Shown: piece by piece, positions 1-56,049 of the stretch
Layout: each line of letters opens with the position of its first letter
Position numbering within the stretch: position 1 is the stretch's first letter
DNA from: Prevotella sp.
GTDB taxonomy: Bacteria > Bacteroidota > Bacteroidia > Bacteroidales > Bacteroidaceae
Direction of reading: 5' to 3'
Length of the DNA: 56,049 nt
Assembly: GCA_017443345.1 (NCBI GenBank)
Contig: JAFSNR010000002.1
Location: 1 to 56,049 of the forward strand
Made by a program: the position numbers and the translations under genes
Notes under the pieces: model-generated
Seen by the model: the letters and a program-made list of their open reading frames with translations, nothing else
Told to the model about the DNA's origin: nothing
Database searches by the model: none

Positions 1-78
1 TAATACCAGAACAGGTTCTTCACCAGTACGGTATTGCTGCTCAATCGCTTTTATGCTTTCTAACGTCGTTGTATTCAT
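1..78 (-). CDS. N-terminal fragment of an unidentified protein (cut by window edge)
   Basis: An open frame of 26 codons runs from an ATG at 78 out of the window. The predicted start is MNTTTLESIKAIEQQYR. A consensus -7 element TATCTTTG lies only 8 nt upstream of the ATG, so the start is well supported and the leader must be very short. Too little is present to name the family. Confidence 0.6.
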   Translation of the reverse strand, partial: MNTTTLESIKAIEQQYRTGEEPVLVL

Positions 79-86
79 AACCGCTG

Positions 87-118
87 CAAAGATAGGGTTT
101 TATTTCGATAAATCCAAA
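87..118 (-). promoter_or_regulatory. Bacteroidota promoter for the fragment at 1-78
   Basis: On the minus strand, TTTG (118-115) and TATCTTTG (94-87) are 24 bp apart start to start, matching the TTTG/TAnnTTTG consensus. Confidence 0.7.
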
Positions 119-189
119 CTTTTGGGAATCTTTTTGTAAAGTCCCACGGATTCTCATTTTCCCAATTTCCTGCTTCCTGCGCAATGCAT

Positions 190-226
190 AAAAATTGCGC
201 CCCTGCAATTGAATGCAGAGGCGCAA
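190..226 (-). terminator. Rho-independent terminator after the lipoprotein gene
   Basis: A 13-bp stem with one mismatch (195-207 with 214-226, TTGCGCC/GGCGCAA ends) is followed on the minus strand by a T tract (194-191). Confidence 0.75.
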
Positions 227-262
227 CGTTGATTTATATAAATATCCTAAATCTTATGATCC

Positions 263-1975
263 TTAGGGCTTAACGAGAACCCAGTTGTCAGCACTGTTCA
301 GTCTCCACTTGAGGGTTACGCCGTCTAATACTACATCGTACCAAGCAGTCTTCTGGCTAACATTACCGAACAATGTGTTTGCCTGAGCAGCCTGAATAGC
401 GTCGTCACCATACTTACAGCTATTCAAAGAGACAATTGTACCATCTGGCCAAATATACTCTGAAGTAGTATAGTAAATCTTAATAACTGTAGAAGTAACA
501 GCACCTGCGTTCCAATGGAAAAGTTTACCTACAGGAACTACTGACCCGTCATAGTCTAATTTCGTACCATCACCAACGTCTACAGCAGATGAGTTGAACT
601 CCTGAACTTCAGCTGTTGCGTTAATTGCCAGAAGTGGCTTAGAACTTGTAACTGCCTGCCAATAACCACTTGTACCACTTACAATCCACTGATATGTCGT
701 AGATGTTGAACTTGTCTCAGACTCATAATCTGCATACAAATTAGGTATGGCTATGAATTTTACTTTATTGAAAGTAAATACAAGATTATCAGCATTGACA
801 GGAATCTGTAATCCATTGAATGTTACATTGGAAACTGTAGTAGCTGTCAAATATACGTTTGACTTGAAATTGACATTGGTAAATTTGCTAACATCTGACA
901 AGTTAATCCAATTAATAGCTGCGTCTGAAAGAACAACCTTCTCCAAAGAGCCGATAGTTGACAGGTCCTGAATGAAGCCAGTATAATCTGTACTACCATT
1001 AATCTTTACTTTAGCATTTGCATTCTCACCAACAATGCTGGTTACATGAGGTTTGTTGTCGCTCAAGACAAGGCTACCATTCTTCTTAATAACAATGGCA
1101 TCGGCACTTCCTTGCCAATCACCGATATTAGAAACAGTAGTTGTTACATTACGATCAATAACAAGACTCTTAACGTAGCTCTTCTCCGTGCTACCTACTG
1201 CGAATCCAACCCAACTGTTGTTAACATTATTAAATGCCTCAGTTGCAGTAGCTAATTTAGCAGTAAGTGTACCACCATTAACCTTAACGTCACCAGCGGT
1301 CAAATTGATAGCCTTAACAGCCACACCGCTATTGATAGACAAAGCACTCTTGCTTGAGCCTGCCTGAGCATTGAGGATACCGATGTTAGCGCCAGCCTCT
1401 GAATTGAGAGAAGCCTGAGCCTTTGTGGTCTCGAGATTAAGGTCAAAGTTTCCTGCGGGGAAGAAGAAATTAACCTGATTACCAGCCAGTTTGTCTGTAT
1501 TCAGATACAAGAACTGCTTCTTGTCTGCATTAAGATCGCCAGCTCCAGTTAAAGGATACTCAGCCTGAGACAGATTGTAACCAGCATTCTGGAAACCATT
1601 GTTGAATGTGATGTTCACAATTTTACCAGTAGTACCGTTGTCTGCACCTGCGAAGAAGTTAGGCAGAGCAATCTGAGCACCTTCCAGCTTATAACCAGCA
1701 TTGTTAACGGCGATGTTCAGAGTGGTCTTCTTAGCCAACTCAGCCTTCTTTGTTGCATCCAAAGCAGCCCACTGTGTAGCGAGGTCACCAGCAGCAGTGA
1801 TTGTAATTGTTACATCAGCAGTACCCTTCGTAGAAATGCTAGGAGTAGTTGGCTTTGATGTGTTGTACGGATCTGTAGGATCAACCTCTGTACCTTGCTT
1901 ACATGAAGTCAAACCCATGGCTACGAGCAGAGCTAAGCCTGCAAGAGCTTTCCATGAAAATAGCTTTTTGTTCAT
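263..1975 (-). CDS. Large repetitive surface lipoprotein, function unknown
   Basis: The 570-residue product starts with a lipoprotein signal peptide: Lys-rich N-terminus, hydrophobic stretch, and lipobox GLTSC with Cys25 as the lipidated residue. The frame is open 33 codons further upstream, but that stretch contains the terminator of the neighbouring gene, so the ATG at 1975 is chosen. After the Cys comes a Thr/Pro-rich linker and then a long Asn/Thr/Ala-rich body with repeated short strand-like segments, suggesting a beta-helix or beta-solenoid surface protein. No catalytic motif was recognised. The gene stands alone between two terminators. Export to the cell surface is an inference from the lipobox and family style. 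Confidence 0.8.
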   Translation of the reverse strand: MNKKLFSWKALAGLALLVAMGLTSCKQGTEVDPTDPYNTSKPTTPSISTKGTADVTITITAAGDLATQWAALDATKKAELAKKTTLNIAVNNAGYKLEGAQIALPNFFAGADNGTTGKIVNITFNNGFQNAGYNLSQAEYPLTGAGDLNADKKQFLYLNTDKLAGNQVNFFFPAGNFDLNLETTKAQASLNSEAGANIGILNAQAGSSKSALSINSGVAVKAINLTAGDVKVNGGTLTAKLATATEAFNNVNNSWVGFAVGSTEKSYVKSLVIDRNVTTTVSNIGDWQGSADAIVIKKNGSLVLSDNKPHVTSIVGENANAKVKINGSTDYTGFIQDLSTIGSLEKVVLSDAAINWINLSDVSKFTNVNFKSNVYLTATTVSNVTFNGLQIPVNADNLVFTFNKVKFIAIPNLYADYESETSSTSTTYQWIVSGTSGYWQAVTSSKPLLAINATAEVQEFNSSAVDVGDGTKLDYDGSVVPVGKLFHWNAGAVTSTVIKIYYTTSEYIWPDGTIVSLNSCKYGDDAIQAAQANTLFGNVSQKTAWYDVVLDGVTLKWRLNSADNWVLVKP

Positions 1976-2042
1976 AATGCTTTTAATTAAAAAAGTTATA
2001 TTGATGGTATTTTCATGCTTTTGTATGTTTTTCGGAAAACAA

Positions 2043-2074
2043 TAAAAAATGAGGCCCCCTCGAGGGAACCTCAT
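2043..2074 (-). terminator. Terminator of the DUF349 gene
   Basis: The hairpin ATGAGG...CCTCAT (2049-2054 with 2069-2074), with an inner CCCTCGAGGG, is followed on the minus strand by six T (2049-2044). Confidence 0.8.
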
Positions 2075-2102
2075 ATAGTGTTATTTGTATAAATGTTTAC
2101 AT

Positions 2103-3914
2103 TTATTCTGCCTCTTTGTTCTCAGCGTCGATGGCCTTGATCTTCTCGCGGACGAGGTTCATGTCGTCCTTGAGTTTCTGGACCTTTCGGTTCATCTCGT
2201 CGATGAGGGAGTTGCCCTTCTTGGACGATACGTTCAGGAAGCCGAGGTTGTTCTCGTAGGTCTGGATCTCCTGCTTCAGGGCCTCGTACTGACGGAAGAG
2301 ACGGGCACGCTCGTTATCGAGGGCGTTGCTGCCTCGCTCAGCCACCTGCTTGAGGTTCTGCTTGAAGTTGTTCAGACGACGCTTGGCGACGCTGATATTG
2401 AGGTCCTTATAGAGCTTGTCGAGTACGGCATGATACTCTTCGTATAGCTTGTCCTTCTCCTTGAAGGGCACGTGGCCAACGGCCTGGTACTCCTCCACGA
2501 GACTCTGAACCTTCTCCTGGATATTGTCTGAAGCCTCCTCGGCAGCAGCCTTGAGCTGGGCGATGATGCCACGCTTCTTCTCGAGGTTGCTGTGCTCCTC
2601 GCTGCGCTGACCTGCACCAGCAGCATTGCGTGCCTCAAAGAACTTGTTGCAGGCACCCAGGAACTCGTTCCAGAGCTGATCACCCAGTTTCTTGGGCACC
2701 ATACCAATGGTCTTCCACTCCTTCTGGAGGGCCACAAGTTTGTCAGAGGTTGATTTCCAGTCGGTAGAATCCTGCAGGGCCTTGGCTTTCTCGATGAGCT
2801 CACGCTTCTTATCGGCATTCTCCTTGAAGGTAGTCTTCAGACCCTTGAAATATTCGGCCTTACGTCCGAAGAAGTCATCGCAAGCAGCACGGAAGCGCTC
2901 GAAGATCTTCACGTTCATCTTCTGAGGGGCAAAGCCGATGGTCTTCCACTCAGCCTGGATATCGATAATCTCCTTGGTATGTTTCTCCCAGTCGCCACTG
3001 CCCTTGTTCTCCTCAGCGGCAATGGCCTCCACCTTCTCGCAGAGGGCAGTCTTACGGGCCAGGTTGTCTTCCTCCTTGGCACGTACACCCTCGAAGTGCT
3101 GCTGGTGGCGCTTGTTGATCACTGTGGAAGCGGCCTTGAAGCGGTTCCAGATCTCCTCGCGCTGCTCCTTGGCTACAGGGCCGATCTCGCGATACTCCTG
3201 ATGGAGCTTCTGCAACTGGTGGAAGGCACTGATGACATCCTCTTCGTCAGCCAGCTTCTCTGCTGCCTCACAAAGGGAGGTCTTCAACTCGAGATTCTTC
3301 TTGAAGTCGTATTCACGAGCCTCACTGTTGAGGCGCAGCATATCGTAGAACTGCTCAACATAGAGCTGGTAGTTTCGCCAGAGTTCGTTGGCTTTCTCAG
3401 CAGGCACGTTCTTAATCTCGCGCCACTGCTGCTGGAGCGTCTTGAACTCCTGATAGTTCTTATTGGCCTCATCAGGGGTCGTAATCATGGTCTTGATCTT
3501 GTCGATGATGGCGAGTTTCTTGGTGAGGTTCTCCTGTTTCTCAGCTTCCTGCTCCTTGAAGAGCTTGGCTCGCTTCTCCTTGATGATGCCCATCTCGGCC
3601 TTGAAATGCTCCTCGAGCTCATCAGGTGTTATCTGATACTGCTCAGGGTCGCCACCTGCTTCGAGATAGGCCTTCAACTTAGCCTCGCGCTCAGCGATGT
3701 GTAGCTTGTAGAAGGCTGTCTTCAGATAGTCTACCTCGTCCTTCTGCGGCGTTTCGTCGCCATGGGCAATATCCTGCAAACGCTTCAGAACCTCGGCTTT
3801 GGTCTCATAGACCTTACGAGGCTCTTCTTCATTCACCACTTCAGGAGCTGTTGCTTCCTGGATAACTTCTTTTGTTTCCTCCTGCTGGAGGCTGTTGTCT
3901 TGAGAGTCCATCAT
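2103..3914 (-). CDS. DUF349 repeat protein
   Basis: This 603-residue, highly charged, almost fully helical protein carries about five DUF349 repeats. Each centres on a W-[RK]-x-[IV]-G-x-[VA]-P-type core; EWKTIGFAPQKMN and EWKTIGMVPKKLG are the clearest, lying near residues 310 and 380. The first about 35 residues are acidic and low complexity. There is no signal peptide, so it should be cytosolic. DUF349 proteins of this size are common single-copy genes in Bacteroidota and their role is not established. The gene has its own promoter (3982-3975) and its own terminator, so it is monocistronic. The start is MM; either Met could be used. Confidence 0.9.
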   Translation of the reverse strand: MMDSQDNSLQQEETKEVIQEATAPEVVNEEEPRKVYETKAEVLKRLQDIAHGDETPQKDEVDYLKTAFYKLHIAEREAKLKAYLEAGGDPEQYQITPDELEEHFKAEMGIIKEKRAKLFKEQEAEKQENLTKKLAIIDKIKTMITTPDEANKNYQEFKTLQQQWREIKNVPAEKANELWRNYQLYVEQFYDMLRLNSEAREYDFKKNLELKTSLCEAAEKLADEEDVISAFHQLQKLHQEYREIGPVAKEQREEIWNRFKAASTVINKRHQQHFEGVRAKEEDNLARKTALCEKVEAIAAEENKGSGDWEKHTKEIIDIQAEWKTIGFAPQKMNVKIFERFRAACDDFFGRKAEYFKGLKTTFKENADKKRELIEKAKALQDSTDWKSTSDKLVALQKEWKTIGMVPKKLGDQLWNEFLGACNKFFEARNAAGAGQRSEEHSNLEKKRGIIAQLKAAAEEASDNIQEKVQSLVEEYQAVGHVPFKEKDKLYEEYHAVLDKLYKDLNISVAKRRLNNFKQNLKQVAERGSNALDNERARLFRQYEALKQEIQTYENNLGFLNVSSKKGNSLIDEMNRKVQKLKDDMNLVREKIKAIDAENKEAE

Positions 3915-3974
3915 TTAACTATTTAGTTATTGACATTGAGTTATAATGATGCATCGCATCATCGCATTTGGCGT

Positions 3975-3982
3975 CAAAGGTA
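3975..3982 (-). promoter_or_regulatory. -7 element TACCTTTG for the DUF349 gene
   Basis: A consensus TAnnTTTG lies 60 nt upstream of the ATG. No good TTTG is seen at the usual -33 position, where the heptamer-repeat tract begins. Confidence 0.55.
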
Positions 3983-3990
3983 CTAAAAAG

Positions 3991-4092
3991 AAGTGAAAAA
4001 CGAAAAGTGAAAAGTGAAAAATTGTTACGCGTTTCGCTTTTTTAACTTTTCACCTCCCACTTTTCACTTTTCACTCCTCACTTTTCACTTCT
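3991..4092. repeat. Degenerate GTGAAAA tract with inverted arms
   Basis: About 30 nt of GTGAAAA/AGTGAAAA units is followed, after about 30 nt, by about 40 nt of TTTTCAC units in the opposite orientation, running up to the corA stop codon. The arms can pair into a long imperfect stem between corA and the DUF349 gene. Confidence 0.7.
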
Positions 4093-5019
4093 TCACACGA
4101 GTCGTTTGTGGCGGAAAATCCACCATGCAATACCTGAGATTGCCACAGAAACAATCATGGCGAAAACGAATCCCCAGGGCTTACTCTCCATACCATTGAC
4201 CAGGTTCATGCCAAACATCGAGGTGACGAGGGTGGGTATCATCATGAGGATGGTCACTGAGGTCAGCGTACGCATCACGGTGTTCATGTTGTTGTTGATA
4301 ATACTCTGGTAGGTGTCCATCGTCGACTCGAGGATGTTGGAGTAGATGCTGGTGGTCTCACGTGCCTGAGTCATCTCGATGTTGACGTCCTCAATCAGGT
4401 CAGCGTCGAGCTCGTCGATCTGCAACTTGAACTTCAGTTTCTGGAGCAGATTCTCATTGCCACGAATGGAGGTCTGGAAGTAGGTGAGCGAGTCCTGCAG
4501 ACGGCTCAGACCAATCAGACTCTCGTTGTTCACCTCCTTATCGAGGTTACGCTTGGCTTTGTCGACGAGCATGGAGATCTGCTTCAGGCGCTTCAGGTAC
4601 CAGACGGCACTTGAGAGGAACAGACGGAAGATCATGTCCACATAGTCAGTGAAGCCCTCGCCACGCTTCTGCTGGAAGGAGAGGAAGTCGATCATCATGT
4701 TCGTCTCGTAGAAGCAGACGGTGATGGTAACGTCGCGCTTGTGGATGATACCAAGCGGCACAGTGGTATAGGGTGTCCTCGAGCGTATCTCCTTGACGTA
4801 TGGGATACGGAGGATGATGAGCATCCATCCGTCGTCGTACTCATAACGGGCACGCTCGTCGGTATCGCTGATGTCCGACATGAAGTAGTCGGGGATATTG
4901 AACTTCTCTTCGAGTTCGTGCTGGTCTTCTTCGGTGGGGCAAGTCACCTGTATCCAGCAATTGGGCTGCCACTCTGTGAGCTGGGTCAGTCCGCCTTGGG
5001 TGTTCCAGAAAGTCTTCAT
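4093..5019 (-). CDS. corA: CorA-type magnesium transporter
   Basis: The 308-residue protein has the CorA layout: a large cytosolic N-terminal domain, a long helix, and two C-terminal membrane helices (about 250-270 and 283-303). The signature GMN (270-272) lies in the loop after the first helix, and the C-terminus is basic (RHKRLV). CorA family channels carry Mg2+ (also Co2+/Ni2+) across the inner membrane as pentamers. The gene has its own promoter about 145 nt upstream. The leader contains three tiny ORFs, the last of which overlaps the corA ATG as ATGA (see findings). Confidence 0.92.
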   Translation of the reverse strand: MKTFWNTQGGLTQLTEWQPNCWIQVTCPTEEDQHELEEKFNIPDYFMSDISDTDERARYEYDDGWMLIILRIPYVKEIRSRTPYTTVPLGIIHKRDVTITVCFYETNMMIDFLSFQQKRGEGFTDYVDMIFRLFLSSAVWYLKRLKQISMLVDKAKRNLDKEVNNESLIGLSRLQDSLTYFQTSIRGNENLLQKLKFKLQIDELDADLIEDVNIEMTQARETTSIYSNILESTMDTYQSIINNNMNTVMRTLTSVTILMMIPTLVTSMFGMNLVNGMESKPWGFVFAMIVSVAISGIAWWIFRHKRLV

Positions 5020-5087
5020 TTTGCTAATCCTTTTTTCGTTTGTGAAATGGTTTTAGCGGCAAAGGGATTAGCAGCCTTGCTCGCCAT
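5016..5087 (-). CDS. Putative 23-residue upstream ORF coupled to corA
   Basis: ATG at 5087 opens a 23-codon frame starting MASKAANPFAAKTISQTKKG and ending in TGA that overlaps the corA start as ATGA. It has a plausible coding composition and could couple corA translation. There is no homology evidence, so it may be a regulatory leader or chance. Confidence 0.35.
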   Translation of the reverse strand: MASKAANPFAAKTISQTKKGLAK

Positions 5088-5096
5088 CCCCCGCCA

Positions 5097-5132
5097 TTAC
5101 GAATTGTAATTTTCCGCCGGGTAATCGTCCAT
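5097..5132 (-). CDS. Putative 11-residue leader peptide upstream of corA
   Basis: ATG at 5132 encodes MDDYPAENYNS and stops at TAA, whose last A begins a further ATG (TAATG, 5099-5095; nine codons, ending at 5068). Acidic residues and Pro early in a leader peptide resemble the logic of the enterobacterial MgtL leader, where low Mg2+ destabilises ribosomes. The parallel is an inference only. Confidence 0.3.
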   Translation of the reverse strand: MDDYPAENYNS

Positions 5133-5162
5133 AATGTTATCAATAATTTGAGTTATCGGGTG

Positions 5163-5194
5163 CAAAGGTAAATAAAAAATGCAGATTTGCCAAG
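5163..5194 (-). promoter_or_regulatory. corA promoter
   Basis: TACCTTTG (minus, 5170-5163) has CTTG 24 bp upstream. The promoter lies inside and next to the pepD terminator hairpin. Confidence 0.65.
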
Positions 5195-5210
5195 CAAATC
5201 TGCATTTTTT
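5174..5210. terminator. Terminator after pepD (bidirectional in form)
   Basis: A perfect 17-bp stem with a CAA loop (5174-5190 with 5194-5210, core ATGCAGATTTGC), with T runs on both strands. Confidence 0.85.
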
Positions 5211-5217
5211 TTATTGA

Positions 5218-6675
5218 TTACTTCTCAGGAATATCCTCCAGCGCTTTCTTCAGGAGAGTCCAGAAAGGCTCTACGGTAGCGATGAGGGCGCGCTCAGTGG
5301 TAGTGTGGGGCGACTTCATCGTGGGTCCGAAGCTCACAACGTCGAGATGCGGATACTTGCCCAGGATGATGGAGCACTCCAGACCTGCGTGGTCTACCTG
5401 GATAATACCATCGGCATTGAAGAGATCCTTATACTCCTTCAGCAGCAGATGCAGGATCTCAGATTCGGGATTGGGATCCCAACCGCCGTACGAGCCGGCG
5501 GTCTCTACCTTCATGCCTGCCATGTTGAAGCAGCTCTCCAGCGTCTTTACGATATAGTCCTTCATGTCCTCACGGCTACTGCGGGCGAGGATCTTCAGCA
5601 TCGCCTTGCCTTCACCTATATTTATAATAGCGAGGTTTGAAGAGGTCTCAACGACGCTGGGGTAGGAGGGAATCATACGGACGACACCATCGTGGCAGGC
5701 ATAGATTGCATTGATGAGGTTGTCCTGAATCTCTACAGGTACCTCCATCTTGGGCGTCTCCACATCCTCGCAGATGACCTCGATGCCACTCTCGATGCCC
5801 TTGAACTCGTCAGTGAAGTCCTCGAGCCAGTCCTGAGCGAGCTCCTTCAGGGCAGCTACGTTCTCCTTGGGCAATGTGAGTACAGCCTCAGCCTTGAAGG
5901 GGATGGCGTTGCGCATGTTTCCTCCCTGCCATGAAGCCAGACGGGCCTCGCATTCCTCGATGGCCTCACGAACAAGGCGCACCAGCAGTTTGTTGGCATT
6001 GCCACGGCCCTCGTGGATTTCCAAGCCGGAATGTCCGCCACGCAGTCCTTTCACAGTGACCTTGACAGCAGCATCGTCAGCATCAGTCTCCACCTCTTTA
6101 TAATCGAGTGTGGCAGTGATATTGATACCACCGGCAGAGCCAATGACGAACTTGCCCCAGTGCTCAGAATCGAGATTCAGGAGGATGTCGCCCTGGAGTT
6201 CGCCTGCAGGCAGGTCGTTGGCACCATACATCCCAGTCTCTTCGTCAGCCGTAATCAGGGCCTCTACAGGTCCGTGTTTCAGCGTCTTATCCTCCATGAT
6301 GGCCATAATGGCAGCTACGCCTAGACCATTGTCAGCTCCCAGAGTCGTGCCCTTGGCCTTCACCCACTCACCATCGATCCAAGGCTGGATGGGATCAGTC
6401 TCGAAGTTATGGGTAGACTCAGGTGTCTTCTGAGGTACCATGTCCATGTGAGCCTGAAGAATGACGCCCTTCTTCTTCTCCATGCCAGGAGTGGCGGGCT
6501 TACGCATCACGATGTTGTTGGCTGGGTCCTTAAAGGCCTCAACACCTGCCTCTTTGGCAAAATCGAGCAGGAACTGCTGTACCTTCTCCAGATGTCCTGA
6601 AGGACGTGGGACCTGTGTCAGTGCATAAAAGTTCTTCCAGATGCACGCTGGGTTTAAGTTTTTGATTTCACTCAT
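5218..6675 (-). CDS. pepD: Aminoacyl-histidine dipeptidase / cytosol nonspecific dipeptidase (M20)
   Basis: The 485-residue protein matches the PepD family of M20 metallopeptidases, which hydrolyse Xaa-His and other dipeptides in the cytosol. Visible metal-site motifs are LQAHMDMV (about residue 80), GTTLGADNGLG (about 115) and TADEETGMYGA (about 145), the last with the general-base Glu. The lid/dimerisation segment with GLRGGHSG follows near 210, and a terminal His motif (SPHTTTERA) lies near 460. No signal peptide is present. It lies 64 nt downstream of the YbhN-like gene in the same orientation and has no clear promoter of its own, so co-transcription is likely. Confidence 0.93.
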   Translation of the reverse strand: MSEIKNLNPACIWKNFYALTQVPRPSGHLEKVQQFLLDFAKEAGVEAFKDPANNIVMRKPATPGMEKKKGVILQAHMDMVPQKTPESTHNFETDPIQPWIDGEWVKAKGTTLGADNGLGVAAIMAIMEDKTLKHGPVEALITADEETGMYGANDLPAGELQGDILLNLDSEHWGKFVIGSAGGINITATLDYKEVETDADDAAVKVTVKGLRGGHSGLEIHEGRGNANKLLVRLVREAIEECEARLASWQGGNMRNAIPFKAEAVLTLPKENVAALKELAQDWLEDFTDEFKGIESGIEVICEDVETPKMEVPVEIQDNLINAIYACHDGVVRMIPSYPSVVETSSNLAIINIGEGKAMLKILARSSREDMKDYIVKTLESCFNMAGMKVETAGSYGGWDPNPESEILHLLLKEYKDLFNADGIIQVDHAGLECSIILGKYPHLDVVSFGPTMKSPHTTTERALIATVEPFWTLLKKALEDIPEK

Positions 6676-6739
6676 AGTTGTTTCTTTTTAATAATGATTT
6701 ATGTCCTTATGTTCTTTTAGTCTAAAATATGTTATTCTG

Positions 6740-7747
6740 TTACTCTGTCTTTAAGACAATATTCTGTCTTTTCGTAAAGGACAGTGCTGCCCAGGCGTAG
6801 ATGCCCAGGGCGACGACGAGCATGGTCTGGACGGTATGTACGATGAGTACGAACCAGAGGGCCTGCTCATCAGCCACACCATAGAGAATCAGCATGGTCT
6901 TGATGGCGAAGTGCCAAGGACCTGCACCATTGGGCGTGGGTACGATGACGGCGAAATTGGCGACGACGAAGGATACCAGTGCACAGCCAATCCCCAGATG
7001 GGCCGTGAAGTCGAAGCAGAAGAACGTCAGGTAGTAATGCAGGAAGTACATCACCCAGATGCCAATGGAGAAAAACAGGTAGAGCGGCAGGTTCTTCACC
7101 CCTCGCAGCGAGAGCACACCCTCCCAGATGCCACCCAACGTCATCTTCACCTTATTATATATAGAGAAGTTCTTTAGCAACAGATGGAGCAGGATAAGTA
7201 TGGCGATGCCGCAGATGGCAGTCACGAGCCAGCCCGTCAGGGAGAAGCCACTCAGGATACGATCGAGCGAGGTGCCTGTCTTCTTAAAGAAGGTGCCAAA
7301 GATACTCATCTCCACCAGCAGGATCAGTCCAGAGTAGAGCATGACGATCAGCGTATCGACAGCACGCTCAGTCACTACTGTGCCCAGAGCCTTTGAAAAC
7401 GACATTCCATCGAAGCGCTTCAAGATGGCGCAACGCGTAAACTCGCCAATTCGAGGAATGATCAGACTGACAGCATACGACAGGAAGACAGCGTTGATGC
7501 AGGTGGAAGTTCTGGGATGTTTGTCAATCGGATCGAGCGTCTGTTTCCATCGCCAGCCTCGAAACATCTGAGCCAGAATGCCGAAGGGGAAGGAGAGCAG
7601 CATCCACGTCCAGTTCATCTCGTCTGTCAGCACATGCTGGAGTCGCGAGAAGTCCTCACCTCTGTACATCCAATAAAGGATGGCTCCACCCAGCAGGATG
7701 GGGAAGATGATTTTGGCCGTATTTGTCAGGAGCGTTTTCATTTCCAT
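6740..7747 (-). CDS. YbhN/UPF0104-family integral membrane protein (lysylphosphatidylglycerol synthase transmembrane region-like)
   Basis: The 335-residue protein has about eight hydrophobic helices and the pattern of the UPF0104/AglD family, including a conserved R-G-W-R-W segment near the second helix and TPNGAGPWHFA near the end, similar to the PxPgGlG motif of the family. It has the flippase-like membrane half but no C-terminal synthetase domain, so lipid or glycolipid transport is inferred. The open frame continues 84 codons upstream, but the promoter TATCTTTG ends 5 nt before the ATG at 7747. That ATG (MEMKTLL) or the one at 7741 is therefore the real start, and the mRNA is nearly leaderless. 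Confidence 0.85.
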   Translation of the reverse strand: MEMKTLLTNTAKIIFPILLGGAILYWMYRGEDFSRLQHVLTDEMNWTWMLLSFPFGILAQMFRGWRWKQTLDPIDKHPRTSTCINAVFLSYAVSLIIPRIGEFTRCAILKRFDGMSFSKALGTVVTERAVDTLIVMLYSGLILLVEMSIFGTFFKKTGTSLDRILSGFSLTGWLVTAICGIAILILLHLLLKNFSIYNKVKMTLGGIWEGVLSLRGVKNLPLYLFFSIGIWVMYFLHYYLTFFCFDFTAHLGIGCALVSFVVANFAVIVPTPNGAGPWHFAIKTMLILYGVADEQALWFVLIVHTVQTMLVVALGIYAWAALSFTKRQNIVLKTE

Positions 7748-7752
7748 GGGTG

Positions 7753-7784
7753 CAAAGATAGTGCAAATCGAGCGAAATACCAAA
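7753..7784 (-). promoter_or_regulatory. Extended promoter for the YbhN-like gene
   Basis: On the minus strand, TTTG (7784-7781) and TATCTTTG (7760-7753) are 24 bp apart, with the flanking AAATTTGGT shared by several promoters in this window. Confidence 0.8.
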
Positions 7785-7854
7785 TTTATTTGGATATTTC
7801 CCCCTTGACCTATATCAACGAATCCTCTCTTTTCTTCCCTTTTTGTCAAAAAAT

Positions 7855-7886
7855 CTTGCCTGTGTGCGCAAACAATCGTAATTTTG
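7855..7886 (+). promoter_or_regulatory. Promoter of the small membrane protein gene
   Basis: CTTG at 7855 and TAATTTTG at 7879-7886 are 24 bp apart. Confidence 0.6.
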
Positions 7887-7925
7887 CATCGTAAAAAGAA
7901 GTAAAGGATAACAAAAGAATAGACT

Positions 7926-8018
7926 ATGACTTTATTATTTATGATAACATTAGTTATTGCAGTATGTGCCACAGAGGCCTTCAGAATCAATAACGACATG
8001 AATTTGGGAGTTAAGTAA
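7926..8018 (+). CDS. Putative 30-residue single-helix membrane protein
   Basis: ATG at 7926 opens a 30-codon frame whose first about 15 residues (MTLLFMITLVIAVCA) form one hydrophobic helix, followed by a short polar tail ending in NLGVK. It has a promoter 40 nt upstream and a rho-independent terminator 32 nt after the stop, so this about 200-nt unit is complete by itself. The family is not recognised. The unit is bracketed by two outward-facing copies of a 17-bp sequence (7762-7778 and 8100-8116). A purely non-coding role for the transcript is the alternative. Confidence 0.55.
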   Translation: MTLLFMITLVIAVCATEAFRINNDMNLGVK

Positions 8019-8049
8019 CTTGACTAGAAAAGAGAGAAAGCATTATAAG

Positions 8050-8086
8050 AAAGCGGGCAGGATGAGAGTCTTGGCCGCTTTTTTTG
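8050..8086 (+). terminator. Terminator of the small membrane protein unit
   Basis: AAAGCGG (8050-8056) pairs with CCGCTTT (8075-8081), followed by a run of T. Confidence 0.8.
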
Positions 8087-8093
8087 TGTTTTA

Positions 8094-8125
8094 TTTGGAA
8101 TTTCGCTCGATTTGCAGTATCTCTG
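8094..8125 (+). promoter_or_regulatory. Probable decayed second promoter upstream of rsmA
   Basis: TTTG at 8094 and TATCTCTG at 8118-8125 are 24 bp apart; the -7 box differs by one base from TATCTTTG. Its flank is the inverted copy of the YbhN promoter. Confidence 0.4.
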
Positions 8126-8169
8126 AGCTTCGCTCGAAGGTACTCACGTTCGAGAAAACTCAAATAAAA

Positions 8170-8201
8170 TTTGGTTTTCTGCTCACTTAATCGTACCTTT
8201 G
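8170..8201 (+). promoter_or_regulatory. rsmA promoter
   Basis: TTTG (8170-8173) and TACCTTTG (8194-8201) lie 24 bp apart. Only 5 nt separate the -7 box from the ATG at 8207, implying a leaderless or nearly leaderless mRNA. Confidence 0.8.
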
Positions 8202-8206
8202 CAGCC

Positions 8207-9013
8207 ATGAAGCAAGTAAGACCAAAGAAAAATCTGGGTCAGCATTTCCTGACTGATCTGAACATCGCCAAACAGATCGCCGATACAGTGGACGCCTGTC
8301 CTGAACTTCCCGTTCTGGAAGTTGGCCCGGGTATGGGTGTGATGACCCAGTTCCTCGTGGAGAAACCTCGCCCCTTTAAGGTTGTGGAGATCGATAGGGA
8401 GAGTGTGGAGTATTTGCAAGAACATTTTCCTCGTCTTTCTGACAACATCATCAGTGGCGATTTCCTCCGTATGGATCTTCGTGAGGTGTTCAATGGTCAG
8501 CAGTTTGTCCTGACAGGAAACTATCCCTATGATATTTCCTCGCAGATTTTCTTCAAGATGCTTGATAATAAGGATCTGATTCCCTGTTGCACGGGTATGA
8601 TCCAGCATGAGGTGGCTGTGCGTATGGCCTCGCAGCCTGGCAATAAGCAGTATGGTATCCTCTCTGTCCTGATTCAGGCATGGTATCATGTGGAGTATCT
8701 CTTTATGGTGGAGCCAGGTGTATTCAATCCGCCTCCCAAGGTCAAGAGTGCTGTAATCCGTATGACGCGTAACGATGTGACGGATCTTGGCTGCGATGAA
8801 CAGTTGTTCAGGCGAGTGGTCAAGACCGTATTCAATCAGCGTCGGAAAATGCTGCGAGTCTCCTTGCGCCAGATCTTTAATGGCGAGCATCTGGCTTCTC
8901 AAGAATTCTTCGAGGACGAGATGATGACACGTCGTCCAGAGCAGCTTTCGATTCCTGAGTTTGTAGAACTGACAAATAAGGTCGAAAAAGAGCTGTTTGC
9001 GAGCACAATTTGA
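8207..9013 (+). CDS. rsmA: 16S rRNA dimethyladenosine transferase (RsmA/KsgA)
   Basis: The 268-residue enzyme dimethylates the two adjacent adenines of the 3'-terminal hairpin of 16S rRNA using S-adenosylmethionine. Motifs seen: KKNLGQHFLTD at the N-terminus, the SAM-binding VLEVGPGMG (about 45-55), the acidic VVEIDRE strand end, and the catalytic GNYPYDISS (NxPY motif, about 105). The C-terminal helical domain contains the RRKMLRVSL segment. The frame is open 12 codons further upstream, but those overlap the promoter, so ATG 8207 is chosen. Length and motifs are normal for the family. Confidence 0.95.
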   Translation: MKQVRPKKNLGQHFLTDLNIAKQIADTVDACPELPVLEVGPGMGVMTQFLVEKPRPFKVVEIDRESVEYLQEHFPRLSDNIISGDFLRMDLREVFNGQQFVLTGNYPYDISSQIFFKMLDNKDLIPCCTGMIQHEVAVRMASQPGNKQYGILSVLIQAWYHVEYLFMVEPGVFNPPPKVKSAVIRMTRNDVTDLGCDEQLFRRVVKTVFNQRRKMLRVSLRQIFNGEHLASQEFFEDEMMTRRPEQLSIPEFVELTNKVEKELFASTI

Positions 9014-9084
9014 CTGTGTTCGCACACAACGGATTGATATACATCAAAAGAAACCCTATTTTTTGCTAAAAAGTGTAGTATTCC

Positions 9085-9115
9085 TTTGTGGGTTACGAAA
9101 ATCGTCGTACCTTTG
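9085..9115 (+). promoter_or_regulatory. Promoter of the putative ncRNA
   Basis: TTTG (9085-9088) and TACCTTTG (9108-9115) are 23 bp apart. The following TTTGCATCGT also occurs after the promoter of the small membrane protein gene. Confidence 0.7.
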
Positions 9116-9118
9116 CAT

Positions 9119-9411
9119 CGTCAAAAGACAAAAAGATCTTCAATAGAAGAAAATAATACAGAGGTATTAGTTTAGGTAAAGATTGAATTTTTAGGTTTTA
9201 GTTAGAGTTAATAGTTAGTTAGGATTTAGGTTTTAGGTTTATTATTATTGATTGGCAATAGGTATTCTAAGGTGTTAGAACAAAAAGATTTGCTAGTAAG
9301 GATAACAGACGCAGTGGTGACACTCCGTTTTATTCTAAGAAAAGGTTTTTAGTTATTCATAGATTGTTGGCGCCGCCCTTGAGTCGTTGATGACCCTTGA
9401 GCGGCTTTTTT
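9119..9411 (+). ncRNA. Putative stand-alone small RNA, about 290 nt
   Basis: Between rsmA and the convergent cyclophilin gene lies a complete transcription unit: a consensus promoter at 9085-9115, an AT-rich body, and a terminator at 9372-9411. Between the promoter and the terminator stem there is no ATG on the plus strand, so a protein product is unlikely. The stretch 9188-9245 is rich in TTAGG/TTTTAG words resembling the heptamer repeats elsewhere in the window. No match to tmRNA, RNase P RNA or SRP RNA was recognised; 6S-like RNA cannot be excluded by eye. Confidence 0.5.
9372..9411 (+). terminator. Terminator of the putative ncRNA
   Basis: GCCGC (9372-9376) pairs with GCGGC (9401-9405), followed by seven T. 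The loop contains GTC...GAC and a direct repeat CCTTGAG. Confidence 0.65.
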
Positions 9412-9415
9412 GTGT

Positions 9416-10198
9416 CTATTTCTTTCTGGCGGGCTTCTTCGTCGTTTTCTTGGCAGGTGCTTTCTTCTCAGGTTTGGGCTGTGGCAGATCTTTCGTCACA
9501 GTAGCCTTTAGGATACGGATGTCCTCCAGCGGGCGATCGTTCTTGTCTGTCTGTACTCCTTGGATCTTCTCCACAATATCCATACCCTCAACGACTTCAC
9601 CGAATACGGTATATTGTCCGTCGAGATGGGGTGTACCACCTACGGTCTTATAGACCTCGATCATCTCAGGTGTCAGTTTAACTTGTCCCTGAGTAGCAGA
9701 GTCAAGGCGTTCCTGAACTTTGGCAATCAGACGGTCATCCGTATAGATCTTTCCCCAGACGATATAGAACTGGCAGGCAGAAGAGCGTCGCCCAGGGTTT
9801 ACCTTGTCGCCCTCGCGAGCCATCGCCACTACGCCACGTCGATGGAAAATCTGTGGCAGGCGGAACTCAGCCTCAGTGGTATAGTCAAAATCTCCGGTAC
9901 CCAAGAGCTGTCCTGGTTTGGCGTGTTTGCTGTTGGTATCACCACTTTGGATCATAAAGTTTTTGATGACGCGATGGATGAGTAAAGAATCGTAGACGCC
10001 CATCTTGGTGATTTTCAGGAAATTGTCGCGTGTCAGTGGCGTCTCGTCGTAAAGGGCGATACGGATGTTACCAGCAGTGGTCTCAAAGAGAACCTCTGTG
10101 TTCTTGGTCTGCGCATTTACAGGTAAAAAGGTAAAAAAGTAAAGAGGTAAAATACTCAGAACTAACCTTTGTACCCAATTTGTGTGATTTGCTTTCAT
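9416..10198 (-). CDS. Exported cyclophilin-type peptidyl-prolyl cis-trans isomerase
   Basis: The 260-residue protein has an N-terminal signal peptide (cleavage probably after NAQ, about residue 30) and a cyclophilin domain with FHRRGVVAMAR, ACQFYIVWG and YTVFGEVVEGMDIV, which carry the residues of the proline-isomerase pocket. A Lys/Pro/Ala tail (from about 235) follows. It probably assists folding in the periplasm. Part of the signal peptide (LPLYFFTFLPV) is encoded by a degenerate GGTAAAAA repeat tract. It lies 48 nt downstream of the MATE gene on the same strand with no clear promoter, so both may share a transcript. Confidence 0.9.
   Translation of the reverse strand: MKANHTNWVQRLVLSILPLYFFTFLPVNAQTKNTEVLFETTAGNIRIALYDETPLTRDNFLKITKMGVYDSLLIHRVIKNFMIQSGDTNSKHAKPGQLLGTGDFDYTTEAEFRLPQIFHRRGVVAMAREGDKVNPGRRSSACQFYIVWGKIYTDDRLIAKVQERLDSATQGQVKLTPEMIEVYKTVGGTPHLDGQYTVFGEVVEGMDIVEKIQGVQTDKNDRPLEDIRILKATVTKDLPQPKPEKKAPAKKTTKKPARKK
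10122..10152 (-). repeat. TTTTTACC repeat tract inside the cyclophilin signal peptide
   Basis: Four degenerate 7-8 bp units of the type GGTAAAAA are read on the minus strand as the hydrophobic core of the signal peptide. An inverted copy lies at 10239-10262. Confidence 0.7.
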
Positions 10199-10238
10199 AA
10201 TTGTAGTCTATTCTTTATAATTGTTTCTTTTTGCTTTC

Positions 10239-10262
10239 TTACCTTTTTACTTTTTTACCTTT
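10239..10262 (+). repeat. Inverted partner of the TTTTTACC tract at the MATE stop codon
   Basis: Units TTACCTTTTTAC and TTTTTTACC are complementary to 10122-10152. The MATE gene ends in this tract (C-terminus KLKVKK), so both genes share the repeat at their junction. Confidence 0.7.
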
Positions 10263-11632
10263 AGTTTCTCCGCCCAACTGCCTTTGAAAAGACGAGCCAG
10301 GAAGATAATGCCTCTGAAGGTCAGTTCGATAGCCATTGCTGTCCAGACACCCTTCAGACCATACTTTGGTGCAAGTGAGGCTGCCAGTGTCAGACGAACG
10401 GCCCACATCGAACCCAGACTCATGATGGCAGGAATCATCGTATCGCCAGCACCAATGAAGACGCCATTAGCCACGATGGCAGCAGCAAACATCGGCTCTG
10501 CCCAGGCCTCGATGCGGAGCACCTGAGTTCCTTGTGAGATGACCTCCTCCACAGGCGACATGATGGCCATCAGCTCTGGCGCAAAGATCCACATCAAGAC
10601 ACCCATCAGCGTCATCACCGTAATGCCCAGTCCTACAGACATATAGGCAAACGAGCGCGTGAGTAGTTTCTGTCCTGCACCAATGCCCTGTCCTACCAAT
10701 GTGGTGGCTGCTTCGGCGATGCCGTAACCTGGCATGTAACAAAGACTCTCCACTGTGATGGCCAATGAGTGGGCTGCTATAGCCACAGTACCAATAGGGG
10801 CCACAATCAGTGTGCTCACAACCTGTGCACCACCCATCAGCATGTGTTGGAGACCCATAGGTGCTCCAATCTTAAAAGCTGTTTTGACGGTATCTGATTG
10901 AGGTTTGAAGGAACCTGGACGTCCTACCAGCGATAGTATCTTCGATCTGTAAAACAGGAAGTAGAGCATCAGGGCAGCTGTAATCAGCATGGCCACACCT
11001 GTTCCGATGGCAGCTCCTGCGACACCCATGTCGAGTATATATATAAATAGGTAATTGAATACCACGTCCATCACACACATGCCGATATTCAGGATGGAGG
11101 GAATCTTCATGTTGCCTGAGCATTTCAGCATCGAACCCGCCAGACCCTCCATCTGGAAGAAAATACCACAGACGCCAAAGATGGCGAAATAGAGGGTCGC
11201 ATCGCGGGCAATCTCAGCATTACCTCCCAACCAATAAGGCAGGAAAGGTGCGATGCAAAGGGATGTTATGGAAATCATCAGACTCCAGATCAGACAGCAG
11301 ACAAGTGACTGACGCAAAATCCTGCGGGCAGCCTCGAAATCGTTGGCACCAATACAATGGGCCACCTGTACGGAAAATCCCATATTTGCTGAGGATGCCA
11401 GTCCTCCCATCAACCATCCTGTTGTCTCTACCAGTCCGATGGCAGCTGAGGCCTTGGCACCCAGATGTCCCACCATAGAGGCATCGATGAAGAACATCAC
11501 GGTAGCAGAAATCTGCGCCAGAATGCTGGGGATACTCAACTGTATGATGAGTGCCAGCTTCTCGCGAGAGGTCATCGTTCGTCCTTCCCTGATGTAGGAA
11601 AGTAGCAGTTCGCTATTCTTGACTTTCTTCAT
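10247..11632 (-). CDS. MATE family multidrug/metabolite efflux transporter
   Basis: The 461-residue protein is built of about twelve membrane helices in two similar halves, as in the MATE (MatE) family of Na+- or H+-driven antiporters. The family pattern SIPSILAQISATVMFFIDASMVGHLG is visible from about residue 33, and the second half shows the related YGIAEAATTLVGQGIGAG segment. The substrate cannot be deduced. Its own promoter lies at 11695-11665. The C-terminal KLKVKK comes from a repeat tract. Confidence 0.92.
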   Translation of the reverse strand: MKKVKNSELLLSYIREGRTMTSREKLALIIQLSIPSILAQISATVMFFIDASMVGHLGAKASAAIGLVETTGWLMGGLASSANMGFSVQVAHCIGANDFEAARRILRQSLVCCLIWSLMISITSLCIAPFLPYWLGGNAEIARDATLYFAIFGVCGIFFQMEGLAGSMLKCSGNMKIPSILNIGMCVMDVVFNYLFIYILDMGVAGAAIGTGVAMLITAALMLYFLFYRSKILSLVGRPGSFKPQSDTVKTAFKIGAPMGLQHMLMGGAQVVSTLIVAPIGTVAIAAHSLAITVESLCYMPGYGIAEAATTLVGQGIGAGQKLLTRSFAYMSVGLGITVMTLMGVLMWIFAPELMAIMSPVEEVISQGTQVLRIEAWAEPMFAAAIVANGVFIGAGDTMIPAIMSLGSMWAVRLTLAASLAPKYGLKGVWTAMAIELTFRGIIFLARLFKGSWAEKLKVKK

Positions 11633-11664
11633 CGTGCGGCATTTTTAGAAGAAGAAATTTTCTG

Positions 11665-11695
11665 CAAAGATACAAAGTTTTTTTTGAATTACAAA
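11665..11695 (-). promoter_or_regulatory. MATE gene promoter
   Basis: TTTG (11695-11692) and TATCTTTG (11672-11665) on the minus strand are 23 bp apart, partly overlapping the T tract of the dnaK terminator. Confidence 0.7.
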
Positions 11696-11730
11696 AAAAT
11701 AGCGCATTACCGCAATGGTAATGCGCTATT
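11692..11730 (-). terminator. dnaK terminator
   Basis: A perfect 14-bp stem (11698-11711 with 11717-11730, AATAGCGCATTACC arm) is followed on the minus strand by seven T. Confidence 0.88.
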
Positions 11731-11746
11731 ATTATAGATAGAGGAA

Positions 11747-13663
11747 TTACTTCACCTCCTCGAAGTCGGCGTCCTGGATGTCCTCAGGCTTTGGACCTTC
11801 CTGCTGGGCCTGCTGCTGACCACCGTTGAACTGGTCGCCACCAGGCTGGCCTGCTGCGCCACTCTGCTGGTACATCTGCTGTGAAGCTGTCTGCCAAGCT
11901 GCGTTCAGGGCTGCAATAGCTGTGTCGATAGCGGCTACGTCGCCTGCCTTGTGAGCATCCTTCAGCTGCTGCAGAGCCTGCTCGATAGCTGGCTTGTGCT
12001 GAGCTGGGATCTTATCACCGATCTCCTGGAGCTGGTTCTCTGTCTGGAAGATCATAGAGTCAGCCTGATTCAGCTTGTCAACACGCTCGCGCTCCTTCTT
12101 ATCGTTCTCGGCATTCTGCTCAGCCTCGGCCTTCATGCGGTTGATCTCGTCCTGTGACAGACCAGATGAAGCCTCGATGCGGATAGCCTGCTCCTTGCCT
12201 GTAGCCTTATCCTTGGCAGAAACCTTGAGGATACCATTGGCATCGATATCGAAGGTTACCTCGATCTGAGGAATACCACGACGTGCTGGAGCGATACCTG
12301 TGAGGTTGAACTGACCGATTGACTTGTTCTGTGAAGCCATTGGACGCTCACCCTGCAGAACGTGGATAGTTACCTCTGTCTGATTGTCAGCCGCAGTAGA
12401 GAATGTCTCACTCTTCTTGCAAGGAATAGTTGTGTTAGCCTCGATCAGCTTGGTCATTACACCACCCATGGTCTCGATACCCAGTGTAAGAGGAGTAACG
12501 TCGAGCAGGACGATGTCGCCTACACCACCTTCCTTGTTCAGGATAGCACCCTGAATAGAAGCACCTACGGCTACAACTTCGTCAGGATTTACACCCTTTG
12601 AAGGCTCCTTACCGAAGTAGTTCTTAACCAGAGTCTGAACTGCTGGGATACGGCTTGAACCACCTACGAGGATAACCTCGTCAATATCAGCTGTTGTGAG
12701 ATGTGCATCAGCGATAGCCTTCTGACATGGAGCCAGACAAGCCTGAATCAAATCGTGAGCCAGCTGCTCGAACTTAGCACGTGTCAAAGTCTTTACCAAG
12801 TGCTTAGGTACACCGCCTACAGGCATGATGTAAGGCAGGTTAATCTCAGTAGATGTGCTTGAAGACAGCTCGATCTTTGCCTTCTCAGCAGCCTCCTTCA
12901 GACGCTGCATAGCCATAGGATCGCTCTTCAGGTCAGCACCCTCGTCGTTCTTGAACTCCTGTACCAGCCAGTCGATGATAACCTGGTCGAAGTCGTCACC
13001 ACCAAGGTGAGTATCACCATTGGTAGAAAGTACCTCGAATACACCACCACCGAACTCAAGGATTGAGATATCGAATGTACCACCACCGAGGTCGAACACA
13101 GCAATCTTCATATCCTTGTTGGCCTTATCTACACCGTATGCCAGAGCTGCTGCTGTAGGCTCGTTGACGATACGCTTCACATCGAGACCTGCAATCTGAC
13201 CAGCCTCCTTAGTAGCCTGACGCTGAGAGTCTGAGAAGTAAGCAGGAACGGTGATAACGGCCTCTGTTACCTCTTGTCCGAGATAATCCTCAGCAGTCTT
13301 CTTCATCTTCTGCAGTACCATAGCAGAGATCTCCTGAGGCGTGTACCTACGACCATTGATGTCAACACGTGGGTAACCACCCTCGTTAACTACTGAATAA
13401 GGTACGCGAGCAATCTCCTTCTCGGTCTGCTGCCAGTTCTCACCCATGAAACGCTTGATAGAGTAAACAGTGTTCTTAGGATTGGTAATTGCCTGACGCT
13501 TGGCAGGATCACCGATCTTACGCTCACCGTTCTCAACAAAACCAACTACTGAAGGTGTTGTACGCTTACCCTCGCTGTTGGCAATTACTACTGGCTCGTT
13601 ACCCTCGAATACGGCAACGCAGCTGTTGGTAGTTCCTAAGTCAATTCCAATAATCTTTCCCAT
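11747..13663 (-). CDS. dnaK: Chaperone DnaK (Hsp70)
   Basis: The 638-residue Hsp70 binds exposed hydrophobic peptides in an ATP-dependent cycle with DnaJ and GrpE. Visible landmarks are the phosphate-1 loop [14 protein letters not shown] at the N-terminus, [13 protein letters not shown] (about 195), the conserved interdomain linker around [14 protein letters not shown] (about 385-400), and a Gln/Gly-rich C-terminal tail ending in EEVK. Neither dnaJ nor grpE is adjacent, so the gene is monocistronic. Upstream is a full sigma-54 consensus promoter inside an inverted repeat rather than an obvious TAnnTTTG promoter or CIRCE element. Confidence 0.97.
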
Positions 13664-13724
13664 AATTCTTATACTTTTATTAATTTATATTCAACTTAAC
13701 CGGACAAAAATCCACGAAACGAAT

Positions 13725-13741
13725 AGCAAAGCATGTGCCAA
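13725..13741 (-). promoter_or_regulatory. Candidate sigma-54 (RpoN) promoter of dnaK
   Basis: The minus strand reads TTGGCACATGCTTTGCT, matching YTGGCACnnnnnTTGCW with GG (-24) and GC (-12) in the required spacing. The start point would fall about 50 nt before the dnaK ATG. Confidence 0.5.
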
Positions 13742-13789
13742 AATGTCGTTTTTTGCTAAAAATGTTTTTTGTCACGTCATTTTGGCACA
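13734..13789. promoter_or_regulatory. Perfect 12-bp inverted repeat between dnaK and the divergent gene
   Basis: TGTGCCAAAATG (13734-13745) and CATTTTGGCACA (13778-13789) frame a 32-nt AT-rich spacer. One arm contains the -24 box of the dnaK sigma-54 promoter. It may be an operator or enhancer site for a dimeric regulator. Confidence 0.5.
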
Positions 13790-13794
13790 AATTA

Positions 13795-13826
13795 TTTGGT
13801 GTTTCGCAGGAATTACCTTATCTTTG
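13795..13826 (+). promoter_or_regulatory. Promoter of the secreted protein gene at 13861
   Basis: TTTG (13795-13798, in ATTTGGTGTTTCGC) and TATCTTTG (13819-13826) are 24 bp apart. Confidence 0.8.
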
Positions 13827-13860
13827 CAGTCAGAATTCTATTTTAAAACTATCGGTAGTC

Positions 13861-15258
13861 ATGAAAAAAGTGATTTTAACGGCCTTGATGGCGTTTGTCT
13901 TAGTGACAGTCTCGGCTCAGGAGAATTCCTATATAGTGAAGACTCGCAACGTAAAGAAGGGTGTGGTGTCTGAGATGTCTCAAGACATAGAAGCCCTTCT
14001 CCAACAAGAGCAGGAGGCTGCGGATTTCATTGGGCAGAACTTCAAATTCTACAGTCTGTGTGATTGGGAAGAAGGCATGAAGTTCATGGTGTTGCCAGAG
14101 AAGTACGACCTGGTGGTCAAGACGTTTACTGATGCCTCTACAGGCAAGGAGGTGAGCAGTATGCCTTTGAAGCATAAGATTATGATTTATAAAGGACACA
14201 CTGAGGGCTCAGATGGTCATTCACGTATTAACTTCTACTGTCAGGATAATGGCCGCAATTACTATTATGAGATTCCTAGCGGTTCGTTTGATGACTATTG
14301 TTATTCGAAGACAGGTGTGCCAACTCTGGCATATCTAGGTGATGTTGACATTGCCAGGGATAAACTGATGGGCAAGACGATGTATACTAAGACACAGTTC
14401 TATCGTATCGATACGGATTATGACAGCGACGGTTTCCAGGATGTTATTGTCGATAAGGATATGCAGGTGAAGGTGACAGCCATTGGCGTTGGTACGCGTA
14501 GTTTCCCTGTAAAGATCATCGTGGAAGATAAGGATGGTAATGAGTTCTATCAGAACGTAGCTATCTCCAAGACCAATTGTGGTATGCGTGACGATGAGTT
14601 TGTTACTGACAATGCGAAGTATCTCTTCAAGAACTCTTTTGAGCTTGTTGATGACATTATGGCAGTCAACAGTTATAATTATAAGGTATATCTGGGTAGG
14701 ATCATCCACACGAAGTATCCTACGTTCATGTTGAATGAGGTTACCAAGAAGGTACAGGCCATCCCACGTATGGCAGAATATCAGATAGAAAGTATCACAC
14801 CTCACAAGAATGACGATAAGGCGACGTTTAAGCTGAAGAATACCACTCTAGGTACCTTCTTCTTCATCGATATGGTACTCGACAGTCATCGTGCCGAGAA
14901 TCAGGAAGAATACTTCGGTTATCTCTTCGCTCCTGGTCCTGGCAAGAAGGTTAAGACTTCGGAAGGTAGCCGTGCGATGATCCGTAATGGTCATGTCGGT
15001 ATCGGATTCTCTGAGGATGAGGTAATGATGGCCGCTGGAGAGCCTAATAAGATTGAACATGGTCAGAATGGTATGTATACCTGGATATTCAACCGTTCGA
15101 ACAACAAACTGTTGTATGTTGATTTTGATGGCTCTGGTGCTGTATCCAAGTACTACACCAAGGATGGTCCTGCTTCCATCAAGAGTCCAAGTTCCAAGAG
15201 AAAGAGCTCCAAGAAGGTTCCTCAGAAAAAGGCATTCAAGAATGGTACGCCACTCTAA
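13861..15258 (+). CDS. Secreted protein of unknown function with a SmpA/OmlA-like C-terminal segment
   Basis: The 465-residue product has a type I signal peptide (MKKVILTALMAFVLVTVSAQ, cleavage after SAQ). The longer frame from 13735 runs through the promoter and is rejected. The middle part is rich in strands and Asp/Lys, with no recognised domain. Residues about 375-440 (GHVGIGFSEDEVMMAAGEPN, then YTWIFNRSNNKLLYVDF) resemble the SmpA/OmlA (BamE-like) fold: a start-of-helix G-x-s-x-x-E-V followed by a Gly-x-Pro turn and two strands. That likeness is a judgement by eye. The C-terminus is Ser/Lys-rich. It is divergent from dnaK and has its own promoter and terminator. Confidence 0.8.
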   Translation: MKKVILTALMAFVLVTVSAQENSYIVKTRNVKKGVVSEMSQDIEALLQQEQEAADFIGQNFKFYSLCDWEEGMKFMVLPEKYDLVVKTFTDASTGKEVSSMPLKHKIMIYKGHTEGSDGHSRINFYCQDNGRNYYYEIPSGSFDDYCYSKTGVPTLAYLGDVDIARDKLMGKTMYTKTQFYRIDTDYDSDGFQDVIVDKDMQVKVTAIGVGTRSFPVKIIVEDKDGNEFYQNVAISKTNCGMRDDEFVTDNAKYLFKNSFELVDDIMAVNSYNYKVYLGRIIHTKYPTFMLNEVTKKVQAIPRMAEYQIESITPHKNDDKATFKLKNTTLGTFFFIDMVLDSHRAENQEEYFGYLFAPGPGKKVKTSEGSRAMIRNGHVGIGFSEDEVMMAAGEPNKIEHGQNGMYTWIFNRSNNKLLYVDFDGSGAVSKYYTKDGPASIKSPSSKRKSSKKVPQKKAFKNGTPL

Positions 15259-15272
15259 AGTGGAAACGACAT

Positions 15273-15312
15273 AAAGAATCCCCCAACCAAAAATGGCTGG
15301 GGGATTCTTTTA
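15273..15312. terminator. Bidirectional terminator between 13861 gene and recA
   Basis: A 13-bp stem (15273-15285 with 15298-15310, AAAGAATCCCCCA arm) with T runs on both strands separates these convergent genes. Confidence 0.88.
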
Positions 15313-15320
15313 TCTGCTCT

Positions 15321-16346
15321 TTATGCTTTTGCTGTTGCCTCCATGATTTTTGCTTCCAGTTCCTCGCAAAGTTCAGGATTGTCTTTGAGCAGTACTTTGA
15401 CGGCATCACGTCCCTGACCTAGTTTCGAATCACCGTAACTGAACCATGAACCGCTCTTCTTGATGATATTATATTCAACGCCCAGGTCAACAATCTCACC
15501 AATCTTCGAGATTCCTTCACCGAAAGTAATCTCAAATTCTGCTCTGCGGAATGGGGGAGCAACCTTGTTCTTCACAATCTTCACCTTGACGATGTTGCCG
15601 ATGGGGGTGTCTCCGTCCTTGAGTGTCTCTTTCTTGCGGATGTCTATACGCACAGAAGCATAGAACTTCAGAGCGTTACCGCCAGTTGTGGTCTCAGGAT
15701 TACCAAACATCACACCGATCTTTTCGCGCAGTTGGTTGATGAAGATACAGGTAGTCTTCGTCTTTGAGATGGTGGAGGTCAACTTGCGCAAGGCCTGACT
15801 CATCAGACGAGCCTGAAGGCCTACTGCAGAGTCACCCATATCACCCTCAATCTCCTTCTTAGGCGTCAAGGCAGCCACGGAGTCAATAACGATGATGTCG
15901 ATGGCACTCGAGCGGATGAGAGAGTCTGCAATCTCCAGAGCCTGCTCACCATTGTCAGGCTGTGACATCAAGAGGTTGTCGACATCGACACCCAGATGCT
16001 CTGCATAGAAGCGATCGAAGGCATGCTCCGCATCGATGAATGCAGCAACACCTCCTGTTTTCTGGCACTCTGCAATAGCATGAATAGCCAATGTGGTCTT
16101 ACCTGATGACTCAGGACCGTAGATTTCGATAATACGTCCTTTGGGATAGCCTCCTACACCCAGTGCGGCATTCAGTCCAATGCTACCTGTGGGAATCACT
16201 TCCACGTTATCAATCTTCTCTTCGCCCATGCGCATGATGGCGCCTTTACCGAAGTCCTTCTCAATTTTGGCCATTGCAGCCTGCAGAGCCTTCAGCTTCT
16301 GCTGTTGCGGAGTCAGTTGCTCCGCAGCTTCTTCTTTCTTTGCCAT
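15321..16346 (-). CDS. recA: Recombinase RecA
   Basis: The 341-residue RecA polymerises on single-stranded DNA, drives strand exchange and triggers LexA-type self-cleavage. Motifs: Walker [10 protein letters not shown] (about 75), the [13 protein letters not shown] Walker B region, loop L1 [18 protein letters not shown], loop L2 around [15 protein letters not shown], and ATP-contacting [10 protein letters not shown]. The C-terminus is short and acidic. It lies 26 nt downstream of the carboxynorspermidine dehydrogenase gene on the same strand and has no separate promoter, so it may be the last gene of a three-gene unit starting at 18245. Confidence 0.97.
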
Positions 16347-16372
16347 AGCTTTAGAAATTTAAGAGTTAAAAA

Positions 16373-17611
16373 TTATAGTTCGAGGTCGCCATCATGCACT
16401 TCGTGCCAAGGCAGACCTTGTTTGTTCAACTGTTCCATAAATGGATCGGGATCGAAGTCCTCTACATTCCACACACCAGGCTTCTTCCAGATGCCCTTCA
16501 CAAACATCATGGCACCAATCATAGCAGGCACGCCAGTGGTGTAGCTTACGCCTTGCATACCAGTTTCCTTATAGGCTTCCTGATGCTTGCAGTTATTGTA
16601 GACATAGTAGGTGTGCTCCTGTCCATCCTTGATACCACGGATGCGGCAGCCGATAGAGGTCTCGCCCTCATAGTTCTCTCCCAGATCCTGAGGATTAGGC
16701 AGCACGGCCTTCAAGAACTGCAGTGGCACGATCTTCACCTTGACGGTCTTCTCGGGCTCATCAGCCAAAGGTGCCTCATAGACGATCTCGTCGATACGAC
16801 TCATGCCGATGTTCTGAATCACGTCGAGGTGTTTCAGATACTGTTCGCCAAAGGTCATCCAGAAACGTCCCTGTTTGATGGTAGGATAGTTCTTAACCAG
16901 CGACTCCAACTCTTCATGATGCAATAGATAGCTCTCACGCGGACCAATGTTGGGGTAGGTCAGTGGCTTGTGGATCTCCAGCGGCTCGGTCTCAATCCAC
17001 TGGCCATCCTTATAGTAAAGTCCCTTCTGGGTAATCTCACGGATGTTGATCTCTGGGTTGAAGTTCGTGGCAAAGGCATGGTGGTGATCACCTGCGTTAC
17101 AGTCAACGATATCCAGATAGTGGATCTCGTCAAAGTGGTGCTTGGCAGCATAAGCTGTATATACACCAGATACACCTGGGTCGAAGCCACAGCCGAGGAT
17201 GGCTGTCAAACCAGCCTGCTCAAAGCGCTCCTTATAGGCCCATTGCCATGAATATTCAAAATGCGCTTCGTCCTTAGGCTCATAGTTGGCCGTGTCGAGA
17301 TAGTTACAGCCACACGCCAGACAAGCATCCATAATCGTCAGGTCCTGATAGGGCAGGGCAAGGTTGATGACGAGTTCTGGCTTGTAGTCATTGAAGAGTG
17401 CCTTCAACTGTTCCACATCGTCAGCATCCACCTGTGCGGTCTTGATGTCCATCTTGTAGCCAGCCTTATGGATATCCTCCACAATCTTGTCACACTTGGC
17501 TTTGCGACGACTGGCAATCATAAATTCGGTAAATACGTCAGCATTCTGGGCTATCTTAAATGCTGCTACCGTAGCGACGCCTCCGGCGCCAATCATTAAT
17601 ACTTTTGCCAT
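16373..17611 (-). CDS. Carboxynorspermidine dehydrogenase (saccharopine dehydrogenase family)
   Basis: The 412-residue protein begins with a Rossmann motif (VLMIGAGGVATVAAFKIA) and continues with features of the saccharopine dehydrogenase family member that makes carboxy(nor)spermidine: GCNYLDTANYEP, GCGFDPGVSGVYTAYA and the C-terminal GVSYTTGVPAMIGAMMF. The enzyme condenses aspartate semialdehyde with a diamine using NADPH in the alternative polyamine pathway used by Bacteroidota. A decarboxylase partner is not in this window. It sits between an uncharacterised gene (28 nt upstream) and recA (26 nt downstream), which suggests an operon. Confidence 0.85.
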   Translation of the reverse strand: MAKVLMIGAGGVATVAAFKIAQNADVFTEFMIASRRKAKCDKIVEDIHKAGYKMDIKTAQVDADDVEQLKALFNDYKPELVINLALPYQDLTIMDACLACGCNYLDTANYEPKDEAHFEYSWQWAYKERFEQAGLTAILGCGFDPGVSGVYTAYAAKHHFDEIHYLDIVDCNAGDHHHAFATNFNPEINIREITQKGLYYKDGQWIETEPLEIHKPLTYPNIGPRESYLLHHEELESLVKNYPTIKQGRFWMTFGEQYLKHLDVIQNIGMSRIDEIVYEAPLADEPEKTVKVKIVPLQFLKAVLPNPQDLGENYEGETSIGCRIRGIKDGQEHTYYVYNNCKHQEAYKETGMQGVSYTTGVPAMIGAMMFVKGIWKKPGVWNVEDFDPDPFMEQLNKQGLPWHEVHDGDLEL

Positions 17612-17639
17612 ATCTTTTATGTTTTATGATCTTATGTCC

Positions 17640-18245
17640 TTATGCCTTAATCTCATCTGCCTTGATGCCCAAGGCTGCCATCAGGGAGTATCCTAATATC
17701 TCCTGCCGGAAATTCCCACCAGGCATGGGTTGCATGGCGAAGACGGTGATGCGTTTGTCATCATCGTCCAAATGATTGAGAGTCTCGCGAACCTTATTAT
17801 AAATATGGTCATCCTCAGCATTGGGAATTACCATGATGCGCTTGACTTCTTTCTGAACAGCAACCATCTGTAAGGCGTCAGCAAGATAATCCTCTCCACC
17901 CATATTGTTCTCCAACGGATAGGCGTTGATCACAAACTCCCCCAAATGATCCTTGAAAGCCTTTCCATCCAATTCTTCCGTATAGTGCCCTGGGTTGAAA
18001 TTCTCCATCTGAGCCTTGTCCTTCTGATGGACCAGTACCACCTGTGTCTCATGATCTCCCTCGCGGATACCTCCATCAAGGGCAACGCAGTCTACCCACT
18101 TGGCGAAATCAGCCTGTGGTATTCTGCGCCCAATCATCCTTTCAAAGTTCACAATGAGTGAGAATGTGACTTTGTCGACGTAGTCTGCATCGACCAAAAT
18201 CACATTCTCACTCCACTTTGTTTGCTCTTGTAGGTTGTTGTTCAT
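17640..18245 (-). CDS. Uncharacterised conserved cytosolic protein
   Basis: This 201-residue protein has no signal peptide or membrane segment. It begins MNNNLQEQTKWSENVILVDA and looks like a compact alpha/beta protein: alternating hydrophobic strands (VILVDADYVD, VVLVHQ, IMVIPN, ITVFAM) and acidic helices. The family is not named here with confidence. The frame could begin at a TTG at 18257, but that TTG is part of the -7 promoter box. ATG 18245, 9 nt after it, is therefore the start. It is the first gene of the unit leading to the polyamine gene and recA. Confidence 0.8.
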   Translation of the reverse strand: MNNNLQEQTKWSENVILVDADYVDKVTFSLIVNFERMIGRRIPQADFAKWVDCVALDGGIREGDHETQVVLVHQKDKAQMENFNPGHYTEELDGKAFKDHLGEFVINAYPLENNMGGEDYLADALQMVAVQKEVKRIMVIPNAEDDHIYNKVRETLNHLDDDDKRITVFAMQPMPGGNFRQEILGYSLMAALGIKADEIKA

Positions 18246-18254
18246 AACTAGCTG

Positions 18255-18286
18255 CAAAGTTACGAAGAATTTCCTAAACGAGCAAA
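18255..18286 (-). promoter_or_regulatory. Promoter of the 18245-15321 unit
   Basis: TTTG (18286-18283) and TAACTTTG (18262-18255) on the minus strand are 24 bp apart. Confidence 0.78.
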
Positions 18287-18304
18287 CTTTTCACTTTTTT
18301 TATA

Positions 18305-19126
18305 TCAGCATGGACGTTTCTTTGGCAGGTTGAACACATCCTGCACTTCTTTCATCTGTTCCTCCGTCATGCCATCGGGCTCACTACCCATTGCACGGGC
18401 ACACATATAGATGTTAGCAGCCTTACAGAGTACATCAGTCTGATCAAAAGCATCCATGATGTCTGTTCCAACAGCTACAGTACCATGTTTCTCCCACATG
18501 ACTACGTCGTGAGTCTTGATCTGCTCGAGGGTAGCCTCAGCGAGTGCCACTGATGAAGGCAATGCATAAGGTACGATACCAATGCCCAGAGGTGCAAAAG
18601 CCAGTGTTTCAGGAATCATCGACCACAGCACGCGTGTCATCTCATCTCCCTTCAGGAAACGTTGAATGTGGCTCATGGCTACCAACTCAATGGGATGGGT
18701 GTGCAGGGTTGCCTTATAGCATGACCCTGTTTCCAACAGATAGTTCTGCAGAGCGAGGTGTGTGGGCAATTCTGAGGTAGGAACTACGTTCTCATCAGCA
18801 ATGACCTCGTATGAGGCACAGTCATCAAGAATACGAATGATACTGCCGTTCTGCATGGGCTCCTTGGCGAGGTCACGCATGCGTTTGCCAGTACCTTTAC
18901 AGTAGAAGTACTTACCCTTGAGCAGTGGTAAAACCATACCAATCTGTTTCACTTCCGAAATGGCCTTCATGGCTTTGCATTCGTCATCCATATACTCAGT
19001 GACATTCACGGTGATGTTACCACCATTACGCTCTGCCCAGCCTTTCTGCCAGAGATAACCAGTCACCTCGGCTATCTGATATACGACCGCTTTCAGTTCT
19101 TCGCGGCCTTCCAATATACTCTTCAT
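18305..19126 (-). CDS. rhaD: Rhamnulose-1-phosphate aldolase
   Basis: The 273-residue class II (zinc) aldolase splits L-rhamnulose 1-phosphate into dihydroxyacetone phosphate and L-lactaldehyde. Length matches E. coli RhaD (274). Visible are the N-terminal GWAERNGGNITVNV, the catalytic-region Glu in the ENVVPTSELPTHLAL stretch, the zinc-binding HTHPIELVAMSH, and a later WEKHGTVAVG with the third His. It is the last gene of the rha operon, 19 nt after rhaT. The C-terminus is close to the neighbouring promoter, and no terminator hairpin was seen. Confidence 0.93.
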   Translation of the reverse strand: MKSILEGREELKAVVYQIAEVTGYLWQKGWAERNGGNITVNVTEYMDDECKAMKAISEVKQIGMVLPLLKGKYFYCKGTGKRMRDLAKEPMQNGSIIRILDDCASYEVIADENVVPTSELPTHLALQNYLLETGSCYKATLHTHPIELVAMSHIQRFLKGDEMTRVLWSMIPETLAFAPLGIGIVPYALPSSVALAEATLEQIKTHDVVMWEKHGTVAVGTDIMDAFDQTDVLCKAANIYMCARAMGSEPDGMTEEQMKEVQDVFNLPKKRPC

Positions 19127-19145
19127 ATCATTAATGTTTATATCT

Positions 19146-20180
19146 TTAAATCAATTGTGGGAGGAAACACGAAATGACTAGTACTACAATACCCACGACG
19201 AGGACGGTAATGGTCTTCTGTGAACACCCCTTCCACTCTTTCAGGATGATGCCCCAGACGTTAGAGAATACCACATTGAGCGCCATCAGAATACAGAATG
19301 CCAATGTGGTAAGCGTAGGTGATTCCGTCAGGAAACCCTTGCCTAATGACAGTCCGAAGAACTGCGAATACCAGAGTGCACCAGCCAACAGGCAGAACAG
19401 AAGGTTGTTACCCCATACTGCAGTTTTCTTATAGTCGCCCCAGGTCTTATTGACTTGGTTCTGGTAGAAACAGTAGATGGCGTTGGTGATGAATCCTCCA
19501 AAGGTCACGAGCAGGGTAGCAGGCAGGGTACGGAACATCGGATCAGTCAGTTCGCCGAAGTTGATGCCCTTTCCAAACTCCAGACCTACGTTGAAGCAGC
19601 CGCTCATAAATCCTGCAAGCAAGGCAATAGCCAGTCCTTTAGGGAAATTGAAGTCCTTGACTGCCGCTTTCTTCTCCTCTTCTGAGAGCGAGGCTGCTTT
19701 CATACTTCCAGCTACACCAATGATGGCGATACCAATCAGTGTGACCACTACTCCTAGAATCACAGCAAACGTCAATGACTCCAGTGCATTGAGTTCAGGG
19801 AAGAAAAAGTTGAGCAGTACAGGTCCCATGATGGTTCCCAGTCCTGCACAGGTACCCAAGGCAATGGACTGTCCGAGGGCTACACCTAGATAACGCATTG
19901 AGAGTCCGAAGGTCAGACCACCCACACCCCAGAGTACACCAAAGAAGATGGTCATCCAGATGTTGAATGACTGTTCTGCGGTGAACAATTCAAAGAGGGA
20001 ATGCCCTGCTGGCACAGCCAGCAGAGCACCCAGGAAAGGTAAGATCAGCCAGGCGAACACACCCTGCACAATCCAGTAGCTCTCCCACGACCAATCCTTG
20101 ATCTTATTGATAGGTACGTAGCAGCTGCTCTGGCAGAAGGCGCCAATGGCAATGATCAGTAATCCTAAAACAATCTCCAT
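19146..20180 (-). CDS. rhaT: L-rhamnose-proton symporter RhaT
   Basis: The 344-residue inner-membrane permease has ten hydrophobic helices. Its N-terminus (GAFCQSSCYVPINKIKDWSWESYW) and its FGLSMRYLGVALGQSIALG segment are characteristic of RhaT. It imports L-rhamnose with protons. Its ATG overlaps the rhaA stop codon as TAATG, so translation is probably coupled, and rhaD follows after 19 nt. Confidence 0.93.
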   Translation of the reverse strand: MEIVLGLLIIAIGAFCQSSCYVPINKIKDWSWESYWIVQGVFAWLILPFLGALLAVPAGHSLFELFTAEQSFNIWMTIFFGVLWGVGGLTFGLSMRYLGVALGQSIALGTCAGLGTIMGPVLLNFFFPELNALESLTFAVILGVVVTLIGIAIIGVAGSMKAASLSEEEKKAAVKDFNFPKGLAIALLAGFMSGCFNVGLEFGKGINFGELTDPMFRTLPATLLVTFGGFITNAIYCFYQNQVNKTWGDYKKTAVWGNNLLFCLLAGALWYSQFFGLSLGKGFLTESPTLTTLAFCILMALNVVFSNVWGIILKEWKGCSQKTITVLVVGIVVLVISCFLPQLI

Positions 20181-21430
20181 TATCTCTTAGAAGTTACCTC
20201 TTTTTCGTATTTCTGAATGGCTGCAATGTACTCCTCACCTACAGGAACATTGTTCTTCAGGTTGAAGTAATCGAATACAGCACCGAATGGCATCGACTTG
20301 GCCTCTTCCATGAGGGCGAGACGCTCGAAGTTCTGCCCCTGGTCCTCATACTCACGCAGTTTGGCCTTTGGCTCGAGCAGTGCCTGCAGGATACACTTCT
20401 GAGTAGCACGTGTACCTACAAGGTAGGCACCGATACGATTGATGGATGCATCGAAATAGTCGAGGCCAACGTGAGCACGATCCAATGCATCGCTGCGAAC
20501 CAACTCCTTGAACAGGTCGAGGGTCTGGTCGTTCATGATGGTTACATGATCAGAGTCCCAACGAACTGGGCGTGATACATGGAGCATCAGCTCAGGAACG
20601 TACATCAACAAGGTAGAAACGAAGTCTGAAACGTTCTCAGTCGGCTCATAGTGACCAGTATCGAGGGTGAACATCTGTTTGCGGGTAGCACAGTAGGCTG
20701 TGTAGAAGTCGTGTGAACCAACGGTGTAGCTCTCCAGTCCGATACCAAACAGCTTAGCCTCGAAACAGTTCTTGACACCATCGAGTTTCTCCTCCATGAT
20801 CTCATCGAGTGAGGCAGCGAGAATCTCGCGATACTTCTTGCGCTGTACGGGCATATCCTTGCTTCCGTCGTGTACCCAGATATTCATGATACAGGGATCA
20901 TTCTGAGCCTTACCCATCGCATCAGCAATACGGCGGCAACGCTTGGTGTGCTCAATCCAGAAATCACGGATGCCTTTGTCAGGATTACTCAGCGTCAGCT
21001 CACCACTTTTGGGATGAGAGAAGGAAGTAGAATTGAAGTCGAGTTTCATGTTGTTCTCCTTGGCCCAGTCAATCCAACTCTGGAAGTGACTAACCTCTAC
21101 CTGGTCGCGATCCACGAACTTGCCTCCGAAATCGCCATAAATCTCATGGAGATTCAGACGGTGATTACCAGCGATAAGGGTCTTCACGAACTCGATATCC
21201 TTGCGAACCTCGTCAATGTTACGGGCACGACCAGGATAGTTACCTGTGGTCTGGATACCACCACTGAGGGCATCGTTGCGCTCGAAGCCTACTACATCAT
21301 CTGTCTGCCAGCAGTGCAGTGAGATCTGCTGTTTCTCCAGCTGCTCAATCACTTTGTCAGTGTCAACACCAATGGCTGCATAGCGCTCTTTCGCTACAGC
21401 ATAAGCTTTTTCAATCAGTTCTGCTTTCAT
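20180..21430 (-). CDS. rhaA: L-rhamnose isomerase
   Basis: The 416-residue enzyme interconverts L-rhamnose and L-rhamnulose in the cytosol using divalent metal ions. It has the expected length (E. coli 419), with SLHCWQTDDVVGFE near the N-terminus, NYPGRARN, the metal-site region LNLHEIYGDFGG and the later MFTLDTGHYEPTENVSDF and SRPVRWDSDHV motifs. It is the second gene of the rha operon, 24 nt after rhaB. Confidence 0.95.
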   Translation of the reverse strand: MKAELIEKAYAVAKERYAAIGVDTDKVIEQLEKQQISLHCWQTDDVVGFERNDALSGGIQTTGNYPGRARNIDEVRKDIEFVKTLIAGNHRLNLHEIYGDFGGKFVDRDQVEVSHFQSWIDWAKENNMKLDFNSTSFSHPKSGELTLSNPDKGIRDFWIEHTKRCRRIADAMGKAQNDPCIMNIWVHDGSKDMPVQRKKYREILAASLDEIMEEKLDGVKNCFEAKLFGIGLESYTVGSHDFYTAYCATRKQMFTLDTGHYEPTENVSDFVSTLLMYVPELMLHVSRPVRWDSDHVTIMNDQTLDLFKELVRSDALDRAHVGLDYFDASINRIGAYLVGTRATQKCILQALLEPKAKLREYEDQGQNFERLALMEEAKSMPFGAVFDYFNLKNNVPVGEEYIAAIQKYEKEVTSKR

Positions 21431-21454
21431 AATTCGTTTGTTTTTAATTATATG

Positions 21455-22936
21455 TTATTTGTTTGTTATTCTCAGATATTTCTCAAAGGCCTGATCCCAA
21501 GCAGCTTTCTCTGTCGGCTCATACTTTACGAGCTCCAATGAGTTGGCAATGATCTGACGCATTTCCCAGATGTCCTTGACCAGTCCGGCAGCCTTGGCTT
21601 GAAGCATGATGTTGCCAATGGCAGTACCCTCCTGAGGACCAGCCAAAACGGTAGTACCGATAGAATTGGCTGTAAACTGGTTCAGGTATTTGTTCAAACT
21701 GCCGCCACCAATGATGTGCAGTACGTTGATATCAAAGCTGGCAAACTCCTTGAGCCACTCAAACACCTGGCGATAACGTAGGGCCAACGAGTCGAAGATG
21801 CATCTGCAGATCTCTGCAGGTGTCTCAGGTACAGGTTGGTTTGTCTGTTGGCAATAGGTTTGGATAGCACCAATCATCGATGAGGGATTAGCAAATATCG
21901 CATCATCGGGATTGATGAGGCTTCTGAAAGCCTCCACCTGCATGGCTGAACCTTGTAACTCCGGATGAGACAGTTTCCTGACTTCTTCTGGCCACTCCAG
22001 ACGACAACGCTCGTAGAGCCACATACCGCAGATGTTCTTCAGGAATCTTGTCGTGCCTTCGATACCACCTTCGTTGGTAAAATTACGCTCGTAGCTCAAA
22101 TCGTTGATGATGGCATCTTTCGTCTCGATACCCATCAGACTCCATGTGCCACTTGAGAGATAGGCGAATTGCTCATTCTTGGCAGGAACAGCTGCAACAG
22201 CCGATCCAGTGTCATGCCCTGCTACAGCAATGACAGGTACAGGACCTAAGCCTGTCATCCTCTGCACTTCGTCAGTCAGCACACCAATTAAAGTGCCGGG
22301 ATTCACCATCTTGCCAAACATGGAACGTGTCAGTCCCAGTGAGGCCAACAGACGCTCATCGAGTTGCTTTGTCCTGGGATCAAGTAACTCCGAGGTTGAG
22401 GCGATGGTATATTCACAGACCTCATTGCCTGTAAGCATCCAACTCAGGGCATCGGGCACAAAGAGGATTTTCTTTGCATGTTTCAAGGCCGCATTGCCCT
22501 CACGTCCCATGGCATAGAGTTGGAAGATGGAGTTGAAATTCATCAACTGGATGCCAGTCACATCATAAACCTCTCGTTTCGAAATGACGTGTTTCAGATA
22601 ATCATCCATCGCGTCAAATGTAATAGGATCGCGATATGCGCGAGGGTTCCTTAATATGGCGTTGTCCTCACCGATCATGACGAAGTCTACACCCCAGGTG
22701 TCGATACCAATCGATGTGATCTTCAATCCTCTCTTGGCCACCTCCTTGAGACCCTTGATAATCTCGAAGTAGAGGGCGTAAATGTCCCAATAGAAATGTC
22801 CACCTTGTTCGATGAGGTTGTTGGGGAAGCGTGTGACCTCCTCCAGACCGAACTGTCCGTCTTCAATGTTTCCGATGATGGTGCGTCCACTGGTGGCTCC
22901 CAAGTCAACGGCGAAGAAATAGCTTTTATTATTCAT
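21455..22936 (-). CDS. rhaB: Rhamnulokinase
   Basis: The 493-residue FGGY-family sugar kinase phosphorylates L-rhamnulose at C1. It shows the N-terminal phosphate loop FFAVDLGATSGRTI, the substrate-site SIGIDTWGVDFVM, the hinge AVAGHDTGSAVAAVP and the C-terminal adenosine motif HIIGGGSLNKYLNQF. The frame is open to 22969, but the upstream codons run into the promoter; ATG 22936 fits the family N-terminus. It is the first gene of the rhaB-A-T-D operon. In Bacteroides an AraC-type RhaR controls this operon; the only AraC gene here is at 24494, beyond nhaD. Confidence 0.94.
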   Translation of the reverse strand: MNNKSYFFAVDLGATSGRTIIGNIEDGQFGLEEVTRFPNNLIEQGGHFYWDIYALYFEIIKGLKEVAKRGLKITSIGIDTWGVDFVMIGEDNAILRNPRAYRDPITFDAMDDYLKHVISKREVYDVTGIQLMNFNSIFQLYAMGREGNAALKHAKKILFVPDALSWMLTGNEVCEYTIASTSELLDPRTKQLDERLLASLGLTRSMFGKMVNPGTLIGVLTDEVQRMTGLGPVPVIAVAGHDTGSAVAAVPAKNEQFAYLSSGTWSLMGIETKDAIINDLSYERNFTNEGGIEGTTRFLKNICGMWLYERCRLEWPEEVRKLSHPELQGSAMQVEAFRSLINPDDAIFANPSSMIGAIQTYCQQTNQPVPETPAEICRCIFDSLALRYRQVFEWLKEFASFDINVLHIIGGGSLNKYLNQFTANSIGTTVLAGPQEGTAIGNIMLQAKAAGLVKDIWEMRQIIANSLELVKYEPTEKAAWDQAFEKYLRITNK

Positions 22937-22966
22937 TTTAATTCCTTTGATTAGCAGATTCGACGG

Positions 22967-22974
22967 CAAAGGTA
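22967..22974 (-). promoter_or_regulatory. -7 element of the rha operon promoter
   Basis: TACCTTTG (minus, 22974-22967) lies 30 nt before the rhaB ATG. A clear TTTG at -33 is missing, as expected for a promoter that needs an activator. Confidence 0.65.
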
Positions 22975-23080
22975 CGTAATAAATAGTATTGTTGCCCTCA
23001 TTATTTGATTTTTAGACATGAATTTTTGATATACTGAATAATTTTTCACTTTTCATGAGACGCTTTTCACTTTTCTTTTG

Positions 23081-23088
23081 TACCTTTG
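23081..23088 (+). promoter_or_regulatory. -7 element of the nhaD promoter
   Basis: TACCTTTG stands 40 nt upstream of the nhaD ATG, directly after a GCTTTTCACTTTTC repeat tract (23044-23075) that occupies the -33 region. Confidence 0.65.
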
Positions 23089-23127
23089 CAGAAGAAATAA
23101 TTAAAACAACAAATTTAGCAAGTCAAA

Positions 23128-24459
23128 ATGTCAACATTAACAATTCTTATTGTCATCGTCTTCTGTGTCGGCTATCTCTGTATTGCCCTCGAGAGTTTGA
23201 CAAAGGTCAACAAGGCAGCCATTGCCCTGCTGATGTGTGTGTTCTGCTGGACGCTCCTCATGATGGGACCGGCAGCTTATTACCCCGCTATTCCAGGCGA
23301 GGAAGTGGTGCATCATATCGCTGAAGTCATCGAACACCATCTGGGTGATGCCGCAGGTACCCTCTTCTTTCTGATGGGTGCTATGACCATTGTCGAGATT
23401 GTCGACTCCAACGGTGGTTTCAACTTTGTGCGTGATACGATGAAGACGCGCTCTAAGCGTAAGCTGATGTGGCGTGTGGCCTTCATGACCTTCTTCTTAT
23501 CTGCCATTCTCGACAACCTCACCACTTCTATTGTGATGATCATGGTGCTCCGAAAACTGGTACAGAGTCGTGGTGACCGTCTGATTTATGCAGCCCTTGT
23601 GGTCGTATCAGCCAATTCTGGAGGAGCCTTCTCGCCCATTGGAGACGTCACCACCATCATGCTGTGGATCAAGGGCGTCATTACTACCCAAGGTGTTATC
23701 ACAGAGATTTTCGTTCCTTCGCTTGTCTCCATGCTTGTACCAGCCTTTATCCTGCAGTATCAGCTCAATGGCAAGTTCGACAAGGAGAATAACCTGCCGA
23801 AGGCTGATGTGACACAGTTCACGAAAGCCCAACGTGACATCATCTTCTGGTTGGGTGTCGGTGGTCTCTGTTTTGTTCCTATCTTCAAGACCATCACTCA
23901 TCTCCCACCGTTTATGGGAATCCTTCTTGTACTTGGTGTCCTCTGGACTGTCACTGAGATTTTCCATTATAACACTGCTGAGGACGACACTATGGCAAAG
24001 CGTGTCACTGACCTTTTGTCAAAGATCGACCTCTCAACGATTATGTTCTTCCTGGGCATCCTGATGGCAGTAGCCGTACTTCAGGAGGTTGGTGTGCTCA
24101 CGATGATGGGACAGTTCCTTGATGCGACCTTTGAGGGTAACCACTATCTCGTTACAGGTATCATTGGTGTGCTTTCATCCATCGTCGACAATGTACCTCT
24201 TGTGGCTGGTTGTATGGGTATGTATCCTGTTCAGGCTGCTGGTGATCTCGCTGTCGATGGCATCTTCTGGCAGTTGCTCGCCTATTGTGCAGGTGTCGGA
24301 GGTTCCATGCTGATCATCGGTTCTGCAGCTGGTGTGGTTGTGATGGGTCTCGAGAAGATTACCTTCGGCTGGTATCTGAAGAAGATCACTTGGATTGCCT
24401 TTACTGGTTACCTCGCTGGTATATTCGTTTATTGGTTGGAGCGTACGTTTATCTTCTAA
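23128..24459 (+). CDS. nhaD: NhaD-type sodium/proton antiporter
   Basis: The 443-residue membrane protein has about 11-12 helices and belongs to the NhaD branch of the ion-transporter superfamily. Characteristic segments are FLMGAMTIVEIVDSNGGF, SAILDNLTTSIVM (about 132) and SANSGGAFSPIGDVTT (about 170), with a repeat of this motif style (SSIVDNVPLVAG) in the second half. It exports Na+ or Li+ in exchange for protons. It diverges from the rha operon and ends in a terminator shared with the convergent AraC gene. Confidence 0.92.
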   Translation: MSTLTILIVIVFCVGYLCIALESLTKVNKAAIALLMCVFCWTLLMMGPAAYYPAIPGEEVVHHIAEVIEHHLGDAAGTLFFLMGAMTIVEIVDSNGGFNFVRDTMKTRSKRKLMWRVAFMTFFLSAILDNLTTSIVMIMVLRKLVQSRGDRLIYAALVVVSANSGGAFSPIGDVTTIMLWIKGVITTQGVITEIFVPSLVSMLVPAFILQYQLNGKFDKENNLPKADVTQFTKAQRDIIFWLGVGGLCFVPIFKTITHLPPFMGILLVLGVLWTVTEIFHYNTAEDDTMAKRVTDLLSKIDLSTIMFFLGILMAVAVLQEVGVLTMMGQFLDATFEGNHYLVTGIIGVLSSIVDNVPLVAGCMGMYPVQAAGDLAVDGIFWQLLAYCAGVGGSMLIIGSAAGVVVMGLEKITFGWYLKKITWIAFTGYLAGIFVYWLERTFIF

Positions 24460-24461
24460 AC

Positions 24462-24499
24462 AAATAAATATCCCCGCCACTTGGCGGGGATATTTATTT
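24462..24499. terminator. Bidirectional terminator whose stem contains the araC-type gene stop codon
   Basis: An 18-bp stem (24462-24479 with 24482-24499, arm AAATAAATATCCCCGCCA) ends nhaD on the plus strand. On the minus strand the TAA of the AraC-family gene (24496-24494) lies within the stem. Confidence 0.85.
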
Positions 24500-25363
24500 G
24501 GCTTTGATGTCGCTGGGCTTAAGCCCCATCTTGGCTTTGAACTTGGCGGAGAAATAGTCTGGGCTCTCGAAGTTGAGGCGGTAGGCAATCTCCTTGATAC
24601 TGTAGTCAGTGGTGGTAAGGAGCTCTTTAGCGCGTTGCAGGCGCAGCTCCTGCTGGTAAGTGGAAGGTGACAGACCAGTATATTCCTTAAAGAGTTTGCG
24701 GAAATTACTGTAGCTGACTCCCAGATCCTCAGCAACCTGTTGGATGGTAAGGTCTGCCTCCAGTGATTCGCGGATGCGTAGACGGGCCCGATTGATCATG
24801 TCAACTTGCTGCTGGTTCTTACTGAACTCCTTGTTACGTTCCAGGGAGTACATGATACCGATGAGGTGGTTGACGATACCAGCCATTACTTGCTGGGAGT
24901 AGGCTGCCTCTTCGATAGCTGCCTCGTAAGCCCGCTTGTAGAGCATCTCGATAACCGATGAGTAACCAACGTGGTAGATAGGTTTCTCTGGCGAGAGGAA
25001 GCCGGCTTTGACACGATCGTCCATATTACGACCTTTGAATCCTATCCAGTAACTTTTCCAACCAGTATGTTCCATAGGGTGATAGCTGTGCCATTCGCCA
25101 GGGAAGAGGAGAAACATATCACCAGCTTTTAGTTTCCGACGCGAGCAGTTGGCACTTTGGAACCAACCTTCCCCCTCAGGGTTGTATAGCAATTGGTACT
25201 CATTGAGGATACGGCCCTTCTCAACACTGAAGTAATAGCCATCGGCATGTCCTCTCGTGGGATAGGGATCGCCAGGGGCAATTTCCTCATGACCGATAGT
25301 GCTGACGGTAAGTCCCCAAAGGGCATCGCGTTCGTTGGCCAACAAGTATTTACTGATCTGCAT
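24494..25363 (-). CDS. AraC-family transcriptional regulator
   Basis: The 289-residue protein has an N-terminal cupin-like ligand domain (about 1-150; FLLFPGEWHSYHP is its conserved core) and a C-terminal pair of helix-turn-helix motifs: LTIQQVAEDLGVSYSNFRKLFKEY and YSIKEIAYRLNFESPDYFSAKFK. It has no receiver domain. It starts 34 nt after the stop of sensor kinase 1 and looks like the last gene of the five-gene sensor operon. It could regulate targets of that operon or act as the rhamnose regulator (RhaR-like) for the nearby rha genes; position supports the first and general type the second. ATG 25363 is chosen because the longer frame overlaps the kinase gene. Confidence 0.85.
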   Translation of the reverse strand: MQISKYLLANERDALWGLTVSTIGHEEIAPGDPYPTRGHADGYYFSVEKGRILNEYQLLYNPEGEGWFQSANCSRRKLKAGDMFLLFPGEWHSYHPMEHTGWKSYWIGFKGRNMDDRVKAGFLSPEKPIYHVGYSSVIEMLYKRAYEAAIEEAAYSQQVMAGIVNHLIGIMYSLERNKEFSKNQQQVDMINRARLRIRESLEADLTIQQVAEDLGVSYSNFRKLFKEYTGLSPSTYQQELRLQRAKELLTTTDYSIKEIAYRLNFESPDYFSAKFKAKMGLKPSDIKAK

Positions 25364-25397
25364 AGTTCTGTTTGGTAAATGAATAGTTAGAATTGTG

Positions 25398-28175
25398 TTA
25401 TGTCTTGTGCTCACAAGGAATCCAGATCCAGAAGGTGGATCCAGTGCCTTCTCCCTCGGAGGTGACACCAATCTGGCCGTTGCAGTGATCAGCGATGGCC
25501 TTGCAGATACTGAGGCCAAGGCCTGTACCCTGCACAAAGTCGTTGAGTTTGACAAAACGTTCGAATACGCTGGCTTGCTTCTCCTTAGGGATACCGGCAC
25601 CTGTGTCTTCGCAATAGAAGTAGAGTCCGTTGGTTTCCTCACTGCCATCCTTAGGGATACGTTCCTCTTCGCGATAGCCCACCTTGATATGACCTTCATG
25701 CGTATACTTCACGGCGTTGGTGACAAAATTAGTGAGCAATTGTTGGATGCGTCCTTTGTCAAGGTAGGTGAGATAACTCTGGTAAGGATTAACCTTGATA
25801 AACTCTACGCCAGGTTCCTGGACACGTTGCTCGAGTGTCTGACAGATGTCATCAAAGGCCTTGGCGATGTCGACCTCTTCTGGGAGGATGGCTAGTGCCT
25901 GACCCATGCTTGAGGCCTCAAGGATATCGTTGATAAGACGCATGAGCATATCGCAGTTGTTGCGGATAATGCGGATAAACTGCAGACGCTCCTCGTTGGT
26001 CTCCACAACAGGCAGGAGGTCTGAGAATCCTACAATCGCATTGAGTGGCGTACGAATCTCGTGGGTCATATTGGCGAGGAAGGCACTCTTCATCTTGCCT
26101 GAATTCTCGGCACGCTCAGTCTCTTCTTTCAGTCTCTCTTGGGCAATCATCAGGGAAGTGATGTTACGTGCGAGACCAAAGTAATGCGTCAGATGACCAT
26201 CGGCATCGAACTGTGGAACACCACTGATGGCATACCATACCTGATGACGCTCGAGCGGTGTATAGAGATAATGGTGTACAGCCTCGTAAGGGGTATGCGA
26301 GGCGACGATACGTCTGACATGCTCTACAGCAGCACCTCGTTCATCCTCAATGACGCCCTCGAAGAACTCATTCAGGGTTTCCTTATACTGTTCCTCGCGG
26401 ATACTACGTGAGAAGGAAATCTCATCAGTATCGGGGAAGTAACTCCATATGAACATCTGGCTGTTGTCGAGCAGGTAATGGAGCTGCTTCTCGTATTGTT
26501 CAATGGCCTCGTTGGCACTGATGATCTGTTTGTCGTGCTGACGCTGATTGAGATAGATGTTACGCTCAGCTGTCATGTCGCGGGCTGTCACGAGGTAGTA
26601 CTGAAGTACGTCGTTGTCGTCTACAATGGGACGTATTTTGAACTCGATATACTTGTCGAGGTTCCAGTCAGGATAGTACATGTGTTGACACACATAGAAA
26701 TTATCACGGCTCTCTGGATCGACCTGTCCTTTCAGCAAAGCTGCAGCAAAGAGGTTCGTCTTGCTGAAGAATTCGAAACCTTTCCCCTCAAGTTCGCAGA
26801 GTTGGCGCATATTATCGTTGGCATCCATAAAATTACCATCTTTGTCATAGTACGACATGGCAATCAGATTGATGTCGAACATCTGGCGGTATTTGGTGCC
26901 CATTTCCTGAGTAAGACGTTCTTCGCTGATCTCCTGTGTGAGATCCTTGAACGTGCCGATGAGATAGCGAGGCTTGCCATCCAGATGCTCAGTGACGACA
27001 TGCCCTTCAAGGAAACGCCAGTCTGGGGTATCGTCAGTACCCACATTCCAGCGACGACGTATGGTCCTGATGTCTTTCTTACCTTCAGTCATCTCACGGA
27101 TCTCTTCGTGGAAGGCGGAGCGTTCTTCCATGTGGATATTCGACAGATAGCCATCCATGGTGATACCATTCTGAGGCAGAAGTGAGCCATGGAGGTTACG
27201 CAACTGGTCTGTCAGGATGTCGTACTCCACAACGTAATAGTTACCCATGTTAAGTGCCTGACTCATCATCTGGTTGAGGTCAAGTGTCTTGCGCACAGCC
27301 ATTTTCACACGAGCGCGGATCAGTCGACCCAACAGTAAGGAAACAATCAGCAGGATGACGACACCAGCCAGAATGATCAGTGCGATAGGTGAGGTGTCGT
27401 TGTGTATTCGCTCAGGATGGAAGAACTTGTCTCGGATACGTTCGAGTTCGCCTGACTGTTCGAGACGGGCATAGCCATCGTCGATAGCGTCGATGAGTTC
27501 TTTGTCGTAGCCGATGATACGCAACTCTCCGGCAGGGATGTCAATATCGTCAAGGACAATGTTGTCTATATCGAGTTCCTTGATTTTTAGGCTGAGGGGG
27601 ATCTCGCCCCAGGCTGCATACTTATACTTGCCGTTACGAATACCTGTCAGGGCCTCTCTGGGGTTGTGGTATTCAACGGTGAATTGATCACCTTCTCGCT
27701 CTGAGATGCGCAGGGCCACGTAGTCGTTCTTCTTGATACATAGCGTATCCTCTGGCCCCAGATCACTGAGTTTGGAGATGGCTTTGGTCCCCTTCAGGCG
27801 TGCCGTCTTCACGTTGTAGTAGTTGATCATGTTCTGTGTCATGACATAGGGTCGCTCATTATAGATGAAGGCGAGAGCGTGGATGAGGTCAGCTTGACGC
27901 GTGTTGAAGGTCTCAACAGCCTGATACCACTCCTTCATTTCGAAGCGATGGGGAATCTTTAGCTTGGTGAGGATGGTGTGGAGCACAGTGACATTATAGC
28001 CATCAGCATCACCTTTGTCGTTGCGGTACTCGTAGGGTGGGAACTCCCAGTCGCAGACAATGACAAGGGGACGATCCTCGGTATATTCGCGTATGAAGAG
28101 CGCCCCTGCAGGCAAAATGTTGCAGAAGGCTGTCAGGAGACTGATGAGTAGAAGGGAGTATATTCTTTTCGTCAT
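25398..28175 (-). CDS. Sensor kinase 1: periplasmic SBP-type sensor, PAS domains, canonical histidine kinase
   Basis: The 925-residue protein has a signal/anchor (1-25), a periplasmic solute-binding domain of the SBP_bac_3 type (about 33-255; PLVIVCDWEFPPYEYRN start), a membrane helix (about 265-285), three PAS-like modules (about 300-690), a HisKA domain with phospho-acceptor His705 in NMTHEIRTPLN, and a complete ATPase domain (N box NAVKYT, G1 EDTGAG, G2 GTGLGLS). The layout resembles BvgS-type sensors but lacks receiver and Hpt domains. Its cytosolic part is a paralogue of sensor kinase 3. It follows kinase 2 by 12 nt and precedes the AraC gene by 34 nt. Confidence 0.92.
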   Translation of the reverse strand: MTKRIYSLLLISLLTAFCNILPAGALFIREYTEDRPLVIVCDWEFPPYEYRNDKGDADGYNVTVLHTILTKLKIPHRFEMKEWYQAVETFNTRQADLIHALAFIYNERPYVMTQNMINYYNVKTARLKGTKAISKLSDLGPEDTLCIKKNDYVALRISEREGDQFTVEYHNPREALTGIRNGKYKYAAWGEIPLSLKIKELDIDNIVLDDIDIPAGELRIIGYDKELIDAIDDGYARLEQSGELERIRDKFFHPERIHNDTSPIALIILAGVVILLIVSLLLGRLIRARVKMAVRKTLDLNQMMSQALNMGNYYVVEYDILTDQLRNLHGSLLPQNGITMDGYLSNIHMEERSAFHEEIREMTEGKKDIRTIRRRWNVGTDDTPDWRFLEGHVVTEHLDGKPRYLIGTFKDLTQEISEERLTQEMGTKYRQMFDINLIAMSYYDKDGNFMDANDNMRQLCELEGKGFEFFSKTNLFAAALLKGQVDPESRDNFYVCQHMYYPDWNLDKYIEFKIRPIVDDNDVLQYYLVTARDMTAERNIYLNQRQHDKQIISANEAIEQYEKQLHYLLDNSQMFIWSYFPDTDEISFSRSIREEQYKETLNEFFEGVIEDERGAAVEHVRRIVASHTPYEAVHHYLYTPLERHQVWYAISGVPQFDADGHLTHYFGLARNITSLMIAQERLKEETERAENSGKMKSAFLANMTHEIRTPLNAIVGFSDLLPVVETNEERLQFIRIIRNNCDMLMRLINDILEASSMGQALAILPEEVDIAKAFDDICQTLEQRVQEPGVEFIKVNPYQSYLTYLDKGRIQQLLTNFVTNAVKYTHEGHIKVGYREEERIPKDGSEETNGLYFYCEDTGAGIPKEKQASVFERFVKLNDFVQGTGLGLSICKAIADHCNGQIGVTSEGEGTGSTFWIWIPCEHKT

Positions 28176-28187
28176 GTCGTATCTCTA

Positions 28188-30956
28188 TTATATGCGTTCC
28201 ATTTCAATCAGTTTGCAGGGTAGGCTAATCCAGACAACGGTACCCTTTCCTTCCTCGGACTTGAGCTGGATCTTTCCCCCCATGTACTCGATGAGCTCAT
28301 GGCAGATGCTCAGACCCAGACCTGCGCCTGTGCTGGCGCCTGTCACGAAGCGTTCGAAGATGTGCTCGACAGCCTCCTTGGGGATGCCTGAACCTGTATC
28401 CTCAACAGAGATCATTAACTGGTCACCCATATAGTCGTAACGTACTTCTACAGTACCCTTGCTCGTGTGCTGCACGGCATTAGTGATGACCTTGTCAATG
28501 ACCATCGACAGGTTGTTATCATCGACCTCGATAACCATGCGCTTATAGGGATTCCGCACGATATACTTGACATCAGGTTGCTTCAGGTTGTTCCATACGG
28601 CCTCACAACGACTGACGAAGATAGTCGCAAAGTCTATGGGCTTGGGAGCGATGGTAATCATGCCTGCGTCCAGACGTGAAAGGAAGAGAATGTCGTTGAT
28701 GAGCTTGAGCAATGATGAGGAACTGCGCTTGATCTCGTCGATGAAGACGGCCTCATCCTCAGGAGAATGTTCTAACTCGAAGAGTTCTGAGAATCCTACT
28801 ACCGAATTGAGTGGGGTACGGATCTCGTAACTCATGTTACGGAGGAAGGCATTCTTGATGACCTCCACCTCCTGTGCACGGACAGTCTCTTTGGCCAGCT
28901 TGGCCTCGATGGCCTTCAGTTCACTGATGTCACGACACATGCCGAAATATTCCTTGACCTTACCTTGATGGTAGAGGGGAATAAAATGGAATTGCAAGTA
29001 GAGGGGTTGTCCGTTCTGACGGATGATGCACTTGACTTCACCATACAGTGAACCAGTTGCCAGATTCTCCATCTTGTTGAGTATGCGTAAAGCTTGTTTC
29101 TTCGACTCCTCAGCTACGAGTGAGAGAGCTCTGGTCTGAGTGAGGGCATAGCGGGCATGTCCGATCTCACTGTAAATGGTCAGTGTGTGGGAGTCGAGAT
29201 GATAGGTGGCCATACTGATACCTCCTACGCGAAGCACATAGTCGATGTTCTTGACATAATGGGTCATCTCGTTGTTCATCTGTTGTAACTGTCGGGTGTT
29301 GTCCTTCAGTTGGCGATAGGCATGAACCGTTTCTGTGACATCACGACCTGTACCAAAGATTCCCAACAATTCGTTCTGTTTGCCTCGGACAGGCATCAGT
29401 TGGAGCTCATAGTACATCTCATCGCGCTTCAGGAGTTTGTTGAGTGGTCGCTTATCTTCTTTCGTGTAGATTTGTGTCAGGTAGAGATAATCCATATTAT
29501 CAAGGGTGAAATCGTCTAAACCCAAGACGTCTTTGACGTGGATCTTCATCTCGCGAATCACTTCTATGGGGGTGCCCAGAGCATTGAGCGCTTTTTGGTT
29601 CATCTCTGTGATATAACCGTCTTGATCATAGGCAACCATATCGATCATGGCCGAATTGAAGATGGACTGGTAGCGCAGCATCGTGTCCTTCACCTTGCGA
29701 TGACGGGCGATATCCTCTGTGATGTCATTGCGCGAGCAGATAATGACAGAGGGCTTCTTCTGTTTGTCGCGACGCAGTACTGAGAGGGTCAGGTTGAAGT
29801 CCCTTGGGTCATCTGCATGATTGATGTCCCAAACAAGGAGGTTGATGGTGACGCTCTGGACCTCTTCTTGGATGACCTGCTTGAGGGCATTGGTCAGTTT
29901 ATTGAAACCATCGGCCTTATAGCGTTGCGAGAATTCCAGTGAGGTATAGGTGCGTTCAGGACGACCATGCTGGTCCATCACAGTAAAGATCTGCGATGCT
30001 ACGTCATAGGTCCAGAAACTCACATGACTGGTCTCCAGAATAAGCGTCAGTCGGTCGTTGCTCTTTCGGATCTCCTTGGTCATCTTCCGTTCGCGTACCT
30101 TATATATAATATAATAGAGCAAGAAGAAAAAGGCAACGATGGTCAGGAGGTAGATGACCTGCCAAATCCAGGCCGGGATACCCGAGTCCTTGCGTTCTGG
30201 GTAGAACCACTTGTTCTGGATGGGTGTCAGTCGGTCATTCGCACGTAGCATGTTATAGACACTGTCCATCTGTGCCAGCAGATGATGATCGTGTGAGAAG
30301 AATTTATACTCACCGTAGGGCAGGTCGATTGGCATGAGTTGGAGGTGCTCTGTCTGGTATTTCTGCATGAGCCACTTCAGTGACATGGTATTCCAAAGGA
30401 TGATACCTTCATTATCTGTACTGACCTTGAGAATAGCGTCTCTCATGTCGTCGTAGGCTTCAATCTGTACATTGATTTTGTGATCGAGGAGGTAGTGGTG
30501 ACTGAAACTGCCCTCATGTACTATAACACGATGGTTGTTCAGGTCATTGGCGTCATGGATCTCTATGCGCTTGCTTTTCGGCACGACGATACTGTGCGTG
30601 AAGAGCTGCACAATCGACTGGCCATAGGAGGAGTTGCTTCTGGCAAAGTCTGCATCCATGCGCAGCATGAGGTCCGACTGCCTATTCTTCAAGTCTGACT
30701 GAGCCTCGAGTGTGGGCTTCAGTTTGATGATGTAAGGAATGTCAAGTTCTTTAAAGATGAGCTTCAGCAGGTCGATGTTGTAGCCATCGGGCTCACCGTT
30801 TGCATTGAGGAACACGTAAGGCCAGAGATCCCAGGCATCCTCGTATATAAGAGGCCTGCTCTGGTTGTAGACAATGATGCTGTCCTGAGGTGCAGCCGAG
30901 CCAGTACCAGGCACCAGCAGCCCAATGACCAATATGATTCTATATATATTCTTCAT
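28188..30956 (-). CDS. Sensor kinase 2: SBP-type sensor with phospho-acceptor His replaced by Tyr
   Basis: The 922-residue protein has a signal peptide (1-22), an SBP_bac_3-like periplasmic domain (about 27-255), a membrane helix (about 265-290), PAS-like modules, a HisKA-like dimerisation domain and an ATPase domain. The H box reads NMSYEIRTPLN: Tyr710 (codon TAC at 28829-28827) stands where His is required, so autophosphorylation of this chain at the usual site is not possible. N box (TNAVQHT), G1 (EDTGSG) and G2 (GAGLGLS) are intact, so ATP binding should be preserved. It is a paralogue of sensor kinase 4. It may work by phosphorylating a partner subunit or as a non-catalytic sensor. Confidence 0.92.
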   Translation of the reverse strand: MKNIYRIILVIGLLVPGTGSAAPQDSIIVYNQSRPLIYEDAWDLWPYVFLNANGEPDGYNIDLLKLIFKELDIPYIIKLKPTLEAQSDLKNRQSDLMLRMDADFARSNSSYGQSIVQLFTHSIVVPKSKRIEIHDANDLNNHRVIVHEGSFSHHYLLDHKINVQIEAYDDMRDAILKVSTDNEGIILWNTMSLKWLMQKYQTEHLQLMPIDLPYGEYKFFSHDHHLLAQMDSVYNMLRANDRLTPIQNKWFYPERKDSGIPAWIWQVIYLLTIVAFFFLLYYIIYKVRERKMTKEIRKSNDRLTLILETSHVSFWTYDVASQIFTVMDQHGRPERTYTSLEFSQRYKADGFNKLTNALKQVIQEEVQSVTINLLVWDINHADDPRDFNLTLSVLRRDKQKKPSVIICSRNDITEDIARHRKVKDTMLRYQSIFNSAMIDMVAYDQDGYITEMNQKALNALGTPIEVIREMKIHVKDVLGLDDFTLDNMDYLYLTQIYTKEDKRPLNKLLKRDEMYYELQLMPVRGKQNELLGIFGTGRDVTETVHAYRQLKDNTRQLQQMNNEMTHYVKNIDYVLRVGGISMATYHLDSHTLTIYSEIGHARYALTQTRALSLVAEESKKQALRILNKMENLATGSLYGEVKCIIRQNGQPLYLQFHFIPLYHQGKVKEYFGMCRDISELKAIEAKLAKETVRAQEVEVIKNAFLRNMSYEIRTPLNSVVGFSELFELEHSPEDEAVFIDEIKRSSSSLLKLINDILFLSRLDAGMITIAPKPIDFATIFVSRCEAVWNNLKQPDVKYIVRNPYKRMVIEVDDNNLSMVIDKVITNAVQHTSKGTVEVRYDYMGDQLMISVEDTGSGIPKEAVEHIFERFVTGASTGAGLGLSICHELIEYMGGKIQLKSEEGKGTVVWISLPCKLIEMERI

Positions 30957-30988
30957 TCTTCACTTTTCACTTTTCACTTTTCACTCCT
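30957..30988 (-). repeat. GTGAAAA repeat at the kinase 3/kinase 2 junction
   Basis: Three to four GTGAAAA units followed by GTGAGGA units (minus strand) fill the 24-nt gap and form the last codons of kinase 3 (ERSEE and the TGA stop). Confidence 0.7.
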
Positions 30989-33011
30989 CACTCCTCTCAC
31001 AGGGAATCCATATCCAGAAGGTGGAACCTGTGCCCTCGCCCTCTGAAGTCAGACCGATATCACCCTGACAACTGTTGGCAATGGCCTTGCAGATACTCAG
31101 GCCAAGACCTGTTCCCTGTACATAGTCATTCAGTTTCACAAATCGCTCAAACACCTTTGCCTGGTCTTCCTTAGGAATACCAGTGCCAGTATCTTCGCAG
31201 TACATGTATAGACCATTTCGACCTTCGCGTTGTTGGTATTCATAGCCTATCTTAATATGTCCCTGTTGGGTGTACTTGACTGCGTTGGTCACAAAGTTGG
31301 TCACCACCTGTTGCATACGCCCACTATCGATAGTGGTAACAAATGAGTCGTATGGGTTTTCTGAGATGAACTTCACCTCAGGGTTCTGCACGCGTTGGGC
31401 AAGGATAGTAGAGACATCTGCAAACACTTTGGCGAAGTCCACCTTTCTCGCAGTAATCTCTATACCTTCAGTCTCAAGCGACGAGACAGCCAGAATATCG
31501 TTTACCAGTCTGAGCAGCATGTCGCAGTTGTTCATGATAACGCGTATGATTTCTTGTTTCTCTTCAGTGGTCGACATCATGGGCAACACGTCTGAGAAGC
31601 CTACGATGGCGTTCAGTGGCGTACGGATCTCATGCGTCATATTTGCCATGAAGGTACTCTTGCGGAGACCCGACTGGTTGGCGCGTTCTGTCTCTTCCTT
31701 CAGACGCTCCTGTTTCTCGATGAGGTTAGTGACGTTGCGTACCACACCGTAGGTACCCATCATCATGCCGTTCTCGTCAAAGAATGGCACACTCTCAATG
31801 AAATTCCATTGTAATTCCTTTTTATCGTTGAAGAACGAACGCATATGGGTCAGGTCTGTTCGCTGCACACTGAAGTAGGTTTCGTATTCTCTCAGTCCCT
31901 GTTTGAACGGACTGTCCACGAAGTGGTCGATGAGCTCATCAAAGTTCAGACGCAACTCTGGACTGCTCATACTCTTATAGAAGGTACAGATTCGCTCGTT
32001 GATATTGATGCGGAAGAAACGCATGTCACAGTGCTCCATCAGGTACTGCAACTCGTTTTCATAGCGTTCGATGGCCTCGTTCTGCAGTCGGATACGCGCC
32101 TCGTTGCGTTTGTTCTCGAGATAGAGATCACGTTCCTGGGTGATGTCGCGGATGGAGAAGGTGATGAAGAAGAGTTCGCCCTTTTCATCATATACCGGGT
32201 GGAGGCGCATCTCTGTGTAGCAGTTCACACCTCGTTCGATAATCACACTCTTCGTACAGAAGTAGAGATCCTGGGCCTGGCGGTCATAGAGCACTTCTCT
32301 GAACGTGGGCATGTCGTAGATCGTGCTGTTGAAATAATAAGGGTCATTCTCAGTCTGGAAGTTCAGGATCTCGCGCATTTTCTTGTTGGCAGCAATCAGC
32401 TTGCCTTCTTTGTCGTAGAAAGCCAGTCCCACCAGACTTTGGTCGAAGATTTTCCGATAACGGTCAGTCATCTCCAGCTCCTGTTGTTCGCGAAGGATAC
32501 GTTCTGTTTCGTCTGTCAGTGTACAGAAAAAGTTGGTTGGGATCTTCAAAGCGGGATTGCTGTATTCTGCAATGCCGATATCGCGCATCCAGTGCCACTC
32601 TCCTTTGTGGGCCTTCATACTCCAGTCCCAGCGGATGAGGCATTCTGAGGTCTTGTCGCCTTTGATCAGGCGTCGTAGGGCTTCGGTATAGAGATGGCGG
32701 TCGTCAGGATGGATATACGCCAGACTTTCCTCATAGCCCATGCCTTCCTCGGGCAGGAAGTTACCATGCATGTTGCGGGCAAAGCGGTCCTGGAACGAGA
32801 GCTTTAGCACATAGTTGTTGCTGGCATTGAGGGTGTGCTGCATGATGGCCGACAGGTCCTTCACCTTTTCAGAATTTTTGCGGATGCGCAGGATGGTGAT
32901 ACGGTTGACCACCCAACCGATAATAAAGGCAATGAATGTCAGCAGTGTGATCGTCAGCGAGATGCTGTCGACGGAGGCACTGTTTTGTATGGTAAGGATC
33001 AGACTGTTCAT
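30981..33011 (-). CDS. Sensor kinase 3: membrane-anchored PAS histidine kinase, canonical
   Basis: The 676-residue protein has a single N-terminal membrane helix (about 18-40) and no periplasmic domain, then three PAS-like modules (about 50-435), HisKA with His460 in NMTHEIRTPLN, and a full ATPase domain (TNAVKYT, EDTGTG, GTGLGLS). It is closely related to the cytosolic part of sensor kinase 1, including the TGLGLSICKAIA and GEGTGSTFWIWIP stretches. It starts 9 nt after kinase 4, so the two are probably translated together. Its ligand input is unknown. Confidence 0.92.
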   Translation of the reverse strand: MNSLILTIQNSASVDSISLTITLLTFIAFIIGWVVNRITILRIRKNSEKVKDLSAIMQHTLNASNNYVLKLSFQDRFARNMHGNFLPEEGMGYEESLAYIHPDDRHLYTEALRRLIKGDKTSECLIRWDWSMKAHKGEWHWMRDIGIAEYSNPALKIPTNFFCTLTDETERILREQQELEMTDRYRKIFDQSLVGLAFYDKEGKLIAANKKMREILNFQTENDPYYFNSTIYDMPTFREVLYDRQAQDLYFCTKSVIIERGVNCYTEMRLHPVYDEKGELFFITFSIRDITQERDLYLENKRNEARIRLQNEAIERYENELQYLMEHCDMRFFRININERICTFYKSMSSPELRLNFDELIDHFVDSPFKQGLREYETYFSVQRTDLTHMRSFFNDKKELQWNFIESVPFFDENGMMMGTYGVVRNVTNLIEKQERLKEETERANQSGLRKSTFMANMTHEIRTPLNAIVGFSDVLPMMSTTEEKQEIIRVIMNNCDMLLRLVNDILAVSSLETEGIEITARKVDFAKVFADVSTILAQRVQNPEVKFISENPYDSFVTTIDSGRMQQVVTNFVTNAVKYTQQGHIKIGYEYQQREGRNGLYMYCEDTGTGIPKEDQAKVFERFVKLNDYVQGTGLGLSICKAIANSCQGDIGLTSEGEGTGSTFWIWIPCERSEE

Positions 33012-33020
33012 AAGGCACCA

Positions 33021-35171
33021 TTAAATAAGTTCTTGGACTTTTTTCTCCAATACGCCCATTTCACAGGGGATGGTCACAAAGAAGGTCGTGCCTTTGTCCC
33101 GTTCCGACTGTACTTCAATGCTACCGCCCATCTGTTCGATGAGTTCTTTCACAATGGGTAGGTCAAGCCCGGTTCCTTCTGCGTCGTTGTTGTCTTCATT
33201 GGCGAAACGGTTGAAGGCATTTTCCAGTTCTTGAGGTGACATGCCCTTGCTGGTATCATCAATAGTAATGTTCAGCTCCCCATGGCGATATTCGTATTTC
33301 GCCCTGACAGTGCCCTCCTTGGTGGTGGCACCTGAGTGGGTGCAGAGCTTTTGGATGACCATTCCCAGGTTCTGTTGGTCGATATTGACGAGCAGACGGT
33401 TGTAGGGATTATCCACTACAGCCTTGACGTTGGGTTGCAGATTGCTCCAGCCCATATAGCACCAACCGTCGAACAATAGGGCGAAGTCGCACTCTTGGTA
33501 GTTGTATTCAATCATACGGGCATCGAGTCGTGAGAGGAAGAGGATATCGTTAATCAGGGCCAGCAGTACACCGGTATTTTTCTTGATCTCCTCTGCGAAG
33601 ATAGGCTCATCCTCCTCGCTGTGTTCACTGTTGAAGAGTTCGGCAAAGCCGATGACAGCATTCAGTGGTGTACGCAGCTCGTGGCTCATGTTCAGGAGGA
33701 ACGTGTTCTTCAGACGCTCTTCCTCCTGGGCTTTCTCCGTCTCTTCCTGTAATCTGAGCTCGGTATAGGTCATTTCGGTTTCATTGCGACACATACCGAA
33801 ATAGTGGGTAATCTTTCCTTCGCTGTCAGTAATGGGCATCATGTTGAAGTTCAAGTAGACATGGCGTCCTTGATTGTCACGAATGATGGTACGGACGGTT
33901 TCTGAGAAAGTGCCAGGATGTAGACGGTCCATTCTGCAGAACAGACGTTCAGCCTTGGCATAGTCATCAGGGTGAACCATGATGAAGGCTCGCAGTTGGG
34001 GCAGCGTATATTCTGTGGCGTTCAGGTCGCTCGAGATGTCGAGGTTATGCGTGTCAGGATGATAGTTCACCATGCGCACATCACTCACCTTCAATGAGTA
34101 GTTGATGTTCTGGATATACTGTTGAATATCCTTGATACGGGATTCTATCAGTAGGCTGGTCTTCTTCTGCTGGTGGAATGAGTTCACCATGTCCGTGATG
34201 TTTCTTCCTGCCATCATGATACCGTTCAGCTTGCCATCCTTGTCTCTCAATAAAGTGGTGGTGCGCTCGAAGTAAATCTTGTCTCCGCCCCAGTCATGGG
34301 AAGCCAGTGAGCCTACGCGGTTATTGACATTCTTCAGGTCGACGATGCTCGAACTGGGCGTCGGGGTGTCTGAGGTCAGGTCAATGTCACGCATGGAAGG
34401 CCAGTCCGTATATTTGGGCTTCTTGGCGATCAGGGCCTTACGGTCTTTGATGAAATACGACTCACAGGCCTTGTCGTTGATGTCAAGCATGGTACCCTCA
34501 CCATCGAAATAGACCATGTCTACTAATGAGGAGTCGAAGAGGGTCTGGTATCTCAAGGCTGTACGCTTGGCTTCCTCCGCCCGTTGCTGCTCGTCGGTAA
34601 TGTCGCGTTGGGTTCCCAGCAGCTGCAGGGGGAATCCGCTCTTGCCCTTGCGTAATACCGTGATGGTAATCTCATAGATATGCTGGTAATCTTCCCCGCT
34701 TTCACTCTTGATAGGGGTACTCCTGACGATGATAGTCTCCGATGGCTTCATCCTCTCCCTCACCTTTGACATCACCTTCAACAATTCGGTAAAGTCATTT
34801 CGATCGTAGAATTGAGAGAACTCAAAGGGGGTATAGGTGGTCTCCGAGGTGCCTTGCTCTGCCACAATCTTATAGAGGTCGTGCTTGGCGTCGTAGGTCC
34901 AGGCTGCGGTTTTGTTAGAGGTCATGACGAGATTCAGCTGTGCAATGAGCTGTTTCCCCTGTTTGGTGACATCCCGTTCGCGGTAGTAAATCACACGGTT
35001 GAAAAAGATCATGACAAAGACGGAAATGAGGAAAGCCGCCACCAGATATGCGAGGATGTGATGGATATCCAGAATGGTTTCCATGTTCTCTTCCTGGGCC
35101 ATGACCGCCAAAGGGACTGTCAGGGCGATACAGAGTATGATTGACCTTTGCAGGTATGGTTTAGCACACAT
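33021..35171 (-). CDS. Sensor kinase 4: PAS kinase with intact His but degenerate ATP-binding domain
   Basis: The 716-residue protein has a signal-like helix (8-24) and a second membrane helix (about 41-60), PAS-like modules (about 70-470) and an H box NMSHELRTPLN with His497. The ATPase domain is recognisable but broken. The N-box Asn-Ala is His-Ser (THSGATT, His612), the G1 motif DTGxG is DTSKG, and G2 GLGLS is GLDLP. It should therefore accept phosphate but not bind ATP normally. It is a paralogue of sensor kinase 2, which has the reverse defect. It is the first gene of the operon, with a promoter at 35235-35204. Confidence 0.92.
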   Translation of the reverse strand: MCAKPYLQRSIILCIALTVPLAVMAQEENMETILDIHHILAYLVAAFLISVFVMIFFNRVIYYRERDVTKQGKQLIAQLNLVMTSNKTAAWTYDAKHDLYKIVAEQGTSETTYTPFEFSQFYDRNDFTELLKVMSKVRERMKPSETIIVRSTPIKSESGEDYQHIYEITITVLRKGKSGFPLQLLGTQRDITDEQQRAEEAKRTALRYQTLFDSSLVDMVYFDGEGTMLDINDKACESYFIKDRKALIAKKPKYTDWPSMRDIDLTSDTPTPSSSIVDLKNVNNRVGSLASHDWGGDKIYFERTTTLLRDKDGKLNGIMMAGRNITDMVNSFHQQKKTSLLIESRIKDIQQYIQNINYSLKVSDVRMVNYHPDTHNLDISSDLNATEYTLPQLRAFIMVHPDDYAKAERLFCRMDRLHPGTFSETVRTIIRDNQGRHVYLNFNMMPITDSEGKITHYFGMCRNETEMTYTELRLQEETEKAQEEERLKNTFLLNMSHELRTPLNAVIGFAELFNSEHSEEDEPIFAEEIKKNTGVLLALINDILFLSRLDARMIEYNYQECDFALLFDGWCYMGWSNLQPNVKAVVDNPYNRLLVNIDQQNLGMVIQKLCTHSGATTKEGTVRAKYEYRHGELNITIDDTSKGMSPQELENAFNRFANEDNNDAEGTGLDLPIVKELIEQMGGSIEVQSERDKGTTFFVTIPCEMGVLEKKVQELI

Positions 35172-35203
35172 AAATTGTCTAATAGAATGGTAGTAACCAC
35201 GCG

Positions 35204-35235
35204 CAAAGTTAAGGCTTTTTAGTTAAACCACCAAA
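35204..35235 (-). promoter_or_regulatory. Promoter of the sensor kinase operon
   Basis: TTTG (35235-35232, in AAATTTGGTGG) and TAACTTTG (35211-35204) on the minus strand are 24 bp apart; the ATG is 32 nt further. Confidence 0.8.
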
Positions 35236-35295
35236 TTTTTTACCTCTTTTATTAATAAAATATGTAAAACGCTTGGCCATTTCACGGAAAAGTAC

Positions 35296-35303
35296 TACTT
35301 TTG
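35296..35303 (+). promoter_or_regulatory. -7 element of the frr promoter
   Basis: TACTTTTG lies 29 nt before the frr ATG, with CTTGG about 22 bp upstream as a weak -33 box. Confidence 0.6.
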
Positions 35304-35332
35304 TAATCCGAAAAGACTAAAAACGAACAGAT

Positions 35333-35893
35333 ATGTTAGACGTAAAAGCTACTTTGAAAAAGAGTGAAGAGAGAATGGAAATGGCAGCGATGTTCCTGGA
35401 GGACGAGCTGAATCGCATTCGTGCAGGTCGTGCCAATGTGGCCATTCTCGATGGGGTTCGTGTGGATTCTTATGGTAGTAAGGTGCCCTTGAACCAAGTT
35501 GCTAATGTCAGTGTGCCCGATCCTCGTACGATTGCCATCAAACCATGGGACCGTAAGGAGATCCGTGCCATTGAGAAGGCCATCATGGACAGTGATGTAG
35601 GTATCACACCTGAGAACAATGGTGAGGTGATCCGTCTGAATATTCCTGTACCCACTGAGGAGCGTCGTAAGGATCTTGTCAAGCAGTGCAACAAGATTGC
35701 GGAGAAGGCGAAGGTCGAGGTACGTAACGTACGTGCTGATATCAAGGACAAACTGAAGAAAGCCATCAAGGACGGCCTTTCTGAGGACAATGAGAAGGAC
35801 GCTGAGCTCGAGCTCCAGAAGCTCCATGACAAGTACATCAAGAAGCTCGATGAGCTTATTGCTGCGAAGAATAAGGAGATTATGACGGTGTAA
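35333..35893 (+). CDS. frr: Ribosome recycling factor
   Basis: The 186-residue protein releases ribosomes from mRNA after termination together with EF-G. Length is standard. Family signatures: RAGRANVAILDGVRVDSYG near residue 25, the ISVPDPR-type VSVPDPRTIAIKPWD (about 58-72), GEVIRLNIPVPTEERRK (about 100) and the Lys/Glu-rich C-terminal helix of the three-helix bundle. A heptamer repeat begins at the base after the stop codon, and rsgA follows. Confidence 0.97.
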   Translation: MLDVKATLKKSEERMEMAAMFLEDELNRIRAGRANVAILDGVRVDSYGSKVPLNQVANVSVPDPRTIAIKPWDRKEIRAIEKAIMDSDVGITPENNGEVIRLNIPVPTEERRKDLVKQCNKIAEKAKVEVRNVRADIKDKLKKAIKDGLSEDNEKDAELELQKLHDKYIKKLDELIAAKNKEIMTV

Positions 35894-35935
35894 TTAGTGG
35901 TTAGTGGTTAGAGGTTAGAGGTTAGAGGTTAGAGA
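35894..35935 (+). repeat. Six TTAGNGG heptamers between frr and rsgA
   Basis: Units TTAGTGG x2, TTAGAGG x3 and TTAGAGA start directly after the frr stop codon. They are the reverse complement of the CCTCTAA units inside rsgA (36136-36184). Confidence 0.85.
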
Positions 35936-35947
35936 AATGTTTTAGAG

Positions 35948-36967
35948 TTGAAAGGACTCGTCATAAAGAATACAGGCAGCTGGTACACCGTCCTGACGGA
36001 CGATGGCCAGCTGATTGATTGTAAGGTCAAGGGAAACTTTCGTCTGAAAGGCATTCGCAGCACGAATCCTGTTGCTGTGGGTGATCGAGTCACACTTTCT
36101 TCTTCTCAGCCTGGCCACAGCCCTCAAGATCATCTCTCACCTCTAACCCCTCACCCCTCACCTCTAACCCCTCATCCCTCACCTCTGTTTATTACTGACA
36201 TTGAGGACCGTCGGAACTATATCATCCGTAAGAGTATCAATCTTTCCAAACAGAGTCATATCATTGCGGCTAATGTCGATCAGGCTTTTCTGGTGGTCAC
36301 AGTCAATTATCCCCAAACCTCTACTACCTTTATCGATAGGTTCCTGGCTTCTGCTGAGGCCTATCGTGTTCCGGTAGTTCTCATCTTCAACAAGTCCGAC
36401 CTTCTCTCCCCTGACGAACTGCACTATCAGGAGATGATGATCCGTCTCTATGAGACCATCGGCTATACCTGTCAGGCCATCTCTGCGGCGACAGGTGAGG
36501 GTATTGATCTTCTGAGACCGATGCTTGAAGGGAAGATCACCCTTCTAAGTGGCAATAGTGGGGTAGGCAAGTCTACCTTGATCAATCGTCTGGTTCCAGG
36601 TGTCAACCTTCGGACAGCTGAGATCTCTGATGCCCACAACACCGGACAGCACACGACGACCTTCTCTGAGATGATCCCTCTGAATGCTTCGCAGTCCCTG
36701 AGCCAGCCGGAGGGATGGCTCATTGATACCCCGGGCATCAAAGGCTTTGGCACCTTCGATATGGAACCCGAGGAACTGACCAGCTATTTCCGTGAGATCT
36801 TCCATTTCTCCAAGGATTGTCGTTTCTCTAACTGTACCCATACCCATGAGCCCGGTTGTGCAGTCCTGAAGGCCCTCGAAGACCATTACATCGCTGAGAG
36901 TCGTTACCAGAGTTATCTCAGCATGCTCGAAGACAAGGATGACAGTAAGTATCGGGCAGCCTACTAA
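35948..36967 (+). CDS. rsgA: Ribosome small subunit-dependent GTPase A
   Basis: The 339-residue circularly permuted GTPase helps late 30S maturation. It has an N-terminal OB domain ([16 protein letters not shown]...), then G4 FNKSDLL, P-loop [14 protein letters not shown]3 DTPGIKGFG, and a C-terminal zinc domain with [14 protein letters not shown]. The start is TTG at 35948; the nearest upstream in-frame stop is at 35930 and no ATG/GTG lies between. An extra proline-rich stretch ([19 protein letters not shown], about residues 63-81) in the OB domain is encoded by seven tandem heptamers and looks like a repeat insertion. The downstream gene starts 4 nt after the stop. Confidence 0.93.
36136..36184 (+). 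repeat. Seven heptamers inside rsgA
   Basis: CTCACCT, CTAACCC, CTCACCC, CTCACCT, CTAACCC, CTCATCC, CTCACCT in tandem. They are read as a seven-residue protein repeat LTPHPSP. Confidence 0.9.
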
Positions 36968-36971
36968 GCGC

Positions 36972-38096
36972 ATGAAGAGGATAGTCGTTCTGGGACTGAT
37001 GTTTTTCTGTCTGCCAATGATGATGATGGCTCAGGAGGAGGAAGTAAAGAAGAAGCGTCCCAATGCAGTCAGACGTCTGCTGAACCTCATTGACAGGATG
37101 GCGGTCAGTGGTATCGACTCTAATTATATCGAGATACCTGAAAAGCCCTGGGCGTTTGTATTGCGTTCCAACCTCTCTCAGTCTTTTATCAACTTGAATT
37201 CTGAGGCGTGTGATGACTCACCGATGAAGATGCGCTTGCGCTCAACGACCAGTCTCACGACCTCTCTAGGAGCTTGGATAGGTTATCGAGGCTATGGACT
37301 AGGCTATTCGATAGACCTCTCTGGCGACAAGGGTTCTAACTTCACTACGGGTATTTCCAACATCTTGGACCTCTTTACCAATCTGAATATCGGAGCCATG
37401 GGAGGGCGCTATGGTGTCAACCTGCGCATCCGTTCCTATAAGGTTGACCATTCCCTCCTTGCAGCCTGGGAAGAGGGTACTAAGGCCTCTCAGATTCGTG
37501 AGCACTCCATGGAGATTGTTGAACCCATGAAAGTGCGTTCGGTGTTTGCCGATGCCTATTATATGTTCAATGGCAAGCACTTTTCATACGCTGCTGCCTA
37601 TGACCAGTCAGCTATTCAGATTCGTTCTGCTGGTTCGTTGGTCGCAGGACTGATGTACCATTATTCGCGTGTGGAATATGATAGTGGTGAGAATATCCAA
37701 CTGCTTGATATCATGCATGGTGTCGGCCAAATGAAGATGTGGCAGGCTAGTCTGGGGGCGGGTTATGCCTACAATTGGGTACCTGGGAAGCATTGGCTGG
37801 TCAGTGTGATGCTCCTGCCCATGATTACCTTCTATAATCGTGGAAAGGTGTTCTATTACGAATACGATAATCCTGAGGATCCTTCTAATCAGGAAGTTCA
37901 TTACGTGGACTCTGAATTGACGAAGAATAAAGTGGTGCCCAATTTTGATACACGTCTCTCGATTACATACAACCGGGCACATTACTATTTCAATGCCTAT
38001 GGCACCTATAATAGTTTCAGGTATGATAACAACGCAGGGGGAACCATCCGCTTAGGCGACTGGTATGCGTATTTCTCTTGGGGACTAAGGTTTTAG
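36972..38096 (+). CDS. DUF4421-like outer membrane protein
   Basis: The 374-residue protein has a signal peptide (MKRIVVLGLMFFCLPMMMMA, cleavage near MAQ) and then alternating short strands rich in Tyr, Gly and aromatic residues, ending in a C-terminal Phe (WGLRF). This is the pattern of an outer-membrane beta-barrel. YGLGYSIDLSGDKGSNFTT-like segments fit the DUF4421 family of Bacteroidota, a match made from memory. The ATG at 36972 lies 4 nt after the rsgA stop, so the two genes are probably co-transcribed. The function is unknown. Confidence 0.75.
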   Translation: MKRIVVLGLMFFCLPMMMMAQEEEVKKKRPNAVRRLLNLIDRMAVSGIDSNYIEIPEKPWAFVLRSNLSQSFINLNSEACDDSPMKMRLRSTTSLTTSLGAWIGYRGYGLGYSIDLSGDKGSNFTTGISNILDLFTNLNIGAMGGRYGVNLRIRSYKVDHSLLAAWEEGTKASQIREHSMEIVEPMKVRSVFADAYYMFNGKHFSYAAAYDQSAIQIRSAGSLVAGLMYHYSRVEYDSGENIQLLDIMHGVGQMKMWQASLGAGYAYNWVPGKHWLVSVMLLPMITFYNRGKVFYYEYDNPEDPSNQEVHYVDSELTKNKVVPNFDTRLSITYNRAHYYFNAYGTYNSFRYDNNAGGTIRLGDWYAYFSWGLRF

Positions 38097-38122
38097 AGGT
38101 AAAAAGGTAAAAAAGTAAAAAG
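38097..38122 (+). repeat. GGTAAAAA tract before mnmA
   Basis: Three to four degenerate units GGTAAAAA/AGTAAAAA occupy the 33-nt gap before the mnmA ATG. They are nearly identical to the tracts at 10122 and 10239. Confidence 0.8.
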
Positions 38123-38129
38123 ACAAAAA

Positions 38130-39209
38130 ATGGATTTGAACGAAATCGATAATAAGCGCGTGGCAGTGCTCCTCTCTGGAGGAGTCGACAGTAGTGTGGT
38201 GGTCTACGAGTTTGCACGACTGGGACTGCATCCTGATTGTTTTTATATCAAGATTGGTCCTGAGGAGGAAGAGGAGTGGGACTGTTCTTCTGAGGAGGAT
38301 CTCGAGATGGCGACGGCTGTAGCACATAAGTATGGTTGCCGACTTGAGGTGATCGACTGTCATCAGGAGTATTGGGATCAGGTGACGGCCTATACCATGG
38401 AGAAGGTGCGGGCTGGTTATACCCCTAACCCAGATGTGATGTGCAACCGACTTATCAAGTTCGGGGCTTTCGATCAGAAATGTGGGCATGACTATGATCT
38501 GATTGCCACTGGCCATTATGCCCAGACTGAGATGGATGCAGAGGGACGGAAGTGGCTCTGTACGAGTCCTGATCCTGTGAAGGACCAGACAGATTTCTTG
38601 GCTCAGATCTACGACTGGCAGTTGCGTAAGGCACTCTTCCCCATAGGCCATTATATGAAGGACGAGGTGCGTGAGATGGCTGAGCGGGAGCACCTGGTAA
38701 ATGCCCGGCGGAAGGATTCTCAGGGCATCTGTTTCCTGGGTAAGATCAACTATAATGACTATATCCGACGGTATCTTGGTGAACAGCCAGGTGATGTTGT
38801 TGAACAGGAAACTGGTCGGCGTATTGGTGAGCATCGGGGGCTCTGGTTCCATACCATTGGGCAGCGCAAGGGCATGGGGTTCTCTGGTGGCCCATGGTTT
38901 GTGGTGAAGAAGGATGTCCTTCAAAATATTCTCTATGTGTCTCATGGCTATGACCCGGCCTCGGCTTATCAGTCTGATTTCCCAGTCCATGACTTTCATT
39001 TCCTGACTCAGGCTTTAACTCCTACTGAGGTCACCTTCAAGATTCGTCATACCCCGGATTATCATCCAGCCCGTTTGGAATGGACTTCTCCTAATTCCTT
39101 TATTGTCCATTCCCAGGTCGCTATTCATGGTGTCGCTCCAGGACAGTTCTGTGTGGTTTATGATTCTGACCATCACAGATGTCTTGGTTCAGGAGAAATT
39201 ACTGTTTAA
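38130..39209 (+). CDS. mnmA: tRNA-specific 2-thiouridylase MnmA
   Basis: The 359-residue enzyme thiolates U34 of tRNA-Lys, -Glu and -Gln with ATP and sulfur from a persulfide carrier. Motifs: the PP-loop VLLSGGVDSSVVV at the N-terminus, the catalytic Cys in NPDVMCNRLIKF (about 96), the persulfide-forming Cys in SQGICFLGKINYNDYI (about 200), and GLWFHTIGQRKGMG. Length is normal. It follows the outer-membrane protein gene by 33 nt that consist of a repeat tract. Confidence 0.95.
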   Translation: MDLNEIDNKRVAVLLSGGVDSSVVVYEFARLGLHPDCFYIKIGPEEEEEWDCSSEEDLEMATAVAHKYGCRLEVIDCHQEYWDQVTAYTMEKVRAGYTPNPDVMCNRLIKFGAFDQKCGHDYDLIATGHYAQTEMDAEGRKWLCTSPDPVKDQTDFLAQIYDWQLRKALFPIGHYMKDEVREMAEREHLVNARRKDSQGICFLGKINYNDYIRRYLGEQPGDVVEQETGRRIGEHRGLWFHTIGQRKGMGFSGGPWFVVKKDVLQNILYVSHGYDPASAYQSDFPVHDFHFLTQALTPTEVTFKIRHTPDYHPARLEWTSPNSFIVHSQVAIHGVAPGQFCVVYDSDHHRCLGSGEITV

Positions 39210-39230
39210 TTTAAGTCTAAAAAAGATTGA

Positions 39231-39260
39231 ATGCTCCTTTATGCTCCTTTAGTGCTCTTT
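39231..39260. repeat. Three 10-bp units ATGCTCCTTT
   Basis: ATGCTCCTTT, ATGCTCCTTT and AGTGCTCTTT stand in tandem just before the 11-bp array. Confidence 0.8.
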
Positions 39261-39262
39261 TT

Positions 39263-39350
39263 GTAGCAAGACGGTAGCAAGACAGTAGCAAGACAGTAGC
39301 AAGACAGTAGCAAGACAGTAGCAAGACGGTAGCAAGAGGGTAGCTAGGGG
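39263..39350. repeat. Eight tandem copies of an 11-bp unit GTAGCAAGACA
   Basis: The units run without spacers: GTAGCAAGAC[A/G] six times, then GTAGCAAGAGG and GTAGCTAGGGG. The TAG stop of the GH67 gene (39346-39344) is inside the eighth unit. The array lies between the convergent mnmA and GH67 genes. Confidence 0.95.
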
Positions 39351-41314
39351 GTAAAACTCCCGAAGTAGTCGAGGCATGTTTTACGCCATTCTTTGGCGTT
39401 GTCGAGTTGATGCTCAAGTCGGGCTTGAACCTCCTCCCAGCGCTGTTGGTCGATGTTGGGCTTGACCTCCTGCCAGACGCGGAGGAAATCCTCCACCTCA
39501 CTGACGCCACGATTGTAGCGGAATGTCATCTCCTCAAGAACGGTCCTGCCACTCTTAAGCCTGTAGTCCCAGGGCACATGGTGGAACCACAACAAGTACC
39601 TCTCCGGACAGGTGTTGATATCATCATAGATCGAGCAGTAAGGCTCCCGATACTGTGAGGTGGCATCCGATCCTGCATGGGTACGATTGAATCCAATGCC
39701 TGATGAGTCTGCCCGATGGTAATAGACCGGACACCACTCCAGGGGTACGTGGGGATTAAATCCGTCAGGCTCTGGACCATAGTGCTCATCAAAGGCAAAG
39801 ATGTGGTGCAAGCCGATAGGCATCATATAGTCTACGCAAGCCTCGCGCGATCTCAGCATGACGCTGAGCAGTTCTTCCTCACAGAGCGAAGCACTCATAG
39901 ACTTTTCAGCTTTCGCCTTTCCTATTTCACCAAAGGTGAGGTCCAGCCATTCTTTGGCGATGTCCTCACTGGTAATGGTGGGATCCCATGCCAATCGGCC
40001 AAACGCATACCAGTTGGCCTGTGAGAAGTGATGTCCACACCAGTTGGTATCCAGTCCGATATTCGCTACACCAGCGATACCTACGAGTTTCTCTGGGGCT
40101 ACAAAGCTGAAGAACTCGCGCCACATAGGTGCCAGATAGACCAGATGTCTCGACTGCCCCAGATACTCCTGAGTGATCTGCAACTCAGCCATCTGCTTGG
40201 TCTGTTTGATGTTGTCGAAGATAGGGGCATAGGGCTCACGCGGTTGGAAGTCGAGTGGTCCGTTCTTCGACTGTAGGATGACATTGTCGTGGAAGTCTCC
40301 ATCGAGGCCGACAAACTCTGATACAGCCTGTTTGACGCGGTCTTCACCCTTGTGCTTGGCACCATAGACAAAGCTTCTCCACATGATGATACCCCCGAAA
40401 GGTTTCACTGCATCAGCCAGTGTGTTGGCACCATCTGCATGGGTACGGTTATAGTCGAATGGACCAGGTTGACCTTCTGAATTGGCCTTTACGAGGAAAC
40501 CGCCAAAGTCGGGAATCAGTTCATAGATCTCCTTGGCCTTGGCCTTCCACCAACCCTTCACCTGTTTGTCCAGTGGGTCGGCGGTCTTGACTGGTTTGTC
40601 GCCATTGAATCCCTTGGCTGGGATGCTCATGGGAGAGGCGAAGTTCACCGACAGATATACCTTGATGCCATAGGGCCTCAAGATATCGGCATAGGTCTTC
40701 ACCTTATTAATATATATATCCGACAGCATCTTGGGCGATGCATTCACATTATTCAACACGGTTCCATTGATACCGATGGAAGCATTGGCCCTGGCATATT
40801 CCTTGATGAGGGCAGTATCGATAGGCTGTTCGGGATCCTCCACGAAGATCTTCTGATCGCGGATGGTCTTCCCACTGTCCTTACCCTTCCAGAAGATGCT
40901 GAGTCCGGCATAGCCTCTCTCAATGGTGCCATTCAGGTTATCCCAGTGATTCAATATACGAAGCTTAAAGAACGGCTTATTATAAACATTTGTTCTTATG
41001 TCCTTCTGTCTAAGCAGCTCAAACGCCCCGTAGAGCAATCCGATCTCGTTTTTGGCCGTAATGATACAGTTCTCTGTACCATTTTCACTTTTCACTTCTA
41101 ATCTGTAGGCATCCTCCTCCATTGTCGGGTCTATCCTGAGCGTAGCGTTCTCCCCCTGGAAATAAGTTCTCAACTCCTGGGCAGCTAAGCACTCAGGTCC
41201 TGTCACCTTAGCCTGATTGACGGGTTGATACCTCAGCCACAACTGGTGGCCATCCTCAGCCTTTGCCAGGGTGACAAAGACCATTGCTAAAACGAATAAT
41301 GTAAGTCTCTTCAT
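39344..41314 (-). CDS. Alpha-glucuronidase, GH67
   Basis: The 656-residue exported enzyme removes 4-O-methyl-glucuronic acid from xylo-oligosaccharides. A signal peptide (MKRLTLFVLAMVFVTLAKA) is followed by an N-terminal strand-rich domain (about 20-130) and the GH67 barrel, with KLRILNHWDNLNGTIERGYAG (about 127), GFLVKANSEGQPGP and GLDTNWCGHHFSQANWYAFGRLAWDP. The segment LEVKSENGTEN is encoded by the GTGAAAA repeat type also found in intergenic regions. The gene is divergent from the GH35 gene, with both promoters within 60 bp, suggesting shared control of plant-polysaccharide use. Confidence 0.9.
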   Translation of the reverse strand: MKRLTLFVLAMVFVTLAKAEDGHQLWLRYQPVNQAKVTGPECLAAQELRTYFQGENATLRIDPTMEEDAYRLEVKSENGTENCIITAKNEIGLLYGAFELLRQKDIRTNVYNKPFFKLRILNHWDNLNGTIERGYAGLSIFWKGKDSGKTIRDQKIFVEDPEQPIDTALIKEYARANASIGINGTVLNNVNASPKMLSDIYINKVKTYADILRPYGIKVYLSVNFASPMSIPAKGFNGDKPVKTADPLDKQVKGWWKAKAKEIYELIPDFGGFLVKANSEGQPGPFDYNRTHADGANTLADAVKPFGGIIMWRSFVYGAKHKGEDRVKQAVSEFVGLDGDFHDNVILQSKNGPLDFQPREPYAPIFDNIKQTKQMAELQITQEYLGQSRHLVYLAPMWREFFSFVAPEKLVGIAGVANIGLDTNWCGHHFSQANWYAFGRLAWDPTITSEDIAKEWLDLTFGEIGKAKAEKSMSASLCEEELLSVMLRSREACVDYMMPIGLHHIFAFDEHYGPEPDGFNPHVPLEWCPVYYHRADSSGIGFNRTHAGSDATSQYREPYCSIYDDINTCPERYLLWFHHVPWDYRLKSGRTVLEEMTFRYNRGVSEVEDFLRVWQEVKPNIDQQRWEEVQARLEHQLDNAKEWRKTCLDYFGSFTP

Positions 41315-41338
41315 ATCTATAGTTTGTTATATTTGCTG

Positions 41339-41346
41339 CAAAGATA
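41339..41346 (-). promoter_or_regulatory. -7 element of the GH67 promoter
   Basis: TATCTTTG (minus, 41346-41339) is 24 nt before the ATG. No TTTG at -33 is seen, compatible with activator dependence. Confidence 0.65.
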
Positions 41347-41390
41347 CACATAATTTTTAATTTTTTGTGTTTAATGTTTAATTTATTTTG

Positions 41391-41398
41391 TATCTTTG
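41391..41398 (+). promoter_or_regulatory. -7 element of the GH35 promoter
   Basis: TATCTTTG lies 27 nt before the ATG. Together with the GH67 promoter it frames a 44-bp AT-rich spacer (41347-41390) with TTTAATGTTTAATTTA. Confidence 0.7.
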
Positions 41399-41425
41399 CA
41401 CACAGAAACAAACAAATGAAACAAA

Positions 41426-43753
41426 ATGAAAAAGGTACGACTACTACTGACCATTCTTTTGGGGTCGTTTTCGCTGACCCTATTGGCAGGCGACTTCACA
41501 GTTGGAAACAAGACTTTCCTTCTGAATGGCGAACCTTTTCTGGTAAAGGCAGCCGAGGTGCACTATCCCCGTATTCCACGTCCATATTGGGAACATCGCA
41601 TCCAGATGTGCAAGGCGCTGGGTATGAACACCCTCTGTATCTATGTGTTCTGGAATATCCACGAGCAGCGCGAGGGCGAGTTCGATTTCACGGACAATAA
41701 CGATGTGGCAGCTTTCTGTCGTTTGGCTCAGAAGCATGGGATGTATGTCATTGTTCGTCCAGGTCCCTACGTTTGTGCGGAGTGGGAGATGGGCGGTCTG
41801 CCCTGGTGGTTGCTGAAGAAGAAGGATATCCGTTTGCGCGAACAGGATCCTTACTTCATGGAACGCGTCCGTATCTTTGAGGAGAAGGTTGGTGAGCAGT
41901 TGGCCCCCCTGACCATTCAGAGAGGAGGTCCCATCATCATGGTTCAGGTCGAGAACGAATATGGTTCTTATGGTGAGGATAAGCCCTATATAACGGAGAT
42001 ACGCGATTGTTTACGTGGTATCTATGGTGAAAAGCTGGCGCTTTTCCAGTGCGACTGGAGCTCTAATTTCGAGAAAAACGGTCTAGATGACCTGGTTTGG
42101 ACGATGAATTTTGGTACTGGCGCCAATATCGATGAACAGTTCAAACGCTTAGGCGAGTTGCGTCCTGATGCCCCTAAGATGTGTTCGGAGTTCTGGAGCG
42201 GATGGTTCGACAAGTGGGGTGCCAATCATGAGACACGTCCAGCCAAGGATATGGTCGATGGCATTGATGAGATGCTCTCCAAGGGTATCAGTTTCTCCCT
42301 TTACATGACTCATGGTGGTACATCCTTTGCTCACTGGGCAGGCGCCAATTCCCCGGGTTTTGCCCCAGATGTCACTTCTTACGACTATGATGCACCCATC
42401 AATGAATATGGTGGGGCTACGGATAAGTATTACCTTTTGCGTCAGACGATGCAGAAGTACAGTGCGACGCCTCTTCCTGATGTGCCTGCTCCCCCGGCTA
42501 ATCTCATCAGTATCCCGAAGTTCGAACTGATGGAGTTTGCTGATATCCTTCAGGGGGCTGACTCCTTGGTGATGGATTCTCCTCTGCGCACGATGGAGGA
42601 ACTCGATCAGGGTTGGGGTTCGCTGGTCTATATCACGATGTTGCCTGAGATAGCTTCTCCTTCAGTGCTGACCCTGAATGATGGACACGACTTTGCCCAG
42701 ATCTTCCTCGATGGGAAGTACATCGGCAAGATTGACCGAGTACGCAATGAGAAGAGCATCCAACTCCCACCGGTTAAGAAGGGTCAGGAACTGAAGATCC
42801 TCATCGAGGCCATGGGACGTATCAACTTTGGAAGGGCTATCAAGGATTATAAGGGTATTACCGAGAGTGTGGTGATTACGACCGAACAGGAGGGCCATGA
42901 ACTCTCCTGGAACCTGAAGCGCTGGTCGATCCTGACCATTCCTGATGATTATCAGACAGCTGTTCGTGCGCTCTCTTCAGCAGCAGCCAATGGTGGGGGG
43001 AGTCCTTTCCAGGGGCGTGGTTATTACCGGGGTTACTTCAACCTGAAGAAGAAACATTTGGGAGATACCTTCCTCAATCTCGAGCAGTTTGGTAAGGGTC
43101 AGGTCTATGTCAATGGCCATGCCATAGGGCGTTTCTGGAATATTGGTCCTCAGCAGACGCTCTTTGTTCCGGGGTGTTGGTTGAAACCAGGACGTAATGA
43201 GGTGATTGTCCTCGATGTGGTAGGACCCAAGAAGGCGGTTCTCTTTGCGCAGAACCAGCCAGAGTTGGATAAGTTAAATATGGAAAAATCGAGGACACAT
43301 AATAATCCGGGTGATAAGCCTGATCTCAACTCTGCCACACCTGTGGCTGAGGGTGATTTAGCCCCGGGTAATGGTTGGCAGAGCATCAGGTTTGCTTCTT
43401 CACAGAAGGGGCGTTATATTGCTATTCAGGCGCTTTCGACTCATGACGGGAAGGATGAGGTGGCGATAGCGGAACTCTATGCTCGTGATGCTGATGGGAA
43501 TCGAATGTCTCGTGAGTCTTGGACTGTGAAATATGCTGACAGTGAGGATATCCATCGGGGGAACTTCACGGGTGAGAAGGTTTATGATCTTCAGGAGTCT
43601 ACTTATTGGCGTACTGCCCGGAAGTCTCCACTGCCTCATCTCTTAGTGATTGATTTAGGGCAAGTGCAGACCATCTCTGCCCTTGATTATCTCCCCAGGG
43701 CAGAACAAGGAGCCCCAGGTTCTATCAAAACCTTCAAGGTTTTCATCTATTAG
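41426..43753 (+). CDS. Beta-galactosidase, GH35, with a C-terminal F5/8-type domain
   Basis: The 775-residue exported enzyme has a signal peptide (cleavage near LLAGD) and a GH35 catalytic barrel: LVKAAEVHYPRIPRPYW, GPYVCAEWEMGGLPWWL, the acid/base region MVQVENEYGSYG (about 175) and the nucleophile region KMCSEFWSGWFDKWG (about 255). Jelly-roll domains with YRGYFNLKK and GKGQVYVNGHAIGRFWNIGPQQTL follow. The last about 120 residues resemble a discoidin (F5/8C) carbohydrate-binding domain. It ends abruptly at IKTFKVFIY, apparently short of the final strands, and the hairpin array begins 3 nt after the stop. Confidence 0.92.
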   Translation: MKKVRLLLTILLGSFSLTLLAGDFTVGNKTFLLNGEPFLVKAAEVHYPRIPRPYWEHRIQMCKALGMNTLCIYVFWNIHEQREGEFDFTDNNDVAAFCRLAQKHGMYVIVRPGPYVCAEWEMGGLPWWLLKKKDIRLREQDPYFMERVRIFEEKVGEQLAPLTIQRGGPIIMVQVENEYGSYGEDKPYITEIRDCLRGIYGEKLALFQCDWSSNFEKNGLDDLVWTMNFGTGANIDEQFKRLGELRPDAPKMCSEFWSGWFDKWGANHETRPAKDMVDGIDEMLSKGISFSLYMTHGGTSFAHWAGANSPGFAPDVTSYDYDAPINEYGGATDKYYLLRQTMQKYSATPLPDVPAPPANLISIPKFELMEFADILQGADSLVMDSPLRTMEELDQGWGSLVYITMLPEIASPSVLTLNDGHDFAQIFLDGKYIGKIDRVRNEKSIQLPPVKKGQELKILIEAMGRINFGRAIKDYKGITESVVITTEQEGHELSWNLKRWSILTIPDDYQTAVRALSSAAANGGGSPFQGRGYYRGYFNLKKKHLGDTFLNLEQFGKGQVYVNGHAIGRFWNIGPQQTLFVPGCWLKPGRNEVIVLDVVGPKKAVLFAQNQPELDKLNMEKSRTHNNPGDKPDLNSATPVAEGDLAPGNGWQSIRFASSQKGRYIAIQALSTHDGKDEVAIAELYARDADGNRMSRESWTVKYADSEDIHRGNFTGEKVYDLQESTYWRTARKSPLPHLLVIDLGQVQTISALDYLPRAEQGAPGSIKTFKVFIY

Positions 43754-43755
43754 AA

Positions 43756-43964
43756 CTGGGGATATCCCCAGACCCCATCCGAGGGTAGCCCCTCGGCTCC
43801 TCCATCACCCCCGACCCCCTCTTCATAAGAAGGGGCCTCGAACCACTCCCCAAGCCCCTCGCCAATCGTTGGCAAGGGGATGTAGTTGCTTCCGGCGACT
43901 GGTCGCCTACAGCAAAGTTTTTGTATGGCTCTCGAGCCTGTGTCCCCTGACGGGGATTCGCCAT
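43756..43964. repeat. Hairpin array A (six consecutive hairpins) upstream of the export operon
   Basis: Hairpins in order: CTGGGGATATCCCCAG (43756-43771, perfect palindrome); CCGAGGG-TAGC-CCCTCGG (43779-43796); CCCCTCTTC-ATAA-GAAGGGG (about 43816-43835); CCCCT/GCCAA with TTGGC/AGGGG (43855-43879); GGCGA-CTGG-TCGCC (43895-43906 region); and TATGGC...GCCAT (43924-43964) enclosing TCCCC/GGGGA. The part from 43851 is homologous to 50304-50413. There is no open frame of note in 43754-44148; the rest (43965-44085) is AT-rich with several TTGC/GCAA words. Confidence 0.8.
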
Positions 43965-44085
43965 GATTATTTAATGAGCCCCTTATTAAAGGCCTCAAAA
44001 GTTCTGAAGACTCACTGGAAAAGCCCTTGCGAATTCTGCAAAGAAATGGAAATTTTGCAATTTTAAGGCAAATTATTGCGATTTC

Positions 44086-44117
44086 TTTGGAGAATTGCAA
44101 TAAAAGTTGTACTTTTG
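44086..44117 (+). promoter_or_regulatory. Promoter of the polysaccharide export operon
   Basis: TTTG (44086-44089) and TACTTTTG (44110-44117) are 24 bp apart. The short leader contains a hairpin CCGTTT-TAT-AAACGG (44121-44135) before the ATG at 44149. Confidence 0.75.
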
Positions 44118-44148
44118 CAACCGTTTTATAAACGGTATACCCAAAGAT

Positions 44149-46614
44149 ATGAAAAAAATACTATTGTCTTTAACCCTTTTTCTCGGTTTGAGCCTCTCGG
44201 CTTCAGCCCAGGGCATGAGCGATACACAAGTACAAACCTATATTCAACGCGAACTGAAAGCCGGTACCAGTCAGTCGCAGATTGCGATGAGGCTGATGCA
44301 GCGTGGTGTGACAGCCCAGCAGCTCCAGCGCGTGCGCAAGCTGATGCAGGACACTGGCACAGGAAAAGGGTCAGGTTCAAGCACAGGCCTGGGGGCAGGT
44401 GAAGATCTGGCAACCTCTCGTTTACGTGAGAGCAATGGCTCTGTTCGTGTGAATGCTCAGGGCACACCTCTGGTAACAACTCAGGTACAGCCCTCTGGCT
44501 CCGGCAATACCGATGGCTTGACAGAGAGTCGTGCACAGGTCTATATCCCTGATACCGTCGACAATAAGGTGAATGGCAAACGTGTCTTTGGTCGTGATAT
44601 CTTCAATAAGAAGAACCTCTCCTTCGAACCCGCGATGAATGTTGCCACCCCACAGAGCTATGTCGTAGGTCCTGGCGATAAGGTCAATCTCGATATTTAT
44701 GGTGGTTCTCAGAAGTCCCAGCAGCTCGAGGTGTCTCCCGATGGTGTGATTGTGGTCGAGGGTTATGGTCCCATCCGCATAGGCGGCCTTTCTGTGGCTC
44801 AGGCCAATGCAAAGTTGCGCGATGAACTGGGTCAGCGCTATAAGAGCTCTAACATTCGTTTGACAGTTGGTCAGACGCGTACGGTTCAGGTCAATGTGAT
44901 GGGTGAGGTGGCCATGCCAGGCTCCTATCCCCTCTCAGCCTTTGCAACGGTCTTCAATGCCATTTATATGGCAGGTGGTGTCAATGGTGTGGGAACCCTG
45001 CGTAATATCAAAGTCTTTCGTGGAGGTCGGTTGCTCTCTACGGTCGATGTCTATGACTATATTCTCAATGGCCGACAGGCAGGCAATGTTCATCTGCAGG
45101 ACAATGATGTGATCATCGTGGGTCCTTATGAGTGCATTGTCGATGTCCAAGGCTTTGTGAAGCGCCCGATGGCCTATGAGATGAAACCCAATGAGACGAT
45201 TGCCACCCTGTTGAAGTATGCCGGAGGCTTTGCCAATAAGTCTTATAAGGAAGCTGTTCGTGTGCATCGCACAGCCGGTAATCGCTATTCTGCTCATCAG
45301 GTCAAGGAGTTTGACTTTGGTGAATTCCGTTTGGCTGATGGTGACTCGGTGATTATCGACTCGATTCAGGGACGTTATGAGAACACTGTTGAGATTCAGG
45401 GAGCTGTCTTCCATCCGGGTATGTACGACCTGGCCAACTGTACTTCAGTGCGTTCGATCATTGAGAATGCCGGTGGACTGACAGAGGATGCTTTCCTGGC
45501 GCGTGCAGTGATTCATCGCATGAAGACCGATCGCACAAAGCGTATTGTCTCAGTCGATCTCGATGGCATCATGGCCGGTACAGCCCCTGATATAACCCTT
45601 GAGAACGAGGATATCCTCTATATCCCCTTCCGACAGGAAGCCATGTCCCAGCGCACGTTGACCATCTGGGGCGAGGTGCAGTTCCCTGGTACTTATGAGT
45701 ATGCCGACGATATGACCATCGAGGACTTCATCCTTCAGGCAGGAGGCCCCACTGATGCAGCTTCTACAGCCCGTGTGGATGTCTCTCGTCGTATCACTGA
45801 CCCGGGAGCGACTACTTCTGATAAGGCCATTGCCCAGACCTTCTCATTCTCCATCAAGAACGGTTATGTGGTCGATGGTCAGAAAGGATTTACCCTCCAG
45901 CCCTATGATGAGGTGTTTGTGCGTAAGAGTCCGGGTTATCAGCCCCAGCGCAATATCAGTGTCGTGGGCGAGGTTCTCTTCGAGGGTGTCTATAGTCTGC
46001 CTACGAAGAATCTGCGCCTCTCTGAGGCGATTAAGGCAGCCGGTGGTGTCACGGATGAGGCATATGTCCGTGGAGCCCGTGTAGAGCGTATCCTGAATCC
46101 TGATGAGCGTTTCCGTGTAGAGCAACTCCTGCGCATGGCCCGTATACAGACCGGACAGGGACTGGATACCACGCAGGTCACTCGTACCGATAGTATCTAT
46201 TATGTAGGTATCAATCTCGACAAGGCCTTGGAAAATCCCGGTAGCGACTATGACATCATCTTGCGCGAGGGCGATCGCCTGGTAGTGCCTGAGTATACTG
46301 GAACAGTGAAGATCAATGGTAACGTGATGTATCCCAATACAGTGGCCTATAGCCCTGGCAAACCCTACAAGTGGTATGTCAACCAGGCAGGAGGTTTTGG
46401 CAATCGCGCCAAGAAGTCACGCACCTATATCCTCTATCAGAATGGTACGGTCTCTCGTGCCAAGGGCAGTGCTAAGATTGAGCCGGGTTGCGAGATTATC
46501 GTCCCAGCCAAGACCAAGACAGCCACTGAGACCATCGCCCAGATCGGCTCTCTTTCCACCACCATGGCGACGATTGTCACATTGTTGGTTAGTGTAATGA
46601 ATTTAGTTAAATAG
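44149..46614 (+). CDS. Polysaccharide export protein with Poly_export and multiple SLBB domains (first copy)
   Basis: The 821-residue exported protein (signal peptide MKKILLSLTLFLGLSLSASAQ, no lipobox Cys) has an N-terminal helical segment, a linker, and a conserved FGRDIFNKKNLSFEPAMNVATP stretch. The Poly_export domain follows (YVVGPGDKVNLDIYGG, about 178) with about five SLBB modules marked by the recurring [IV]xGxV..PGxY.L pattern (VMGEVAMPGSYPLS, IQGAVFHPGMYDL, IWGEVQFPGTYEY, VVGEVLFEGVYSL, INGNVMYPNTVAY). A hydrophobic C-terminal helix ends the protein. It is a large relative of Wza-type export channels. The frame from 44107 overlaps the promoter, so ATG 44149 is used. The next gene is a paralogue 7 nt away. 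Confidence 0.9.
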   Translation: MKKILLSLTLFLGLSLSASAQGMSDTQVQTYIQRELKAGTSQSQIAMRLMQRGVTAQQLQRVRKLMQDTGTGKGSGSSTGLGAGEDLATSRLRESNGSVRVNAQGTPLVTTQVQPSGSGNTDGLTESRAQVYIPDTVDNKVNGKRVFGRDIFNKKNLSFEPAMNVATPQSYVVGPGDKVNLDIYGGSQKSQQLEVSPDGVIVVEGYGPIRIGGLSVAQANAKLRDELGQRYKSSNIRLTVGQTRTVQVNVMGEVAMPGSYPLSAFATVFNAIYMAGGVNGVGTLRNIKVFRGGRLLSTVDVYDYILNGRQAGNVHLQDNDVIIVGPYECIVDVQGFVKRPMAYEMKPNETIATLLKYAGGFANKSYKEAVRVHRTAGNRYSAHQVKEFDFGEFRLADGDSVIIDSIQGRYENTVEIQGAVFHPGMYDLANCTSVRSIIENAGGLTEDAFLARAVIHRMKTDRTKRIVSVDLDGIMAGTAPDITLENEDILYIPFRQEAMSQRTLTIWGEVQFPGTYEYADDMTIEDFILQAGGPTDAASTARVDVSRRITDPGATTSDKAIAQTFSFSIKNGYVVDGQKGFTLQPYDEVFVRKSPGYQPQRNISVVGEVLFEGVYSLPTKNLRLSEAIKAAGGVTDEAYVRGARVERILNPDERFRVEQLLRMARIQTGQGLDTTQVTRTDSIYYVGINLDKALENPGSDYDIILREGDRLVVPEYTGTVKINGNVMYPNTVAYSPGKPYKWYVNQAGGFGNRAKKSRTYILYQNGTVSRAKGSAKIEPGCEIIVPAKTKTATETIAQIGSLSTTMATIVTLLVSVMNLVK

Positions 46615-46621
46615 AATTATA

Positions 46622-49114
46622 ATGAAAAAGATCATTCTCTTTTGTTTATTCACCCTGGGTATGTCAAGCATGACCTATGGCCAGGGAATGACCGAGACGC
46701 AGATTCTCCAGTTTGTGATGCAGGAGCGTCAGAAAGGCACGCAGGAGTCTGAGATAGCCACGAAGCTCCTTCAGAAGGGCGCCACGCTTGAGCAGATCCA
46801 GAAGATGCGTAAGAAGTATGCCAGTCAGTTGGAGAAGTCGAGCATGGGTAAGGCAGCCGATAAGGCCATTGGTGATGCCCAGAGTCGTATGCGTGAGAAC
46901 AATGGTTCTCTGAAGGAGGTTGACGATACGCAGGTGGGTAGGAAAGCCCGTCAGCAGCAGATGATGATGAATCGTCCCTCTGAGTGGATGTACAGCAATG
47001 ACCCGACGATGATGGACCTGTATCAGAGTCCCGACTCCCTCTATTTTGGTAAGGCTGAGGAGAAGGGTAAGAAGGTCTTTGGTCGTGATATCTTCAATAA
47101 CAAGAAGCTCACGTTTGAACCCCAGATGAACATCGCCACCCCCCAGAACTACGTGTTGGGTCCTGGCGATCAGGTGATCATCGATGTCTATGGTGATACG
47201 CAGAAGAGTGAAATGCTCGAGGTGTCGCCCGATGGTGATGTGACAGTACCTGACTATGGTCCTGTGCATGTGGCTGGTCTTTCTGTCACTGCAGCTCAGG
47301 GTAAGATCCGCAGTCGTCTGGGTTCTTACTACTCCAGTTCCGATATCAAGGTGACCTTAGGTCAGACGCGTACCATCATGGTCAATGTGATGGGTGAGGT
47401 CAAGACCCCAGGTACATATACGCTGAGTGCCTTTGCGACGGTGTTCCATGCCCTGTATATGGCCGGTGGTATCAGTGATCTGGGTACCCTGCGTAATATC
47501 AAGGTTTATCGTCAGGGCAGGCTGATTTCTACGGTCGATGTCTATCAGTTTATCCTGAGTGGCCGTTTGGCAGGCAATGTGCGCCTGGCTGATAACGATG
47601 TCATCCAGGTGGGCACTTATGATGCCATTGTCGATATCTCTGGTCGTGTAAAGCGTCCGATGGCTTATGAGTTGCGCGAGGACGAGAGTCTTGCCACCTT
47701 ATTAAAATATAGTGGCGGTTTTGCGAGCGATGCCTATAAGAAGTCTCTGCGTGTGCTACGTAAGAGTGGTCGCATGAAGACGGTCTTTAATATCGAGGAG
47801 TTTGAGCGTGGTGATTTCAAGATGGCCGATGGTGACTCGGTGATTGTTGATTCTATTATCGATCGTTTCGAGAATATGGTCGAGATCAAGGGAGCAGTCT
47901 TCCGCCCCGGTATGTATCAGTTGGGCGAGAAGGTGACCAGTGTGCGCTCCTTGGTTGAGAATGCCGATGGCATCACGGAGGAGGCGATGCTCTCTCGCGC
48001 TGTGATTCGTCGTATGAAGGCTAATCGCACGCAGGAGGTGCTGTCAGTCGACCTGAAAGGTATCCTGGAGGGTACAGCTGCTGATGTGCCCCTTGAGAAC
48101 GAGGATATCCTCTTTATTCCCACACAGGCAGAGCATCAGAACATCCGAACCCTGACGATCAATGGCGAGGTAATCTTCCCAGGAACTTATGAGTATGCAG
48201 AGAAGATGACTATCGAGGACCTGATTCTGCAGGCTGGTGGTCTGACGGATAATGCCTCTACAGTGAAAGTCGATGTGGCCCGTCGTATCATTGACCCAGA
48301 GGCTACGACTGCAACGATGGAGATTGCCAAGACCTATAGCTTCTCCATCAAGCCCGGCTTTGAGTTCGATGGCGATCGCAGTTTTACGTTGCACCCCTAT
48401 GATGTGGTTTCTGTTCGTCGCAGCCCCGTTTCTACAGAATTGTTCACTGTCCGTGTGGAGGGTGAGATAGCCTTCGAGGGCGACTATACCCTGGGCCTCA
48501 AGAACCAGCGCTTAAGCGATGTGGTCAAAGAGGCGGGTGGCGTCATCCCTGGTGCTTATGTGCGTGGTGCCCGATTGATTCGTAAGATGAATGAGGATGA
48601 GTTGGCCCGTCGTGAAGAACTGATCAAGATGGCCCGGCAGAGTGCCTCCTCTTCAGCGAAGGACTCTTTAAGTATGGAGCAGCTCTCTCTGTCGGAGACC
48701 TATAGTGTTGGTATCCATCTGGACGAGGCGCTGGCTAATCCTGGCGGCGATGAGGATATTGAGTTGCAGGATGGCGACCAGTTGGTGATTCCTCGACTGA
48801 ACCGTACGGTGAAGATCTCCGGTGATGTGCTGAAGCCCAACACCGTGGCCTTGAAGGATAAGAAGAGTTACAGCTATTACATCACCCAGGCCGGTGGTTA
48901 TGCCAAGCGCGCCCGCAAGAGCCATACCTATATCCTCTATCAGAACGGTACGATTGCCTTGGCCTCGAAGGGTAAGATTGAGCCGGGCTGTGAGATAGTG
49001 GTGCCCTCTAAGGGTCCCAAGGACAATACTAGTCTCCAGCAGTGGCTGTCCATCGGAACCTCCGCTGCCTCCCTTGCCACCATGTTTGTCTCAATTGCTA
49101 ATATGTTGAAGTGA
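46622..49114 (+). CDS. Polysaccharide export protein with Poly_export and multiple SLBB domains (second copy)
   Basis: The 830-residue exported protein (signal peptide MKKIILFCLFTLGMSSMTYGQ) is a clear tandem paralogue of the preceding one, with the same order of domains: VFGRDIFNNKKLTFEP, YVLGPGDQVIIDVYGDTQKSE, and SLBB modules beginning at VMGEVKTPGTYTLS, IKGAVFRPGMYQL, INGEVIFPGTYEY, VEGEIAFEGDYTL and ISGDVLKPNTVAL. It ends in a hydrophobic segment. Its stop codon overlaps the next start as TGATG. Two different large SLBB proteins in one operon suggest a hetero-oligomeric or staged export complex; that is an inference. Confidence 0.9.
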   Translation: MKKIILFCLFTLGMSSMTYGQGMTETQILQFVMQERQKGTQESEIATKLLQKGATLEQIQKMRKKYASQLEKSSMGKAADKAIGDAQSRMRENNGSLKEVDDTQVGRKARQQQMMMNRPSEWMYSNDPTMMDLYQSPDSLYFGKAEEKGKKVFGRDIFNNKKLTFEPQMNIATPQNYVLGPGDQVIIDVYGDTQKSEMLEVSPDGDVTVPDYGPVHVAGLSVTAAQGKIRSRLGSYYSSSDIKVTLGQTRTIMVNVMGEVKTPGTYTLSAFATVFHALYMAGGISDLGTLRNIKVYRQGRLISTVDVYQFILSGRLAGNVRLADNDVIQVGTYDAIVDISGRVKRPMAYELREDESLATLLKYSGGFASDAYKKSLRVLRKSGRMKTVFNIEEFERGDFKMADGDSVIVDSIIDRFENMVEIKGAVFRPGMYQLGEKVTSVRSLVENADGITEEAMLSRAVIRRMKANRTQEVLSVDLKGILEGTAADVPLENEDILFIPTQAEHQNIRTLTINGEVIFPGTYEYAEKMTIEDLILQAGGLTDNASTVKVDVARRIIDPEATTATMEIAKTYSFSIKPGFEFDGDRSFTLHPYDVVSVRRSPVSTELFTVRVEGEIAFEGDYTLGLKNQRLSDVVKEAGGVIPGAYVRGARLIRKMNEDELARREELIKMARQSASSSAKDSLSMEQLSLSETYSVGIHLDEALANPGGDEDIELQDGDQLVIPRLNRTVKISGDVLKPNTVALKDKKSYSYYITQAGGYAKRARKSHTYILYQNGTIALASKGKIEPGCEIVVPSKGPKDNTSLQQWLSIGTSAASLATMFVSIANMLK

Positions 49115-50190
49115 TGGAAGAGAATATTAAAGAAGTTTTAGAGGAAGAATCCTCTATAGATTTTGGTAAAATCTTTAAAGATTTGCTAAAGCATAAGACT
49201 TTGTATTACAAAGTTCTGCCAGTAGCCTTTATCCTGGCCGCTCTATACGCTTTAAGCCTGCCCAACTACTACACCTGTCAGGTGAAGCTCTCCCCAGAGC
49301 TTTCGGGTAGTGCTTCTGGCAAGTCTGGCTTAGCCTCCCTCGCCAGCAGTTTTGGTGTGAATCTGGGTACAGGTGGTGCTGGTACAGAGGCTCTGTTCCC
49401 GACGCTCTATCCCGACTTGATGAACTCTGTCGATTTCAAGACCTCGCTGTTCCAGGTGAAGGTGAAGCGTGAGGACGATAAGCAGGAGTTCACCTATTAC
49501 GACTATCTGGATAAGGAGCAGAAAGCCCCTTGGTGGTCTGAGGCTACGAAAGCATTCTTTGGTCTGTTCTCTTCTAAGGAGCCGGAGAAGGCTGCAACGA
49601 TCGATCCTTTCAAGTTGACGAAGGAGCAGACGGAGATTATGAAGGCGATCAACAAGAATGTGGTCTGTGATGTCGATAAGAAGACGATGGTGATTACCAT
49701 TAATGTGACCGACCAGGATGCGCTGATATGTGCGACGATGGCTGACTCGGTAAAGACCCGTCTGCAGAAGTTCATTACCGATTATCGGACGTCTAAGGCG
49801 CGTGTCGACTATGAGTATAATCTGAAGCTTTCTTTGGAGGCCAAGGCTCGTTATGAGCAGGCTCGTGATGCCTATGCGCGATTCTCTGACTCTCACCGTG
49901 ATGTGAGTTCGCAGTCAGCTCAGACGAAGCAGTCTGACTTGCAGAACGAGATGCAGTTGCAGCAGAGTATCTATCAGCAGGTGGTTGCCCAGTTGCAGCA
50001 GGCTGAGATGAAGGTTCAGCAGGAGACGCCGGCGTTTACAACGTTGCAGAGTGCGACTGTGCCAGTGCTCAAAGCAGGCCCCAAGCGGGCACAAATGTGT
50101 TTGATATTCCTCTTCCTGGCGTTCTTAGGAACGACAGGATGGATTCTATATAAAGAAGATGATTTGAAACCTCTCTTAGGCCTCTCATAA
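49114..50190 (+). CDS. Wzz-type chain length determinant protein
   Basis: The 358-residue inner-membrane protein has two flanking membrane helices (about 35-52 and 330-350) around a periplasmic domain with a long coiled-coil-like helix (KLSLEAKARYEQARDAYARF...MQLQQSIYQQ). This is the Wzz/GumC-like design controlling polysaccharide length. The terminal ETPAFTTLQSATVPV... is the conserved proline-containing segment before the second helix. No kinase domain is attached. ATG 49114 overlaps the previous stop (TGATG); an in-frame GTG one codon earlier is less likely. Its TAA stop lies in the loop of the terminator hairpin. Confidence 0.9.
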   Translation: MEENIKEVLEEESSIDFGKIFKDLLKHKTLYYKVLPVAFILAALYALSLPNYYTCQVKLSPELSGSASGKSGLASLASSFGVNLGTGGAGTEALFPTLYPDLMNSVDFKTSLFQVKVKREDDKQEFTYYDYLDKEQKAPWWSEATKAFFGLFSSKEPEKAATIDPFKLTKEQTEIMKAINKNVVCDVDKKTMVITINVTDQDALICATMADSVKTRLQKFITDYRTSKARVDYEYNLKLSLEAKARYEQARDAYARFSDSHRDVSSQSAQTKQSDLQNEMQLQQSIYQQVVAQLQQAEMKVQQETPAFTTLQSATVPVLKAGPKRAQMCLIFLFLAFLGTTGWILYKEDDLKPLLGLS

Positions 50191-50207
50191 TGAGAGGTCT
50201 TTTTTTT
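50181..50207 (+). terminator. Terminator of the export operon, containing the wzz-type stop codon in its loop
   Basis: CCTCTCA-TAA-TGAGAGG (50181-50197) is followed by nine T. The loop TAA is the stop codon. Confidence 0.9.
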
Positions 50208-50463
50208 CAGGGCTCTGCCCTGAGTTCTTTTCGAAAAGAACCAAAAGGAATTGTCCTTTTCTCTGGCGCAGAGAAAAGAACTAAAAGAGACACCCACCTA
50301 TCCCAAGCCCTTCCCTATATGGAAGGGATGTAATTGATTCCGAGGGGAAACCCTCTACATCAAAGTTTTGGTATGGCTCTCCAGCCTTTGCCCCTGCGGG
50401 GTTCGCCATAATTTCTTGACATCCCTGCTTACGCCGCCCCTTGCAAAGGGGCTCATTATGAAG
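50208..50463. repeat. Hairpin array B downstream of the export operon
   Basis: Directly after the terminator come CAGGGC-TCT-GCCCTG (50208-50222), the palindrome GTTCTTTTCGAAAAGAAC (50224-50241), AAAAGGA-ATTG-TCCTTTT (50243-50260) and TTTTCTCTG-gcg-CAGAGAAAA (50257-50277), which shares bases with the previous hairpin. Then comes the element homologous to array A: CCCTTCC/GGAAGGG (50308-50327), GAGGG-GAAA-CCCTC (50342-50355) and TATGGC...GCCATA enclosing CCCC/GGGG (50372-50409). CCCCTTTGCAAGGGG-like pairing near 50440 ends the array. Confidence 0.8.
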
Positions 50464-50464
50464 G

Positions 50465-51412
50465 TTATCCCTTCAATTTATTTATATAATCCAAGCAAAC
50501 AGCTTTTAACTTGGAGGTATCTTTAAGCTTTTCTACGGCTTTGAGTAGCCTCTCTTCAGCTTGCTGGACGTTGTCGTCAAGCTTGACAGCGGCAAGGTAC
50601 ATGGGGAGGGCTAATTCGGCCTCTGAGGCTGGGGTGTATCCCTTGAAGGTTTTGAGGCGCTCGCGTGTGCGCTTGAGCTCTGAGAGGAGGAGGTAGTACT
50701 CGTTCTCCTGTTGGTAATTTACAGGAATCTCAAATAGCAATCTCTGCGCTAATTCCAAGAGGAGTTTTCTGTCTTTGTCAATATCTTTGGAGGGTCGCTC
50801 GCGGTTGCCTATCCTGTCGAAGCACTTCTCGCTTTTTACTTTTCGCTTTTCACTCGGAAGCTCAATCATTTCCGGTGTGAGCTCAACTGCAGCAATTAGG
50901 ATGCCTTGAATTTGTACGACGAGGTGCTTGTTGCGCTTGCCTTTGATGCGGGTAATTATTCCCTCATGGCCATCGTATAAGCCGCCTTGTATGCGGATTT
51001 TATCGCCTGGGTTGAGGGATATCTCGTCGGGCTTGAAGTAGGTGATGTGCTCACCGGCCTTTTCTATGACGGCGATAAAGTTTTCCATATCGTGATTGGA
51101 CACGGTGAGGAAGTTTTCTCTGCCGGTGAAGGTCGATTTTTTAGGGAAGATGGTGTAATGACAATTCGCAATGAATTGCTCGAGTTCTTTGGTCGTGGCC
51201 TTGACGAAGATGTAGCCGTTGATGGCGGGAACGAGCTTCCTTTGTTTTTGTCCTCTGACGGTTTTGTAAGCATACGTGATGGGTACGAAGGCCTCCAGTC
51301 CCTTGGTCCTGGCTTCGTCTCTGATCTGCAGTTCCTTCATGTGGTTTTTTGAGCCCATGACGAACCAGAACTGTTCGTTTTCGTCCCTGAGATTATATGC
51401 TAACGTCTCCAT
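50465..51412 (-). CDS. NusG/UpxY-like transcription antiterminator with a long C-terminal extension
   Basis: The 315-residue protein begins with an NGN domain (WFVMGSKNHMKELQIRDEARTKGLEAFVP, then NGYIFVKATTKELEQFI) and a KOW module (LNPGDKIRIQGGLYDGHEGIITRIKGKRNKHLVVQI, about 140-180). Such UpxY/LoaP-type NusG paralogues prevent premature termination in polysaccharide operons. Usual length is about 170-190; here about 115 further residues form an acidic helical tail, joined by a linker SEKRKVKSEKC that is encoded by a GTGAAAA-type repeat. ATG 51412 follows the promoter; a TTG at 51445 is part of the -7 box. It is convergent to the export operon. Confidence 0.85.
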   Translation of the reverse strand: METLAYNLRDENEQFWFVMGSKNHMKELQIRDEARTKGLEAFVPITYAYKTVRGQKQRKLVPAINGYIFVKATTKELEQFIANCHYTIFPKKSTFTGRENFLTVSNHDMENFIAVIEKAGEHITYFKPDEISLNPGDKIRIQGGLYDGHEGIITRIKGKRNKHLVVQIQGILIAAVELTPEMIELPSEKRKVKSEKCFDRIGNRERPSKDIDKDRKLLLELAQRLLFEIPVNYQQENEYYLLLSELKRTRERLKTFKGYTPASEAELALPMYLAAVKLDDNVQQAEERLLKAVEKLKDTSKLKAVCLDYINKLKG

Positions 51413-51431
51413 GAATGTCGTAATTTTCGTG

Positions 51432-51463
51432 CAAAGATAGTGCAAATGACGATAAAAACCAAA
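51432..51463 (-). promoter_or_regulatory. Promoter of the UpxY-like gene
   Basis: TTTG (51463-51460, in AATTTGGTTTTTATC) and TATCTTTG (51439-51432) on the minus strand are 24 bp apart. Confidence 0.8.
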
Positions 51464-51498
51464 TTAATGCATGTTTTTTTGCATTTTCCCTCATTTTA

Positions 51499-51530
51499 TT
51501 TGTTTTTATCCATTAATTATTGTACCTTTG
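51499..51530 (+). promoter_or_regulatory. Upstream promoter in the 51.4-51.8 kb gap
   Basis: TTTG (51499-51502) and TACCTTTG (51523-51530) are 24 bp apart. The predicted transcript begins with a hairpin GCGGAA...TTCCGC (51533-51556) containing the palindrome GGAACCGGTTCC. It would run through about 300 nt without a substantial frame into the fimbrillin-like gene, or end near the T run at 51731-51738. The rest of the gap shows nothing recognisable. Confidence 0.6.
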
Positions 51531-51748
51531 CAGCGGAAAAATGGAACCGGTTCCGCAAGGTCTCCATCTTTTCTATTTTTAAACGAATGTTAAAAGTTTA
51601 CTAACGTGCTGATTAATAGTTGTTTATGGGTGCGCGTTGGGAATAGATATTTTGATTTCTATGGCTCAGAATCTGGTCGATTAAGCGTTTGATTGAACAG
51701 CGGGACGACGTGGGGAAGAGAGGTTGATGATTTTTTTTGGTTTTTTGT

Positions 51749-51779
51749 TTTGTGGTATAAAACAAAAGTATTATCTTTG
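51749..51779 (+). promoter_or_regulatory. Proximal promoter of the fimbrillin-like gene
   Basis: TTTG (51749-51752) and TATCTTTG (51772-51779) are 23 bp apart, 69 nt before the ATG at 51849. Confidence 0.7.
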
Positions 51780-51848
51780 CAACCGCAATTGTGTTAGATG
51801 CACAGTTTGCGAAAGAATAATTTTTTGTTATACTTAATTCAAAAAACT

Positions 51849-52781
51849 ATGAGAAATTTCATTTTGATGGCAGGTATGATCCTGCTGGCTGCCAGTTGCA
51901 GCAATGACGAGTCTCTGGACTCAAGTGTTAATCTTTCGAGCGAGCAGAACTTGGTGCCGGTGACGGTGAGCGTAAGCAGTTTTTCTGTGTCGCAGAGCGA
52001 TTTCTCTGACACGGACAACCCTCAAGGAGCGCAAGCGACCACACGAGCCACAGCTGTTGGCGATTACGACGGTGTACAGAAGCTTACCCTGGCGTTCTAC
52101 AACAGCGATGGGACGGAACAACTTAAGGTGACGCACACCAAGGGTAGTATGCCTGAGGGTGATACCTTCGGGGAGTTCTCGACAACCCTGCCTTTGGGAA
52201 GTTACACCATGGTGGTGCTGGGGTATGTGCTTTACGATGATGACGAGTTGACGCTCACCAGTCCTACTCAAGCTGAATGGACGGTCAATGCTCCTCGAGA
52301 GACGTTTGCGGCAACGCAAGAGGTGAATGTCACCAGCACAACGGCATTGAACCTCAGTGCTACACTCGACCGCATTGTTGCACAGCTCAAGGTCATCTCA
52401 ACTGACAAGCGTACGGCCAATGTAGAAAAGGTGCGTATGACGTTTGCGGCCGGTGGTAAGCAGTTTAGTCCCACAACGGGCCTGGCAACGGTCAATACCG
52501 GATCGGTGAGCACGGTGAATACAGGTGTGAAAGTGGGTGAACGTTCCTGTGCGATAGGGTATGTGTTCCTCCAAACCGACGAGCAGACGATGGATGTCAC
52601 CATCGAAACGCTCGATGCTGATGGCAACACCATTTTCAGCAGGACGGTCAATAACGTACCTTTTAAGCGCAACCGTTGTACCAAACTGACAGGCTCGATT
52701 TATCCTACGGCAGCAAGTACAACTGCGGGTTCTTTCCAGGTCAGTACGGAATGGATTCCTGCGTATGACATGAATTTCTAA
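51849..52781 (+). CDS. Fimbrillin-like (FimA/Mfa family) lipoprotein
   Basis: The 310-residue protein has a lipoprotein signal peptide with lipobox LLAASC (Cys17), then an acidic linker and a TTRAT segment of the kind that precedes or contains the processing site in Bacteroidales fimbrillins. The body is Thr/Ser/Val-rich with alternating strands, and a C-terminal strand (STEWIPAYDMNF) could serve as donor strand. Assignment to FimA/Mfa-like surface fimbriae rests on these features, not on a full match. The frame from 51798 would add 17 residues before the signal peptide and is rejected. No other fimbrial genes are nearby. Confidence 0.7.
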   Translation: MRNFILMAGMILLAASCSNDESLDSSVNLSSEQNLVPVTVSVSSFSVSQSDFSDTDNPQGAQATTRATAVGDYDGVQKLTLAFYNSDGTEQLKVTHTKGSMPEGDTFGEFSTTLPLGSYTMVVLGYVLYDDDELTLTSPTQAEWTVNAPRETFAATQEVNVTSTTALNLSATLDRIVAQLKVISTDKRTANVEKVRMTFAAGGKQFSPTTGLATVNTGSVSTVNTGVKVGERSCAIGYVFLQTDEQTMDVTIETLDADGNTIFSRTVNNVPFKRNRCTKLTGSIYPTAASTTAGSFQVSTEWIPAYDMNF

Positions 52782-52881
52782 TAAGAAAAATAGACGAAGT
52801 TTGCTGTGTAGACGGCTGTCCTGTTTCGAGCAACTTCAGTGCTGGTGTCTGATGGCGGACTTCGTCTCTTTGGTCAATATC

Positions 52882-52905
52882 TGAGGGATTAGATTTAATC
52901 CCTCA
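52882..52905. promoter_or_regulatory. Hairpin/operator candidate upstream of dinD
   Basis: TGAGGGATTA (52882-52891) and TAATCCCTCA (52896-52905) form a perfect 10-bp inverted repeat with a 4-nt loop, 28 nt before the dinD ATG and without a T run. It could be an operator for dinD or a weak terminator of the previous gene. Confidence 0.45.
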
Positions 52906-52933
52906 AAATGGTTATAAACGTGGATTTTCTACT

Positions 52934-53761
52934 ATGAGAAAAGAAGATATACAGGCTCTGTTCAAAAGTTTCGAAGATGCGAAATGCATGATAGACGATA
53001 CTGAGTGCTGGAGCGCTCGGGATATGCAGAAACTGCTGGGTTACAGCCTTTGGCAGAACTTTACCAACGTGATCAATAAGGCGAAAACAGCCTGTGAAAA
53101 CGTTGGTCAGCCGGTGATGGATCATTTTATTGACATCAATAAGATGATAATAGCTGGTAAGGGTGCTCAACGTGACATCGATGACGTCATGCTCACCCGT
53201 TACGCCTGCTACCTGGTGGCTCAAAATGGCGACCCTCGTAAGCCGCAGATAGCCTTTGCACAGACTTACTTTGCTGTACAGACCCGTCGCATGGAGCTCG
53301 TTGAGCAGCGGCTCTTGGACGTGGAGCGTGTCAAGGCGCGCGCCAAGTTGCAGGAGACCGAGAAGAAGCTCTCGGGCGTGCTTTATGAGCGTGGCGTCAA
53401 CGACCAAACCTTTGCCGTCATCCGCTCGAAGGGCGACCAGGCCCTGTTCCGCCTCAGCACCAATATGATGAAGACGCGCATGGGGATGCCCCAGACGCGT
53501 CCGTTGGCCGACTTCCTGCCCACTATCAGCATCAAGGCCAAGGACTTTGCCGCTGAGATGACCAGTGTGAACGTGCAGACCAAGGACCTGCAGGGCGAAG
53601 TGTCCATTACGCAGGAGCACGTAGAGAACAATGCTGCCGTGCGCAAGATGCTCACCGAACGTGGCATCATCCCTGAGGACCTGCCAGCTGCCGAGGACGT
53701 GAAAAAGGTAGAACGTCGCCTGGCCAGTGAGGAGAAAAAAATGCTCAAAGGCAAGAAATAA
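52934..53761 (+). CDS. dinD: DinD-like DNA-damage-inducible protein
   Basis: The 275-residue protein matches DinD in length (E. coli 274) and plan. It has an N-terminal Bro-N-like domain with [26 protein letters not shown], then [40 protein letters not shown], and a helical C-terminal half with [19 protein letters not shown] and [20 protein letters not shown]. In E. coli DinD is SOS-induced and acts on RecA filaments; the role here is inferred. It starts a small accessory group with a membrane protein. Confidence 0.9.
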
Positions 53762-53857
53762 GATATAACGTCGATATGACTGAAGTTCAGATTTCCCATA
53801 ATTGATAAGAATACCGTTCTGATAGGGCAGGACCTCCTTCTGATTAGTTCTATAAAT

Positions 53858-54154
53858 GTGAAAAGGACGGAAAGACCAGACTCCCAAAGTGAGATTGAGA
53901 TATCTGTAATGCCAATGTCAAAGATGCAGTATGATGAAGACTTCCAAGACAACAGTGATTATGCTAGTCTCGATCAATATTATTCGATATATGCTGATGA
54001 TGATGGCGAAAAGCATATTTTGACAAGGCAACTCCACGAAGATAAGGCTGCATTCAAAAATGATGGATCTTGGATTTCATTGGAGGGTAAAACCCAGCTG
54101 AGAAGAATCCATCTTTATGATACAACATTGTTCATAAGGGCAAAAAATAATTAG
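53858..54154 (+). CDS. Short hypothetical protein, possibly frameshifted at its 5' end
   Basis: A 98-codon frame opens at GTG 53858 and ends 5 nt before the next gene. The same frame is open back to 53780 with protein-like sequence (LKFRFPIIDKNTVLIGQDLL). An ATG at 53776 is separated from it by one extra base (a at 53779), so the original gene may have begun there and now be frameshifted. Alternative starts are CTG 53780 or the internal ATG at 53909. The C-terminal part is mixed alpha/beta and polar. Function unknown. Confidence 0.5.
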   Translation: MKRTERPDSQSEIEISVMPMSKMQYDEDFQDNSDYASLDQYYSIYADDDGEKHILTRQLHEDKAAFKNDGSWISLEGKTQLRRIHLYDTTLFIRAKNN

Positions 54155-54159
54155 ATATT

Positions 54160-54564
54160 ATGGCAGATTTGGGAGACGATCGTAGGCAGCATTTGGCGTT
54201 TATACAGGATGTGATAACGCGGATGAACTCCAATAGCTTTAGCTTGAAGGGACTGATGATAACCATTGTTGCTGCGCTGGGTGCTCTTACCGTGAATGAC
54301 GATAATAGAGACACTGCGGTTTTCAATTTGGCGATAGCATTGCTGCTGGTGCTGATATTCTGGTTCTTGGATGCGTACTATCTTAAAATGGAGAGACAGT
54401 ATCGTTTGCTTTACGAAGCTGCCGTAAAAGACAAGGCTGAACTGTACAAGATGAAAGCTGATGACTATTATGTGTGCTATTTCGAGGTGCTGTTTTCCAA
54501 AACGATGTGGCCGCTTTATCTTTTTATGGCTGTGGTGCTGATAGTGGCGCTTTTCATTATATAG
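54160..54564 (+). CDS. Small membrane protein with three helices, function unknown
   Basis: The 134-residue protein has a soluble N-terminus (QHLAFIQDVITRMNSNSF), three hydrophobic helices (about 30-46, 52-72 and 114-134) and a charged helical loop between helices two and three (YLKMERQYRLLYEAAVKDKAELY). From memory, similar small proteins with a MNxNSFxLKG motif sit beside TIR-domain or other defence-associated genes; no such partner is visible here. It starts 5 nt after the preceding short gene, so the two are probably co-transcribed. The sequence just after its stop (54565-54645) still looks like decayed coding DNA. Confidence 0.7.
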   Translation: MADLGDDRRQHLAFIQDVITRMNSNSFSLKGLMITIVAALGALTVNDDNRDTAVFNLAIALLLVLIFWFLDAYYLKMERQYRLLYEAAVKDKAELYKMKADDYYVCYFEVLFSKTMWPLYLFMAVVLIVALFII

Positions 54565-54673
54565 CTATTGGATAGAAAAAGCAGAGACGATTCAGAGCCA
54601 CAAGGCTGAATATGACATCAAGGTAAATATGCCTGATGATATTTGAGATGAGATCTTAGTACTGTGGTATCTC

Positions 54674-54696
54674 GGTTAATCCGACGGGGATTAACC
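54674..54696. promoter_or_regulatory. 9-bp hairpin before the interrupted gene at 54726
   Basis: GGTTAATCC (54674-54682) pairs with GGATTAACC (54688-54696). There is no T run; it may be an operator or an mRNA structure. Confidence 0.4.
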
Positions 54697-54725
54697 AAGA
54701 AGAAAGAATAATTAGGAACAAGATA

Positions 54726-55064
54726 ATGAAGAAACTTTTATTGATGCTGGTGCTGATGCTGAATGCAGTCAGCATGTCTGCACAGAAGACGATTGACTTC
54801 ACCACTTACGACGTAGTGGCGAAGGCGGGTGATGTGAGTATCATAGTGAAGGACAATGATTGGAGGATGGTAGTGGGTTCTTTAAAGAAGCCCAAGATAA
54901 ATCTGTAGTTTGGATATTCCAAGGAGCAGGTGAATAGTCGTATCGATAGAATTCTTGATTTCCCAACGTTCACCCATGTTTCCTATCAAACTGAAAATCA
55001 GAGGGGTTTTTCAAAGAGAGGCGATTCTCCCACAACATTTCCACAACAATTTCAACTTTTGTGA
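54726..55064 (+). pseudogene. Exported small protein interrupted by an in-frame TAG
   Basis: ATG 54726 opens a frame with a signal peptide (MKKLLLMLVLMLNAVSMSAQ) that stops at TAG 54906-54908 after 60 residues (ending KKPKINL). The same frame continues beyond the stop with sequence that reads like the rest of the protein (FGYSKEQVNSRIDRILDF...) until TGA at 55062-55064, giving 112 coding positions in all. A point mutation creating the TAG is the simplest view. The downstream part becomes less protein-like after about residue 80. The family is not recognised. Confidence 0.55.
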
Positions 55065-55313
55065 GAGTTGAGGGAATAAGGGCTTCAGGAGAGCATTTTC
55101 AATGATGTCAAGATTCTTCCATCTACGATGACGGCGCGACTCACTTGTGCGAGGCTAAGGTACGAAGAAAATCTGAAATATACAAGGGAATCCTTGAAAT
55201 TAACATTTGAGCATAATTTGTGTTTTTGATGTCGGTGACAGTAGTCTGTCTCTCGTCACGAAATTATAAATCTTGGAAGGTTTTTCATAACCTGACAGAA
55301 GAACCAATACTTG

Positions 55314-55946
55314 ATGATCACCGTTAATAGCGATACGCCATATTTGGGCATTCCATTTGCTGAACTGCTGGACTTTGACATTATTCAGAATCTGAGGGAA
55401 GGGTTCGGGATGATGGGGATGCGCTTCACGGGCAAGCCCAACAAGGCTGGTATCGTGAAGGCATACGATGAGTATGTCAAAGGTAATCCTGCCGATGTGC
55501 TCCGCTGTCTGAGGCCGGAGGACCTGCTGCTGATGAGCAACATCCTGAAGCAAGGAAGGGGAGGGTATTTTTCTGTGGAGGGTACTCAACTCTATAACCA
55601 GTTGCAGAAGATGAACCTCGTGGTCACTCACGAGGACAAAGATAAGAACACAACCGACCTCTATCTCATAGACGAACTCCATGACCTCTTTGCACCCCAT
55701 ATTGACGAGGTGAAGACGCATCCCGTGGATTATAGCATCGACAAGACACTGAAGACACCGCTTGATGCTGTCATCTTTGAGATATCCTACAAGTGCCGCG
55801 AACTCGTTGCCCATATCGAGGACTGGACGAAGAGGAAAAGTCCGAAAGAGATGTCGGCAAAGGAGTGTGACAGTTTCGGAAAAGCGCTCGACGACTACAA
55901 TGATTGTCTGCCTAAAATCCGCAACTATCATCCAATACACGATTAA
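55314..55946 (+). CDS. Hypothetical cytosolic protein
   Basis: The 210-residue protein (MITVNSDTPYLGIPFAELL start) has no signal peptide or membrane segment. It appears mostly helical in the first half, with the segment LRPEDLLLMSNILKQGRGGYFSVEGTQLYNQLQKM suggesting a winged-helix-like unit, and ends in a charged helical region. An in-frame TTG one codon upstream is a weaker start. The long opposite-strand frame over this region is judged a shadow because the plus-strand protein has normal composition. The gap 55065-55313 before it shows no promoter or other feature. Confidence 0.6.
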   Translation: MITVNSDTPYLGIPFAELLDFDIIQNLREGFGMMGMRFTGKPNKAGIVKAYDEYVKGNPADVLRCLRPEDLLLMSNILKQGRGGYFSVEGTQLYNQLQKMNLVVTHEDKDKNTTDLYLIDELHDLFAPHIDEVKTHPVDYSIDKTLKTPLDAVIFEISYKCRELVAHIEDWTKRKSPKEMSAKECDSFGKALDDYNDCLPKIRNYHPIHD

Positions 55947-56049
55947 GGGTAGATTTATGAGTCGTTAGTAGCAGCTTTCAGTAAAAAGCAACAGCACAAC
56001 ATCAATATGTAGCCACCATCCCCTTACCCCACGATGCGACTTGAGGTAA

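Follow-up and report, generated by a model that had tools for sequence, protein, structure and literature searches.

Gene content of the kinase operon

The window (the whole 56,049-nt stretch of Prevotella sp. DNA that was analysed) contains four sensor kinase genes, K4, K3, K2 and K1, followed by a gene for an AraC-family regulator (Table 1). All five are encoded in the same direction, with intergenic gaps of 9, 24, 12 and 34 nt (the last measured from K1 to the AraC ATG at 25363), confirming the operon proposed in the initial annotation. The motif upstream of K4 matches the Bacteroidetes-type promoter consensus. A sigma-70 promoter scan found sites no more numerous than in shuffled sequences.

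Table 1. Features of the kinase operon and its surroundings (window coordinates).
Feature	Description	Position	Strand	Basis
K4	Type-B sensor, 716 aa, no periplasmic binding domain	33021..35171	-	
K3	Type-A canonical histidine kinase, 676 aa, no periplasmic binding domain	30981..33011	-	
K2	Type-B sensor, 922 aa, SBP_bac_3 + PAS + HisKA + HATPase_c	28188..30956	-	
K1	Type-A canonical histidine kinase, 925 aa, with SBP_bac_3	25398..28175	-	
AraC gene	AraC-family regulator, 289 aa, AraC_binding + HTH_18	24494..25363	-	Pfam
K2 codon 710	Tyr at phospho-acceptor position	28827..28829	-	Computed from gene coordinates
K4 codon 497	His retained	33681..33683	-	
Promoter match	TTTG + 20 nt + TAACTTTG, upstream of K4 (read 35235-35204)	35204..35235	-	
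Terminator-like hairpin	18-pair stem, where the AraC and NhaD genes converge	24461..24500		
Rhamnose genes	FGGY-family kinase, L-rhamnose isomerase, RhaT-like symporter	19146..22969	-	

HisKA, HATPase_c and PAS domains are present in all four kinases, and SBP_bac_3 is present in K1 and K2 only (Pfam). The N-terminus of K4 is hydrophobic. Pfam finds no Hpt domain or HTH in K1-K4 and no receiver domain in K1-K4 or the AraC protein. The earlier statement that the window encodes no receiver also holds: there are 28 receiver matches genome-wide and none on C75, the contig that carries the window.

As first described, K1 and K3 are paralogues with all catalytic boxes, and K2 and K4 are paralogues of a second type. 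K1 and K3 are canonical HisKA kinases, having HisKA and HATPase_c with the H, N, G1, F and G2 boxes (phospho-acceptors His705 and His460, respectively). In K2, Tyr710 stands in place of the acceptor His; the N, G1 (DTGSG) and G2 (GAGLGL) boxes are retained and HATPase_c looks intact, in agreement with the initial annotation. K4 is an exception within its type in keeping His497. Its HATPase_c is degenerate: the N-box Asn is gone, G1 is DTSKG and G2 is GTGLDL. The retained His and the N-box and G1 losses had been described correctly, but the G2 that had been called destroyed carries one substitution (third Gly to Asp), typical of the K4 class (66/80).

Paired type-A and type-B families

The unit considered here is a pair in which the gene of a type-B sensor (K4 or K2) immediately precedes that of a type-A kinase (K3 or K1). 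Two more B-A pairs are found elsewhere in the same genome. Among 60 genomes sampled from the genus, 25 have pairs, as do two genomes of another genus (G101 and G122). G008, with one weak K2 match (8.5e-55, one kinase), was scored as lacking pairs. The 416 typed frames were reduced to 375 kinases (183 type A, 192 type B); six duplicate loci, L023, frames shorter than 600 aa and frames running off contig ends were removed before counting. Loci L067-L146 are the best 80 of 469 relatives; since NM[SN][YFQ]EIRT was among the scan patterns, their counts carry a bias.

The phospho-acceptor His is present in 182/183 type-A proteins, the lone exception being a truncated frame. The other type-A boxes are all present except in this frame and in one row with two unread (X) G2 residues. 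In type B the His is absent from 167/192 proteins; the replacement is Tyr in 133, Phe in 23 and Gln in 5, and E, G and S also occur. These counts retain two doubtful rows (L065 and L066, with '-' and L in the H-box column), without which type B is non-His in 165/190. A residue-unbiased subset has His in 49/49 type-A proteins and another residue in 44/51 type-B proteins. Of 22 other kinase or receiver loci in the genome, 18 align with His at the acceptor site. The K4 class has Tyr in 70/80 proteins and His in 9/80, and has lost the N-box Asn in 67/80. Since it is conserved over a large family, the loss of His in type B is not a local error. Normal boxes in homologous loci, which had been raised as a test of this point, are found in part: type B is mostly non-His, yet the His is present in 25/192 and H, N and G1 are all intact in 16/192, so that type B is not inert everywhere.

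A tree was built from 108 of the 375 kinases (32 chosen loci) and two outgroup rows. Types A and B fall on separate sides of a branch (97* and 98*), and each is split into SBP and no-SBP forms; the no-SBP forms are nested within the SBP forms for B, with the reverse for A. The B-to-A gap is at most 50 nt, overlaps included, in 73/75 no-SBP pairs and 102/102 SBP pairs. Among the 113 loci left after filtering, 20 have one SBP-type B-A pair with the second B absent and 5 have a single no-SBP pair, some of these single-pair loci being shortened by contig ends or filters. The SBP-type A stands alone in only two of the 113, one of which (L064) has a cut B upstream.

Core dN/dS was calculated from 15 locus pairs, with comparisons of dS outside 0.05-2 excluded from the sums. 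The values are 0.076 and 0.069 for type B and 0.060 and 0.042 for type A (12 or 13 comparisons each). Type-B proteins could be duplicates in decay that persist as passengers of the operon, as the variety of acceptor losses (Y, F, Q, E, G and S) and a K4 gene split over three frames (L030, in which A3 is whole) would suggest. This explanation is rejected on dN/dS and is extremely improbable: the value for B (about 0.07) is near that for A, B frames are whole in most loci, the K4 class holds its Tyr, and the SBP-type A is so rarely found alone. Both the purifying selection on type-B cores and the family-wide His loss lend support to the pseudokinase control suggested in the initial annotation. 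As judged from sequence comparison, some rumen Prevotella have long kept the B-A pairing, which is conserved and under selection, so that the 'broken' sensor is probably a working part.

In the window, the good ATP domain is on K2, which lacks the His, whereas K4 has the His but no good ATP domain. This had been read as a possible trans-phosphorylating heterodimer, with ATP bound by K2 and the His contributed by K4. The H-box combinations of K4-class and K2-class proteins in the same array (n = 74) are Y/Y 36, Y/F 15, Y/H 12, H/Y 5, H/F 4, Y/Q 1, F/Y 1 and H/H 0. The lack of any array with His in both B proteins is in line with such a heterodimer, but is not significant because only about 1.5 are expected from the margins. 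In 53/74 combinations neither B has His, so there is no acceptor for transfer between them, and His is in any case rare in the K4 class.

Three sets of arrays were used to measure the co-divergence of DHp and CA, with RsgA and the other pair controlled for. The partial r of each B is 0.37 to 0.86 with its adjacent A and -0.05 to 0.34 with the other B, and the pair-specific B-A co-divergence was reached in 0/300 permutations. The upper value between B proteins, 0.34 for the K4 and K2 DHp in the K4/K3/K2/K1 subset (41 arrays; 0/300 permutations), speaks for a K2/K4 partnership, but each B co-diverges more strongly with its adjacent A. In the 61-array set, B4 and A1 have a partial r of 0.26 (0/300 permutations), which, like the K4-K2 value, counts against the pair model. 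Pairs that are replaced or transferred as a unit can also give pair-specific co-divergence. The single-pair loci described above also speak against a need for two B proteins. Complementation between K2 and K4 is very unlikely and, as a general rule, is rejected by the joint residue counts and co-divergence; the complementary defect is a local feature.

In-frame A-B fusion proteins are found in four loci (L037, L111, L116 and L117). These connect A to the B of the following pair rather than linking the two members of one pair, so the complex may comprise more than a pair. L109 was dropped as a fusion; its K2 frame extends back through unrelated upstream sequence.

The AraC gene and a candidate output receiver

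The AraC gene had been placed in the kinase system, and a five-gene sensing array with the co-transcribed regulator as its output would account for its position: in 30 loci it lies downstream of an SBP-type A, with a median spacing of 12 nt and with 28 of them within 50 nt (overlaps included). However, its presence tracks the rhamnose operon. Where the downstream flank reaches 6 kb or more (62 loci), 13 have both the AraC gene and rhamnose genes, 44 have neither, four have AraC only (L100, L101, L109 and L120) and one has rhamnose genes only (L146), a linkage with a Fisher p of 3.7e-9 that is uncorrected for ancestry. The 52 loci with shorter flanks divide into 8 with both, 37 with neither, 6 with AraC only and 1 with rhamnose genes only. 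The protein has a ligand domain and no receiver (Pfam), and RhaR of B. thetaiotaomicron is an AraC-family protein (PMC3878776). By both its AraC-family domains and its linkage, the gene is probably the RhaR gene of the neighbouring L-rhamnose operon, and it most likely belongs to the kinase transcription unit by position only. Given the rhamnose linkage, a role as kinase output is judged unlikely. In other genomes, the four-kinase part of the five-gene order is conserved and the AraC linkage is not.

The leading candidate for the output of the pairs is an unlinked single-domain receiver, L028, an orphan picked after inspection of the receivers of the genome. A search at 1e-18 gave matches in 26/60 genomes. 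Short-frame matches (48-100% identity) occur in 23/25 pair-bearing genomes and 0/35 others; the match in G024 (38%), part of a 5,959-aa frame, was excluded. The two pair-bearing genomes without L028 are G021 (50% complete) and G034. A HisKA-REC hybrid is found in 24/25 and 0/35, respectively; in most genomes its identification relies only on the receiver and on frame length (373-460 aa; 234 aa in G021). The co-occurrence of L028 is confounded by genus structure or shared transfer, because another receiver, L027, is likewise confined to pair-bearing genomes (15/25 vs 0/35; 96-100% identity). A second control is present in 5/25 pair-bearing genomes and 3/35 others.

On an MnmA tree (one gene, 59 genomes), the receiver changes the same way as the pairs in about 2 contrasts and the opposite way in 0, and the hybrid in 3 and 0; with just 3 independent contrasts on starred branches, these are too few for significance. 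In a sample of the family, L028 is present in all four pair-bearing genomes of its own genus (G000 included) and absent from the three others of that genus. It is absent at 1e-20 from G101 and G122, the pair-bearing genomes of another genus, and relatives of L028 also occur in genera without pairs.

Proposed model and comparison with known systems

The proposed model is that the operon encodes two pseudokinase-kinase sensor pairs, B-A B-A, in which B would control A in the manner of DivL or RetS; judged from sequence, we give this a probability of roughly 0.6. Type B (K4 and K2) would be a pseudo-histidine kinase of the same build as its partner, with the acceptor His usually replaced by Tyr or Phe and, in K4-class members, usually also deprived of ATP-binding residues. 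Type A (K3 and K1), encoded by the downstream gene, would be the catalytic kinase of each pair. B may read its own periplasmic or cytosolic signal and control A, the simplest route being a heteromer with A formed through their common PAS-DHp build. Alternatively or additionally, B may bind the same receiver, holding or dephosphorylating it. A would hand its phosphate to a receiver encoded elsewhere, for which L028 is the leading candidate.

The H-box neighbours of type B bear on a related division of labour, in which A is the kinase and B serves the same receiver as a dedicated phosphatase (or sink), an A-B complex being unnecessary. The HisKA phosphatase Thr (T+4) is kept in 177/192 type-B proteins, and the His is dispensable for HisKA phosphatase activity (PMC12632262; PMC3510030). 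A and B are also mostly alike at H+7, +11 and +12 (N, G and F), positions that were altered to rewire EnvZ specificity (PMC2991266). This identity says little, because the same residues are found in other kinases of the genome (hybrids L025 and L023). Against the phosphatase role, E+1, reported as a kinase-only residue (PMC3510030), is kept in 185/192 type-B proteins, the N-box Asn is mostly lost from the K4 class, and nine K4 proteins of one group have the Thr changed to V yet are still retained. PMC12632262 argues against phosphatase activity as a general role of pseudo-histidine kinases. We therefore consider this division of labour rather unlikely. E+1 is kept in type B although a pure phosphatase would not need it.

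Several known systems resemble the pseudokinase-kinase pairs in part. RcsD of enterobacteria is a kinase-like protein with a degenerate HisKA that acts beside the true kinase RcsC, and it carries an Hpt domain; RetS and GacS are encoded apart. In K2 and K4, Pfam finds no Hpt. K1 and K2 resemble BvgS and EvgS in having a periplasmic SBP_bac_3 (venus-flytrap) domain, PAS and HisKA, and BvgS is among the PDB matches of the K2 sensor profile. However, the C-terminal receiver and Hpt of BvgS and EvgS are absent from K1-K4, which form A/B pairs. K1-K4 also differ from Bacteroidetes HTCS in having no receiver or AraC-type HTH in the same polypeptide. RetS of Pseudomonas controls GacS by forming a heterodimer (PMC12189002); both are hybrid kinases, whereas K1-K4 have no receiver domain. 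In Corynebacterium, an inactive ChrS paralogue alters signalling by the active HrrS, and native ChrS and HrrS heterodimerise in two-hybrid assays, the truncated form giving no significant signal. This pseudokinase is a frameshift from laboratory evolution (PMC9491836).

DivL of Caulobacter, also among these systems, is a pseudo-histidine kinase whose Tyr550 is conserved among homologues; it acts together with another kinase, CckA, and with the receiver DivK (PMC4211667; PMC12189002). Like K2, DivL has a HisKA domain with an acceptor Tyr, PAS and the other boxes kept. Tyr is likewise the commonest state of type B and of the K4 class, although K4 itself has His. DivL belongs to an alphaproteobacterial cell-cycle circuit, whereas Prevotella B is in tandem with A and multiplied as a pair and, in the K2 class, has periplasmic solute-binding sensors. 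DivL binds a phosphorylated single-domain receiver; in Prevotella, the single-domain receiver that co-occurs with the pairs is a candidate only. The likeness is by residues and published description, and no orthology is claimed.

HisKA domains without the acceptor His make up about 0.9% of those sampled (722/76,471; PMC12632262). The pseudo-histidine kinases met in the literature examined are single cases such as DivL, and the matches listed in open-access literature (subscription papers being outside the scope) include no description of the Prevotella B-A pairs. These form a coherent family, in which the His is missing from 167/192 type-B members and nearly all members stand beside a canonical partner. 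With natural Tyr, Phe, Gln and His variants and natural fusions, the partner role of a pseudo-histidine kinase becomes directly testable.

More tentatively, the pairs may be obligate heteromeric receptors, multiplied as B-A, B-A-B-A and six-gene arrays and as natural A-B fusions. Several such receptors would feed into one and the same single-domain receiver, encoded at an unlinked site. Catalytic and pseudokinase subunits would each carry their own sensor, and selection would maintain the Tyr, Phe or Gln of the H-box, with a single-base change now and then turning it into His. If true, this possible arrangement would mean that a circuit like that of DivL and DivK has arisen independently in rumen Prevotella, and that bacteria have their own equivalent of receptor pairs made of a pseudokinase and a kinase.

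The operon and its B-A unit

The coordinates and gene calls of the initial annotation are borne out: there are five minus-strand genes, four sensor kinases followed by an AraC gene. HisKA, HATPase_c and PAS domains are present in all four kinases, and SBP_bac_3 is limited to K2 and K1 (Pfam). The acceptor position is Tyr710 in K2 and His497 in K4; K4 lacks the N-box Asn, and its boxes read DTSKG and GTGLDL. Just 5' of K4 is a match to the Bacteroidetes-type promoter consensus. The nhaD gene is convergent to the AraC gene, with a long hairpin between them. Elsewhere in the window, two adjacent 603-aa genes have no NCBIfam match, and two open frames overlap on opposite strands.

Features of the operon, the window and related loci
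Feature	Location	Strand	Length	Remark
K4		-	716 aa	9 nt to K3
K3		-	676 aa	24 nt to K2
K2		-	922 aa	12 nt to K1
K1		-	925 aa	34 nt to AraC gene
AraC gene		-	289 aa	last of five
Promoter match (Bacteroidetes-type)	35235-35204			
Adjacent genes	263-2074, 2103-3914	-	603 aa each	
Overlapping frames	8171-9025	both	280 aa each	nearly full overlap
B-A pair, other genus	L185:3844-6300			Gln in B
B-A pair, other genus	L186:5631-8123			Gln in B
Two short frames	L041:7526-9976		411, 400 aa	K2- and K1-related; between K3 and K2
MFS sugar symporter	L028:2852-4321			beside receiver
Arabinofuranosidase-like gene	L028:4504-5000			named by eye; beside receiver
HisKA-HATPase-REC hybrid	L025:4449-5699	-	416 aa	without sensor domain
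Single-domain receiver	L027:2334-2699	+	121 aa	contig C11

The unit of the operon is the B-A pair, a type B sensor (K4, K2) directly upstream of a canonical type A kinase (K3, K1). A K3 search of the window's genome finds two further pairs, on contigs C11 (L021; B of 641 aa with Tyr, A of 636 aa) and C77 (L022; B of 958 aa with Gln, A of 954 aa), both with B first and canonical A second. K2 matches at 1e-45 occur in 26/60 genomes of the genus; one weak match (G008) is left out of later counts, leaving 25 pair-bearing genomes. Of 121 genomes sampled across the family, only six match at 1e-62: four belong to the genus and two to another one (g14; genomes G101 and G122), whose B carries Gln.

The loci sampled comprise the genus loci and 80 named loci (best 80 of 469 relatives) from rumen Prevotella, Xylanibacter ruminicola and relatives. 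After filtering, 65/113 have exactly one each of B4 and A3 (the no-SBP classes of K4 and K3) and B2 and A1 (the SBP_bac_3 classes of K2 and K1), 20 have a single SBP-type pair and five a single no-SBP pair; the rest are partial, doubled or end at contig ends. Because rsgA is upstream and divergent in 68/114 loci and nhaD downstream and convergent in 48/114 (flank lengths unequal), most arrays share one chromosomal site. L044 is a larger array (B-A-B-A-B-A), L116 has an additional B together with an A-B fusion, and the short frames of L041 are perhaps remains of an extra pair.

Catalytic residues and descent of type B

Among 375 aligned kinases (183 type A, 192 type B), the acceptor His is present in 182/183 type A, the sole exception being a shortened frame in L111, and is absent from 167/192 type B. 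The residue is Tyr (63), Phe (22), His (16), Gln (5), Glu (2) or single others in the 112 SBP-type B, and Tyr (70), His (9) or Phe (1) in the 80 no-SBP B. The N-box Asn is kept in 100/112 SBP-type B and lost in 67/80 no-SBP B, 66/80 of which have Asp for the third G2 glycine. Since the scan that gathered the named loci favoured Y, F and Q, a fair count comes from the window, its genome and K2-matched genus loci (A with His, 49/49; B without, 44/51). Of 22 loci carrying other kinases or receivers of the window's genome, 18 have the acceptor His; the others are one Glu (weak alignment), one not covering the site and two without a match. PMC12632262 gives a rate of 0.9% for HisKA domains without His.

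The initial annotation proposed that K2 could supply ATP binding and K4 the His. The opposite defects are real in the window, but this partnership is not the rule: of 74 B4/B2 combinations, 53 have His in neither B, 21 in one and none in both, so that most arrays would be left without an acceptor.

B is probably (about 0.6) a pseudokinase that senses and controls the adjacent kinase A. The main competing reading, rather unlikely, is that B serves as a dedicated phosphatase. Residues near the lost His are kept in B (E+1, 185/192; T+4, the phosphatase Thr, 177/192; P+5, 191/192). In K4 of nine loci from Xylanibacter ruminicola and its close relatives (L070-L075, L077-L079), T+4 is V, and K2 of these loci carries His together with an intact N box and G1. 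These changes in K2 and K4 are possibly one event in one clade.

Decay of B copies is made very unlikely by the held H-box neighbours and low summed dN/dS among near relatives (B cores 0.076 and 0.069; A cores 0.060 and 0.042; 12 or 13 comparisons per core, rough because many dS are near or above 1), although K4 of L030 is split across three frames. In a quick-method tree of 108 cores (32 chosen loci, two outgroup rows; SH-aLRT), all A group together (97*) and all B lie on another side (98*). Within A, the SBP forms fall on one side of a branch (97*) inside the no-SBP forms; within B, it is the no-SBP forms that fall on one side (92), inside the SBP forms. An early A/B split and division of both types by sensor are therefore indicated. 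This order is as expected if whole pairs were copied, and either sensor type may be older. His-bearing B are dispersed among Tyr/Phe B; Tyr (TAT/TAC) and His (CAT/CAC) codons are one transition apart.

The AraC gene and a candidate receiver

Across the 62 loci whose downstream flank reaches 6 kb or more, AraC and rhamnose genes are both present in 13, both absent in 44, AraC only in four and rhamnose only in one (Fisher p 3.7e-9, shared ancestry ignored); with less than 6 kb (52 loci), the counts are 8, 37, 6 and 1. This linkage and its family make the AraC gene most likely RhaR; PMC3878776 places RhaR (BT3768), the Bacteroides thetaiotaomicron rhamnose regulator, in the AraC family.

No receiver was recognised by eye in the listed 25 most frequent families of neighbouring genes. 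Of 28 receiver matches in the window's genome, the leading candidate output is a 118-aa single-domain receiver (L028) adjoining an MFS sugar symporter gene, found in 23/25 pair-bearing genomes and 0/35 others. Ancestry or shared transfer would explain this co-occurrence fully, and the controls, tree test and family sample leave that explanation standing. In 21 of the 23 loci (L191-L213), a relative of the symporter or the arabinofuranosidase-like gene adjoins the receiver. Frames with a receiver like that of the L025 hybrid occur in 24/25 pair-bearing genomes and 0/35 others. The L027 receiver is 96-100% identical in 15/60 genus genomes, although MnmA identity to the window's genome is only 75-87% in the other 14, which suggests recent transfer or extreme constraint.

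Pairing and probable control of A by B

DHp distance correlations, controlled for other kinases and RsgA distance, are higher within pairs (61 arrays: B4-A3 0.46, B2-A1 0.45; 0/300 permutations each) than across them (B4-B2 0.16, A3-B2 0.02, B4-A1 0.26, A3-A1 0.11), with B4-B2 and B4-A1 likewise at 0/300. For the window's own class (41 arrays), within-pair values of 0.44 and 0.57 compare with -0.22 to 0.34 across pairs, the highest being K4-K2; for the C11 class (20 arrays), 0.86 and 0.60 compare with -0.02 to 0.10. The CA domain gives 0.37 to 0.70 within and -0.12 to 0.30 across. Such co-divergence could also arise if pairs were replaced as a unit. In four loci (L037, L111, L116, L117), an A and the B after it form one in-frame fusion, suggesting that neighbouring pairs may assemble too.

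In K2 and K1, the periplasmic domain resembles solute-binding proteins of the amino-acid type; the top match is a sensor-protein domain (3h7m), and K2 also matches BvgS. Control of A by B would operate through heteromer formation, a common receiver or both. The closest precedents for B are DivL and RetS; B is not assigned to the DivL family. Pseudokinase control itself has precedents; what is new is the pairing within operons, its multiplication and the size of the family.
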